A DNA stretch of 64,000 nucleotides from Watersipora subatra. Taxonomy: Eukaryota > Bryozoa > Gymnolaemata > Cheilostomatida > Watersiporidae. A program made the position numbers and the translations under genes. Location of the stretch: assembly GCF_963576615.1 (NCBI RefSeq), contig NC_088711.1, positions 10,906,869 through 10,970,868 on the forward strand. Reading direction: 5' to 3'. Shown in pieces: positions 1 through 64,000 of this stretch. The notes under the pieces are model-generated. The model made no database searches, was not told the DNA's origin, and was given only the letters and a program-made list of their open reading frames with translations. Position 1 is the first letter of the stretch, and each line of letters begins with the position of its first letter.

Positions 1-3000
1 CAGGTTGGGCTATGATCACACAGGCCTTCCTCTGGCTTAATTACAATTTCATTGACTCTATTTATATACAAGTCTATAGTAGAAAGGGCGGTGGTGAATT
101 ATAGGAGTATTTTTAGATGTGTTTAACAACAGGTTCTGGTAAGTTGAATGTTGTTTGATAAGTCTGATGCCATAGGCATCTCAGTGCATCTTGATTCATT
201 GGATAGAATCAGGTCATCAGGAAAATAAAAACTGATATATACTAATATTTTTAAACAAGACTTATACAGGTCTATGTTATTTGTAACTTTGACTCAACCT
301 TGACTCAATAGTCAAATGTGTATTGAAGTATATTGAAACACTAGACTGCTCCGGACTGTTAGGCTAATATCTAGTGAAGTAATTCTTGTATTACTATTAT
401 TTGGCTTTTTCTTTTCCTCGAGTTATATAGTAGTTTGAATTACAGCCATAAGAATGTCTCCGCTAAAACTCTAGCTTTTATAACAAAATTGGAGTCTGTG
501 AAAAAATAAAACATTGGTTGACGAGAAAGTTAGTCTAACAGCAAATCTATAAATAAATATATACCAACCAAACTTTCATAGCAGTTTATACAACAATTTG
601 AGGGCTTCTGTAGCTTACACTTAAAGGTCTCAAGACAAAAGTTATCAATACACAATTCATAAAATGACAAAGTTTCAAAAATAATAGAAATACCCACATA
701 TCTATTTACATACCCTTAACAGTATTACAAGGTTAGAATACCAGAATGCCAACCAAGTCAGATGAATTCATCTCTTATTATTAATTCAATTAGCCAAAAG
801 AGGTGGTTATCACACATCCTACACCTCTTTTTTTTCTATTTGAAAATATATAGTGTATATAAGCAGAATCATTGTGGTAACAAGATTACAAAAGAAATTA
901 TTATAATTAATCTAAACTATATAATATAAAACTGTTTTAAATAATTAACATTAAGACTGTCTGTACGGATCTTTTTAACAAGATCAATCAATAGCAAGCG
1001 AACTAGGGCAAAAAGCAACAATTAAAATAAATTTAAAAGTAATTACTAGCTATAAAACTGACAGAAAATGATATTGACCAATTGGAAACCTAACACTCAC
1101 CAAATCAGAGTACAGTAGACACTCGCCATACGACATTAATTTGATCTGGTGTTGGCATCGAAAGGCAAAAATGTCATATAGAGGTTATAAAAACCCATAG
1201 TAATCATCTAATGCAAACACTCCCTTGTAAAAAACATTAAAATTTTATATACATACTGTACATATTGAAAATTAATAACAAAATAGTATATTAACCTTAG
1301 TAATTATAGTTACAGTAACTTTGGTGTATTTAGTGGCTATGATCTGCAATTAATTGTAACATTGTTATGTACGGTACATAGTGTATAGCACTCTTACCTT
1401 TGAGACATAACGTGAACTTTGAATTTAATTTAAATAATTTCAGCACATTAAACAAACATAAAGCAAATTTTTAGTATGTATTTTATTAAACTAGACTTTG
1501 ATATTTGCATCGTCTTAATCTTTATTACCTGTTTCCTGTGTCATTTTCACTATACATGTACAGTATGTTATTTCAGTTCTAAAAGTCATTTTAGCTCGGT
1601 GCTTGGCTGTGATGATTGATTGTTAGTAGCTACCTTTTAAAAGCCTAAACTGAATTATTTCATATGAAAATAACGCAATTAAATAAACTCTAAAATACAG
1701 TAATTAATCATAATAAAAATCAATGCTTTGCATAAAACTTTTTAAACTAAAAGGTTTCAGCAGAAATGTTGGGAACAAGGAATTTTTTGCGCTTGTTGTG
1801 CTGTTTTGTAACATTTCTCTCTAAGTTTCACCTATCCTATATACAAGAACTTCTTGAATATGCATAAGATTATTGTTGGGTGTCTAGGAATAGACATCAA
1901 TGTACAATATGGAGCTTAAGAAATGAAGAAATGAATGTGTACTATTCAAGTATATTAACATCTTTTTTTAGTCAGTTTGTTTAGCAGTGATCTGTTTCTG
2001 TTGACTCCCTCAAGAACTCAGAGAGACTGAAAGTTGATAAGTCTATAAGGTCTAAGTGTGTCAGCAAATCACAGGGGTTTATAAGAAATGAATATGAGAT
2101 AAATGTTATATTACCCAGTAAAGTGTTTGATGATAATAAGCTATACTGATTCAAGTACTTCATGTCACTCGGTGTTGGAATATGCACAGTTATATGAGTC
2201 CACCTTCAAAAACCCAAGTAGAGTTTGTGATTGGTCAGTTAGTAACTATAATTTTACAATATTGGATTATTGTTTATCATTTATTACTTGTATTCATTTC
2301 ACATTTATCTTTCTACATACATGTATAAACAATGACGAGAAGATAGAAAGGGAAGATTAAAGATATGGTTCATCAAACTGTTTTGTGTACAAGACTTAAT
2401 TTATTAACTATAGTTGATTATCAGGAGCAAAGTCAAGGTTTGAGTTGAAGGTAAGAAAAATACAGTGCCAAAAAACTGTTATTTTCTTTTTTTTGAACAA
2501 TGTGCTAATGTAGAGATAAACACGAGTGTACAAAAGGTTGATGGGTCAGTGCAATTTGAGCTGTGATACATAAATTAATTTCTGTAAAAAAGTTTTTACT
2601 CGATGTTCTCCCTGGTTGGAAACCTGTACAACATGGCATGTTAAAACTCTATCATGTTATGGCATTGTCAGCTTAAAACTGCTCTCATGGTATTAGATGT
2701 GTAATGAAAGGGTGAGATACAAGCAGATAAAAGTATTAAATAAGTGATTAGCTTTGTATGACTGATGTTTGTCTATATTCTACTTACCTCAACCTGCTGC
2801 TAACGTCACACTATTATCTTTCTATTAATCCACCACATTGGAAACACCCCAAAAGGTATATTTAAACCTAAAATAAATTGTTTCGTCAAAAATAGCTTAT
2901 TCTTAAATTAATTACAAGTTTTTGCGTAAATAGAAACTTAATTATGCAAGGTAGTGACATTTGAGGGGATTTTGCATAACCTTGTGAATAGAAAGGGTTG

Positions 3001-3030
3001 GGTTAGTAAACTGTCAAGCATCTGATGGAA
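1..3030. other. AT-rich intergenic sequence, no gene recognised
   Basis: Only short open frames of under 90 codons without recognisable motifs or splice context are present. There are many A/T runs. It is probably the 5' flank of the secreted-protein gene that starts near 3.06 kb. No RNA gene was recognised by eye. Confidence 0.5.
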
Positions 3031-3036
3031 AATGAA

Positions 3037-3044
3037 TATAAATA
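3037..3044 (+). promoter_or_regulatory. TATA box of the secreted-protein gene
   Basis: TATAAATA lies about 30 bases upstream of a plausible start of transcription near 3065. It is followed by a short non-coding exon ending at 3109 with a strong donor (GTG|GTGAGT). The acceptor ending at 3200 (ATTTACAG|GG) opens the exon that carries the ATG at 3223. The spacing is as expected for a TATA-driven RNA polymerase II promoter, which is common in highly expressed, tissue-restricted secreted-protein genes. Confidence 0.6.
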
Positions 3045-3222
3045 CACAGATCTCCTCATGGATCATCAGTTGTCAATAGATTGTTCTAGAACAAGCATCT
3101 AAAGGAGTGGTGAGTAGATAACTGTGCTGTCTTCTTGTATTGACGTTTGAAAGTTAAGACATTTAAGTTGTTCCAAGTTTAACTAACTAAATATTTACAG
3201 GGTTTACTGTCAGTCAGCCAAC

Positions 3223-6191
3223 ATGAAGACGTTCATAGTATTACTTGTCACTGTTTTGTCTGGGCTATGTCTGGGACAGTGGTCTGGGAGGACATCTGCT
3301 CATAGGTAAATTATAACTTTAATCTTTTATTAAGGAAAAAATCACTTACAATTTTCTCCATCTATCTTTTATAACACTTTAGGAAGCAGATGGTACTTTC
3401 CTGTCATTGTCAAACTTACCATTCTATGTTTTTTTCTTCTACTTGAAACTGATAAACATATTACTTAGTTTTTCATTTTAAATAATTTTAATTCAATAAG
3501 TACAAAATATTCATCTCTACATATCTAATTATCTATAGATTTTTAGATTTAGATATGAACTTAGACATTGGAAAGGCGCCACTCAGTGGTGAGAATTTAC
3601 ACACACAAAAAATAGGTTTAATATGAGTTGTTAGTGACAACATACATATTGTCACTAATATTTTGTGAAACATTAAAAAAAATTTGAGCTGAAAAGTTAA
3701 AAATGAGCTTGACAGCTTGATATAGCAGACATGAAACTTCTTTACTTATTAATCTTAGCTAAAATCTGAGTTTTGATAAATCTGTTAAGTATCAGTTTTT
3801 CTGGTATTAAATAAAAGAGCAAAAACGACAAATAACAAAGTGAGACAGCGACACATAGAAACTCGTAAAAAGTTTGTTAGTAGTCCCTTTCACGAAATTA
3901 ACTCCAACCTATGAACCTATTTCTCCATTACTTGCTTGTCTACTCGCCGATGATAATGCATCCTCTTTGAAATTTTGTAGGATAAACCCAGCCTGGTTCA
4001 TCGGTAAGTTTATCTAAAACTACTCTAATTTCATAAATGACAAGATTGTTCGTTTGTTGCTTAGTATATTAATATATTGTTTGTAGTTCTTAAACTAGAT
4101 TTGTATAACTACGCTGAACTACAGGTGAGCGTGTAAATCCCACCATGTTTAGGAGTGACTAGATGAGCTTAACTAGTTTTGACTATCTTAGCACACAAGT
4201 CAATAATCGGGCAAATTTTCTTTCAAACAGTTTAAAATAATACGATTGCTTATTTTATGAGTTGATATTACAGACTAGTGCTGGGCACGAGTACTTGGCC
4301 AACGAGTTCAAACTCGCTCCTTTTAGAGTATCGAGTAGCTAGGAAAGCTTGGCACGAGTACTTATTGGCCAACGGGTTTTTTGGGTATCGGGTTTGTTGA
4401 TGCGGATTCATGTCTAAAATTTCCAAACAACGAACATATCTTAAACTTTACAATGCAGATATAATTCTATTCAATTTATTTATTATTTTGTACTATTTTC
4501 TAACAAATGATATTCGTGCTCGCATCGGGTTGTTAAAGTGCTCAGAGCGCAATAGGCTAAGTTTTTGTCCACTCTACTCGATGGTTTCGTGTATCAAGAC
4601 TCGAACTCGCAAGTCAAAACCCGAACCCGCAAGATCGAAATACTCAAAATTTACATCACTCGAGAGAAAATCATTAGTACCGACTATCAGGGAGTGTATA
4701 TGCAGATATTTTATCCTGACCAACAAATGATATATTTTCATGTTTTATGGTTTGTTATGAGAGCCCAAATATAAACTTTAAATAGAATAAGATGTTTCTT
4801 CGCTCCTCTTCATGCACCCAGTAATTCATTATGCGGTCAATATCTTTAAAATGTTTGACCTACTAGGTATTTAGTTTAAAACATGAACCAATGTAAGACA
4901 TTTTGTAATTATGTTTGTCAACATGTTATGAAATCTAACAAACCCAATTTTTTTGAGCAAAGATAATACAGTATTAGCTACCTATTGCTGTAAATTTCTT
5001 GACATCAACTTTGGCTACAACCAGTCAATGGAAGTTGATCTACTCTAATTTAGAAGTAGTTTATGGTGATTCTCATCATTCATGTAGATATGCTATCGCG
5101 TTGCAGAACAACCAGACCCATTTGAGATACTTGAGAGACCGGATGCCTATGAGGCACCTGAAATACCAGATGCACTCTTTCTGTCTGCAATCAGAAATGA
5201 CCCTGGAGCACACCAAGCGATAGACAATTACAGGATAGCCCACAGAGCTGCCTATGATGCCAAAGTCAGCAGATATCAGCAGCAGTTTAGTAACCCTGCA
5301 CAAAGGCATGTTGGTGCTGCTCCCATACCATCAGTCGCTCCTGCCATAGTACCAGTGCAGGCATCACCAGTTCAGACAGCGCCAGTGCAGGCATCACCAG
5401 TTCAGACAGCGCCAGTGCAGGCAGCACCAGTGCAGGCAGTACCAGTGCAGGCAGTACCAGTGCAGGCAGCACCAGTACAGGCAGCACCAGTGCCGGCAGC
5501 ACCAGTACAGGCAGTACCAGTACAGGCGGCACCAATGCAGCCTCCAGTCCGCTCTGCACCAAACACAGTCACTCCTGCTCCAGTTCCGACTCAAAGAGTC
5601 TCGTCCCATAGAGCTCAAGTCCCTCTATACAACTTCATAGAACAACCAGACCCATTTGAGATGCTTGAAAGACCAGATGCCTATGAAGCGCCTGAGATAC
5701 CAGATGCACTCCTTCTCTCTGCAATCAGAAATGACCCTGGAGCACACCAAGCTATAGACAACTACAGGAGAGCCCATAGAGCTGCATATGATGCCAAAGT
5801 CAGCAGATATCAACAGCAGTTCATGCCTCAAGCAAACTTGCTGGTCAGGACTGCACCAGCAACAGTAAGACAACTTCCTGTACCAGCAACAGTAAGACAA
5901 CTTCCTGTACAAGCAACAGTAAGACATTTCTCTGTACCCACACCAAGAAGACAACTTCCTACACAAATAGGACAACTCCCTGTGGCAGTAAGACAACTCC
6001 CTGTGCCCACACCAAAAAGACAACTTCCTACACAAGTAGGACAACTCCCTGTGACAGTAAGACAACTCCTTGTACCCACACCAAGAAGACAACTTCCTAC
6101 ACAAGTAGGACAATTTCCTGCACCGGTGAAAATTAACTCAGGTCCAGTAAAACCGGCGACAGTGTTACCCCAAGCTACAGGGGTTAACTAA
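3223..6191 (+). CDS. Secreted Pro/Gln-rich repeat protein (396 aa), function unknown
   Basis: Three coding exons, 3223-3305, 3981-4003 and 5107-6191, join in frame (83+23+1085 = 1191 nt, 396 codons plus stop). All boundaries are GT/AG and the phases match. Residues 1-18 are a typical signal peptide (MKTFIVLLVTVLSGLCLG). Residues 36-96 and 214-274 are two nearly identical 61-residue modules beginning EQPDPFE, with three differences between them. A P-V-Q-A repeat tract lies between them, and the C-terminal quarter is built from RQLPV/PTPRRQLP-type repeats. The frame choice is supported because the 23-bp microexon supplies the residues WFI just before the first module, matching NFI before the second. 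There is no transmembrane segment or cysteine framework. I recognise no family. A structural, matrix, adhesive or biomineral role is inference from composition only. Confidence 0.78.
4266..4660. mobile_element. Possible degenerate DNA-element remnant in intron of the secreted-protein gene
   Basis: The segment starts with a GTGCTGGGCACGAGTACTTG-like end and contains several short direct and inverted copies of ACTCG/CGAGT, GGCACGAGTACTT (twice) and ACTCGAACTCGC. This resembles the subterminal repeat clusters of hAT-type MITEs. No clean pair of terminal inverted repeats or target duplication was found, so this is a tentative call. It lies between the 23-bp microexon and the last exon. Confidence 0.3.
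5349..5549 (+). repeat. 15-bp coding tandem repeat (P-V-Q-A-x)
   Basis: About 13 units close to CCAGTGCAGGCAGCA encode the pentapeptide PVQA(A/V/S) inside the last exon of the secreted-protein gene. The unit length is a multiple of three, so copy-number changes keep the frame. Length polymorphism between alleles is expected. Confidence 0.85.
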
Positions 6192-6600
6192 ACCCTTTAT
6201 TTTGTCACAACTAGTAAACTCATTAGATTTGATTCTAGGGTGAGATGGGACTGCTTAGTGCGTATTAATTTTTATTGATGAACAGTTTATATTCAAGGAA
6301 GCAGGATATTCGCTGCATAAATGTACTGTACCTTTTAGCCATAGCCTATTGGCACAGCAATTAGTGTGTACTCGGGCATATAACTCTGGCATTAACCAAT
6401 CCATGAGTTTGTAGAATATAAATATAAACAGGACTTATAATTGGTTAAGAGGATCAAGTAGATGTTAAAGCAGTGTAGAGACAGTTGTTCAACTGTTTAT
6501 ATTCATTCACTACTGTTCTATATCATACTCTTGATACTTTTTCTAGCATATTTATTTTATAAATATAATGCATTAATTTATGAATTCTCTTCATTTGATA

Positions 6601-6606
6601 AATAAA
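6601..6606 (+). terminator. Candidate polyadenylation signal
   Basis: AATAAA lies about 410 bases after the stop of the secreted-protein gene, in AT-rich sequence, with no competing gene before it. Its use is inferred from position only. Confidence 0.4.
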
Positions 6607-6964
6607 TGACTTCATTTGAATATTATGAGAAGGCTTTAATGAAGTCAAAATCAAATTTTGGAATATTTAAAAAAGCTCATGGGGTACAAAATAAATGTCA
6701 GAGTAGATGATTTTAAGACAACGGCCAGTTTCACCAACTTGCGATTTTTGACCAGCACTTGACCATCTGAACTACAGAGATAGTAATTAAGAACAGTGGT
6801 AAAGACATAACTCTTACTACTGTTGACCTTTTCACCAAATGCTTTACAACAAACAGGCTTTTTTACTAACAGATCTGTTGACCTGTGTACTAAATGGCCT
6901 TTAACCTTAACAAATAACTGTCTAAAAAAGCACCAAAGTAAAATCGCGTACAGACATTTAAGTA

Positions 6965-7345
6965 TAGGACAATACTAGCTGTGCTACCCGGCGTTGCCCG
7001 GGTAATAAAAGTCTTTGGACAGAAAATTGATTTAAATTTAAAATATAACAACATTTCCCATTCTTACTTTCAAACTAAATATCATGAGAGAAGTGTTTTG
7101 TGTAGTTGAAATAAATTAATAGAAAAATTAAAACAACTGTAAAGGTTTTAAAACTTTGTCAAACAACTGTAACTTTCAAGCTATTAGCCAGGCACATTGC
7201 CAATGGAAATTTCCAGTAAGCTGCTTAATAAGCTAGGCTTCTAATGGCTGTAAGCCATGACTTTGCGTCTGCATTGTTGTCCAGCTCCAGCTATTCTAAT
7301 AATAGCTATAGCCGGAATGACAGACAGATATACGCCATACTGACA
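6965..7345 (+). repeat. Dispersed repeat, copy 1 (CCCGG-CGTTG-CCCGGG family)
   Basis: It begins GCTGTGCTACCCGGCGTTGC with a hairpin (CCCGG/CCGGG), continues TAATAAAAGTCTTTGGACAG, and ends near AATAGCTATAGCCGGAATGA followed by a CAGACAGA run. The same order of blocks occurs near 19440, 24150 and (5' part only) 37060, all on the plus strand. No coding capacity is seen. The short length and shared ends suggest a SINE- or MITE-like non-autonomous family. The superfamily is not identified. Confidence 0.7.
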
Positions 7346-7459
7346 TACTTTGAGAAAGATATAGATAAACTATGTAATAATGCGATAACTGTATTGATTG
7401 CTCTGTATATCAGTAGAAATAAACAATCCTGTTTTATTATAACTTATAAAAGATATTAA

Positions 7460-8920
7460 CTTTGCCCATAAACTCTCATTAGATTCCTTTCGGGGAGAAT
7501 TCAATAGACATCAGGTATAGTTATCAGCCTTGAACATAGGTTAGTCAAAGTGCAATTCTGGTCAATTCTGTCTAGTTTAAATAAGATTGGCATGGTTGTT
7601 GCATCATTACATCAATATACATATATTATATAGCCTCACTCTTTCATACCACTAAGATAGCCAAAGTGAGCCTCTTTCACCTGTTGTTAGTAACATATTT
7701 GCTTACAAAGGACAAAAAAATGATCGCACACAAAACTAATAACACGAACCTTGAATTCATCAGTGTTGATAGAGTACTAGGAAGAGGTATAATACACATG
7801 GGATTGGAAATGAATCTGCTAAGACAATCGATATTATTAACAGCTAAAAATTATATATCAACGTTGCCACATTTTTTCATTTAATTGTCTACAATAATGT
7901 AAAAATATACTTCACATATCACATGCACAACCTCAAGTAGTCAACTTTCTTTGGGTAAAGCCAGTTAAGCATTCATGAGTCATTGTGCATGTACCGGAGT
8001 AAACAGATGTGCTGACAAAAACTATGTATGTTGAAATACCAATAACAGTCATGTATTGTTTACAACTGACATGGGCATGATAAACATATGCTGGTAATCT
8101 TCATGGTATATATTTATACATTTTATATGATGAGCTGTATTAGGAATATGCATGTAAATATTCTGTATAAAACAAGTAAAAATGGTAAAGTTATCTAAAA
8201 ACCGGGTCCCAATATGAAATGTTTATAAAATGTTAAATGGTATGATCAACAGCAGGAAATTACTCAAACATTTCCAATTAAAAAATAATTTACAATAAAA
8301 ACAATGAATTGCAGTGGGAAATAGCCAGCACGGTGTATATACATGTACATATGAAGAATGGTAAAAGAATATTCAGTGTTAAAAGAAGACTTGTGTCTAG
8401 AAGCAGGTCAGAGCCCGCCAGAGCTCATCATACAGCTGAAATAGCAATGACAACATGAATGGAGATTATTGTTCATATACAAACCATAGCAAGGTCAAAT
8501 ATGCAGATTTTATACAGGCAAGGGTACAGAAAACACTTAATATTTGCGGCATATTTTGTTGAAATCAATATTTATTTGGAGAAATAAATTTCGCAAATAT
8601 TTACTTAATTGTATTTTATCATTTTAATTCGTCATTAAACTCTAATCCCATATTTATATGTCAAGCTTCATAGCTTCAAAACATCACAAATTTTCTGATC
8701 AAAAATGTATTTTTAGACACAAATAAGAATTTATTAATACAAGTAAATGCTATAACTGGTTTACATATTTAATAAATAACAATTATTGAATAGATATGAA
8801 ACAAATTACATAAAATAATTTCAAATGTCACATTATTGCAAACCGCAGCTAAAACCCTTATGACCAATAATTGGCTGATGGCTAAACTATTTGAGGGCTT
8901 CTGTGGAGAGCTGTAGAGAG
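7460..8920. other. No feature recognised
   Basis: AT-rich sequence with only short open frames that lack motifs. Nothing is supported beyond the end of dispersed repeat copy 1. Confidence 0.45.
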
Positions 8921-8930
8921 GCTTTTAGAG

Positions 8931-9035
8931 AGCTTTACTAAAAACTCCATGCTTTAAATATTGAAGAAGAGATTTTGTGTTCAAAGGTTTGCTTCAGTTG
9001 CATCATAGTAATTCGCGTCTCTGCATTATGAAAGT
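8931..9035 (+). repeat. Diverged repeat pair A, copy 1
   Basis: The segment containing GAGAGCTTTACTAAAAACTC through GTTTGCTTC and TTCGCGTCTCTGC reappears, diverged, at 13634-13740. It is part of an interspersed or segmentally duplicated family around 9-14 kb. Confidence 0.55.
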
Positions 9036-9846
9036 GAAATTTACAGTGTACGCTGTACATTCATTATACAGTAAATTTAAATTAAGTTTGTATTCTTACA
9101 GCGAAGATTGTAACGACATCTAAAAGATCAAGTGTTTTGATATATGAAAATCCAATATGTTCACATGTGTGTAGAAACAGTTGTAGAAAATGGGAAAGGT
9201 TGATAACAATTCCGTGATCTACGTAGGCTTAAAAATTGTGTGGAAACTGAAAATATATGATCCAAGATTGCAGGTTATTACCTATGTAGAGGCATATTGG
9301 AATGTATTATCTGGGATAATAAAGCATTACTCTAGTTATTTAACAACAAAGACCTCCAAAGACTTTCGTTTTTATTTAGCTAGCTAAAAGCATCTCGGTG
9401 AACAGAGTGACAATTCCAAGTGCAGTGAGAAGCTTTTTCCTGCACTTACAAGCAATCTATCCGTTAGTTAACGCTGGACATGACAATAATGTTTAACCAG
9501 CTAGCTGTATAATTGAAGGTACGTAAACAAACACTAGACAGTGCCTAAGGCTATAGGGCAAGCATATTCTTATTAAAATATAACTTATTAGATGAGTACA
9601 TACGGCATCATCAGTGCAGAGAATAGACCTGGCAACACACAGCCGCTCCCTTGAGCTGCTGTATTTCCATAGATGAATCACCCTCCCTGTAAATAGAAAT
9701 TAGTAATGCTGGCAAAGAATAAGTGAACTAGGGCAAGCTACGAATTTGTTAGAGCACAGGCTGATAACCAATCACGAGTACAAGTGAACCTAGTATAACA
9801 TCGTATAACTTTATATATATATATATACACATTTTTGCACAGCACT

Positions 9847-10310
9847 GTATTAATTACTATTCGACAAACAGCTGTTTTTAAGTTTTGCCAGAGAAATTAC
9901 AATAAACCTTATTAAACTTAATGAAACTATGGATATGCTTCTCTGGACTGGTGGAAATTGAAGTCTATAGTTCAAATAATCTACATAGTCCATAGTAGCA
10001 GCTAACGTAAACCTATACATTGCATACATACATATGAATATGCATACATACATATGAATATGCATACATACATATGAATATGCATACATACATATGAATA
10101 TGCATACATACATATGAATATGCATACATACATATGAATATGCATACATACATATGAATATGCATACATACATATGAATATGCATACATACATATGAATA
10201 TGCATACATACATCGACATGAAATCTAGTCGATTTTATAAATAGACATGGTAGAACCTCAAGCAATCTAATACATAATGGTAGACTAAATAACATGTTCG
10301 TTTGGATGTC
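9847..10310 (+). repeat. Diverged repeat pair B, copy 1 (contains the 20-bp array)
   Basis: The sequence starting ATTAATTACTATTCGACAAA and ending near TAAATAACATGTTCG is colinear with 12503-12742. Copy 1 carries the 20-bp minisatellite exactly where copy 2 goes straight from CCTATTCATTGCC to ATAGACATGG. This suggests the array arose or was inserted in copy 1 after duplication. Confidence 0.6.
10021..10213 (+). repeat. Perfect 20-bp minisatellite
   Basis: Nine identical consecutive copies of TGCATACATACATATGAATA run from 10021 to 10200, followed by a partial tenth. The absence of any mismatch points to very recent expansion or homogenisation. The minus-strand open frames here (MHIHMYVCIFICMYAYSYV-like) are by-products of the repeat and not genes. 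Confidence 0.95.
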
Positions 10311-11064
10311 TAACAAAACAGAAATGGTATAATAAGATTACATAACCTCTATTTCATAATAATAATGAAGAATTTATAATCCAGAATGATAAATACAAAA
10401 GGCAGATGGCTAGAAGGATTCATAAACGAGAGAATAATTTGTGGAGCTGACTAGGCTTCATGTGTTGAGATACTGTTTTCCTTCAAACTCTCACTACTAG
10501 TACTAAAATCAAACTAAAAGGTTTTACGACTTAACAAGTTAAAGCTCCCTCTATAACAACGCCAGCTTGTCTGTATTGCTATTAGCAACAGACAGTATGC
10601 TTGCATGATGTGAATAATGCTGATTTGGAGTTGTGTGCACACGATGAGTTGCCACACGATAAGCGTATAAATGGACACTCGCATGATACGGATAGACGTA
10701 GACGCTTTGTTAAAAAGATAAGGATTTAGTCATAGCGACGTGTTCGGAACTGTTCAAATCAAGATAAAAATGACTGAAATGTGAAAAATGTTTGAAATGG
10801 AATAGCTTGCATGGCATTTTCTTACACATCATCCACAAGTTCCCCGTTTCTATCTTTTGCAAACATGAAACATTCAGTAACAATTTGCGAGTAAGAAAAC
10901 ACGCTTGACTTATTCTTGCCTTTTCCATCTACGAATGACATAAACCTGCGGATGAACCGTGTCATGGAAACATAGCGGGATACTTAGCCTTAAGACACTT
11001 GGCCTGCAGTCATAATACTCAACAACATCCTTAATAGTTTAACAGTTGTTGCGGTACTCCGCGA

Positions 11065-11312
11065 CTAATCAATTGCATTTGAAAATGAAGTACAAAAGGA
11101 AGTACCGGCAACAGTCCCAGTGTATTTCTCTCCAGCGTCGCCGACGAAGAAGGTCTGTCGAGCATGATTACAGGGGTAGGTGATTTGATCAAAAGCACGA
11201 ATCCTGAGAGATGTGTCTTCGATTAGCGGAGTAAACAAGCTTGTGTCTTTGTTCACCCAATTCTCCGTGTGAAGCAATCCTGCCTCCCGATGCAATGTTA
11301 TAAAATCCGTGC
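11065..11312 (-). CDS. Exon of an unrecognised gene (downstream of the pair)
   Basis: An acceptor (GATATTTTAG|GC) opens a frame of about 81 codons reading TDFITLHREAGLLHTENWV and onward, with a non-repetitive, protein-like composition. It joins in phase with the exon ending at 11999 (codon split G|GC). The frame closes with TAG at 11065. It could instead leave earlier through a GCCG|GTACTT donor near 11106, continuing to a possible exon near 9.6 kb. I do not recognise the family. Exon status is inferred from splice signals, phase and composition. Confidence 0.45.
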
Positions 11313-11998
11313 CTAAAATATCCATAACTATAGTTTGTGTGTAATAACTACTACATAACTAGCTAAAGCTAAGGATGAGCAATGGTCCAATTGAAATCAC
11401 ATTTTTTCAGTTTCAACTGGTACTTTAATAAACTAATGTTAAAAAAACTGTGTAAACAAGAAAAAATATTTCATCCTATCGATTTTACAAAAGAAAAACA
11501 ATATACTTAAAATGCAAACTTATATATTTATTAACAGGTTTTATGTGACACAGTTTCAATAATACGTTTATGCTGGCCTATCTGTTTCTTGCATTTGCCA
11601 ATTAGCCCGAAGCGCTATTCACATCCTTTATAATGTATGATCAAATAAACCAGCTATTTACCTGCTATGTTTTAATGAGATACTATTGAATTTTGGCTAG
11701 AACAAAACAGGCAAAGGAGTTGGTATGCTGGATGCTTTGGCCAGGGAGACCTATAACCAAAGGTTTAATATTCAAATGTTGCAGAGGTTTATAAAAGTTT
11801 TGAGCTCTAAATCAATCTGCTGTATATATTGACAAAACAGGTATTCATGAAAATGACTAGCAAACAGTTTTACTTTGAGATACATTTTGGTACGCAGTGA
11901 GAGTACCGACTGTTAACGTAAACTTGAGAAGGAAATGCCGTTAGAAAATATTTGCAATCCTACCAAACAATACTAGCCAAATCAACAACAATGCATAC

Positions 11999-12132
11999 CC
12001 GCTTTAATTAGTACTGGAGACTCCGCTACTGGCTCGTCTACCCATCTACGTTTGTGTGCAACAGGAATCATAGCCACATCACTGTTCATCATCGTCCCAT
12101 CAACTAATGTCAAAAGGATTGTATAGTGTGAG
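11999..12132 (-). CDS. Exon of an unrecognised gene (upstream of the pair)
   Basis: The exon is 134 nt, bounded by an acceptor (CACGTTAG|C) and a donor (GCGG|GTATGC), reading SHYTILLTLVDGTMMNSDVA and onward to ESPVLIKAG. The phase fits the exon starting at 11312 across a 686-bp intron. No family was recognised, and further 5' exons were not identified. Confidence 0.45.
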
Positions 12133-12502
12133 CTAACGTGGTGTGGTAATAGAAAACAAGCCATGTTCATAAAAAGGAATGCACTGTTACTGTTTAGTTA
12201 CTGAGGAACAAACGAGTGCCAGCTGTCTACCTTGGTAGATTGACAGCAAATTGTATTGTCACTAATAGCGTGGTTCAAGCTGTTCACCAATAATTTCAAA
12301 TTTACAAACTTTTCAATTTAAGTGAAATTATTGTTTGAGAAGTCATCATATGTTATTTTAGTAACTTTTGCGATATATGTAACAATTCAACAAAACGTGC
12401 ACTTTACTGTCCATCCTCATAAAGTGATAAAGCTTTGGGAAATAATTATTGCAATAATTGGAAAGCTGACTTTAGTTCCCTATTTCCAAAATAAATAATT
12501 AT

Positions 12503-12742
12503 TAATTACTATTTGACAAACAGCTTTTTTGAGTTTTTGCCGGAGATGTATGACAAACAGTGAAAACATTTATATACTTCTCTGAACTAGCAGAACTTAT
12601 GATCTATAGTTCAAATAATCCGTATGATTCATACTAGCAGTTAATGTAAACCTATTCATTGCCATAGACATGGTAGTCTCTCATGCAGTCTTATACATAA
12701 TGGCAGATTAGATAACGTGTTCAAAAACTTATACAGCTGATA
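12503..12742 (+). repeat. Diverged repeat pair B, copy 2
   Basis: It is colinear with 9847-10310 but lacks the 20-bp tandem array, so it represents the array-free state of the family. Shared blocks include ATTAATTACTATT, ACAAACAGCT, TATAGTTCAAATAATC and TAATACATAATGG-type sequence. Confidence 0.55.
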
Positions 12743-13633
12743 GAACCATCGACTAGACATTGAGAAGTAAAAATATTTTGAACATTTTCATAGAAACTGA
12801 TTCTACTAACAACAATATCTTTCTAGGAGTGCATTTTTTTAATAAATTTCAAATCAATGTTATGCCAGAGTTAGAACATTCTAGAAAGCAATTAGGTGAG
12901 AGTACTGTGACACAGTTCAAATATTATCATTAAAAGTTTATTCCTCAATCTGTCAAAACATTAGCCAAACATTTGTTTTTGAAGCAAATAATCTATGTTT
13001 ATTAATCTACTTGCTACTTTAAAAAATTCTTGTATTAAACGGAAAAAGTAGAATAAGAAACGAATGTTTGTCTAATAAAGTACATGTATTAATTATTAAA
13101 GTACATATATTGTATTAAATGTATTAGTATTAAAAGTATTAACGGTAGTAGGTAAAGTATATAATGTATTACCATTGAACAACTACTATTAATGAAACTG
13201 AAAAGGTTTAACTTCTTTGTTTGTATCCCACAACCAACCGAATTCCAAATGTTGTATACTGGTCGATTGCTCAGCACTCGATTTTCTTTATACATGTATT
13301 TCACAAATGCAATGGGTACAGAAAAACATGACTCGTGATAAAACGTTATAATTTTCAGTATTAGTTGCTCAAGTTTCTCAAATCTGGAGACCTAAGGACA
13401 CAAGTATACAAGCCTGCCAACTCTCACGCATTGGGCGTGAGACTCACGCAATAACACCAAAGAAAAAATAAAAATGAGTTAGAAATGCGTGAGATTTTTG
13501 CTCCAATTTCCACAATTTTATATATACTATCATCGATACATCAATTGCCCCAACACCAAATCTCAAGCATTGCCACACTCTTGGGTTGGCAGGCCTGCCA
13601 GTATACCTCGAGAAATCGTTTCGACTAGACTGT

Positions 13634-13740
13634 TAAGAGCTTTACTAAAAAAAACTCAATGCTTTAAATTTTGAAAAAGAATTGGCATTAAAAGGTTTGC
13701 TACATTTAGTACATTTTCAATAGCAATTTGCGTCTGCGAG
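13634..13740 (+). repeat. Diverged repeat pair A, copy 2
   Basis: It matches 8931-9035: GAGCTTTACTAAAAAAAACT, TGCTTTAAATTTTGAA, AAAGGTTTGCT and TTTGCGTCTGCGAG blocks occur in the same order. It ends just before the 3' end of the LINE. Confidence 0.5.
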
Positions 13741-13867
13741 CTAGCTGAACACTACAGTTTGGCTAAGGTAATGCTGTATCCTGTTCGAACAATCTGAATA
13801 CATGTAAATGGGATCGTTGTGGTAGCCTTTTGGCGCTGTAATGGTTGTATTTAATTTGTGGTTTTTA

Positions 13868-16815
13868 TCTAGGTCTAGGTCTAGGTAAAACTCGAGCCTT
13901 TAGACCCCGCTCGCGGGTAAAAGAAGGCCTTCAAAATGTCTGTCAAAAATTCGATAAAATTTCATGGCTTTCCTCGCAGGTTGCGGGAAGTCCTGGGCAT
14001 AAAACTATATTGATAAAAACTCGAATTTGACTCAATGGCGGGGGGTTCCCCGTTAGTTGTTGACCTTGTATTATGATCATGAATTGTATCTTGTAAATGC
14101 TTAAAACTATCAATAAAAGAACTGTGCTTGCCATTTGTTAAGATTTCTAGCATCAATGTCATGCGAGCATTCTTACGCCTTGCCTCCAACAGCTCTAGAT
14201 CTAAAAACTGCCTTGCTTCCGTAACACTCTGTTTTCCCCTCAAATCTGAAATAAAACGCACAGCCCTTCGCTGCACATTCTCCAACGATGTTATCTGCCT
14301 AACTAAATGAGGGTCCCATACCTCACCTGCATATTCCATTATAGGTCTACACAAGGTGAGGTATGCAACCCTCTTCACCTTTCTGGGGGCCTTAAAAAGC
14401 ACATGCCTCATCATACCCAACCTCTGAGAAGCCTTTGCCGTCACCGAATCAATCTGCAAGTCCCAACTGAAATCACTAGTAATTTCAACTCCAAGATATT
14501 TAAAAGCTGATACATTCTCTAACGCTATTCCTCCTAAAAAATAATCCACAGAACTATCAAGACCGTTCTTACCAAACCTGACTATTTGACACTTATCAGT
14601 GTTAAACACCATACCCCAATGCTCAGCCCACCTTTCCAACAAAAACAAATCTTCCTGGAATTTTTGGGAACTATCTAAGCTGTTAACCGGGCAATAAAGA
14701 AGGGCATCGTCCGCAAAAAGTCTTATTGTCGATGTCTTTATAATGCTACAAATGTCATTAATGTAAACTAGAAAAAGAGAGGGCCCCAGCACGGAACCCT
14801 GAGGAACACCAGAAGTTACTGCAAGAGAACCAGACGCTGCTCCCTCTACAACCACTCTCTGCATTCGGTCTGCTAAAAAATGTGCTATCCATCTAACTAC
14901 TGCTGAGTCAATACCAATAAATAACAGCTTTTCAATTAAGAGACCGTGAGGTACTCGATCGAAAGCTTTCGAAAAATCCAACACTGCAGCGTGTACCGAG
15001 TCATTTCCATCCACCATTTTCATAATGTCATCTACTGTTGTGACAAGTTGGGTAGTGCATGAGAGACCCTGTCTAAATCCATGTTGGTTTGGGTTGAGCG
15101 TTACATTAAGATGCTGATTAATATTGCTTAGTACTATATGTTCTAAAAGTTTGCATGCAATACATGTAAGTGAAACTGGTCTAAAATTACTGGGGCTGTC
15201 TCTCGAGCCTTTTTTAAAAATTGGTACTACGTTTGCCGCCTTCCAGATATCAGGCAGCTGGCCAGTATTAAGAGAATGTTGAAAGATAAGAGCTAAAATC
15301 TGACTAGTGACCACCACATCAAGACTGAGGTCCTCTTTCCTCAGCTGGTCAGGGCCTGGGGCCTTTCCGGTCTTCAGACCAATTAACAATTTCCTCACCC
15401 CCTCACTAGTAATTGTAATCGGACAGTTCCCTTCAGCCCAAAGCGGCTCTGAGTATGAACTGCTCCCAGAAAAAACACTTTGAAAATACTTGTTAAAAAT
15501 CTCTGAAGTCTCAAAAGCTGATTTACCCTTAAAAATAACAGAGCCATGGCAGCTCTTCCCACTTTTCCTTCTATAAAATGAATAGAAAGGCTTGCTATCT
15601 CCCAAACTCAGTGGTTTGAATAATATTCTATCATAGTGGTCATATTCCATTTTCCTAAAGAGCTTTTTGTTTTGGCGCCTAGCCTGTTTGTACTGTTGTA
15701 GGTCTGTGTCCAGGCCACTTTTCTTGAATTTATCATACAATTTTCTTTGCGATCTTACACATTTCCTGGCAGAATCATTAAACCATACGGGCTCGTCTTT
15801 GTTTCTGATCTTTTTTGTGCATTTAGGTACATAGTTACTGACTGCTTCTTTCAAGTCAGTTTCAAAGATTTGCCATGTTGTGTTTATGTTTTCTTCATTT
15901 TGAATAGCGTTTGACACTTTAGAAAGTGTTTTCTCTAGAGCCAGAGTGATAGCTTCAAAATTTGCCTTAGCGTATATTTTAAAAGAATCATTATGCTTAC
16001 TATTTGGCCTAAATTCCCTGATTTTTATATTTATGCCTACCATGTAATGGTCACTTAGTCCAGGGTTGATCACATTCAAATCTGTAAAAAGGCTGTCATT
16101 ATTAGTAAGGATTAGGTCGAGTGTATTGCCAAGTTGGTGTGTAGGCTCAGTCACGAGTTGGGTCAGGTGATGGGATAGCAGACTGCTCAAAAAAGATTTG
16201 TGAAGTGTTTTGTTGTGAGATCCAGAACGAACTTGACCTATAATCCAGTCTATGTCAGGCAAGTTAAAATCACCTGGAACAAATATAGTAGATTTAGGAA
16301 ATCTTGACACTACTTGTCCCAGTAGATCGTCAAGTGGATCAATTGTTTGTCTGATAAAAGACGGTGGGATGTAAAGGCACAAAATTATCAAATCTAGGCC
16401 ACGATCAACGCATTCTATTTTTACACAAACTACTTCTATTGGAAAATATGTACCCTCTAAGTGGATCTGGTGGTGATTAATACATGGTGAAAGGGCAATC
16501 ATAACTCCTCCGCCATGGCAATCTCGATCACATCTATAAATACACTTTTGCGATGAGCTCAAAATCATTTCATTATTGAAAGACGAATCAATATGTGTCT
16601 CTGTAATGCATAGTATATCATATTCCGATGCTAAAACTTCTATTTCATTCAGTTTACCCTTCACTGACCTTGCGTTTGCTAAAAGAAGGCTTATTGGTCT
16701 ACTTTCACTATTTTTTTTTTGATTATTTTGTAACGATTTGTAGAATTTTCTGCTCTGATTTTCTTTAACGTCTGGTATAACTGAAAATCCTATCCTATCG
16801 ATTCTTGTTTGTATT
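13868..16815 (-). mobile_element. Non-LTR retrotransposon (jockey/CR1-like LINE), 5' end apparently truncated
   Basis: The element is read on the minus strand. Its 3' end near 13868 is a short run of CCTAGA repeats instead of poly(A), a tail type seen in CR1/L2-related elements. The 5' limit is near 16815, where the open frame begins without an ATG and meets AT-rich sequence, consistent with 5' truncation during target-primed reverse transcription. No ORF1 is visible. Confidence 0.8.
13962..16814 (-). CDS. LINE endonuclease-reverse transcriptase ORF2 (about 950 codons open)
   Basis: It starts in the LLLANARSV(K) block, followed by an APE-type endonuclease domain (residues approx. 50-270 of the open frame; ITETHID, VPGDFNLPDIDW, GLSDHY). 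The reverse transcriptase follows (approx. 500-780: FRPVSLTC, AVLDFSKAFDRVPH, GVPQGSVLGPSLFLVYINDI, catalytic FADD, KYLGVEITSDFSW). A C-terminal region with RRAVRFISDLRG and NARMTLMLEIL follows. There is no internal stop or frameshift over 2.85 kb, so the insertion is young or constrained. No ATG opens the frame before the endonuclease; GTG at 16664 is the first start-like codon. The intact catalytic motifs suggest recent activity of the family, though this copy probably lacks its promoter. Confidence 0.88.
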   Translation of the reverse strand: MQTRIDRIGFSVIPDVKENQSRKFYKSLQNNQKKNSESRPISLLLANARSVKGKLNEIEVLASEYDILCITETHIDSSFNNEMILSSSQKCIYRCDRDCHGGGVMIALSPCINHHQIHLEGTYFPIEVVCVKIECVDRGLDLIILCLYIPPSFIRQTIDPLDDLLGQVVSRFPKSTIFVPGDFNLPDIDWIIGQVRSGSHNKTLHKSFLSSLLSHHLTQLVTEPTHQLGNTLDLILTNNDSLFTDLNVINPGLSDHYMVGINIKIREFRPNSKHNDSFKIYAKANFEAITLALEKTLSKVSNAIQNEENINTTWQIFETDLKEAVSNYVPKCTKKIRNKDEPVWFNDSARKCVRSQRKLYDKFKKSGLDTDLQQYKQARRQNKKLFRKMEYDHYDRILFKPLSLGDSKPFYSFYRRKSGKSCHGSVIFKGKSAFETSEIFNKYFQSVFSGSSSYSEPLWAEGNCPITITSEGVRKLLIGLKTGKAPGPDQLRKEDLSLDVVVTSQILALIFQHSLNTGQLPDIWKAANVVPIFKKGSRDSPSNFRPVSLTCIACKLLEHIVLSNINQHLNVTLNPNQHGFRQGLSCTTQLVTTVDDIMKMVDGNDSVHAAVLDFSKAFDRVPHGLLIEKLLFIGIDSAVVRWIAHFLADRMQRVVVEGAASGSLAVTSGVPQGSVLGPSLFLVYINDICSIIKTSTIRLFADDALLYCPVNSLDSSQKFQEDLFLLERWAEHWGMVFNTDKCQIVRFGKNGLDSSVDYFLGGIALENVSAFKYLGVEITSDFSWDLQIDSVTAKASQRLGMMRHVLFKAPRKVKRVAYLTLCRPIMEYAGEVWDPHLVRQITSLENVQRRAVRFISDLRGKQSVTEARQFLDLELLEARRKNARMTLMLEILTNGKHSSFIDSFKHLQDTIHDHNTRSTTNGEPPAIESNSSFYQYSFMPRTSRNLRGKP

Positions 16816-16829
16816 TATTATATTATTAA

Positions 16830-17480
16830 CATTCATTCTTTATTTTAAAAATCATAAATGTAAATTTAAACATAAAAACTTGCATCGACACAAACGAGTT
16901 AATAAGGCAATAAAGGAGTTGTGTTTTCAATGTATTACTACGAGTATACAATTGCTACTGGCTAAGCAGTTTCTGTATCGTGTCAGTTGAGTTACGAGTT
17001 ACAAGTAGGACATGTGTTCAGTGTCGCTTTTTTGTGATTGTGCTTCGAAGTGCTGTCTGCTTCTTTACCAAAATAGAAGCTTGTTTAGGTGCAGCTAGCC
17101 ACAACACAAAGTTGTCCACCGGGCTTTTCAGGCCTGCCATCCTAGCACAAAGATAAGAGAGGAATGATTGGTTCCACAGAGTCCACCAACAGCTTTCATT
17201 CCTGTTTTACATTGTGTATATTTTAAGCAAAAAATGTGTTGAATCCATCATTCTAATCTGCAGATATAAAAAAACCTTCCGAGTTTTTCAATATTGGAGA
17301 CATTGACACTTGCTTGTTCAGATCAATGATATACAACCAACCACCTCGTTTCCCAGGAGGTTCACTTTCTTCTATTCATCTCCAAGGGCTAGTCTGAGAT
17401 GTTATAAAATGCACCCTTTCTACTGACTTACACGTTAATAAAAAACTACCTCTTATCACTTCATCACCACAGACTAACTG
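16830..17480. other. No feature recognised
   Basis: Sequence between the LINE 5' limit and the twin hairpins. There is no motif-bearing frame and no clear repeat. Confidence 0.4.
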
Positions 17481-17484
17481 CCCC

Positions 17485-17543
17485 TTTTTTGCTCATGAAT
17501 ACCCCTTTCCACTGTGTGGAAAGGGGTTTTCATGAGCAAAAAA
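17485..17543. repeat. Near-perfect hairpin 1
   Basis: The arms TTTTTTGCTCATGAA and its complement enclose ACCCCTTTCCAC/GTGGAAAGGGGT with almost no loop. One mismatch pair is visible around AATACCCC/GGGGTTTT. The core TGAATACCCCTTTCCAC is shared with the next hairpin, so the two are related copies. Confidence 0.85.
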
Positions 17544-17556
17544 GCTCATGAATTCA

Positions 17557-17625
17557 TTTTTAGCTTGGTACATGAATACCCCTTTCCACACAGTGGAAAG
17601 GGGTATTCATGTACCAAGCTAAAAA
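17557..17625. repeat. Near-perfect hairpin 2
   Basis: A palindrome of about 69 bp with arms TTTTTAGCTTGGTACATGAA and complement around ACCCCTTTCCAC. It lies 13 bp from hairpin 1 with the same core and different outer arms. The pair could be a foldback MITE, or a stem encoding a small RNA. No further copy was seen in the window. Confidence 0.85.
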
Positions 17626-17639
17626 AAACATACCCTTTT

Positions 17640-18900
17640 TTATGTAAACACTCCAGAGTGTCAGGCCACCAAGAAACACCCCATAAAGCGTGTTTTTTTT
17701 TGTTGAGCCCTCGGGGATGAATAAAAGAGAGTGAGCCTCCTGGGGCTCGTTTGGCTCGAGCCTATTTAGGTCAAAGCAAAAGGAGATTACCACATCACTG
17801 AGTCAGTAAGTAGAAAACAACTGAGATTAGAACCAATAAGAGTATAAATTGCTTAGCCGAGAAAACTTTACAATGCCAATTTGCAAATCACTTCTCAATC
17901 GCTTGTCGTTTTATATCTTTAAGCAAATATCTAATCACAAGAAAGTTATAATTGTCCAATTACAAACTCTTTTTCATACTTTGGCCATAAATCAGATGCC
18001 TCTTAGCTCTTGAGAGGTTTTACACCTCATATTTTACTAGCAATATTTCAGGAACCTTCATTATTATGGAATTGTGTGTTTGTTTCATTCACCTCATTTA
18101 TAATAGTTCAAAGCGCTCTTCTGATCAAGATTGATTGACCACACTGGCACTCCTTAAATTCATATTAAATTATATGTGTATTCTTATATCCTTAAATGTA
18201 TATTCTTTCCAATAAAATATTTTACATTTTCCATAAGCTAATTTCAGCCCCATTTCAGCAAGCGCCAATCTACAGTTTAAAAAGTGATTATACTTTGGTT
18301 GTTCATTCAGTTCAGAAGTCTTAAACCCATCTCAGGAAACTAAAAGGACTTCGGGTGTTAATCTGGAGGAGTTTCAACAGTGTGGACATTAAAAGATGGT
18401 TCTCAGATTTATTGAATCAATTTATGTTTGTGCTAGATGAGTGGTGGTCTAGACTTCATTATGTCATAGCATCCACTTTGACTAGCTTGTGAAATATGTA
18501 ATTAATGAAACCATAGACATACTTAACAACCATTCGAATCATCATTATGATAAATGAGCATTATGATACTAATTACATTCAATGAGCTCGTTCTGTGGAT
18601 TTTATTTAATGCTTCAGCTGGATAGTAACCTTTGTTTGGACTAGCTAACGAGATGCAAAACTGATAATATCATAGACATACCATATACCATAGATATTCA
18701 TGTTTATATAATTGAATGAAGGTAAACAAACTTTGAGATATAGGTAACATTTATTTCTAGCCTGAGTTCCAATATAATTAAAGTAGTAATAAATTAACGT
18801 TGAAACAATTAAATAATTTAAGTACCACAATTTGAGTGAAATCTTTACGAATTAAAAAAAATATTTGCGACTGTTTCAAATCAGAAGTTTGGCCTTAACT
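17640..18900. other. No gene recognised
   Basis: Short frames only. Nothing beyond ordinary AT-rich intergenic sequence was found. Confidence 0.4.
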
Positions 18901-18904
18901 TCGG

Positions 18905-19400
18905 ATGTGTCTTGTTTATATGCACAGAATTGGAAGACATTGGTGTACGCTGAAATGTTTCAAAGTTTGTTATCAACTGTCAAACACATTTTATGGAATC
19001 ATAGGAATGACACAAGAAAGGGTGGAGTATTATAAGCTATATGATAGTTTAAACCTCTATCCCAAGTTTTATTTTACTTCAATTAAAGGTTTCAAGATTT
19101 TTCATGGTTTGTGTCCTCGTTTTTCACATGACAATTACAGGTTCTCAACTCATCTCAACTTACGTAATATGAGCAAATTGCATACAATCACTAACAATCA
19201 TTTTGAAAATGTCATTGCCAGCTGCCTTTAACAATCTTCCACCTAATATTCGTTCTCTTAGCAGAGAAAGTCATTTTAAACACTATTTGTTAAACTGTTT
19301 ATTAGATTTCAATGACTCACTGTTGCCCTTTTTTTCTTTTCTGTTTTACTATTGTTGTATGCCCTAATTTGAAAAACATTTCTATTTGAAATGAAACTTT
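18905..19400 (+). pseudogene. 3' remnant of a CR1/L2-like LINE
   Basis: The translation shows the C-terminal end typical of LINE ORF2 (KFYFTSIKGFKIFHGLCP, then TNNHFEN). A frameshift near 19210 moves to the frame reading FNNLPPNIRSLSRESHFKHY, the common NLP.IR.. ending. An AATAAA lies near 19408. The reverse transcriptase itself is absent. It is a different family from the 14-16.8 kb LINE. Confidence 0.65.
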
Positions 19401-19439
19401 TGCCAATAAAGTAATATATATAGCCTATATATATATTTA

Positions 19440-19825
19440 ATAGCTGTGCTACCCGGCGTTGCCCGAGTAATAAAAAGTTTTGACAGAAAATTGATTTGTA
19501 TTATTTAACATATAACCACATTTCCCATTCTAACTTTCAAACTACTTATCATGAGAGAAGTGTTTTGTGTAGTTGAAATAAATTAAGAGAAAAATAAAAA
19601 CAACTGTAAAAATTCTAAAACTTTGTCAAATAACTGTAACATTCAAGCTATTAGCTTGGGACACTGCCAATGGAAAATTCCAGTAAGCTGCTAGGCTCCT
19701 AATGACGTACTCCATGACGTTGCATCAGCATTGTTGTCTAGCTATACAGTTATTCTAATAATAGCTATAGCCGGAATGCAGACAGACATACGGACGGACA
19801 TACTTTGAGAAATGTATACATATAT
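19440..19825 (+). repeat. Dispersed repeat, copy 2
   Basis: It matches copy 1 (6965-7345) along its length: TGCTACCCGGCGTTGCCCG at the 5' side, TTCTAATAATAGCTATAGCC and CAGACAGACATACGGACGGA at the 3' side. It directly follows the LINE remnant. Confidence 0.75.
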
Positions 19826-20384
19826 ATAATATATATAATGGAATAGATTGCTCAGCAAGACTTGACCTGAAGCCAATCGAATGATAGCAAGTTTGTCTTA
19901 GTGACTCTACATGCATCTATCTATTATTTTTATCGACTCATCACAACTGTTCGAATTTGTGCATAAAAATAAACAGCAACCATGAATTCATTATTACTAT
20001 TGGCAGTTTCTTAGAGATTTATTCTGACTGTAAAAAATAAATAAATCATGCTTGATCAATCGTCTATGTAAATGTGTGAATTGCTTCATAAGTGGAGCCA
20101 CATCTCCAAACCTCTTAACATAAATGTACTTTACTGGTAGCACTACAGTTACAGCTTCAAGTCACAAATACACTCAAAATCTTCAAACTGACCTTAGCAG
20201 TGTAAAGCAAAAAGTTGAGGTCACTGCATCCTTACTCATTTGGTTACAGACATTTTAGCGCATAGAGTATCATAGGCTACATATACATGCATCTGGCATT
20301 TCCTATCCTGTGTGTAGTGTAATCAATTCACAGTTCTGCAGAAAAGCTGATAGGAGTAAGGCACAACTTCCTTTCAATACACAT

Positions 20385-20860
20385 CAGCCAATAGTCTGAC
20401 ATACCAGACAAGTACGTGATATACAAGAAGCAGTGTGGCATAACTCTACTCCGCGCACACCCTGGCCAATAGTCTTTATACGTAATATACAAGAAGCAGT
20501 ATGGCATAACTCTCCTCCGCGCACACCTTGGCCAATAGTCTTATTTATAATATACCAAAAGCAGTATGGCATAACTCTCCTCCGCACAAACCTTAGCTAG
20601 TCTTATATACATGATATACAAGGAGTAGTATGGCATAACTCTCCTCCGCGCAGACCTTGGCCAATAGAGTCTTACACACGTCATATACAAGGAGTAGTAT
20701 GGCATAACTCTCCTCCGCGCACACCTTGGCCAATAGTCTTATATATGTGATATCCCAGGAGTAGTATGGCACAACTCTCCTCCGCACAAACCTTGGCCAA
20801 TAGTCTTATATACATGCTATGCAAGGAGTAGTATGGCCCAACTCTCCTCCATACAGTTTC
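20385..20860 (+). repeat. Tandem repeat, unit of 64-69 bp, about 7 copies
   Basis: The marker CTCCTCCGC(G)CA recurs at 20511, 20577, 20641, 20710 and 20777, with diverged copies near 20446 and 20845. Units also share CCTTGGCCAATAGTCTTATA and AGTAGTATGGCATAACT. Units differ in length by a few bases, so the array is older than the other minisatellites here. Confidence 0.85.
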
Positions 20861-21895
20861 TGTGGCTGCATGCTGGCTTAGGTAAGTATAATAACCATGC
20901 CTATAGGAAGGCACAGCACTGAATCTGATAGGGTAAAAGAAACAGTAAATACTTTGCTTTTGAGTTTTTAAAGAACTTTCTTTGCCCTAGTTGATTAATC
21001 GTTGCTATAGAATATCAATCATGCCGAGAAGTGTAGGTTTTTGGGCAGGCATGCCTACCACATAAGGTCTTGTAACACATTGAAGTCAGCCATTTTTCAC
21101 TTGCCTAAAATTTCTGATTTTAAATGAGTCTCGAATGTCTTGTTACAACGCATCACATGTTTCAGATGAACCATTACATATTATAATCCAATTTTGCAAA
21201 GCGATTACACACAAAATCTTCTCCAGAAAATAGTGTACCTTCAGCCATCAAACACGGAGAAATGCTGCTCGAAAGAATTCATCGAGCAGATGCATATGAA
21301 CATTGAAGATTAGTAATGAAATGTTAATATACAAACTCATTTGCCTAGCGCCCTAGTTGTGCCTTGATGATGCTTGTCCACTATGTAAGGAGCCATCACA
21401 CAATAGTAATGATATTAAGTGTATTACAGCAACAAGGACAAAATAGATCAGCAATAGGACTAGAATAAATGAAGCGTTGTAACGGCATTTCTAATGTAAG
21501 TAAAAAATGCGTAGCCAAAATCGACATTGTTATTATATTCCAAAGATTTTATAAAAAAATATACAACTTTTATGAGTAAATGCATCAAATGACAAATGCC
21601 TTACACTGACTATTATGAGTAAGAAAAACAAGGAGAACATGATGATAGCCTTCACAAAGACCATAAATTTAAAAGATACTGTACGTGATTGTTTTTCGCT
21701 GAGAATTATTCAGTAATAACGCAAATAAATAAATTAATAGTTAATAACAATAGATAATAAATTGAAATGGCAGTCAGAGTAGGCCTACTGCATTGGAAAT
21801 TGCAAATACTATTTGGGATTTAAATGAGCCAAGCAAGCCTTGGAAGCAATGCCTGAAAAGACAACAATTATTAGAAAAGACTAGTAAATGCTAAT

Positions 21896-23710
21896 TCAAA
21901 CGCGATGCGACTTTGTTACAAGTCGATAGTCAGTTCGTTGTGAAGTTTTCTTCGAGCATCTATCCATTGGATTTGCAGACTGGCTGACACTGGGAAGAGA
22001 CGAGTACTGTGATGAAGCAAGAGGGAACTGACTCTGCTGCTGACTTTGAGGAATCTCGGCAGACTTTCGAGATTCGAGATCGCCAACTCCGGAATCTTTG
22101 CTCATTCTGCTTTGAGCGGCAACGCTCTTCTTCGTTTCTTGCATTGACTGTAGCACTCTCATTTCCTTAAGTTCAGCTATAGAGTCTATCAAATCATCAA
22201 CAAATTTATCTCGATCATGGTTGTTTCTGGCATTGAAGTAAATCAATGGTACCCTGTCAACCTCGTACACGAGTTTGATGCCATATTGATAGTGTTCGGT
22301 GGTGAAGCATTGCACTATAACATCGCTAATACGAACAGTTCTTTTGTAGCTGTATGTTATGGCATCCTTCTTTTTAGCATATATCTTGGTTATGACTAGA
22401 AGATCATTAAAAAGAAAAATCTCTCGCTGGTGAAGCTTCTCTTTTTTATTGGGATCAGAAAGTTCATATAGGCGGCAGTAGCACACCAGCCGTCGTTCAG
22501 GAATAGCCAAAGATGGCACATTGCCTACCATCGTGCGCTCCACTTTGCGAACTTGTGACACATGGTCTGGTCCAACCCTCAGCTCGTTCTCCGAAATTCT
22601 GTTGTAAATTCGAGTTAACATGTCTATGGGTATGTCTTTACCTTGGTCAATCATTCGCAGGTTTCGAATAAATGCTTCCAGTTTCATCTTGCTAGCGGAT
22701 TTGATGTTGGGATTATGCAAGTCAGTGTTGACCATAATAATGGCATATGAGACTAGGAATATTGTGTCGACAGAATTGAACAGCTTCGTGTAGCTTGGGT
22801 TGCACACGCAGTACCACTGAGCAAACCTCTCCATAATACGCTCAATTTTTTGTGACTCACCAGGAAGTCGGAAGAGATGAATCAGCTGGCGAAGCGCTTG
22901 ATCTATCTCAAGGTCTGCAAAGTTTAGTTGTTGTATCATACACACGAGAACATCTTGATTGAACGAAGTACTAATATTACCCAGATATTCACCAATCATC
23001 TGCTTGCTCAAACCCTTCCGACCAATCAAAAACTCTGCAACTGCTCGAGCTGAGTTAGCCAGAAAGCGATGTTCCATTAGATATCGAATACCTTGTGTGG
23101 GCTTCCTGTTGAACAAATTTAAACCTATCCTATATTGCCTTTTGCGAGATCGACCACTGCAGTTACTATACCTCAGCTGAATGTCATGCAAACGAGAGTC
23201 GCTCGTTGAGTGACTTTTCACATAACTCAAAGAGTCATCATCCTCATCGGCCACAGCCTGGAAACTGTCAGGCGAGGGAGGAGCAGAAAATTCCAAACTG
23301 TTTTCATCTCTGGATGCATTCTGCAGGTTGTTCAAGGTGAATGTGCTAGGTCTTTGTGGAGAATCTGGCTGAGATGTGACAGCCACATCGCTCCACACCG
23401 AGTCCTTATCAGAAGCAATGTCAGACATAAGAAGACGTTGAACACGCAATTCATCGTGTGTATTCCGGAGCCTTGCAAAGTTTTTGGATAACGTATACTG
23501 TTTAAAGCTGGTTTGAATGATCTGGGCAGCTTGTCGTGTGTCAATGCCCCCTCTGTAACGACTCTCTAGTTCTGCCTGTGCGGCACAAGCCTCTAACGAC
23601 GCAGCACAGCACGGATTCATCTGATGGTATTGTGGAACATGGTGGAGACCAGTAACCGTACCATTACCAGATCTCATGGCAGCTTGACGCCGAGTGTGAT
23701 TGCCAGCCAT
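21896..23710 (-). CDS. IQSEC: IQSEC-type Arf guanine nucleotide exchange factor (IQ-Sec7-PH), 604 aa
   Basis: It activates Arf GTPases (Arf6 in the known family) at membranes and postsynaptic sites by GDP/GTP exchange. An IQ motif for calmodulin is at residues 58-83 (AAQIIQTSFKQYTLSKNFAR). Sec7 spans about 188-378, with the catalytic glutamate in FRLPGE (Glu285) and the hydrophobic-groove block IIMVNTDLHNPN. The PH domain is about 388-515, followed by a Ser-rich tail. All three domains lie in one uninterrupted exon, whereas animal relatives usually have many introns. A good acceptor (TTTTTGTTACAG) at 23734, in phase with the frame (seven extra codons before the ATG), suggests upstream exons, which could hold the missing N-terminal coiled coil. 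They were not found. It may be shorter than family members (often over 900 aa) for that reason. Confidence 0.9.
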   Translation of the reverse strand: MAGNHTRRQAAMRSGNGTVTGLHHVPQYHQMNPCCAASLEACAAQAELESRYRGGIDTRQAAQIIQTSFKQYTLSKNFARLRNTHDELRVQRLLMSDIASDKDSVWSDVAVTSQPDSPQRPSTFTLNNLQNASRDENSLEFSAPPSPDSFQAVADEDDDSLSYVKSHSTSDSRLHDIQLRYSNCSGRSRKRQYRIGLNLFNRKPTQGIRYLMEHRFLANSARAVAEFLIGRKGLSKQMIGEYLGNISTSFNQDVLVCMIQQLNFADLEIDQALRQLIHLFRLPGESQKIERIMERFAQWYCVCNPSYTKLFNSVDTIFLVSYAIIMVNTDLHNPNIKSASKMKLEAFIRNLRMIDQGKDIPIDMLTRIYNRISENELRVGPDHVSQVRKVERTMVGNVPSLAIPERRLVCYCRLYELSDPNKKEKLHQREIFLFNDLLVITKIYAKKKDAITYSYKRTVRISDVIVQCFTTEHYQYGIKLVYEVDRVPLIYFNARNNHDRDKFVDDLIDSIAELKEMRVLQSMQETKKSVAAQSRMSKDSGVGDLESRKSAEIPQSQQQSQFPLASSQYSSLPSVSQSANPMDRCSKKTSQRTDYRLVTKSHRV

Positions 23711-24149
23711 CTGTAGTAAGTTTACATAACTCCCTGTAACAAAAATAGTTCGAAACGTGGTCAGATTAATTAATCAAAAACAAAAGATGGCACGACGACT
23801 TCTAATTGCACCATAGACAGTTGAAAAAGTAATTACCTAACAACTTTAATTAGTCTGTTACAATTGTGACAGAATGTGACAAATATGTAGAGAACCGGCA
23901 TAATTTAAATAGCAACTATGCTCATTTAATTATGGGGCATATCCATATTCCTAACAACCACAATGGCTGAGTCCACCAAACCATTTAATGGCCGAGTCAC
24001 AGGCTGAATATAAGCAGACCACAGTGTTGTTTGTGGTTTGAGCACATTTCCATATAAAAGTTCCTTTTGATTCAGTAGAGGCAATAGGTCTATCACCTTA
24101 ATCACTTAGAGTGTTTCCTTTGTTAGTTGAATAACTATATATATAATAA

Positions 24150-24382
24150 CTAGTTGTGCCTCCCGGCCTTGCCCTGGGTGTTAAAAATCAGCTTATAAAC
24201 TAAGTAAGCTTACTAATTCTAAGCTAGTAAGCTAGTAATTCCAGTAAGTTAGTTAATAGGCGCTAGGCTTCTAATGGTGGTAGGTCATGACATTGCGTCA
24301 GCATTTTTGTCCAGCGACAGCTATTTTAATAATAGCTATAGCCGGAATGACAGACAGACATTGAGAAATATATATATAGATT
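24150..24382 (+). repeat. Dispersed repeat, copy 3 (internally shortened)
   Basis: It starts TTGTGCCTCCCGGCCTTGCC and ends AATAGCTATAGCCGGAATGA followed by CAGACAGACAT. The middle is replaced by sequence rich in TAAGCTAGTAA. It is upstream of the IQSEC-like exon. Confidence 0.65.
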
Positions 24383-24808
24383 AACATATGTAAAAGAATT
24401 AATACAAAAGAACATACTGCTGTTATATGATGTGCCTAGTGCCACCACAAACACCAGATATCATGCGACCACAACATTGATAACATCTTACAATGATGTC
24501 CCACATGAATGGCACAGCTGTCCACACAATTAGAAATAAAACTATTCACATCGCCGGTAACATATGTTGTAGACCATCATGCTTCAGATTGATTTTTATC
24601 AGTAAATGGAATGTGGGACAGCGTTACAATTTCCAATATTAAATTTATAGTTGTATGAGTGAGTATTGAGCAATTTGTTTCACTTTTTGCTGCTGAATGC
24701 TAATTTCTTTATTCAGCAGTAAAACTGATTAGTTGTTTAGCCTTTCATTTTAGGTCAACAGTAAAATTTATGTTACGTGTTAAATTTGTTTTCATGGGAC
24801 CATGAAAC

Positions 24809-25143
24809 AATGGTAGTAGATTTGGTAGTGGTGACCAAAGCACCTCATTAACCAATGGTAGTATATTTGGTAGTGGTGACCGAAGCACCTCATGAAACAA
24901 TGGTAATAGATTTGGTAGTGGTGACTGAAGCACCTCATGAAACAATGGTAATAGATTTGGTAGTGGTGACCGAAGCACCTCATGAACCAATGGTAGTATA
25001 TTTGGTAGTGGTGACTGAAGCACCTCATGAAACAATGGTAATAGATTTGGTAGTGGTGACTGAAGCACCTTATGAAACAATGGTAATAGATTTGGTAGTG
25101 GTGACCGAAGCACCTTATGAAACAATGGTAGCAGATTTGGTAT
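24809..25143 (+). repeat. 45-bp minisatellite, about 7.4 copies
   Basis: Each unit contains TTTGGTAGTGGTGACYGAAG, then CACCTYATGAAACAATGG, then a TAATAGA or TAGTATA variant. The unit length is a multiple of three, so several overlapping frames stay open on both strands; none has gene context. The 13-mer TTGGTAGTGGTGA also occurs in every standard 37-bp unit of the GEN1 intron array. Confidence 0.92.
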
Positions 25144-25149
25144 AGTGAC

Positions 25150-28100
25150 TGAATTATTGATAGGCTAAATAGGACCAAGTTTCGATCTGATGCTAACCGC
25201 AATACATTAAATGCAATTTATCATATACATACATCTATCATTGGTTCAAGATTGAGCAAAAATATTGGTGTCTGTTAAAAGCTCAACAAAATTTTTCACA
25301 CTATATAGATACGTTTGTTAGTACTAACAGCATTCTTTAGCAATGCTTTTTTAGCATTTATTTTCAAATTTTTACAAAAAATAATAAGCCGCCATTATGA
25401 GAAATTTCATTTGCATGAAATAGGAAGATATCGAGAGGATGCAACTTAAATGGCCAAGATACAACCGAAAGGCGTATCACTTAAAAATTGCTGTTTGCAT
25501 AAAGTGTGAAGAAGCCGATGTAAGCAAAATCTATCTTGGCTGCCAACATCATCTGGGCAGTGCTGCTATGAGTGAATACACATGTAAACAAGAAGTAATT
25601 GCTCATAAAACTGATTACTCTAAACAAAAACAAACGTTTGTCTGGCGCGGCAAAGGTTTACAACTTATATACTCATAACTAGCCCTCGAGTGCAACACGC
25701 TAGAGCTATAGGTTACTGTTAGAATTCAAAGTTTCACATTAATTAAGTTACTAAAGAGTTCAACTAGACGTTTGTAAAGTAAGAACATTTTTGAATGATA
25801 GGTTTTGTGTTGACGCAAAACAATTCCTTTTGAATGGATAAAAAAAATTATGTCAGTGAAAAATAAACAAGGGAGTCTTTGACAACAAAGCATAGCACAT
25901 CAAGCTGCAAGCTTATCCACTAAATCAATGCGCCATTCCAGAAAGAATGCTGTGCATATCGTTAGCTACAATGACAGGCTGCGTAACTGTACATCAAGTG
26001 CCTAGCAGCATACTAGCACATTCAACACATTCCATAGTAATTGAAAGTGATTGCTATGGAGTTTACACAGACATTTAGCACAGCTCGAATTCATTATAAA
26101 AGGGAATGCATGTGTAAACGCATTTTCAAACAGGTCAAGGACATGAACAACAGAAAAGACAAATATTTTTATCCTAGGTGGAGGCGCCAAGAGCACTTCG
26201 CGCTCCAAGCGGCAGTACAGGCCCCAATAACAGCATCATTTATCAAACTACTTAAGCCTTTCCTAAACCTGATGAATTTGAATAACTTACCATGATCTGG
26301 GTGCAAAATTTAAAGCCAGTTAGTTGTACATCTCACCAAATAAAGGTCCTGGTGGAGAAGGACTTGCAGAAGCACACCTACAAGGTAATGGTCAGCTAGA
26401 GTGTTGTTAGGTTATTTCCAGAATAATTACCAAAACGATTTTTCAAGGGAGGAGGATGAAGGCGTGATGGGTTGAAAGTTGGTACCACCCAGCAAGTTGA
26501 TAGGAAATGCAGCCTTACGACAAAGCGTACAAAGGAAATATTCCTGCCAGCACGCAATTGTATAGACTTTGATTATAGTGATAATATATGCAGCTTGACA
26601 AGCTCTTAACGTTCTATAAAGGAAGTAAGTGGTAATTTAACTGATGACAAACAACATTCACTCATTATTCAGCTTCCATAGGAACCCAGTAAACAGTAAA
26701 GCTATTTCAATAAACATAATTGATGGCTACTAATGAGGAAAGATGACAAACCTATCGCAAGAATAGCGGCTCCAATAACAGAGTGCACATTCCTCTTATC
26801 ATAACAGACTTACAAAACACCTGAGTAAATACTATTATCTCATTTCATAATAGTTCTGGCACTAATATATGACTATCATTTTTGCAAGCAAACAGCTCCT
26901 CATAGCTTAAGCAACCAATAAGACAATGAAGGAAGATTGTTAGCTAAAAAGAGCAAGTGAATCATTTATTGCTGTCAGGGATATTTATGACCCTCGAGTT
27001 TAACATAATTTAGGCATTGTAAAAAGCTACAACTACAATGCTTGCTAGTCAGTCAGCCATTCGTGCATACCATTTGTAACCATTAAACCTCATGTGCATG
27101 AGCACAATTTTAACTCCCTGCGTACCACAACCCACGCATATGGCTCGGCGTAACATTTGCGTATGGCCAAGAGTTGAGTGGTGCGGCTTTAGTAAGCTTC
27201 ACACAAAACATTTCTGACTAGTGAGTAGTTAATTGACCTAGTGTATCTGTACTTGAACAAAAAAACAATCATCTGTCTGCGTTCAGCAAATAGAAAATTT
27301 GTTTACAGCCGACCTTGAGCTTAGTATGGCTTTGCAAAAAAATTATTTTTTATCACGATTTCTTCTTCGCAATGACCAGTCACATCAGACGTATTACAGC
27401 TACATAGATTTCACTGATTGTTGATCTATGGACTTTGGGTGATTTATCTATTTAACAATAGAGCTAAGGAGAATGGTTATTTTTACGTTTAACAGTAATA
27501 ATTTTCCTGTCAGCTATAATAATGCTGATAACTCGTCCAACTAGGAACATGCTCATGGTAGTAGCGAAAATGACTGAAAAGTGTCTGAGCTCATTCTGCA
27601 ACATAGCTGTAGCCTTTTTATGATATCAGCTGACGTAAAATTTTATGCTGATTAATGTGGTATCTAAATCATTTTTGTAGACCATGTGGTTCAAAGATTA
27701 TGACAATTTATATGTGCCCTGGTCAAATTACGTCCTGGTAAAAAAATTAATTTAGTAACCACAAGAGTTAAACTAGAGACTGTGACTTCAGAGGCAATGT
27801 AGGATACTTTACTAGAACAACCCCATAGTTCATAGTGCTTGTTTGTAAGTGAACACTAATAGCCTGACAGAATCCAACTTATGGAAACAATGCATAATAA
27901 ATGATTTGATGCAGTGGTATAATAATATATGTATTTTTAGTCAGTACAAAGCGGAGAGGTTTTCCTAGAGGGCATAATATACTACAAGATAGTCCAATAC
28001 TATTATGGAGCATACAAAATACATCATGGGCCTCCACAATGTTAAATAGCATTTAGACAAGCTGCCAAGTTAAAATAAATACAAAAGTCACAGCAAAAAA

Positions 28101-30150
28101 AAGCTGGGAGCTTATTTTAAACATCAACACCCTATTAATTACTATAAGCAATGGCGAAATGGCGGTTAGCAACTTTATTTAGGATTGGCACTGGAAATAG
28201 TAAATCTTTGAAATTATGTTTATATATCGCAACATGGACTTTTGTTATTACCAAATGTGAATTGATAAAATTTTAAGCGACCAGTACAGTAGACTCCAAA
28301 CTTATCAAGTGTATCAAAGGAAGCAAATTACTTCGAACTTTCAAATATGTAAGCCTTGTTTGTAACAATAAACGAATGGCAATTGAAAATTTTATATAAA
28401 ACTGATGGTAGATCTTAGTGTGTTTATGTCTACATTTTCAGCCCAAAACTGTGATCAACTTTTGCTATTTTTGATAGATATTGATAGATGGATTCAGTGG
28501 AATCGGTATAAAGAGAGTTACATTGTTCAAGTGCATCTGCATCTATTATTATGTTTCTATTTACTGCATTACATAGTTTTAGCTGAAGGCTATGTATCTT
28601 TACGTTTAGTTCCAACATAAATTTGAGATCAAGTGTTTCAGAATAAATAATAAATTTCTCAACTAACTTAACGTTTATAATTACACTGTGAAAACATTAA
28701 AAAGCTGATTTATTGGGTGAAACTTATAGAAACAATAATGTCCAAATGAACGCGAAGTAATGTCAAATCTTGTTAATGATTAAAATATGCAAGCATTACA
28801 AACAGTAAGGGCGGCCGATAAATTGTGTGTTACATCCACCAAAATTTATACCTACCAAATACAATTGTCAGATTTTTTATTTCATTTTAAATTATGTGTA
28901 ACAATGTGTTAAATGTGGTTATTTAACAGCATGGAAGTTGCGTCGAGAATAGTATCCACAAATATGTTATAAGTTAATATTAGGCTTGGTGATATAATAA
29001 AACAGAGTATATAAGCGCTCCACAAACCAATGCGAGTATGGTTAGCGCAAATGTAAAAAGCTGCGCCAGTGCAGAAGGTTAAAATAACCATAATTATTTA
29101 CGCGAGCCAAAACAATCGAAATATCCAAATGTACTCCATATAAACAGAAACAAAAACGAACATATGTGCACAATACACGCATACACACACGAATATAATC
29201 GAAATGAAGTTTAAACTCCGTTAAAAAAACTAGTAAGAAAACCAAAACCTTGTAAGATATCTAGACTAAAACGATCACTGAGCTGTTATGACTGCCAATC
29301 AACAAACAACGTAAATCGATAAATATACCTAACGGCGGCTCAAAATGTTGTAAGGTCACGACAAAGGGGTCAGCACCAATCCCGCACTTATATCCCTACG
29401 CAAGCGCATTAGCAAATGAAAACGACAAAATGATTGTCGGTGAGTACGCAACTCCGTCAGAAATTGACTTGCTCGTTATTGTCGTGAAGAAATATTGTTC
29501 AGTAAGAAACTCAGTCTATCAATAGTACTGTCGTCAGACACCTGCGCGGAACATTACTTACTCGATAGAAATAGTACGACTTGTAATTAGCCCCAGGGGC
29601 CTTGAGAAAGTGCCTCAGAAGTAAAAATTTGGTTAATACTCTGGTTCATCTAGATTCCAGCATTAGGCTGAGTTATGTTTCAGTCTGAGATTTAAGTCTC
29701 TAATGGTTTTGAGTAAGCAACTGTTATGAAAGAGGCAAGTCATGGCATATATTGATGTTGGTTCACTCCATCAATATATACCATTAAAAAGTTCCAATAT
29801 AGTAACATCTAGTCAAATAAAACTTTGTCGGAAATAATAAATGCAAATGTTATTCTCTAGTATGTCAATACTGTAGACTAATCAATACAATGCATATCAA
29901 AACCTCAAAGCGTTAGCTTTGAAGTCTATATACATAAAACATATATAAAATGTAAATTATCATCATGTATAAAACAACATGGTAAAATTAGAAGCATGTA
30001 CCTATTTGAACTCATGCATCGGATTGCAATAATAGAAACTCAAAATGGAAGACTGTTAAAGGAATGGGAATATGAAAAAATTGCCAATAGGCTATTCAAT
30101 GAAACACTTTTTCATAACCACAAATACGACAAAGAGAGCAGGTAATATTA
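25150..30150. other. About 5 kb without a recognised gene
   Basis: Intergenic sequence between the IQSEC-like exon and the 3' end of GEN1. It may hold 5' exons of the IQSEC-like gene, but none could be assigned. Open frames here are short and lack motifs. Confidence 0.4.
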
Positions 30151-30156
30151 CATTTG

Positions 30157-30914
30157 CTATGAAATACTCATATCTGATAAACTAAGGGATGACAATTGGG
30201 GATCCAAGTCAAACTGTCCGTAAGTTATACGTCGACCTTTCTCTTTTCTTAATGGAGTGCTCTCTATAACAGACTGTTTAATTGGAGGACTATTTGACAT
30301 GCTTGCAACTTCGAAATCTGTCGAAGAATTCAATGTAAGCAATGACAATTCTGAACCCATCTCATAGCCATCTGATTCAGCAGTGCGAGATAGAGCATTG
30401 AAATCTTCAGGTGTGAACTGCCCAGTGATACTGCTGTTCAATTCTTCATTTCGATTTGGTGTTTTCAGTTGCTCAGAAATATCAGCTAACAGCTCATCAA
30501 TAGAATTCAGGCTAATCTCGTCACAGTTATTTTTACCTGCCATGTCTTGATCGTTAAGCAAGTTATTTGGATTCTCCTTGCTTGTCCATTCAGGCAATGT
30601 TTTTTCAATGGAGAATTCAATCTCCTCATAAGGGAGCTCTTGGGGCTCGCTTAAGTAATTGCTATGATTTGCGTGACGTATTTGGTTGCTATGGTAATGA
30701 GTCAATTTATTAGCAGTTGTCTCCTCAGTGTCCCACTCTGACAACACATGTGCGGATCCAGGTATGGTGTCTGCTTCGCTAATGGAGTTTCTAGGTTTAG
30801 GAAGTATGAGTTTAGGCGGAGGGCGTTTGGACAGGGTATGATTAGACTTTGTTTGGCTTATCTGCTGGCTGGTGCCTTCTTTACTGGTAGGTAGCTTCCC
30901 TTTTTTCAATTTGG
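30157..30914 (-). CDS. GEN1: GEN1 exon 10 (C-terminal tail)
   Basis: The acceptor TTCTTATTTAG|CC joins in phase 1 to exon 9. It encodes a Lys-rich start (KLKKGKLPTSKEG) and an acidic, Ser/Thr-rich, probably disordered tail with several S/T-P sites, ending SSLSLSDMSIS. Such tails carry nuclear export and phospho-regulation in the family. That is inference here. Confidence 0.85.
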
Positions 30915-33900
30915 CTAAATAAGAAAGTACAGAAGAAATGAATGAAAAGTAAATGAAGAAATTACATAAATCTAATGTAAAATAACAAAAAAACTGGGTT
31001 ACAAGTCATCAAATCAGAAGGAATATGATTTGTAAGGTCTGACTGCGTAGATTGTGCAGTATGAAAAAGGCTCAACTCCAGAATAAAATTTACACGCTCT
31101 GGCAAAGGCTATAAGAAAAGTATACAGTGGAACCTTGGTTCTTGTACGCTTCAGTTCTCGATCAACTCAGTTTTCGACCAAAAAATTTGAGATTTGCTCG
31201 TCTTGGATCTTGACGATAAATTTGGTTTTCGACCAAACCGGAACATGCGCATTTGAATTAAAGGTTCGGAACACTCCGGAACTAGCATGTTTATACGTTT
31301 AACGACGTTGTTTTGAGCCACTTTCGGAAGGTTCTCAAACAAAAGGAGAAGTTTCGCGTCATTAATTCTTTACAAAAAGGAGCCATCTGGGAGGACGTGG
31401 CTTCTACCGAAGAGATTTTTTAGGGACACAATTCCTCCAGTCGAGTTACCCTAAATTATTTTGGAGGATTTATAATCAATTTCTGTGATTTTCGGTATTG
31501 TATCGTAACCTTTGATGTTTTTGATGTTTTAAAAGCAAAGCATACGAAATGTTTAATTTTGGTTTTTTTCATCATCATAGATAAAAAATCTTTTATTAAA
31601 GTTAAACACGATCTATATCTACCTATTTTTATTTATAGTACGCAGTATACAGTAGTTTATGGTGTAAAATGTTAAAAAAAACTTTACCGAAGTTGTTAAA
31701 TCGACTTGGAACGGATTAAAACTTACATACATTAATTCTAATGGGAAAACTTGTTTCGGATCTCGAACAACTCGGTTTTCGACCAGCATTCTGGAACAGA
31801 TTATGTTCAAGAACCAAAGTTCCACTGTAGATCTATCTCCCAAGTTTTCTCTTCCTACTAGCACGACTATAAATACCTAACAAGTCATACACGAGATGCA
31901 ACAACACCACAGTTTATTTGACAGTAAAAGCAAACAAGGTGACTTTCCCATAACTTCTATGAAGTAAATAGGGAAACCAATTAGAATACCACATGACCAA
32001 GGGCTAATTCTCTTCCAGTAATTGAAGCCATACACACCCATAGCTTTACTAGAGTTGAACTCTTCAACTGCTCGGGCAAACCATCTCTCCATTGTGACCA
32101 GTGGCTCAACAGTGACTAGTGGGAGTGGCTCGGCATCATCTTCGCTGACATACGAGTCTGTAAATAATTAGCATGACGCTAGGATACCGTTGACATTGAC
32201 TTTATCCTTTCTCAATACCTACAATGCCTAAAACTAAAAATGTATGTCATTTAATTAGTGAGTAATGATCAGAATAATGACTGTGAGAGGCGAACTAACA
32301 AGCCTCCCTTGAGCGTTTGATGTATCAGCTGGTATGCTAAAGAAACACAACAACAATGTAGGATGACGTAACGTAGGATAATTTCCTTCTATTGGTGCGG
32401 CTCATGTTTTACATTTCAGTCATTTGTCAAATTTTCCAAACATTTCCAGGAATTTGTTAACAATATTCTATATCTTGTTTAATAGGAGAGCCTTATAAGG
32501 GCAGCTTTCTCAAATAGTGTATGATGCAGTCAGTATCTGCCACTGCCATGCGCATCATGAATACATACAAGCACAAATTACCCGATGCAGCGATGGTCTG
32601 GAGAGCCTGACCTCTGAACAACAGGTGGGGGTTTAATTCCTAGAAAGGCTAACGGTGAGGGTGGTATAAAGGGCAACCTTAAAGACGAACTTACACAAAA
32701 TTGTAATATGTTTTATCAGGAAGTATCGGTATGTTTCTATCATTTGAGATTGTTTTTGATGTTTGAGGTGATCTGACTGTCAAGATGTTTCAAGATTAAA
32801 ATTGACTAAACTTGATCACGGTTAAAATGCTCAGAAGAATAATACATGCAAAATGATGTCACTAGTTGCAATCATTGCTATCGGCTATTGCGTTCAAGTC
32901 ACAGCATTACCCGTATTTATTTTGTCGGTCTCTTTACAACTATAGACGTCACAATCGCACTTTCTCTTGATCCACACAGTTTAACTGCGATCATGTTTTG
33001 TCATTTTTGATTTTGAAACATCCTGGCAGTCAGATCACCTCAAACAGCAAAAACAATCACAAACGATAAAGTATTGATACTTTCTGATAAAATCTACTGA
33101 CAGTTTGTGTCAAATCATCTTTAAATTTCTCCCTCTGCTAAATTAGCAATAGATATTAGCCTATACAACCCCCAACCCCAGATTAAGTACTAAGGCTATG
33201 AGAAAAGAATTACCCGATACATGCCACTCCACCTCCAAACACTCCACTCCTTGTCTCACACGCTTCTTCACAATTCTATGTGGTTGGATGCTCACACCTG
33301 AGCTCGATCCATATTCACGGAGGTGTTTGAATGTCCAGAGGGTAAGCAGCGGCAGCATCTTCTCTAACGAGTAATTGAGTGGCCACTCCATCTTGGCAAG
33401 GTGAAATGCCTAGAGCAGAAGTTTATATCTTGCTCCAAGTACAAGTCTTCTACCAGTCTTCCACAAACTTAACAAATACTGCATTAAATGTTTTCAGTAA
33501 GACCTCCTGTGCTTATAGATACGACAATGATGGTAATAAATTCTTCAACCAATAAGTTTTTGTAAGGAATAGAAATATACTTTTGTTTTCATTTGTTGTA
33601 TTTGCTTTTGTTTCAATAGACTCAGTTTTTGTTTGAAAGGCAAAAGTGGTAAACCTTGCTAGGTGACATAGACCTTGCTAGGTGACATAGACCTAGCTAG
33701 GTGACGTAGACCTTGCTAGGTGACGTAGACCTTGCTAGGTGACATAGACCTTGCTAGGTGACATAGACCTTGCTAAGTGACATAGACCTTCCTAGGTGAC
33801 ATAGACCTTCCTAGGTGACATAGACCTTGCTAAGTGACATAGACCTTCCTAAGTGACATAGACCTTGCTAGGTGACATAGACCTTGCTAGGTGACATAGA

Positions 33901-36900
33901 CCTTGCTAGGTGACATAGACCTTGCTAGGTGAAAGGAATCTTGCTAGGTGACATAGACCTCGCGAGGTGACAGAGACCTTGCTAGGTGACATAGACCTTG
34001 CAAAGCGACATAGACCTTGCTAGGTGACATAGACCTTGCTAGGTGACATAGACCTTGCTAGGTGACATAGACCTTGCTAGGTGACATAGACCTTGCTAGG
34101 TGACATAAACCTTGCTAGGTGACATAGGCCTTGCTAGGTGACATAGACCTTGCTAGGTGACATAGACCTTGCTAAGTGACATAGACCTTGCTAGGTGACA
34201 TAGACCTTGCTAGGTGACATAGACCTTGCTAGGTGACATAGACCTTGCTAGGTGACATAGACCTTGCTAGGTGACATAAACCTTGCTAGGTGACATAGGC
34301 CTTGCTAGGTGACATAGACCTTGCTAGGTGACATAGACCTTGCTAAGTGACATAGACCTTGCTAGGTGACATAGACCTTGCTAGGTGACATAGACCTAGC
34401 TAGCTGATGAGAACCTTGCTAAGTGACATAGACCTTGCTAGGTGAAAGGAATCTTGCTAGGTGACATAGACCTCGCTAGGTGACATAGACCTTGCTAGGT
34501 GACATAGACCTTGCTAGGTGACATAGACCTAGCTAGCTGATGAGAACCTTGCTAGGTGACATAGACCTTGCTAAGTGAAGGGAATCTTGCTAGGTGACAT
34601 AGACCTTGCTAGGTGATATAGACCTTGCTAGGTGACATAGACCTTGCTGGGTGACATAAATCTTGCTAGGTGACATAGACCTTGCTAGGTGACGTAGACC
34701 TTGCTAGGTGACATAGACCTAGCTAGCTGATGAGAACCTTGCTAGGTGACATAGACCTTGCTAGGTGAAGGGAATCTTGCTAGGTGACATAGACCTCGCT
34801 AGGTGACATAGACCTTGCTAGGTGACATAGACCTTGCTAGGTGACATAGACCTAGCTAGCTGATGAGAACCTTGCTAGGTGACATAGACCTTGCTAGGTG
34901 AAGGGAATCTTGCTAGGTGACATAGACCTTGCTAGGTGACATAGACCTTGCTAAGTGACATAGACCTTGCTAGGTGACATAGACCTTGCTAGGTGACATA
35001 GACCTTGCTAGGTGACATAGACCTTGCTAGGTGACATAGACCTTGCTAGGTGACATAAACCTTGCTAGGTGACATAGGCCTTGCTAGGTGACATAGACCT
35101 TGCTAGGTGACATAGACCTTGCTAGGTGACATAGACCTTGCTAGGTGACATAGACCTTGCTAAGCGACATAGACCTTGCTAGGTGACATAGACCTTGCTA
35201 GGTGACATAGACCTTGCTAGGTGACATAGACCTTGCTTGGTGACATAGACCTTGCTAGGTGACATAAACCTTGCTAGGTGACATAGGCCTTGCTAGGTGA
35301 CATAGACCTTGCTAGGTGACATAGACCTTGCTAAGTGACATAGACCTTGCTAGGTGACATAGACCTTGCTAGGTGACATAGACCTTGCTAGGTGACATAG
35401 ACCTAGCTAGCTGATGAGAACCTTGCTAGGTGACATAGACCTTGCTAGGTGAAGGGAATCTTGCTAGGTGACGAGAACCTCGCTAACTTGAAAGCAAATT
35501 GCTGATACTAAGGGCAATATAACCACAGTGCCCTCTGCAAGGTTGAAAACCGCTCCATTTTGCAATATGGAGAACCTGCAGTAGAATATTGTATGCAGTT
35601 TACATTAATTTGTAATTCTAGCGCCACTTATGCTGTGCTGTCAAAGTGCAGTTGACCACATTTTGTTAATGATCAGGACAATAGTCAAAGCACACGAGAG
35701 TAGCTCTCTGCTGCTGGTAAAAATTTAAATATTTTTTACAAACGTATATAGTACATAGGTACCTGAGCTTTGGATATCAAAGGTTTCCTCCATATGCCGA
35801 CCTCAGCAGGTACTTTACACGATTTGTTAGCAAATTCTGTCAGCATCTAAATTCAACAGAAACTGAAACAGAACCTGAATTGGATAGAATACTAATAATA
35901 AAGCCAAGATGTTAGACTATATAAAAGAAGAAAATGAACAGTAAATCGTAGGAGTAAGGAAAATAGCGGGATCTTGGGCATTATGAGATCCTGTGAAGGA
36001 TGCTCCCCTGGAAGCGGGAGAGAATCAACTGTGAGCTAAATGGCAGAGACATTTCAAGGTTCTCACACTGAGTGACAATGTGAAAGCAGTTGCTGCTAAC
36101 GTTTGAATATGTAGCAAAGGGGAAAATACATGGATAGTAAATAAAACGACCGCCATTTTGGGCAAGACGCACGAATAGAATTAAGGAGCCCTTTTATTTG
36201 TTTCTAGTTTAAGCCATTTTTTTGACGATGCACTTATGAGCAATTAACAGAGTCATGATCATTCATAGCTTTTTCAGCAAAAATATAACAGCAACGATAT
36301 TTGTACTATAATTGTACTGGCTATATGATGGGTAATTTACAATGATATTACGACAAACCGTTTACAGAAATCATCATGGCTATCATGACCATGCCGAGAG
36401 CATTTTTCATTATTACATAACTGCATAATTTCAAAGACATGTAGCGAAAATTCCCCTAACTAAAGACCACTAAAATTATGTAAACGAGGAATATTAACCA
36501 TTTTGTCTTAAAATTCACTTATATTGCCCATACTTACATCTCACTTCACATTGCCCCTTATAAATGACTAAAATACCCCATAAAAAGAAAATAGATCTCA
36601 AATGTTACCTGTGAGAAGTTGTTAGCAGTCATATTACATATCTTCGTGGCAATGAGCGTTTCTGCAGAGGTCTCTGTTCCTGATAGGCCTCGAGTTGCCC
36701 ATTGCTCAAGCCTAAAGCATTGACAATTCCTCATAGTCTGAGAGCACCCGACTCTCGGCTACTAGCCCGTTTAGTAGTCAAAATCTTTACCAAAGACTCA
36801 CATGGTAGAAAAGTAAACATATAACTAAATTTGCCCTTTCTCAGGACAAGCGTTGTTCAGATGCTACCATGTATATCTCGTACTCATGACATCGTTATTG

Positions 36901-39900
36901 TGAAAACCGTCTACATTGTTTTAGGGCAGCATTCGTTTTACTTTTGCATTGTACACTTCATCTTCTAACAAACAGTGCTAACAATGAATAAGAAAATTTT
37001 TTCCAAAACTAGCGCGGCACTTTTCATATCATGTATGGCTTCCAAATACATAAGACAGGCTGTGCTACCCGGTGTTGCCCGGGTAAAAAAAGTCTTTGGT
37101 CAAAAAATTGATTTGTATTTAACATATAACAAAATTTGCCATTCTAACTTTTAAACTACATATCATAAGAAAAGTGTTTTCTGTAGTTGAAATAAATTAA
37201 GAGAAAATAAAAACAACTGTCAAGGTTTTCAAACTTTGTCAAACAACTTTTAAACTTCATATCATCATGAGAATAATGTTTCGACTCTGGTCAAATACTT
37301 AGATGTTTCAGGTCAAATACTTAGTAAGTAATAACTAAATTAAGTCGGTTTTGCTACGATTACAATAAAAGATGATTCGGTAATGATACAATTAATACGA
37401 ACTGAGAAAACAAAATAAAAGTCCTGAATATGTAGAATTAATAACAATAATTCTTGCATAGAAGTGTGTGTATAAAAAAGATTACTGTTCCACCAGAAGC
37501 TATCCACCCAAACTTTGGATACGACGATACGGAGACAATATAATTGTCCGCCCGAGAATAACTAGCCTTGACCCAAGATATAGTAATCGAACCTTGGGAA
37601 AAATATTTCCTAACAGGGGCATCGTAACGCGTGGCCGCATCGGTAAAATAATCAGCGTAATCTCTAACAAGTGCACAAAATACACGCTTCTCTAAAACTA
37701 GATTAAAAAACTAAGGCATATTTTCATACTTTTTGAGAATGTCGTCACCAGATACTTCTGTACAGAACTTGATTGCTAGAGTTTTGCCCACACCAGGAAC
37801 TCCCTTGGGACAATAGTCACAACCGATGAGTATGGACAGGGCAATCAGATGACTTCTAGTGAGCTTCACTTCTTTCTCAATGTCTAGGACAGTATAGCTC
37901 TCTACACTAGGTGTCTGTGATGAACAAACATTGCATTAAGTTCTATAGCAGATGCAGAATGGAAGAAATGCTCAAAACTCTACCATAACACTGAGTATCA
38001 TTGTGAACACAACTCCAAGATTAATTAGTGTTTTTGAGTACTTTTGACTAAAATCTTTGCTCAATCAACGGCTTTGAGCTATGGTAAACTTTTAGGCCTG
38101 CAAAATGTAGAGAATGAGCAATAGCTCCTATACCAGTCCATAGAGGTTACCACATTTTGCTCTACCAATATATTACTTTCAATTAAATCTCATGAAAGGT
38201 TTACAACGTGGCAAACTTCTGCTCTTGCATGGCATACACCATCAGTCTGCACACGCTACACTAGCATAGAATACTGAATAGCCCTTTTTCTTGACATTTT
38301 ATAAACTCATGAAATCAGTGAAATGACATATAAAAGTAATTTAGCCAGAAAAGAATAAAAATCAACATGCTTTAGGTAGGCTACATTTGAAAAGTCTGCA
38401 TATAATCTTAGCTCCATGCGAGTGAGAAGCATAAATATCAAAACTAACATCAAGTTTACAAAATTGTTGATAGACATAGACATGTACCTTGGTAGTGGTG
38501 AAATTGATAAATATAGACACGTACCTTTGTAGTGGTGAAATTGATAAATATAGACACGTACCTTTGTAATGGTGAAGTTAATAGATATAGACACGTACCT
38601 TTGTAGTGGTGAAATTGATAAATATAGACACGTACCTTTGTAGTGGTGAAGTTGATAGATATAGACACGTACCTTGCAGGCTTGGGGCCACTAGCAGTGC
38701 AGTGCAATTTAAAAATAGAAATGTCTAGTACAATGCTAGTGCAAATTTGACATGAGTCCCTGGGTGCACTAGTGCAAGTGCAGTGCTTAGTGTGACATGC
38801 TATGTACTAGTGCAGTGCCTAGTGCGGATTGGAAACTCTTTCATAAATGCACTAGTGCAAGTGCAGTGCCTAGTGCGACATAGTATGCACTAGTCTAAAC
38901 TAGACCTAAATTGACTGACGCCAACTTTAAAAGGCTAATGTTCCTTCGGTCTAATAAACATCTTCTCTGAACAATAATGCTTATCAATCTTGCCATCAAT
39001 ATGACTTACTGTTTACATGATACTGGTTTATCCAAGGGTAGATTTTCTTGTTGTACATAGTACATTTATGTAATAAGAAGTGAATTCTTCCATTCCATGC
39101 TTGCTTGGTATATTTAGTTATTGTAAATGTAATACATTGCACTATTTGGTATCTGTTGTCATCTGCACTATTTAATATTGAGCATTATTGTAGGTCTATG
39201 GTTTGTTTGAAATTTTAGGTGAGGCTAGTTTATTTGACAAATACATGGCTGACATCCTTTGCACGGCTATAATTGTACTATTGCAGTGAATAGCAGTAGA
39301 TATCTGTTGATTAGCAAGCAATTCTTGCAGCTGCTATAGCAAAAAAGCTCATTGGTCTAGTGCCTAGTGAAGTTTAATAGTGAAGTGCCTAGTGCATTTA
39401 TGATTTTACACTGCACTAGTGCTAGTGCAATGTCTAGCGCACAACAATTTTTTCTATTGCAGTGCCTAGTGCATTTTTTACTTCACTTTTCGATGCACTA
39501 GTGCTAGTGCAGTGCCTAGTGCACAAGAATTTCTGCTAGTGCAGTGCCTAGTGCACCTTACTGTCGTCTAGCCAGCAAATAGTGCAGTGCGCTCAAAACT
39601 CACTAGTGGCCCCAAGCCTGGTACCTTGGTAGTGGTGAAGTTGATAGATATAGACACGTACCTTGGTAGTGGTGAAGTTGATAGATATAGACATGTACCT
39701 TGGTAGTGGTGAAGTTGATAGATATAGACACGTACCTTGGTAGTGGTGAAGTTGATAGATATAGACACGTACCTTGGTAGTGGTGATGTTGATAGATATA
39801 GACATGTACCTTGGTAGTGGTGAAGTTGATAGATATAGACACGTACCTTGGTAGTGGTGAGGTTGATAGATATAGACACGTACCTTGGTAGTGGTGAGGT

Positions 39901-42900
39901 TGATAGATATAGACACGTACCTTGGTAGTGGTGAGGTTGATAGATATAGACATGTACCTTGGTAGTGGTGATGTTGATAGATATAGACACGTACCTTGGT
40001 AGTGGTGAAGTTGATAGATATAGACACGTACCTTGGTAGTGGTGAGGTTGATAGATATAGACACGTACCTTGGTAGTGGTGAAGTTGATAGATATAGACA
40101 CGTACCTTGGTAGTGGTGAGGTTGATAGATATAGACACGTACCTTGGTAGTGGTGAGGTTGATAGATATAGACACGTACCTTGGTAGTGGTGAAGTTGAT
40201 AGATATAGACACGTACCTTGGTAGTGGTGAAGTTGATAGATATAGACACGTACCTTGGTAGTGGTGAGGTTGATAGATATAGACACGTACCTTGGTAGTG
40301 GTGAAGTTGATAGATATAGACACGTACCTTGGTAGTGGTGAGGTTGATAGATATAGACACGTACCTTGGTAGTGGTGAGGTTGATAGATATAGACATGTA
40401 CCTTGGTAGTGGTGATGTTGATAGATATAGACACGTAACTTGGTAGTGGTGATGTTGATAGATATAGACATGTACCTAGGTAGTAGTGATGTTGATAGAT
40501 ATAGACACGTACCTTTGTAGTGGTGATGTTGATAGATATAGACACGTACCTTGGTAGTGGTGATGTTGATAGATATAGACACGCACCTTGGTGGTGGTGA
40601 AGTTGATAGATATAGACATGTAACTTGGTAGTGGTGATGTTGATAGATATAGACACGTACCTTGGTAGTGGTGAGGTTGATAGATATAGACACGTAACTT
40701 GGTAGTGGTGATGTTGATAGATATAGACACGTACCTTGGTAGTGGTGAAGTTGATAGATATAGACATGTACCTTGGTAGTGGTGAGGTTGATAGATATAG
40801 ACATGTACCTTGGTAGTGGTGATGTTGATAGATATAGACATGTACCTTGGTAGTGGTGAGGTTGATAGATATAGACACGTACCTTGGTAGTGGTGAGGTT
40901 GATAGATATAGACATGTACCTTGGTAGTGGTGAAGTTGATAGATATAGACACGTACCTTGGTAGTGGTGAGGTTGATAGATATAGACACGTACCTTGGTA
41001 GTGGTGAGGTTGATAGATATAGACACGTACCTTGGTAGTGGTGAGGTTGATAGATATAGACATGTACCTTGGTAGTGGTGAGGTTGATAGATATAGACAT
41101 GTACCTTGGTAGTGGTGAAGTTGATAGATATAGACACGTACCTTGGTAGTGGTGAGGTTGATAGATATAGACACATACCTTGGTAGTGGTGAGGTTGATA
41201 GATATAGACACGTACCTTGGTAGTGGTGAGGTTGATAGATATAGACACATACCTTGGTAGTGGTGATGTTGATAAATATAGACACGTACCTTGGTAGCGG
41301 TGAAGTTGATAGATATAGACATGTACCTTGGTAGTGGTGAGGTTGATAGATATAGACACATACCTTGGTAGTGGTGAAGTTGATAGATATAGACACGTAC
41401 CTTGGTAGTGGTGAGGTTGATAGATATAGACACGTACCTTGGTAGTGGTGATGTTGATAGATATAGACATGTACCTTGGTAGTGGTGAGGTTGATAGATA
41501 TAGACATGTACCTTGGTAGTGGTGAAGTTGATAGATATAGACACGTACCTTGGTAGTGGTGAGGTTGATAGATATAGACACGTACCTTGGTAGTGGTGAG
41601 GTTGATAGATATAGACATGTACCTTGGTAGTGGTGAGGTTGATAGATATAGACATGTACCTTGGTAGTGGTGAGGTTGATAGATATAGACATGTACCTTG
41701 GTAGTGGTGAGGTTGATAGATATAGACATGTACCTTGGTAGTGGTGAGGTTGATAGATATAGACATGTACCTTGGTAGTGGTGAAGTTGATAGATATAGA
41801 CACGTACCTTGGTAGTGGTGAGGTTGATAGATATAGACACGTACCTTGGTAGTGGTGAGGTTGATAGATATAGACATGTACCTTGGTAGTGGTGAGGTTG
41901 ATAGATATAGACATGTACCTTGGTAGTGGTGAGGTTGATAGATATAGACATGTACCTTGGTAGTGGTGAAGTTGATAGATATAGACACGTACCTTGGTAG
42001 TGGTGAGGTTGATAGATATAGACACGTACCTTGGTAGTGGTGAGGTTGATAGATATAGACATGTACCTTGGTAGTGGTGAGGTTGATAGATATAGACACA
42101 TACCTTGGTAGTGGTGAAGTTGATAGATATAGACACGTACCTTGGTAGTGGTGAGGTTGATAGATATAGACACGTACCTTGGTAGTGGTGAGGTTGATAG
42201 ATATAGACATGTACCTTGGTAGTGGTGAGGTTGATAGATATAGACATGTACCTTGGTAGTGGTGAAGTTGATAGATATAGACACGTACCTTGGTAGTGGT
42301 GAGGTTGATAGATATAGACACGTACCTTGGTAGTGGTGAGGTTGATAGATATAGACATGTACCTTGGTAGTGGTGAAGTTGATAGATATAGACACGTACC
42401 TAGGTAGTGGTGAGGTTGATAGATATAGACATGTACCTTGGTAGTGGTGAAGTTGATAGATATAGACACGTACCTTGGTAGTGGTGAGGTTGATAGATAT
42501 AGACACATACCTTGGTAGTGGTGAGGTTGATAGATATAGACACGTACCTTGGTAGTGGTGAGGTTGATAGATATAGACACATACCTTGGTAGTGGTGATG
42601 TTGATAAATATAGACACGTACCTTGGTAGCGGTGAAGTTGATAGATATAGACATGTACCTTGGTAGTGGTGAGGTTGATAGATATAGACACGTACCTTGG
42701 TAGTGGTGAGGTTGATAGATATAGACACGTACCTTGGTAGTGGTGAAGTTGATAGATATAGACACGTACCTTGGTAGTGGTGAAGTTGATAGATATAGAC
42801 ACGTACCTTGGTAGTGGTGAGGTTGATAGATATAGACACATACCTTGGTAGTGGTGAAGTTGATAGATATAGACACGTACCTTGGTAGTGGTGATGTTGA

Positions 42901-45900
42901 TAGATATAGACACGTACCTTGGTAGTGGTGAGGTTGATAGATATAGACACGTACCTTGGTAGTGGTGATGTTGATAGATATAGACACATACCTTGGTAGT
43001 GGTGAGGTTGATAGATATAGACACGTACCTTGGTAGTGGTGATGTTGATAGATATAGACACATACCTTGGTAGTGGTGAAGTTGATAGATATAGACACGT
43101 ACCTTGGTAGTGGTGAAGTTGATAGATATAGACATGTACCTTGGTAGTGGTGAGGTTGATAGATATAGACACGTACCTTGGTAGTGGTGATGTTGATAGA
43201 TATAGACACGTACCTTGGTAGTGGTGATGTTGATAGATATAGACACGCACCTTGGTAGTGGTGAAGTTGATAGATATAGACACGTACCTTGGTAGTGGTG
43301 AGGTTGATAGATATAGACATGTACCTTGGTAGTGGTGATGTTGATAGATATAGACACGTACCTTGGTAGTGGTGAAGTTGATAGATATAGACACATACCT
43401 TGGTAGTGGTGAGGTTGATAGATATAGACACGTACCTTGGTAGTGGTGATGTTGATAGATATAGACACATACCTTGGTAGTGGTGAAGTTGATAGATATA
43501 GACACGTACCTTGGTAGTGGTGAAGTTGATAGATATAGACATGTACCTTGGTAGTGGTGAGGTTGATAGATATAGACACGTACCTTGGTAGTGGTGATGT
43601 TGATAGATATAGACACGTACCTTGGTAGTGGTGATGTTGATAGATATAGACACGCACCTTGGTAGTGGTGAAGTTGATAGATATAGACACGTACCTTGGT
43701 AGTGGTGAGGTTGATAGATATAGACATGTACCTTGGTAGTGGTGATGTTGATAGATATAGACACGTACCTTGGTAGTGGTGAAGTTGATAGATATAGACA
43801 TGTACCTTGGTAGTGGTGAGGTTGATAGATATAGACACGTACCTTGGTAGTGGTGATGTTGATAGATATAGACACGTACCTTGGTAGTGGTGATGTTGAT
43901 AGATATAGACACGCACCTTGGTAGTGGTGAAGTTGATAGATATAGACACGTACCTTGGTAGTGGTGAGGTTGATAGATATAGACATGTACCTTGGTAGTG
44001 GTGAGGTTGATAGATATAGACACGCACCTTGGTAGTAGTGAAGTTGATAGATATAGACATGTACCTTGGTAGTGGTGAAGTTGATAGATATAGACACGTA
44101 CCTTGGTAGTGGTGAAGTTGATAGATATAGACACGTACCTTGGTAGTGGTGATGTTGATAGATATAGACACGTACCTTGGTAGTGGTGAGGTTGATAGAT
44201 ATAGACACGTACCTTGGTAGTGGTGATGTTGATAGATATAGACACGTACCTTGGTAGTAGTGAAGTTGATAGATATAGACATGTACCTTGGTAGTGGTGA
44301 AGTTGATAGATATAGACACGTACCTTGGTAGTGGTGAAGTTGATAGATATAGACACGTACCTTGGTAGTGGTGAAGTTGATAGATATAGACACGTACCTT
44401 GGTAGTAGTGAAGTTGATAGATATAGACATGTACCTTGGTAGTGGTGAGGTTGATAGATATAGACATGTACCTTGGTAGTGGTGAGGTTGATAGATATAG
44501 ACACGTACCTTGGTAGTGGTGATGTTGATAGATATAGACATGTACCTTGGTAGTGGTGAGGTTGATAGATATAGACACGTACCTTGGTAGTGGTGAGGTT
44601 GATAGATATAGACACGTACCTTGGTAGTAGTGAAGTTGATAGATATAGACATGTACCTTGGTAGTGGTGAGGTTGATAGATATAGACACGTACCTTGGTA
44701 GTGGTGATGTTGATAGATATAGACATGTACCTTGGTAGTGGTGAGGTTGATAGATATAGACACGTACCTTGGTAGTGGTGAGGTTGATAGATATAGACAC
44801 GTACCTTGGTAGTAGTGAAGTTGATAGATATAGACATGTACCTTGGTAGTGGTGAGGTTGATAGATATAGACACGTACCTTGGTAGTGGTGAAGTTGATA
44901 GATATAGACACGCACCTTGGTAGTGGTGATGTTGATAGATATAGACACGTACCTTGGTAGTGGTGAGGTTGATAGATATAGACACGTACCTTGGTAGTGG
45001 TGATGTTGATAGATATAGACACGTACCTTGGTAGTGGTGAAGTTGATAGATATAGACACGTACCTTGGTAGTGGTGAGGTTGATAGATATAGACATGTAC
45101 CTTGGTAGTGGTGATGTTGATAGATATAGACACGTACCTTGGTAGTGGTGAGGTTGATAGATATAGACACGTACCTTGGTAGTGGTGATGTTGATAGATA
45201 TAGACACGTACCTTGGTAGTGGTGAAGTTGATAGATATAGACACGTACCTTGGTAGTAGTGAAGTTGATAGATATAGACATGTACCTTGGTAGTGGTGAG
45301 GTTGATAGATATAGACACGTACCTTGGTAGTGGTGAAGTTGATAGATATAGACACGCACCTTGGTAGTGGTGATGTTGATAGATATAGACACGTACCTTG
45401 GTAGTGGTGAGGTTGATAGATATAGACACATACCTTGGTAGTGGTGAGGTTGATAGATATAGACACGTACCTTGGTAGTGGTGAAGTTGATAGATATAGA
45501 CACATACCTTGGTAGTGGTGATGTTGATAGATATAGACACGTACCTTGGTAGTGGTGATGTTGATAGATATAGACACGTACCTTGGTAGTGGTGAAGTTG
45601 ATAGATATAGACACATACCTTGGTAGTGGTGAGGTTGATAGATATAGACACGTACCTTGGTAGTAGTGAAGTTGATAGATATAGACATGTACCTTGATAG
45701 TAGTGAGGTTGATAGATATAGACACGTACCTTGGTAGTGGTGAAGTTGATAGATATAGACACATACCTTGGTAGTGGTGAGGTTGATAGATATAGACACG
45801 TACCTTGGTAGTGGTGATGTTGATAGATATAGACACGTACCTTGGTAGTGGTGATGTTGATAGATATAGACACGTACCTTGGTAGTGGTGAAGTTGAAAG

Positions 45901-48900
45901 ATATAGACACATACCTTGGTAGTGGTGAGGTTGATAGATATAGACACGTACCTTGGTAGTGGTGAAGTTGATAGATATAGACACATACCTTGGTAGTGGT
46001 GATGTTGATAGATATAGACACGTACCTTGGTAGTGGTGAGGTTGATAGATATAGACACATACCTTGGTAGTGGTGATGTTGATAGATATAGACACATACC
46101 TTGGTAGTGGTGAGGTTGATAGATATAGACACATACCTTGGTAGTGGTGATGTTGATAGATATAGACACGTACCTTGGTAGTGGTGAAGTTGATAGATAT
46201 AGACACATACCTTGGTAGTGGTGAGGTTGATAGATATAGACACGTACCTTGGTAGTGGTGATGTTGATAGATATAGACACGCACCTTGGTAGTAGTGAAG
46301 TTGATAGATATAGACATGTACCTTGATAGTAGTGAGGTTGATAGATATAGACACGTACCTTGGTAGTGGTGAGGTTGATAGATATAGACACGTACCTTGG
46401 TAGTGGTGAAGTTGATAGATATAGACATGTACCTTGGTAGTGGTGAGGTTGATAGATATAGACATGTACCTTGGTAGTGGTGATGTTGATAGATATAGAC
46501 ACGTAACTTGGTAGTGGTGATGTTGATAGATATAGACATGTACCTAGGTAGTAGTGATGTTGATAGATATAGACACGTACCTTTGTAGTGGTGATGTTGA
46601 TAGATATAGACACGTACCTTGGTAGTGGTGATGTTGATAGATATAGACACGCACCTTGGTGGTGGTGAAGTTGATAGATATAGACATGTAACTTGGTAGT
46701 GGTGATGTTGATAGATATAGACACGTACCTTGGTAGTGGTGAGGTTGATAGATATAGACACGTAACTTGGTAGTGGTGATGTTGATAGATATAGACACGT
46801 ACCTTGGTAGTGGTGAAGTTGATAGATATAGACATGTACCTTGGTAGTGGTGAGGTTGATAGATATAGACATGTACCTTGGTAGTGGTGATGTTGATAGA
46901 TATAGACATGTACCTTGGTAGTGGTGAGGTTGATAGATATAGACACGTACCTTGGTAGTGGTGAGGTTGATAGATATAGACATGTACCTTGGTAGTGGTG
47001 AAGTTGATAGATATAGACACGTACCTTGGTAGTGGTGAGGTTGATAGATATAGACACGTACCTTGGTAGTGGTGAGGTTGATAGATATAGACACGTACCT
47101 TGGTAGTGGTGAGGTTGATAGATATAGACATGTACCTTGGTAGTGGTGAGGTTGATAGATATAGACATGTACCTTGGTAGTGGTGAAGTTGATAGATATA
47201 GACACGTACCTTGGTAGTGGTGAGGTTGATAGATATAGACACATACCTTGGTAGTGGTGAGGTTGATAGATATAGACACGTACCTTGGTAGTGGTGAGGT
47301 TGATAGATATAGACACATACCTTGGTAGTGGTGATGTTGATAAATATAGACACGTACCTTGGTAGCGGTGAAGTTGATAGATATAGACATGTACCTTGGT
47401 AGTGGTGAGGTTGATAGATATAGACACATACCTTGGTAGTGGTGAAGTTGATAGATATAGACACGTACCTTGGTAGTGGTGAGGTTGATAGATATAGACA
47501 CGTACCTTGGTAGTGGTGATGTTGATAGATATAGACATGTACCTTGGTAGTGGTGAGGTTGATAGATATAGACATGTACCTTGGTAGTGGTGAAGTTGAT
47601 AGATATAGACACGTACCTTGGTAGTGGTGAGGTTGATAGATATAGACACGTACCTTGGTAGTGGTGAGGTTGATAGATATAGACATGTACCTTGGTAGTG
47701 GTGAGGTTGATAGATATAGACATGTACCTTGGTAGTGGTGAGGTTGATAGATATAGACATGTACCTTGGTAGTGGTGAAGTTGATAGATATAGACACGTA
47801 CCTTGGTAGTGGTGAGGTTGATAGATATAGACACGTACCTTGGTAGTGGTGAAGTTGATAGATATAGACACGTACCTTGGTAGTGGTGAAGTTGATAGAT
47901 ATAGACACGTACCTTGGTAGTGGTGAGGTTGATAGATATAGACACATACCTTGGTAGTGGTGAAGTTGATAGATATAGACACGTACCTTGGTAGTGGTGA
48001 GGTTGATAGATATAGACATGTACCTTGGTAGTGGTGAGGTTGATAGATATAGACATGTACCTTGGTAGTGGTGAAGTTGATAGATATAGACACGTACCTT
48101 GGTAGTGGTGAGGTTGATAGATATAGACACGTACCTTGGTAGTGGTGAGGTTGATAGATATAGACATGTACCTTGGTAGTGGTGAGGTTGATAGATATAG
48201 ACATGTACCTTGGTAGTGGTGAGGTTGATAGATATAGACATGTACCTTGGTAGTGGTGAAGTTGATAGATATAGACACGTACCTTGGTAGTGGTGAGGTT
48301 GATAGATATAGACACGTACCTTGGTAGTGGTGAGGTTGATAGATATAGACATGTACCTTGGTAGTGGTGAGGTTGATAGATATAGACACATACCTTGGTA
48401 GTGGTGAAGTTGATAGATATAGACACGTACCTTGGTAGTGGTGAGGTTGATAGATATAGACACGTACCTTGGTAGTGGTGAGGTTGATAGATATAGACAT
48501 GTACCTTGGTAGTGGTGAGGTTGATAGATATAGACATGTACCTTGGTAGTGGTGAAGTTGATAGATATAGACACGTACCTTGGTAGTGGTGAGGTTGATA
48601 GATATAGACACGTACCTTGGTAGTGGTGAGGTTGATAGATATAGACATGTACCTTGGTAGTGGTGAAGTTGATAGATATAGACACGTACCTAGGTAGTGG
48701 TGAGGTTGATAGATATAGACATGTACCTTGGTAGTGGTGAAGTTGATAGATATAGACACGTACCTTGGTAGTGGTGAGGTTGATAGATATAGACACATAC
48801 CTTGGTAGTGGTGAGGTTGATAGATATAGACACGTACCTTGGTAGTGGTGAGGTTGATAGATATAGACACATACCTTGGTAGTGGTGATGTTGATAAATA

Positions 48901-51900
48901 TAGACACGTACCTTGGTAGCGGTGAAGTTGATAGATATAGACATGTACCTTGGTAGTGGTGAGGTTGATAGATATAGACACGTACCTTGGTAGTGGTGAG
49001 GTTGATAGATATAGACACGTACCTTGGTAGTGGTGAAGTTGATAGATATAGACACGTACCTTGGTAGTGGTGAAGTTGATAGATATAGACACGTACCTTG
49101 GTAGTGGTGAGGTTGATAGATATAGACACATACCTTGGTAGTGGTGAAGTTGATAGATATAGACACGTACCTTGGTAGTGGTGATGTTGATAGATATAGA
49201 CACGTACCTTGGTAGTGGTGAGGTTGATAGATATAGACACGTACCTTGGTAGTGGTGATGTTGATAGATATAGACACATACCTTGGTAGTGGTGAGGTTG
49301 ATAGATATAGACACGTACCTTGGTAGTGGTGATGTTGATAGATATAGACACATACCTTGGTAGTGGTGAAGTTGATAGATATAGACACGTACCTTGGTAG
49401 TGGTGAAGTTGATAGATATAGACATGTACCTTGGTAGTGGTGAGGTTGATAGATATAGACACGTACCTTGGTAGTGGTGATGTTGATAGATATAGACACG
49501 TACCTTGGTAGTGGTGATGTTGATAGATATAGACACGCACCTTGGTAGTGGTGAAGTTGATAGATATAGACACGTACCTTGGTAGTGGTGAGGTTGATAG
49601 ATATAGACATGTACCTTGGTAGTGGTGATGTTGATAGATATAGACACGTACCTTGGTAGTGGTGAAGTTGATAGATATAGACACATACCTTGGTAGTGGT
49701 GAGGTTGATAGATATAGACACGTACCTTGGTAGTGGTGATGTTGATAGATATAGACACATACCTTGGTAGTGGTGAAGTTGATAGATATAGACACGTACC
49801 TTGGTAGTGGTGAAGTTGATAGATATAGACATGTACCTTGGTAGTGGTGAGGTTGATAGATATAGACACGTACCTTGGTAGTGGTGATGTTGATAGATAT
49901 AGACACGTACCTTGGTAGTGGTGATGTTGATAGATATAGACACGCACCTTGGTAGTGGTGAAGTTGATAGATATAGACACGTACCTTGGTAGTGGTGAGG
50001 TTGATAGATATAGACATGTACCTTGGTAGTGGTGATGTTGATAGATATAGACACGTACCTTGGTAGTGGTGAAGTTGATAGATATAGACATGTACCTTGG
50101 TAGTGGTGAGGTTGATAGATATAGACACGTACCTTGGTAGTGGTGATGTTGATAGATATAGACACGTACCTTGGTAGTGGTGATGTTGATAGATATAGAC
50201 ACGCACCTTGGTAGTGGTGAAGTTGATAGATATAGACACGTACCTTGGTAGTGGTGAGGTTGATAGATATAGACATGTACCTTGGTAGTGGTGAGGTTGA
50301 TAGATATAGACACGCACCTTGGTAGTAGTGAAGTTGATAGATATAGACATGTACCTTGGTAGTGGTGAAGTTGATAGATATAGACACGTACCTTGGTAGT
50401 GGTGAAGTTGATAGATATAGACACGTACCTTGGTAGTGGTGATGTTGATAGATATAGACACGTACCTTGGTAGTGGTGAGGTTGATAGATATAGACACGT
50501 ACCTTGGTAGTGGTGATGTTGATAGATATAGACACGTACCTTGGTAGTAGTGAAGTTGATAGATATAGACATGTACCTTGGTAGTGGTGAAGTTGATAGA
50601 TATAGACACGTACCTTGGTAGTGGTGAAGTTGATAGATATAGACACGTACCTTGGTAGTGGTGAAGTTGATAGATATAGACACGTACCTTGGTAGTAGTG
50701 AAGTTGATAGATATAGACATGTACCTTGGTAGTGGTGAGGTTGATAGATATAGACATGTACCTTGGTAGTGGTGAGGTTGATAGATATAGACACGTACCT
50801 TGGTAGTGGTGATGTTGATAGATATAGACATGTACCTTGGTAGTGGTGAGGTTGATAGATATAGACACGTACCTTGGTAGTGGTGAGGTTGATAGATATA
50901 GACACGTACCTTGGTAGTAGTGAAGTTGATAGATATAGACATGTACCTTGGTAGTGGTGAGGTTGATAGATATAGACACGTACCTTGGTAGTGGTGATGT
51001 TGATAGATATAGACATGTACCTTGGTAGTGGTGAGGTTGATAGATATAGACACGTACCTTGGTAGTGGTGAGGTTGATAGATATAGACACGTACCTTGGT
51101 AGTAGTGAAGTTGATAGATATAGACATGTACCTTGGTAGTGGTGAGGTTGATAGATATAGACACGTACCTTGGTAGTGGTGAAGTTGATAGATATAGACA
51201 CGCACCTTGGTAGTGGTGATGTTGATAGATATAGACACGTACCTTGGTAGTGGTGAGGTTGATAGATATAGACACGTACCTTGGTAGTGGTGATGTTGAT
51301 AGATATAGACACGTACCTTGGTAGTGGTGAAGTTGATAGATATAGACACGTACCTTGGTAGTGGTGAGGTTGATAGATATAGACATGTACCTTGGTAGTG
51401 GTGATGTTGATAGATATAGACACGTACCTTGGTAGTGGTGAGGTTGATAGATATAGACACGTACCTTGGTAGTGGTGATGTTGATAGATATAGACACGTA
51501 CCTTGGTAGTGGTGAAGTTGATAGATATAGACACGTACCTTGGTAGTAGTGAAGTTGATAGATATAGACATGTACCTTGGTAGTGGTGAGGTTGATAGAT
51601 ATAGACACGTACCTTGGTAGTGGTGAAGTTGATAGATATAGACACGCACCTTGGTAGTGGTGATGTTGATAGATATAGACACGTACCTTGGTAGTGGTGA
51701 GGTTGATAGATATAGACACATACCTTGGTAGTGGTGAGGTTGATAGATATAGACACGTACCTTGGTAGTGGTGAAGTTGATAGATATAGACACATACCTT
51801 GGTAGTGGTGATGTTGATAGATATAGACACGTACCTTGGTAGTGGTGATGTTGATAGATATAGACACGTACCTTGGTAGTGGTGAAGTTGATAGATATAG

Positions 51901-53999
51901 ACACATACCTTGGTAGTGGTGAGGTTGATAGATATAGACACGTACCTTGGTAGTAGTGAAGTTGATAGATATAGACATGTACCTTGATAGTAGTGAGGTT
52001 GATAGATATAGACACGTACCTTGGTAGTGGTGAAGTTGATAGATATAGACACATACCTTGGTAGTGGTGAGGTTGATAGATATAGACACGTACCTTGGTA
52101 GTGGTGATGTTGATAGATATAGACACGTACCTTGGTAGTGGTGATGTTGATAGATATAGACACGTACCTTGGTAGTGGTGAAGTTGATAGATATAGACAC
52201 ATACCTTGGTAGTGGTGAGGTTGATAGATATAGACACGTACCTTGGTAGTGGTGAAGTTGATAGATATAGACACATACCTTGGTAGTGGTGATGTTGATA
52301 GATATAGACACGTACCTTGGTAGTGGTGAGGTTGATAGATATAGACACATACCTTGGTAGTGGTGATGTTGATAGATATAGACACATACCTTGGTAGTGG
52401 TGAGGTTGATAGATATAGACACATACCTTGGTAGTGGTGATGTTGATAGATATAGACACGTACCTTGGTAGTGGTGAAGTTGATAGATATAGACACATAC
52501 CTTGGTAGTGGTGAGGTTGATAGATATAGACACGTACCTTGGTAGTGGTGATGTTGATAGATATAGACACGCACCTTGGTAGTAGTGAAGTTGATAGATA
52601 TAGACATGTACCTTGATAGTAGTGAGGTTGATAGATATAGACACGTACCTTGGTAGTGGTGAGGTTGATAGATATAGACACGTACCTTGGTAGTGGTGAA
52701 GTTGATAGATATAGACACGTACCTTGGTAGTGGTGATGTTGATAGATATAGACACGCACCTTGGTAGTAGTGAAGTTGATAGATATAGACATGTACCTTG
52801 GTAGTGGTGAGGTTGATAGATATAGACACGTACCTTGGTAGTGGTGAAGTTGATAGATATAGACACGTACCTTGGTAGTGGTGAGGTTGATAGATATAGA
52901 CACGTACCTTGGTAGTGGTGAAATTGATAAATATAGACACGTACCTTGGTAGTGGTGAAGTTGCGATATACAGTTCGAGCGCCATAAAGAAAAGCATCAC
53001 CGTCATCCGTAATCACTGCATCCACCAACTAAAGCATACGTCAGGTATTTAGGGCAGTGCAGGAAGCAGCCAACAGACTAATGTCATGAAGTGAACAGCA
53101 TCAGTTTTTTCTAGTTAATAGAGATGCCAACCTACTCCATGGCTGTTGAGGGCAGCACACGTAGCCTCTGCTTCTCCATCTGCCATAATTATTGGGACGC
53201 CTAAATAGCCTAGCATCTCACAGCACTGCAAAGAGGTTATTGAAGTTATGTCACCGTTGTTGCATATTGCTCAAATGATACGGCTAAATGACAAAACATC
53301 AAATTAGCCACAAAGTAGAACCAACAAAGTTGTGTGAGGACAGCTCCAAGTCTATCACAAAGCAGAATATAATCTCAGACCTCTTTAATGACAGAACTGA
53401 ATTGACTTCTATTAGCTCGCCTGGCTGAAGTTTTTCCCGAGTTTGATTCAATGCGCCTGCCATGCCTTTGATTCTGGCGCTCGGCCATTACCTGCCATTT
53501 CAGCTCTGGGGCTTTGCCATCAATAACAAACACCGGCAGAATATTGGCGTGAAGCAGAGCAGAGGTTCGGAAGAAAAGATTTCTGTCAAACAAAGCAAAC
53601 TTGCAAACAACTGATCAGAAAATCTATATCAGAGTCATTCATAAAAAATATGATGAAGCTACTTTTCCATAACAGTTGCTGGCAGTCATGTAAAATACTA
53701 ACCCATTATGATTTAATTTAGAAGTCTAAAATGAATTTAATTCAACATTGTCTGGATTCAATGAATAATGATAAGGAACATATACGCACTGTATCAAGAG
53801 AAGTGACTCATTCAGAGCAATGAAGAATAAATACTTACCTCAAATGTGGTCGAGTAACAGCGCCCATCATTTGCTTGACACACTGAGAGTCAACAACCCA
53901 AATACTCAAATCTATAGCTACTTTCTGGCCTGAGATATCATCAAAACTCTTTTTGCAGGCTACTGGGGTTAACAAAGGCCACAGCTCTTTCACACCCAT
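30157..53999 (-). CDS. GEN1: GEN1-type Holliday-junction resolvase, 10 exons, 656 aa
   Basis: An XPG/Rad2-family nuclease that cuts four-way junctions symmetrically. Exons (minus strand): 53839-53999, 53381-53582, 53136-53225, 52945-53028, 37730-37914, 36609-36711, 35763-35846, 33214-33409, 32050-32157, 30157-30914. All introns are GT-AG, phases match at each join, and the total is 1971 nt. The N-terminus MGVKELWPLL is the XPG start. Metal-binding acidic residues are Asp30, Asp75, Glu139, Glu141 (GEAEA), Asp160, Asp162 (TDDGDAF) and Asp212 (GCDY), followed by the helix-two-turn-helix PKGVPGVGK and a chromodomain (about 336-360, QPHRIVKKRVRQGVECLEVEW). Position 75 is Asp, as in FEN1, where vertebrate GEN1 has Glu. 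The cysteine-rich stretch between H2TH and chromodomain of vertebrate GEN1 is absent. Intron 4 is 15,030 bp and almost wholly minisatellite. Confidence 0.95.
31125..31827. mobile_element. Tc1/mariner-type MITE in GEN1 intron 9
   Basis: The termini CAGTGGAACCTTGGTTCTTG and its near-complement (CAAGAACCAAAGTTCCACTG) are flanked by TA on both sides (31123-31124 and 31828-31829). The element is 703 bp, has no transposase frame, and has internal copies of TTTTCGACCA in both orientations. CAGTG ends plus a TA duplication are diagnostic of the Tc1/mariner group. Confidence 0.88.
32050..32157 (-). CDS. GEN1: GEN1 exon 9
   Basis: 108 nt between ATTTACAG|AC and CTCTA|GTAAAG. It encodes an acidic linker after the chromodomain (SEDDAEPLPLVTVEPLVTME) and ARAVEEFNS. 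The alternative of reading on past the donor would add about 50 residues of intron-like sequence, and the phase match with exon 10 argues against it. Confidence 0.75.
32679..33124. mobile_element. Foldback/TIR element bounded by TTAA in GEN1 intron 8
   Basis: Long imperfect inverted repeats: GAGGTGATCTGACTG near 32767 pairs with CAGTCAGATCACCTC near 33028, and TATCAGGAAGTATC pairs with GATACTTTCTGATA. The outer ends are TTAAAGA...TCTTTAA. TTAA at both ends suggests a piggyBac-like TTAA target. No transposase is present. Confidence 0.65.
33214..33409 (-). CDS. GEN1: GEN1 exon 8 (chromodomain)
   Basis: Bounded by GCTCTAG|GC and TCGG|GTAATT. It reads AFHLAKMEWPLNYSLEKMLP, then the chromodomain core RIVKKRVRQGVECLEVEW. 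This is the clearest GEN1-specific signature, separating it from FEN1, EXO1 and XPG. Confidence 0.92.
33654..35485. repeat. 19-bp minisatellite in GEN1 intron 7, about 96 copies
   Basis: The unit is CTTGCTAGGTGACATAGAC. Variants are ordered in higher-order blocks: GACATAAAC followed by CATAGGCC recurs at 34102, 34273, 35052 and near 35262, with 171-bp (9 units) and 779-bp (41 units) offsets exact to the unit. A block with CTAGCTAGCTGATGAGAAC plus GAAGGGAATC recurs several times. It lies between exons 7 and 8. Confidence 0.95.
35763..35846 (-). CDS. GEN1: GEN1 exon 7
   Basis: 84 nt, phase 0 at both ends (AATTTAG|ATG; CTCAG|GTACC). It encodes MLTEFANKSCKVPA, then IWRKPLISKAQ, matching the region before the chromodomain (EF-x-N-K in the family). 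Confidence 0.8.
36609..36711 (-). CDS. GEN1: GEN1 exon 6
   Basis: 103 nt between GCTTTAG|G and TCACAG|GTAACA, in phase 2 with exon 5 (codon AA|G). It encodes LEQWATRGLSGTETSAETL, then ATKICNMTANNFSQ. It replaces the longer Cys-rich stretch of vertebrate GEN1. Confidence 0.78.
37060..37300 (+). repeat. Dispersed repeat, copy 4 (3' truncated)
   Basis: GCTGTGCTACCCGGTGTTGC, CCGGGTAAAAAAAGTCTTTG and the following block matching copies 1 and 2 up to AAGGTTTTCAAACTTTGTCA. The 3' AATAGCTATAGCC end is missing. It lies in GEN1 intron 5. Confidence 0.65.
37730..37914 (-). CDS. GEN1: GEN1 exon 5 (last catalytic Asp and H2TH)
   Basis: The acceptor TTCATCACAG|AC follows the 15-kb intron. It encodes ILIGCDYCPKGVPGVGK with Asp212 and the helix-two-turn-helix DNA-binding loop. 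The donor is taken as AAAAA|GTATGA (phase 2), since reading on meets a stop after eight residues and exon 6 fits the phase. Confidence 0.9.
38677..39620. mobile_element. Non-autonomous hAT-type element inserted in the 37-bp array
   Basis: The 944-bp element has terminal inverted repeats CAGGCTTGGGGCCACTAG / CTAGTGGCCCCAAGCCTG and a perfect 8-bp target duplication GTACCTTG at 38669-38676 and 39621-39628. Eight-bp duplications and CAGG-type ends are typical of hAT. Subterminal regions are crowded with GTGCAGTGCCTAGTGC-like repeats, typical transposase-binding arrays. No transposase frame is present. Removing it restores the array register exactly. Confidence 0.92.
40370..46430. repeat. Array block A (older or source half of a tandem block duplication)
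   Basis: The order of unit variants in this block recurs in 46430-52720. Markers checked at offset 6068 (164 units): 40432/46500, 40473/46541, 40621/46689, 41293/47361. At offset 6290 (170 units): 42401/48691, 42625/48915, 45691/51981, 46321/52611. A six-unit difference therefore lies between 41.3 and 42.4 kb. Confidence 0.88.
46430..52720. repeat. Array block B (tandem duplicate of block A)
   Basis: It is nearly identical in variant order to block A. A single-base difference is visible at 45898 (GAAAGATATAG) against the B position 52188 (GATAGATATAG). Near 52720 the two diverge (CACG in B, CATG in A near 46429), marking the block end. Confidence 0.85.
52945..53028 (-). CDS. GEN1: GEN1 exon 4, whose 3' end seeds the array
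   Basis: 84 nt, phase 0 at both ends. The acceptor is CTTTAG|TTGG and the donor AAG|GTACGT. It carries catalytic Asp160 and Asp162 in TDDGDAFLYG and ends VYRNFTTTK, aligned with VYRNFTMNTK at the equivalent place in vertebrate GEN1. The last 28 nt resemble the repeat unit (exon TATATCGCAACTTC against array TATATCTATCAACTTC), so the authentic donor is the first member of the array. Confidence 0.95.
53136..53225 (-). CDS. GEN1: GEN1 exon 3 (GEAEA motif)
   Basis: 90 nt between CTTTGCAG|TG and ATGGA|GTAGGT, phase 0. It encodes EMLGYLGVPIIMADGEAEA with metal-coordinating Glu139 and Glu141. Confidence 0.93.
53381..53582 (-). CDS. GEN1: GEN1 exon 2
   Basis: 202 nt between TTTGACAG|AA and AAAGAG|GTCTGA (a weak donor, fixed by phase and alignment). 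It encodes NLFFRTSALLHANILPVFVI, then DGKAPELKWQ with Asp75, a Lys/Arg-rich helical arch segment, and RSQFSSVIKE. Confidence 0.88.
53839..53999 (-). CDS. GEN1: GEN1 exon 1 (N-terminal nuclease motif)
   Basis: The ATG at 53999 gives MGVKELWPLL. Gly2 follows the initiator Met as in all XPG-family enzymes, whose N-terminus reaches the active site. VAIDLSIWV carries Asp30. The donor is TTGAG|GTAAGT. Too short and spliced to stand out as an open frame. Confidence 0.93.
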
Positions 54000-54098
54000 C
54001 GTTGGGTACAAAATGGAATTTAGAGGAGTAGTATGTCTGAAACAGAAATTTGCTCAACATTTGTTGGCTCTATTCTGCTCTCTGCTGAGGGAGGCTAT

Positions 54099-54860
54099 TT
54101 AAACCATAACTGTCACGAACAACTTTTATCATATTTATTAAGTAAATCAGGCAAGCGTGATTCCGATTTTGAACTCAAAATAAAGATTAGTCTACTAACC
54201 TTCAAAGTCATTTAGGCTTTTTTAAAGCGTTTCAATATCCGTTTCGAAAACAACACAATCGGCATTACAAGCTCCGCCCATAAATATGTGACGAAACCTA
54301 GCTTTTTCAGGAACAGAAGTTAGGAATGTTTAGTCCGATTTAGAATAATAGAGATAGGTGTCTTAAAACCCATTATTATCTAAATCCAGCCTGTAAAATA
54401 ATCTGTCTTTTAAGAAATGTATATAAACTATTTAAAATTGCTCGTAGCTCGTTACATGACGTTTAAATGGACTGAACGCCGAGAAAAATGAGCTCAAAAA
54501 GCGCGGTTTTATCACAAGCTAGCTAAATAGCTTATCTACCTTTCAGAAAAGACTGATATTATTTTTAAGACTGAATTTCGATAATGGATTTTAAAACACC
54601 CATCTCTATTATTCTAAATCGGTCTAAACATTCCTACGTAACTTCTGTTCCTAAAAAGCTAGGTTTCGTCACGTATTTATGGGCGGGGCTTGTTATGCCG
54701 ATCGTGTTGTTTTCGAGACCGATATTAAAACGCTGTAAAAAAGCCTTCATTACTCTGAAAGTTAGTGGACTAATCTTTATTTTGAGTACAAAATCGGAAT
54801 CAGCGTGTCTGATTTACCTAGTAAATACAATAAAAGTTGTTCGTGACAGTTATGGTTTAA
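54099..54860. mobile_element. Foldback element with about 280-bp inverted repeats, TTAA-bounded, 100 bp 5' of GEN1
   Basis: The left arm starts TTAAACCATAACTGTCACGA and the right arm ends with its complement at 54860. The arms stay complementary inward for roughly 280 bp (for example CTCCGCCCATAAATATGTGA against TCACGTATTTATGGGCGGGG). The middle is about 200 bp. TTAA at both edges suggests piggyBac-type mobilisation. The open frames at 54033-54215 and 54584-54871 lie mostly in the arms and are not genes. Confidence 0.85.
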
Positions 54861-54879
54861 GATGCCAATAAATAATGCC

Positions 54880-56870
54880 AAAACATGATTTAAAATAGTC
54901 ATCGAAGTGTAAACTTTCAACTATTTTTTACTCAATAAACCTCACAGCTCGGTATGAAAGCACACTTCCTACATAAAAGAATGGTAATTCATTAAGTGAC
55001 CCTTTCATGACTGATCCTACATAGAGAAAGAAACTATTATAGCAATCCTTCATCATTTTATTACCATTTCTAGTTACCTCCAAACATGACAAGGTTGTGG
55101 GCATTATTTAGAATACTTGAACATTTGAGATACAATTTATTTGTACAATTTATTTATTTGTACAATGTATTTGTACAGGAAGGGCTTAGCATAAACAATA
55201 GTTTCATGAGCAAAGGTTTCATATTAGGTAGTGACTAGATGAATGCCCAGCATTGCATGGGTTATAAAAAACAGCTTATAAACAGGCTGGTAATGTAGTA
55301 GCCATTGGCTAAGTTGACTAACTAGCCAATGACAGAATTAGCAAATAAGCTAACTTGAGCAACTCAAGCTAGTAACCTAAGCTTGCTTATATTGGTAAAT
55401 TTACTTTAATAAGAGCTGTAAGGCAAGCTCATGTGCCACACAATTTTCCATCCAAATTTTGATGAGAAATTTATAAACCAAGCACGCCACATGTGTTAGC
55501 TACACCTGTGTGTGCCTTGGGTGCAAACACTTAATTCCTAATGCTGAATCAGAAGCAAAACAGATTTAAAATGGGTTACTCTCCTCAAATGTGGTGTGTA
55601 TGACATGTAGCTTTCTACCCTCTTAACTTTCATACTCACGTGCAGAATGCCAGTATATTCATTCACTATAACAACAGAAATATAAATAGAGAAAAACTTC
55701 GAGGAAAAGTCTGCTCCATTTTACTAGTAATATTTTAGTGAAAATAAAAGATACTTAAAAAACATAAAAAAATTCCCTATTCACTATGACAACATAGCAT
55801 ACTCACAAGTAGTATAACACGCGTATAACAGCGTTCATTTTGTAAAACCTCTCCCTCTATGTAATAGCAAGGTAATTTGTCGAAATATAAGATAAAATTG
55901 GATCAATGACGGAGATGTGATTTTAAAATTTGCTTCTAATGAGGAAAAAGATGAACTATCAATGCTTGCTACAACAAACTAACATATGACTATTAAACAT
56001 AATTTGCATACTTCTATAAAATTAATGGCCTGCAAATTTATTTTTAAGCAAAAAAAAGAAATTTATTTCTAAAATATGGAATGTTTCCTTTTTGTTACAT
56101 ACTCCTTCGTAAGTGGCGTTCCAAGCCTAAGTTGCTAATATCAATATTCTAGAGGTAAAGTATCTATTGTTGTTGCTATCATCAAATGAGTCAGGTAACT
56201 TAAACTGAAATTATGCGGTCATTTGCAGAATCAGTCCACACTCATTCAACTGCTAAATGCCTACAATAGGTGTTACTGATGTTGTCAAAGTTGAAAGCAA
56301 TAATCATGACATTGTTCAATACAAACCCCTAAACATTCCGCTAGCTTATGAACGGAAGCTGGTGCAGCTTCTTAACTAATGCATAATGCCACATATCCAC
56401 CTAGTTGGTTTGATAGGTAGCAGCATCATTTCTAAACATTCTTTTTTTAGGGGTTGACCAGTGGTAGGTATGCTCCATAGTAGTGCAGTTACAAAGCTTT
56501 TTGTACCTGGTTTAGCTAAATTACTATGTTCGATAAAAAATTTGATTCACTTTTTTTCCTTATCCACAGAAGCTTATACACAAAATTTCTGGTCTGACTA
56601 GCTACTTTTGACAATCAGGAGGTCGCTGGCAGGTTTATTTTGTGTAGTTGGTTTACTGCAGTCACTGGCCCTAAGATTAAAATTTTTTGTTTTACTGCAT
56701 GAAGTTGCCCTTAAAAGCTCATTTCACTGATTACTAAGGCAATGAGACCTTAGAACAGCTGAAGTAGTTTTTCGAGATTCTTTTTAAAGATGACACGTCT
56801 GGTTTGAGTAAATATGACTACTTTTGGAAGTTCATGGCTAAATTTGATAGTTTACTTAAAGGTAGCTAGT
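54880..56870. other. Intergenic sequence with a degenerate dispersed-repeat copy
   Basis: Around 55236-55400 the text GCCCAGCATTGCATGGGTTA, then TAAAAAACAGCTTATAAAC, resembles the 5' part of the dispersed CCCGG family (closest to copy 3). Otherwise nothing was recognised. Confidence 0.4.
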
Positions 56871-56876
56871 GCTAAT

Positions 56877-57119
56877 TGTTGTATTTGTGTGTCTATTGTA
56901 TATATCTTTATTAGTAAATATCGAATATGCTGCGATAACACAAGTACGAGTATTTAATATAAGCGCGTGTACTCAGTAACTGCCGGAAAACGATCCGTGC
57001 ACATGCGTCAACCACAAATATAAAAGATAAGATAACCGCTAAGCATATACGGTAAGATAACTATGAAATGTAAACGAATGTACAGTGTGAGAGAAGATGA
57101 CTCTTAATTATATACAACA
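56877..57119 (-). repeat. 3' LTR of Ty3/Gypsy element 1
   Basis: 243 bp with inverted ends TGTTGTAT/ATACAACA. On the minus strand it is preceded by a polypurine tract (GGGAAGGAGA at 57120-57129) and contains AATAAAG near its 3' end. It follows the integrase stop by 72 bp, as expected for a 3' LTR. No 5' LTR of this element was found in the window. Confidence 0.85.
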
Positions 57120-57190
57120 TCTCCTTCCCAAGCTAGCTCTCACAGTTTGACCTGACATCTAATCCTAAAAATGCAAAATAATTAATATGA

Positions 57191-58895
57191 CTAACATTCC
57201 TCAATCAGTCTGCGTGGCTTATGAATTACACGACATGATTTTCTAATTGGAGAATCTGATGGCCTGGGTGCGGGTGAGATGGCTGACGGGGACCGAGTTG
57301 GTGATGCCTCTGGCAGGTCACCTTTCTGAGCAGGTGGAGGAGTATACACTAATGCTGACCGATTACGTCTTAGAATGTTGCCATTAGAATTAACTGTGTA
57401 GCTGCGGGTGCATGGATGTCCTTGTTGTACAATTCCTTGGCGATGCATGTCACGTATAAATACTTGGTCTCCTGGAGCCAATGTTGAAAGCTCTTTAACT
57501 CTGTGCCTTGCATCATGGTTCTGCTTCATTTGTTGTTTGTACATCTGATTTTTAATGTAGTGCTGTTGATGGTTAGTTACGTTGAACTCAACATTTGCTG
57601 ACGGTATTGTTGACCTAAGTGTCCTGTTCATCATGAGTTCAGCTGGAGAAAAGCCTGTGGACAGTGGAGAAGTTCTGTATGCCAATAAGCCTAGAAATGG
57701 GTCTGCCGACTTATCCAGAATGTTTTTCATCGTCTGTACCATCCTCTCGGCTGCCCCGTTAGCTCTTGGGTACCGTGGGGATGAAGTCACTGAGCGAAAC
57801 TGGTATTTGTGGGTAAACTCGCGAAACTCTTCCGAGGTATATTGACCAGCATTGTCTGAAATTAGCAACTCCGGTATTCCATGTCGAGCAAAAAAGCTTT
57901 TGAGGTGTTTAACTATTTCCTTTGATGTGGTGGATTGCAGGGCAGTTATTTCCGGATATCTGGAGTACAAATCTACTACTAAAAGATAATCTCGTCCATT
58001 GTGATGGAACAAATCTGAAGCCAATACTTGCCATGGATGTCTTGGGGTGTCTAGAAGCCTCAAAGGTTCTCTCACTTCGGGTGCTCTGTTTCTGCAGACA
58101 GAGCAGTGGCTAATCATTTCTTCTATAGCTTTGTTCAGTGAAGGCCACCACACTGCTCTTTTTGCTCTCTGGGTACATTTAGAAACTCCTAAATGCCCTT
58201 CATGAATCCTTTCCAGGATCTCCATTCTTTCTAGTTGCGGAATGATGATTCTATCTTGGTATAAAAGAAGGTCGTGTGCGGGGTGGAGTGTAATAAGGCC
58301 TCTTTTTTCGAAGTACGGCTTTATGACTGAATCGGTGTTTGATAAGTATGCAGGCCATCCTTTCTCGACATATTCTCGTATGATCTGTAGCACTTCATCT
58401 GACTTTTGAGCTGCTGAAAACTTTTCCAGCCTAATATCTGTAGCTGGGAGACTATATGACCTGGCAAATGCTTCTATTTCATCTGTTGCAAGCATCTCAC
58501 GAACTGTTGGCTTTTCTGACGGATACCTTGATAATGCATCTGCTGAGCTGTTTTGCTTTCCTGGAACGTATACTATGTGGAACTTGTACCGCATAAGTTT
58601 GAGCTTGAATCGTAATATCCTGGGTGGTAGCTTGTGTATAGGTTTAGATCCCAACAGTGACACTAATGGTTTATGATCCGTGTGTACTTCAAAGTCTTGT
58701 AGCCCTAGTAGATATCTAGAAAACTTCTCTAACCCCCATGTAACACCTAACGCTTCCTTTTCAATTGTAGCATATCCTTCTTCTGCTGACATCAGCGACC
58801 TGCTAGCTGCTGCTACTAGACGCTCGGAGTTGTCCTCTTGTATTTGCGTCATGACAACTCCCAGGCCTTTATTAGACGCATCTGTTGAAGCGTAA
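57191..58895 (-). CDS. Ty3/Gypsy element 1: RNase H and integrase part of pol (5' part missing)
   Basis: The frame opens in RNase H (STDASNKGLGVVMTQ, EKEALGVTWGLEKF, VHTDHKPLVSLLG). The integrase follows, with the zinc-binding HEGHLG...CSVCRNRA block and the DDE triad (SDLFHHNG, SDNAGQY, NGAAERM). The C-terminus is RRLIEEC. There is no stop or frameshift over 553 codons. Reverse transcriptase and everything 5' are not on this strand. They are replaced at about 58895 by an oppositely oriented protease-RT fragment. Confidence 0.85.
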
Positions 58896-60225
58896 GAAAA
58901 TGCGTGATGCAGATGCGTTGAAACGCATCTGCAGAAGCGTAACAGCGCATAAGCCAGTAGCAGAGGTAGAGCAGGAAGAGCTCACCGATTTATTTCTAGG
59001 CGTTATTGAGGTAAACGAGGCATCTTCAAAGCCATGGACAGCACAGATAACCACTAAGCTACCAGATACTAAGCCAGTTGACATTACAATTAAACTAGAC
59101 AGTGGGGCTGCAGTCACTATCTGTTCACCCAAGGAAATACCCTCTGATGTAACAATGTTGAAAAGAGACAAACGTTTAGTAGGTCCTGGAAATGCAGAGA
59201 TACCATATTTAGGATTTGTAAATGCTGTCCTGTGTCATAAAAATTTTTCTGTAAAAGAGGACATTTTTGTGGTAAACAACCAGAGAGTCAATCTATTGAG
59301 TAAACGTGCCTGTGCTGCTTTGTCTTTGCTTTCATGTTCAGTAGATGAAACTGATGTGAATAGGTCTGAGTTGAAGTTAGACAAATTCTTGCCAGTTTTT
59401 GAGGGCCTGGGCCAAATGAAGGATGCATTTTACGATATCAAACTTGTTGACAATGCTGTACCATATGCTATAACTGTTTCTAGACTAGTACCCAATGCCA
59501 TTGTTGGATAAAACTAGGCTCGAATTGGAGAGGATGGTGAACCTGGGTGTGGTTGAGAGGGTCACTGGGCCGACCGAGTGGTGCTCGCCGATGGTAGTGA
59601 TCCCCAAGAGCAACGGTCGAGTAAGAATATGTTCAGATGTAACTCAATTAAATAGATATGTCAAACGCGAAGTGTATCCAATGGCCACGGTAGATGACAG
59701 CTTATCACAAATAAGTGGGAAAGTATTCTCAAAACTGGATGCCAATAGTGGCTTTTGGCAGATCCCTTTGACTCCAGCATCCTGTGAACTAACCACCTTT
59801 CTCACTCCTTTCGGGAGATTCATGTACAAAAAACTACCATTTGGATTGTGTTCATCTCCAGAAATATTCTACAGAGAGATGTTACGTATACTGGGAAACA
59901 CGGAAGGCGTAATCGTCCACATGGATGACATATTAGTCCATGGGAAGAATAAATGTGAACACGACAAGAGACTAAACGATGTACTGCAGAAGATCAAAAG
60001 TGCTGGAATGACACTTAACCGCAGTAAGTGTGAATTTGGGAAAGCTAGCGTTACATTCTTAGGCCATAGAGTAGACTCAGACGACATTCACGCTAGCGAG
60101 GAGCGAATTCAAAGCATACTCAATTTCCATACGCCGACCTCAACACGCGACATTCAGAGTTTTTTAGGATCGGTAAACCAATCAGCAAAATTTAGCCCGA
60201 ACATTGCTAAGCTTAGCGAGCCACT
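58885..60225 (+). pseudogene. Ty3/Gypsy protease and reverse transcriptase fragment, inverted relative to the RNase H-integrase part
   Basis: Residues 1-208 are the end of gag and an aspartic protease (KLDSGAAVT). A one-base frame change near 59500 links to the RT (MPLLDKTRLELERM, RICSDVTQLNRYV, LDANSGFWQIPL, LPFGLCSSPEIF, catalytic MDD in IVHMDDILVH, FLGHRVDSDD). It stops at SEPL where the LTR of element 2 is inserted (60226). It lies head to head with the 57191-58895 part. Together they would account for PR-RT-RH-IN, so an inversion within one element is likely. Confidence 0.8.
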
Positions 60226-60379
60226 TGTTATATTAGTTAGTTTTGTTTATGTATCTATCATTGGTTTCCCAGGCTAGGTTTCCGCCAGGGAGTCGCCATC
60301 TTGATATTATTTTTCAGTCACTGATCTGATGCCAATAAAGCTGGACTTACATGCATCTTATTACATAAACGATATAACA
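60226..60379 (+). repeat. 5' LTR of Ty3/Gypsy element 2
   Basis: The LTR is very short (154 bp), with perfect 7-bp inverted ends TGTTATA/TATAACA. It contains AATAAA (CCAATAAAGCTGG). The left edge interrupts the RT frame of element 1 at residues SEPL. The 3' LTR is beyond the window, so LTR identity cannot be compared. Confidence 0.85.
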
Positions 60380-60391
60380 TGGTGTCAGGAC
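60380..60391 (+). other. Primer-binding site of element 2
   Basis: TGGTGTCAGGAC follows the LTR directly. TGGTGTCAG complements the 3' end (CTGACACCA) common to leucine tRNAs, a known primer type of Ty3/Gypsy elements. The tRNA identity is inferred from those nine bases. Confidence 0.7.
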
Positions 60392-60488
60392 TTTGAACCA
60401 CGCTATTGCCGTTTTTGTTATCTGCACTGTGAATTGACTTTATTTCAACGGGAATATTAAAGAAGATTGTGGCTAGTATCATATCGGA

Positions 60489-62960
60489 ATGACGGAGGCC
60501 GATGCTGCACGCCCCCCGCCGTTGAGGATAAAAGTTGACACTCCTGGACATTTGGATTTTGTTAATGCCTCCACGCAGTGGACAGAGTGGTTAAAAAGGT
60601 TTCAGCGGTTTAGGAACATTGGTGGCTTAGCAGAACAGTCTAATGCAGTGCAGATCGATTCTTTGCTCTATATAATGGGTCCGGAAAGTGAGGATGTATA
60701 TGCACAGCTGCAATTTACGGGAGATGAAGCGGACAGAACATTTAAAGCAGTAGTGGATGCCTTCACTGCTTACTTTCAGCCACGCAGAAATGTTCTCAAT
60801 TACAGGACGCAGTTTTACAACCGTAAGCAGAGTGCTGATGAGTCGGCTGAAGAGTACATTCGCAGCGTTCACACTTTGGCAGTTAAGTGTCGATTTGATG
60901 CAGGATTGACACAAAATGATATGGTCAAGGACCGACTACTCTCTGGTATGTCTGATACTTCGCTTAGTTCCGAGCTACAGCTTGATGAAGACGTAACACT
61001 AGATGCTGTTATATCTAAGATGCGCGCTAAGGAGGCAATAGTGAAACAAATGCAACTCGAAACGAAAGTGGCTGCAGTTGAATTAACCGGTACTGCTAAG
61101 AGTAATCAGAAACAAACACGCACGATAAGGGACTGCAAATATTGTGGAGGTTCTCATCCGCCACGTTCATGTCCAGCTTTTGGAAAGAAGTGCAACAAAT
61201 GCTCCAAAGCTAATCACTTCGAACGTGTGTGTAAGCAGAGCAGAGCTCAGGCTGCCGAGGTAACCGCGAATGGTACAGCTAAAAGTGAAGACTCGGATTT
61301 CTTCATTCATACACCAAACTTACATGCCGATGCTGTTAGCAATGACACTAAAACCATTTATGTTGATAGGTTTGATTCTGCTATTATTACTCATGCTTTT
61401 AGTATCACTAATGAATGGTTGGAAGATCTTGTTGTGAATGGTCAGGTGTTAAAAGCAAAAATAGACACTGGTGCTCAGGCAAATGTTATCACATCTAATG
61501 AACTTCAACGGGTTGCCCCAAATTCTGTGATTAATCCTAGTCGCACGAGGTTGACTGCCTACTCGGGACATGTTCTGCCTGTTGTAGGTGTGGGTGAGAT
61601 GGAGGTATCATACAAGGGACAAAAGCATTCTCTTAGCTTTCACATACTGAAAGGGGAACGAACAGCACATACTTTGATTGGATTGCCGTCCATAAAACGA
61701 CTGGGCCTTCTCAGTGTCTCTGTGGTAGGTTCAGTAAATTCTGATACTGTAGGTAGTAAAGGTAAGTGTAGGATAGCCAGTCAGTTCCCAGATGTCTTTG
61801 AAGGTTTTGGTAAGTTGAACATTACACATAGTATTATACTCAAACAAAATGCAGAGCCATATTCTTGCCCACCAAGGTCGGTACCGCATGCACTCAAAGC
61901 CAAACTGAAATCTGAGTTAGAGCGATTGGTGTCATTGGGAATCATTGCTGAATGTAAAGAACCAAGTGAATGGGTCAATCAAATAGTGCCAGTCCTAAAA
62001 CCTGATGGATCACTCCGCATATGTCTTGACCCACAACAACTCAATGCAGTGACTATCAGAGACAGATATGTTTTACCAACTATCAGTGACATATACGCAA
62101 GGTTATCTGGCTCCATAATTTATACTACTTTGGACGCACAATCAGGATTTCACCAAATACCAATTGATGAACAGTCCTCCAAACTAACAACATTCATGAC
62201 ACCTTTTGGTCGCTTTAGGTACCTACGTTTGCCATTTGGTCTCACATCCGCACCGGAGTTCTTTCATAGGACTATGGTGGACATAGTAGGGGATATACCA
62301 GGGGTGGAAGTATACATTGATGATGTATTGATACATGGCACTACAGAAAAAGAGCATGATGAGAGACTTAAAGAAGTTCTCACTCGATTCCGAGCAGCTG
62401 GTTTGAAATTAAATGCAAAGAAATGTCAGTTTAGGGCTCAAAGTGTGAAATTCTTGGGTAATATTTTGTCCAAAGATGGTATCCGGCCATCTCCAGACAA
62501 AGTTCGAGCAATACAGAACGCTAAGACGCCCAGCAATAAGTCAGAAATTCGTTCATTTCTTGGTTTGGTGACGTACCTGGCTAAGTTTTGTCCAAATTTG
62601 TCACAGTGCACAAATCCCTTACGACAATTGGTTAAAGATGGGGTGGATTTTTGTTGGGAGTCTGCTCAGGAGCAAGCATTTCAAAAGGTGAAAAGTTTGG
62701 TCACAAACGCACCAGTATTGGCACTCTATGATCCTAAAGTTGATGTAACTGTGAATGTAGATGCAAGCTCGCATAGTTTAGGTGCAGTACTCATGCAAAA
62801 GGGACAGCCAATAGAATTTGCAGCACAATCGCTAACTTCGACACAATGTTTGTATGCTCAAGTGGAAAAAGAAATGCTAGCCATTCAGTTCGGGCTTACA
62901 CGTTTCCATCAGTATGTATATGGGCGAGAAGTGATTGTCGAATCTGATCATCAGCCTTGA
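60489..62960 (+). CDS. Ty3/Gypsy element 2: gag-protease-RT-RNase H in one frame (823 codons to a TGA)
   Basis: Gag: residues 1-210, then two zinc knuckles near 215-250 (CKYCGGSHPPRSC, CNKCSKANHFERVC). Protease: IDTGAQANVI near 325. RT: about 470-640, with LDAQSGFHQIP, LPFGLTSAPEFF and catalytic YIDD near 608. RNase H: VNVDASSHSLGAVLM near 756, VEKEMLAIQFGL, ending SDHQP before TGA. Gag and pol share one frame with no slippage site visible. The same frame resumes straight after the TGA, so only this codon breaks an otherwise continuous polyprotein. Confidence 0.92.
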   Translation: MTEADAARPPPLRIKVDTPGHLDFVNASTQWTEWLKRFQRFRNIGGLAEQSNAVQIDSLLYIMGPESEDVYAQLQFTGDEADRTFKAVVDAFTAYFQPRRNVLNYRTQFYNRKQSADESAEEYIRSVHTLAVKCRFDAGLTQNDMVKDRLLSGMSDTSLSSELQLDEDVTLDAVISKMRAKEAIVKQMQLETKVAAVELTGTAKSNQKQTRTIRDCKYCGGSHPPRSCPAFGKKCNKCSKANHFERVCKQSRAQAAEVTANGTAKSEDSDFFIHTPNLHADAVSNDTKTIYVDRFDSAIITHAFSITNEWLEDLVVNGQVLKAKIDTGAQANVITSNELQRVAPNSVINPSRTRLTAYSGHVLPVVGVGEMEVSYKGQKHSLSFHILKGERTAHTLIGLPSIKRLGLLSVSVVGSVNSDTVGSKGKCRIASQFPDVFEGFGKLNITHSIILKQNAEPYSCPPRSVPHALKAKLKSELERLVSLGIIAECKEPSEWVNQIVPVLKPDGSLRICLDPQQLNAVTIRDRYVLPTISDIYARLSGSIIYTTLDAQSGFHQIPIDEQSSKLTTFMTPFGRFRYLRLPFGLTSAPEFFHRTMVDIVGDIPGVEVYIDDVLIHGTTEKEHDERLKEVLTRFRAAGLKLNAKKCQFRAQSVKFLGNILSKDGIRPSPDKVRAIQNAKTPSNKSEIRSFLGLVTYLAKFCPNLSQCTNPLRQLVKDGVDFCWESAQEQAFQKVKSLVTNAPVLALYDPKVDVTVNVDASSHSLGAVLMQKGQPIEFAAQSLTSTQCLYAQVEKEMLAIQFGLTRFHQYVYGREVIVESDHQP

Positions 62961-64000
62961 GTTAAAATTAGCAAGAAACCCCTCAGTGATTTAACACCCA
63001 GGCTTCAACGAATGCGCATGCAAATTCAGCACTACCAATACCAAGTAGTACATGTACCAGGCAAGCAAATGTTTGTATCAGATTACCTCTCAAGGTCTTG
63101 CAAGGCAAAGACGCATGAAGTAGACTTGAATTTAGATGATCCTATGCCTCAAATCTGTGCGCTCAGAGTTCGTGATGCAACTGCTGTTGATGCTTACAAA
63201 GAAGCTACTGCTAGTGATGATACATTGAAAATAGTAATGCACTATACCAAGACAGGCTGGCCAAACCAGAAGCGATTGTGTCATGCATTGGCTAAACCTT
63301 ACTGGAAATTTCAGGGTGAAATCAGTGAGTGCAATGGTTTGCTGTTTTATGGTAGCCGGCTTGTGGTCCCTTATGAAAAGCAACAGGAGGTACTTGATCA
63401 GCTGCATGCTAGTCATTTGGGTATTACAAAAACGCAGCAGCGTGCAAGAGTAGCTGTGTTTTGGCCTGGCATGAACCAAAGAATAGAAGACAAGATCATT
63501 TCATGTAGCGTATGCAAAGCTCATGAGAAGTCCCAGGTTAGTGCACCTCTCATACCCAGTGAAATTCCAGATTACCCTTGGCAAATCATAGGCAGTGATC
63601 TTTTCCAGTTTGATGGTGGCCACTACTTGCTGAATGTGGATTACTACTCCAAATGGGTAAATGTTACCAAATTGGGTGAGTTGTCAAGTAAAGCGCTAAT
63701 AGAAGAATTCAAAAAACAGTTTGCAGATTACGGAAGGCCAAACATCATCCGATCAGATAATGGACCGCAGTACAGTTCATGTGAATTCCAACAATTTGTC
63801 AAGCGATATGCGATAGATCATGTAACTTCCTCACCTGGATATCCTAGATCAAACGGACAGGTCGAACGGTCAGTTCAGACTGTTAAACAGTTGATGATTA
63901 AAGCAAAGGAAGATGGAAAATGTTTTTGGAATTCCCTACAGCTTTGGCGCAATACCCCTCTAGCAGGAGACCTGCCATCACCTGCACAATTGTTGCAGGG
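62961..64000 (+). CDS. Ty3/Gypsy element 2: RNase H end and integrase, running off the window
   Basis: In the same frame as the upstream part and open for all 1040 bases. It reads VKISKKPLSDLTPRLQRM (RNase H end) and VVHVPGKQMFVSDYLSR. The integrase zinc module follows (LHASHLG...CSVCKAHE), then the DDE core (GSDLFQFDGG, RSDNGPQYSS, NGQVERSVQT). It is cut by the window edge at 64000 within the integrase C-terminal part. Confidence 0.9.

Follow-up and report, generated by a model that had tools for sequence, protein, structure and literature searches.

Whether position (being transcribed first, exon definition) or number decides the choice of a 5' splice site is the question posed by a minisatellite in the GEN1 gene of the red ripple bryozoan, Watersipora subatra. 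Behind one authentic site in one transcript lie hundreds of donors that are nearly identical and have matched flanks on the exon side, which makes the locus a natural experiment on donor choice. The reading that we favor, with a probability of about 0.72, is that a neutral array was seeded at the exon 4/intron 4 junction, is tolerated, and is spliced out via the first donor.

GEN1 gene and the exon 4/exon 5 border

The stretch of DNA that was analyzed (the window; 64,000 bp, C4:10906869-10970868) belongs to chromosome 4 of a genome assembly of 783,720,542 bp in 239 contigs, and its minus strand carries GEN1, the gene of a Holliday-junction nuclease. Exons 1–5 joined into one 240-residue open frame, which matched the solved human GEN1 (5t9j) over residues 1–240 (E 5e-70), and the alignment was unbroken across the exon 4/5 border. 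The genome matches to exons 4 and 5 numbered five; these exons themselves were the top two, and the other three showed 29–36% identity. The match to 5t9j and the single best genome locus identify the gene, at the level of sequence similarity, as GEN1, a nuclease gene of the XPG/FEN1 family. An Rfam search of the window at gathering scores returned no match. The features of the gene are as follows (window positions; a slash marks the exon–intron junction).

53839..53999, minus strand: GEN1 exon 1
53381..53582, minus strand: GEN1 exon 2
53136..53225, minus strand: GEN1 exon 3
52945..53028, minus strand: GEN1 exon 4 (84 nt), ending in ...YRNFTTTK and aligned with 5t9j across the border; array unit 1 takes its exon half from the final 19 nt
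52944..52945, minus strand: authentic exon 4 donor AAG/GTACGT, with the junction between 52945 and 52944
37915..52944, minus strand: GEN1 intron 4 (15,030 bp), 90% of which is the array
37732..37914, minus strand: GEN1 exon 5 (approximately 183 nt), beginning with TPSVESYT; its donor end is approximate

Structure of the array and census of its donors

The earlier note had described minus-strand units of 37 bp that each contain AAG/GTACGT or a close variant, in a grid of 366 donor positions that is unbroken once one transposon is removed, and had taken the first unit to be the coding end of exon 4. All three observations were reproduced in the following features.

38470..52963, minus strand: 37-bp minisatellite of 366 in-register units, with the insert set aside; the commonest unit, CAACCTCACCACTACCAAG/GTACGTGTCTATATCTAT, occurs in 83 of the 366
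38677..39620, unstranded: 944-bp insert bounded by 18-bp terminal inverted repeats (18 identical bases) and flanked by an 8-bp target-site duplication, CAAGGTAC
38430..38469, minus strand: unique intron 4 sequence past the last unit, beginning with CAAC as the commonest units do

The 944-bp insert, which we take to be a hAT-like non-autonomous transposon from the length of its target-site duplication and the form of its terminal inverted repeats, is the only break in the 37-bp grid, and the register is regained after 952 bp. The count of 366 includes the unit split by the insert but not the one extra donor copy supplied at 38676 by the target-site duplication. Unit 1 combines the coding sequence for NFTTTK at the end of exon 4 with 18 nt of intron 4, an assignment on which the 5t9j alignment and the fusion of the exons agree. 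AG was found at −2/−1 in 366 of 366 units and GT at +1/+2 in 360, the other six having TT. The donors comprised AAG/GTACGT (205 units), AAG/GTACAT (90), AAG/GTATGT (43), AAG/GTGCGT (17), and other forms (11).

Both GT and +5G were kept in 267 units; the remaining 99 are weak or dead donors because one or the other is missing. The picture of a true donor followed by 365 near-copies therefore needs qualification, as it suits the 52 units that differ from unit 1 solely at intron base +15, and are thus identical from −19 to +14, but not these 99. Thirty unit variants were present in the array, with a mean pairwise difference of 4.7%. GTACAT and GTATGT, the commonest donor variants, are both products of CpG loss, and most donor variation falls at this CpG. 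The two products were uneven (A at +5 in 94 units and T at +4 in 43), in units that are copies of each other and hence not independent. Selection on the donors was considered and provisionally rejected on the predominance of CpG variation.

Origin of the array

NFTTTK, the peptide encoded by the exon half of the unit, aligns with NFTMNTK of human GEN1, the W. subatra segment being one residue shorter. The motif leading into the border, [VI]Y[RK]N, was present in 118 of the 120 homologues listed (120 of the 656 found); the two exceptions read IYKDFTTTK (P0001) and LYRNFTISTK (P0029). P0001 is the nearest relative among the homologues listed (56% identity), and it continues from FTTTK into exon 5-like sequence without the array peptide. 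An exact 32-mer of the array occurred 182 times in the 784-Mb genome, all 182 in the window. A 35-mer with up to three mismatches occurred 364 times, all in the window and on the same strand, and zero times when read backwards. Chance cannot account for recurrence on this scale. The earlier note had reasoned that an unrelated exon 4 end in relatives, together with the same satellite at many loci, would mean that the satellite invaded the donor; at three mismatches or fewer in 35, copies were found at this locus only.

Judged from these alignments, the exon half of the unit is ancestral. Because it is ancestral, and because the unit is restricted to the GEN1 locus at the thresholds used, the exon 4/intron 4 junction seeded the minisatellite and not the reverse. 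The proposed birth of the array from this junction thus gains support from both the homology with human GEN1 and the location of 364 of 364 near-matches in this array.

CAAC opens unit 1 and directly follows the last unit; although only 4 bp long, it could plausibly have served as the microhomology in the founding event. In the mechanism that we propose, 37 bp across the junction would have been duplicated in tandem, probably between the CAAC at the exon end and the CAAC in the intron. Haber and Louis (1998) reportedly described the seeding of minisatellites between short direct repeats; the founding segment in GEN1, with CAAC at each end, resembles that situation, and a repeat length of only 4 bp is the difference.

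Growth of the array and the number of units

After its founding, the array would have expanded within intron 4 through unequal exchange or slippage. The variant CAATTTC was confined to units 2, 363, 365, and 366, and ATATTTAT occurred in units 1, 362, 364, and 365 and in four interior units. The last five units differed from the rest by 10.6%, compared with 4.5% among the first 361. From this distribution of edge variants and the divergence of the last five units, the edges of the array look old and its middle young. The expansion probably included one very recent duplication of approximately 6.3 kb, or else the assembly has doubled that block.

46452..52704, minus strand: units 8–176 (169 units), first copy of the duplicated block
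40384..46414, minus strand: units 178–340 (163 units), second copy, either a recent real duplication or an assembly doubling

Of 162 unit pairs compared between the two copies, one differed; the second copy is also shorter by one indel of six units, and a run of 113 consecutive units (4,181 bp) is identical in both. The lag of this internal duplication is 6,290 bp (40384-52704), which is approximately the mean length of a HiFi read. By our own arithmetic, the read totals in the accessible text of the genome report (13.30 Gb in 2.20 million or 30.93 Gb in 5.33 million reads) give a mean of approximately 6 kb (PMC12902671). The count of 366 is provisional because such reads are typically shorter than the array and the blocks are near-identical; with the second copy left out, 203 units remain.

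It is accordingly possible, although it is not what we favor, that the assembly has inflated or deflated the count, with the second block an artefact or a copy of the wrong size; this would be compatible with a neutral array seeded at the junction. The near-identity of units 8–176 and 178–340, with their 113-unit exact run, and the similarity of block size to read length point to such a doubling, whereas the indel and the substitution make the two copies distinguishable. Recent block duplication within minisatellites is commonplace, which also counts against an assembly doubling.

Minisatellites in the genome and in other genes

Twenty stretches of 10 kb at fixed coordinates on ten chromosomes were sampled for tandem repeats. 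Repeats with a period of at least 10 occupied 23,918 of the 200,000 bases, and arrays of at least 2 kb (2.2 to 4.1 kb) were present in five of the 20 stretches. The W. subatra genome, the only one sampled, is rich in long minisatellites. It is reported to hold 16,835 genes with 5.52 exons per transcript (PMC12902671, accessible text). Random seeding would place approximately 70 arrays over donors genome-wide, a crude estimate that comes from a small sample and assumes no selection. An array over a donor, as in GEN1, is thus to be expected in this genome rather than singular, and a minisatellite-rich genome should contain dozens of splice-site-derived arrays.

A minisatellite that provides multiple splice donor sites was reportedly described in human IFI6 by Turri, Cuin, and Porter in 1995 (NAR 23:1854). 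Its unit is shorter and present in tens of copies, and the authentic end of the exon, with its donor, forms the first of them. The GEN1 array shares this last feature, and its units likewise hold an intact 5' splice site (AG/GT in 360 of 366, with +5G also in 267). It differs in having a 37-bp unit in hundreds of copies over approximately 13.5 kb and in being known from the genome sequence alone, whereas donor use in IFI6 was seen in mRNA. In IFI6 (G1P3, 6-16), two downstream repeat units act as donors, giving three mRNA species in all (PMC4526556, accessible text).

Internal tandem repeats at exon–intron boundaries have also been catalogued in human segmental duplications, where they lead to alternative splicing via novel introns (27 intron modifications) and average four units of 30 bp (PMC2812944, accessible text). 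Minisatellite expansion at a boundary is common to these cases and GEN1, but the GEN1 array has some 90 times more units. A third comparison is the gain of introns when a segment containing AGGT is duplicated in tandem, as in the Rogers model, in ATP2A1, and with 24-bp repeats in fission yeast (PMC4974935, accessible text). The AG/GT held by 360 of the 366 GEN1 units is the signature that lets such duplicates serve as splice sites, but in GEN1 the duplicated donor belongs to an existing intron, intron 4, without which exons 4 and 5 would not be joined. The statement that no described gene is of this sort can therefore be retained for scale alone, in view of IFI6 and the catalogued boundary repeats. 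The GEN1 array is a very large case of an already known phenomenon, unmatched only in scale in the literature searched; that search, which most subscription papers lay beyond, found no donor array of comparable size.

Predicted use of the array donors

Donors and acceptors were scored with a donor matrix and an acceptor matrix. The authentic exon 4 donor scored 88, compared with 97 for exon 1, 71 for exon 2, and 67 for exon 3. In a donor-strength scan of all 366 units, 267 scored at least 84, higher than the exon 2 and exon 3 donors and lower than the exon 1 donor.

Use of the nth donor would add 37n nt to the mRNA. With n = 1 or 4, a stop was predicted after 5 nt of exon 5, and with n = 2 or 5 after 10 nt, whereas n = 3, 6, 9, and 30 kept the frame; these computed outcomes agree with the claim that the insertion is in frame when n is a multiple of three. 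The out-of-frame products would be expected to undergo nonsense-mediated decay because both stops lie far upstream of the end of exon 5 (approximately 183 nt). On the sense strand, the array has four stops across three frames in 13,324 bp, and the frame of exon 4 read into the array meets its first stop at residue 3514; with so few stops, in-frame products would carry 37-residue blocks. The open sense frames could be read as a sign that translation is tolerated, although shuffling the commonest unit also gave stop-free sequences in 13% of cases. On the same comparison, selection for open frames was rejected as an explanation of the stop-free commonest unit.

We propose that the array has been tolerated with the first donor intact, transcribed first, and alone in closing a short 84-nt exon behind a real acceptor. 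The first donor would be expected to dominate because it closes this exon near the real acceptor and is the earliest of the donors to leave the polymerase. It would then be the one mainly used, and the array would leave with intron 4. The next few donors would be used rarely, mostly giving a premature stop and nonsense-mediated decay. Of the competing donors in DOK7, which lie 11 nt apart, the one nearer the intron is preferred and is also the stronger (PMC5585400, accessible text). By analogy, this preference would argue against dominance of the first donor and for downstream use.

Substantial use of downstream donors, as in IFI6, would yield GEN1 mRNAs with 37n extra nt, in which multiples of three add 37-residue blocks to the nuclease domain while the rest are decayed and GEN1 output is lowered. 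We consider this unlikely. The IFI6 precedent, the 52 units identical to the authentic junction between −19 and +14, the strength of most array donors relative to those of exons 2 and 3, and the long open frame from exon 4 all speak for it. However, two in three donor choices break the frame immediately. A protein search with the peptide of exon 4 plus the array also found nothing at E ≤ 0.001 among 7990 candidates scored, which is a weak point against downstream use, as the best GEN1 match listed in that collection was only 56% identical. It is more doubtful still that GEN1 transcripts use many of hundreds of equivalent donors, giving a ladder of mRNAs spaced by 37 nt, with a stop-free 37-residue block added to the nuclease domain at every third rung. 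If this were true, the dose and structure of GEN1 would depend on the length of the array, which may vary between colonies.

The array might alternatively be a functional platform for U1 binding (a U1 sink, a shield from early polyadenylation, or a means of retaining the transcript on chromatin), which we regard as very improbable. The canonical 5' end ATACTTACCTG was found at the match start in eight of eight U1 loci examined (42 matches scored), so U1 pairing with the array donors is possible; hundreds of U1-complementary sites lie within one intron, and AATAAA is absent from the array up to the insert. Against such a role, the CpG variation of the donors resembles ordinary decay, and chance would be expected to produce arrays of this sort in this genome. 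The predicted cost of opening the donor was also higher in the array (mean of 36 sampled donors) and at the authentic site, at 6.2 kcal/mol, than at 60 random GT sites (4.3 kcal/mol), all computed with the 9-nt frame one base off (−4 to +5).

Recursive splicing at each AG/GT unit has even less to recommend it. AG stands immediately before the donor in all 366 units, and the acceptor scores of these AGs (median 66) exceed two of the five GEN1 acceptors scored, namely exon 4 (57) and a tentative later exon (65). The other three GEN1 acceptors scored 80–85, however, and 22% of the window's other AGs (5,778 in number) score as high as those of the units; recursive splicing was discarded on these middling values. 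The invasion of an unrelated satellite that overwrote the exon 4 donor is the least credible account; nothing was found in its favor, and it was discarded since zero copies lie elsewhere in 784 Mb (up to three mismatches in 35) and the exon half of the unit is conserved in protein across animals.

Other repeats and features

A second minisatellite of GEN1 lies in a later intron (35472-33653, minus strand), with approximately 96 copies of a 19-bp unit. Its commonest unit also contains CAAG/GT, along with CTAG, and the array is not at the edge of an exon. It starts approximately 290 bp beyond a tentative exon placed at 35846-35763 by a weak match (E 0.078), and an exon-derived origin, which was considered for it, looks unlikely.

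Elsewhere in the genome, at least 42 U1 snRNA genes were clustered on one strand in C5:45786606-45984104, with some neighbors 1.37 kb apart. Within the window, a 45-bp minisatellite of approximately eight copies at 24801-25153 is open in two minus-strand frames, and a nearby open reading frame (21899-23773) reads like an IQSEC/Sec7 protein, as named by eye. Tandem repeats of 15, 27, and 69 bp occupy 5351-6124, and part of them forms, by eye, a repeated plus-strand peptide. A 950-codon open frame at 13965-16814, also named by eye, resembles a LINE endonuclease/reverse transcriptase.
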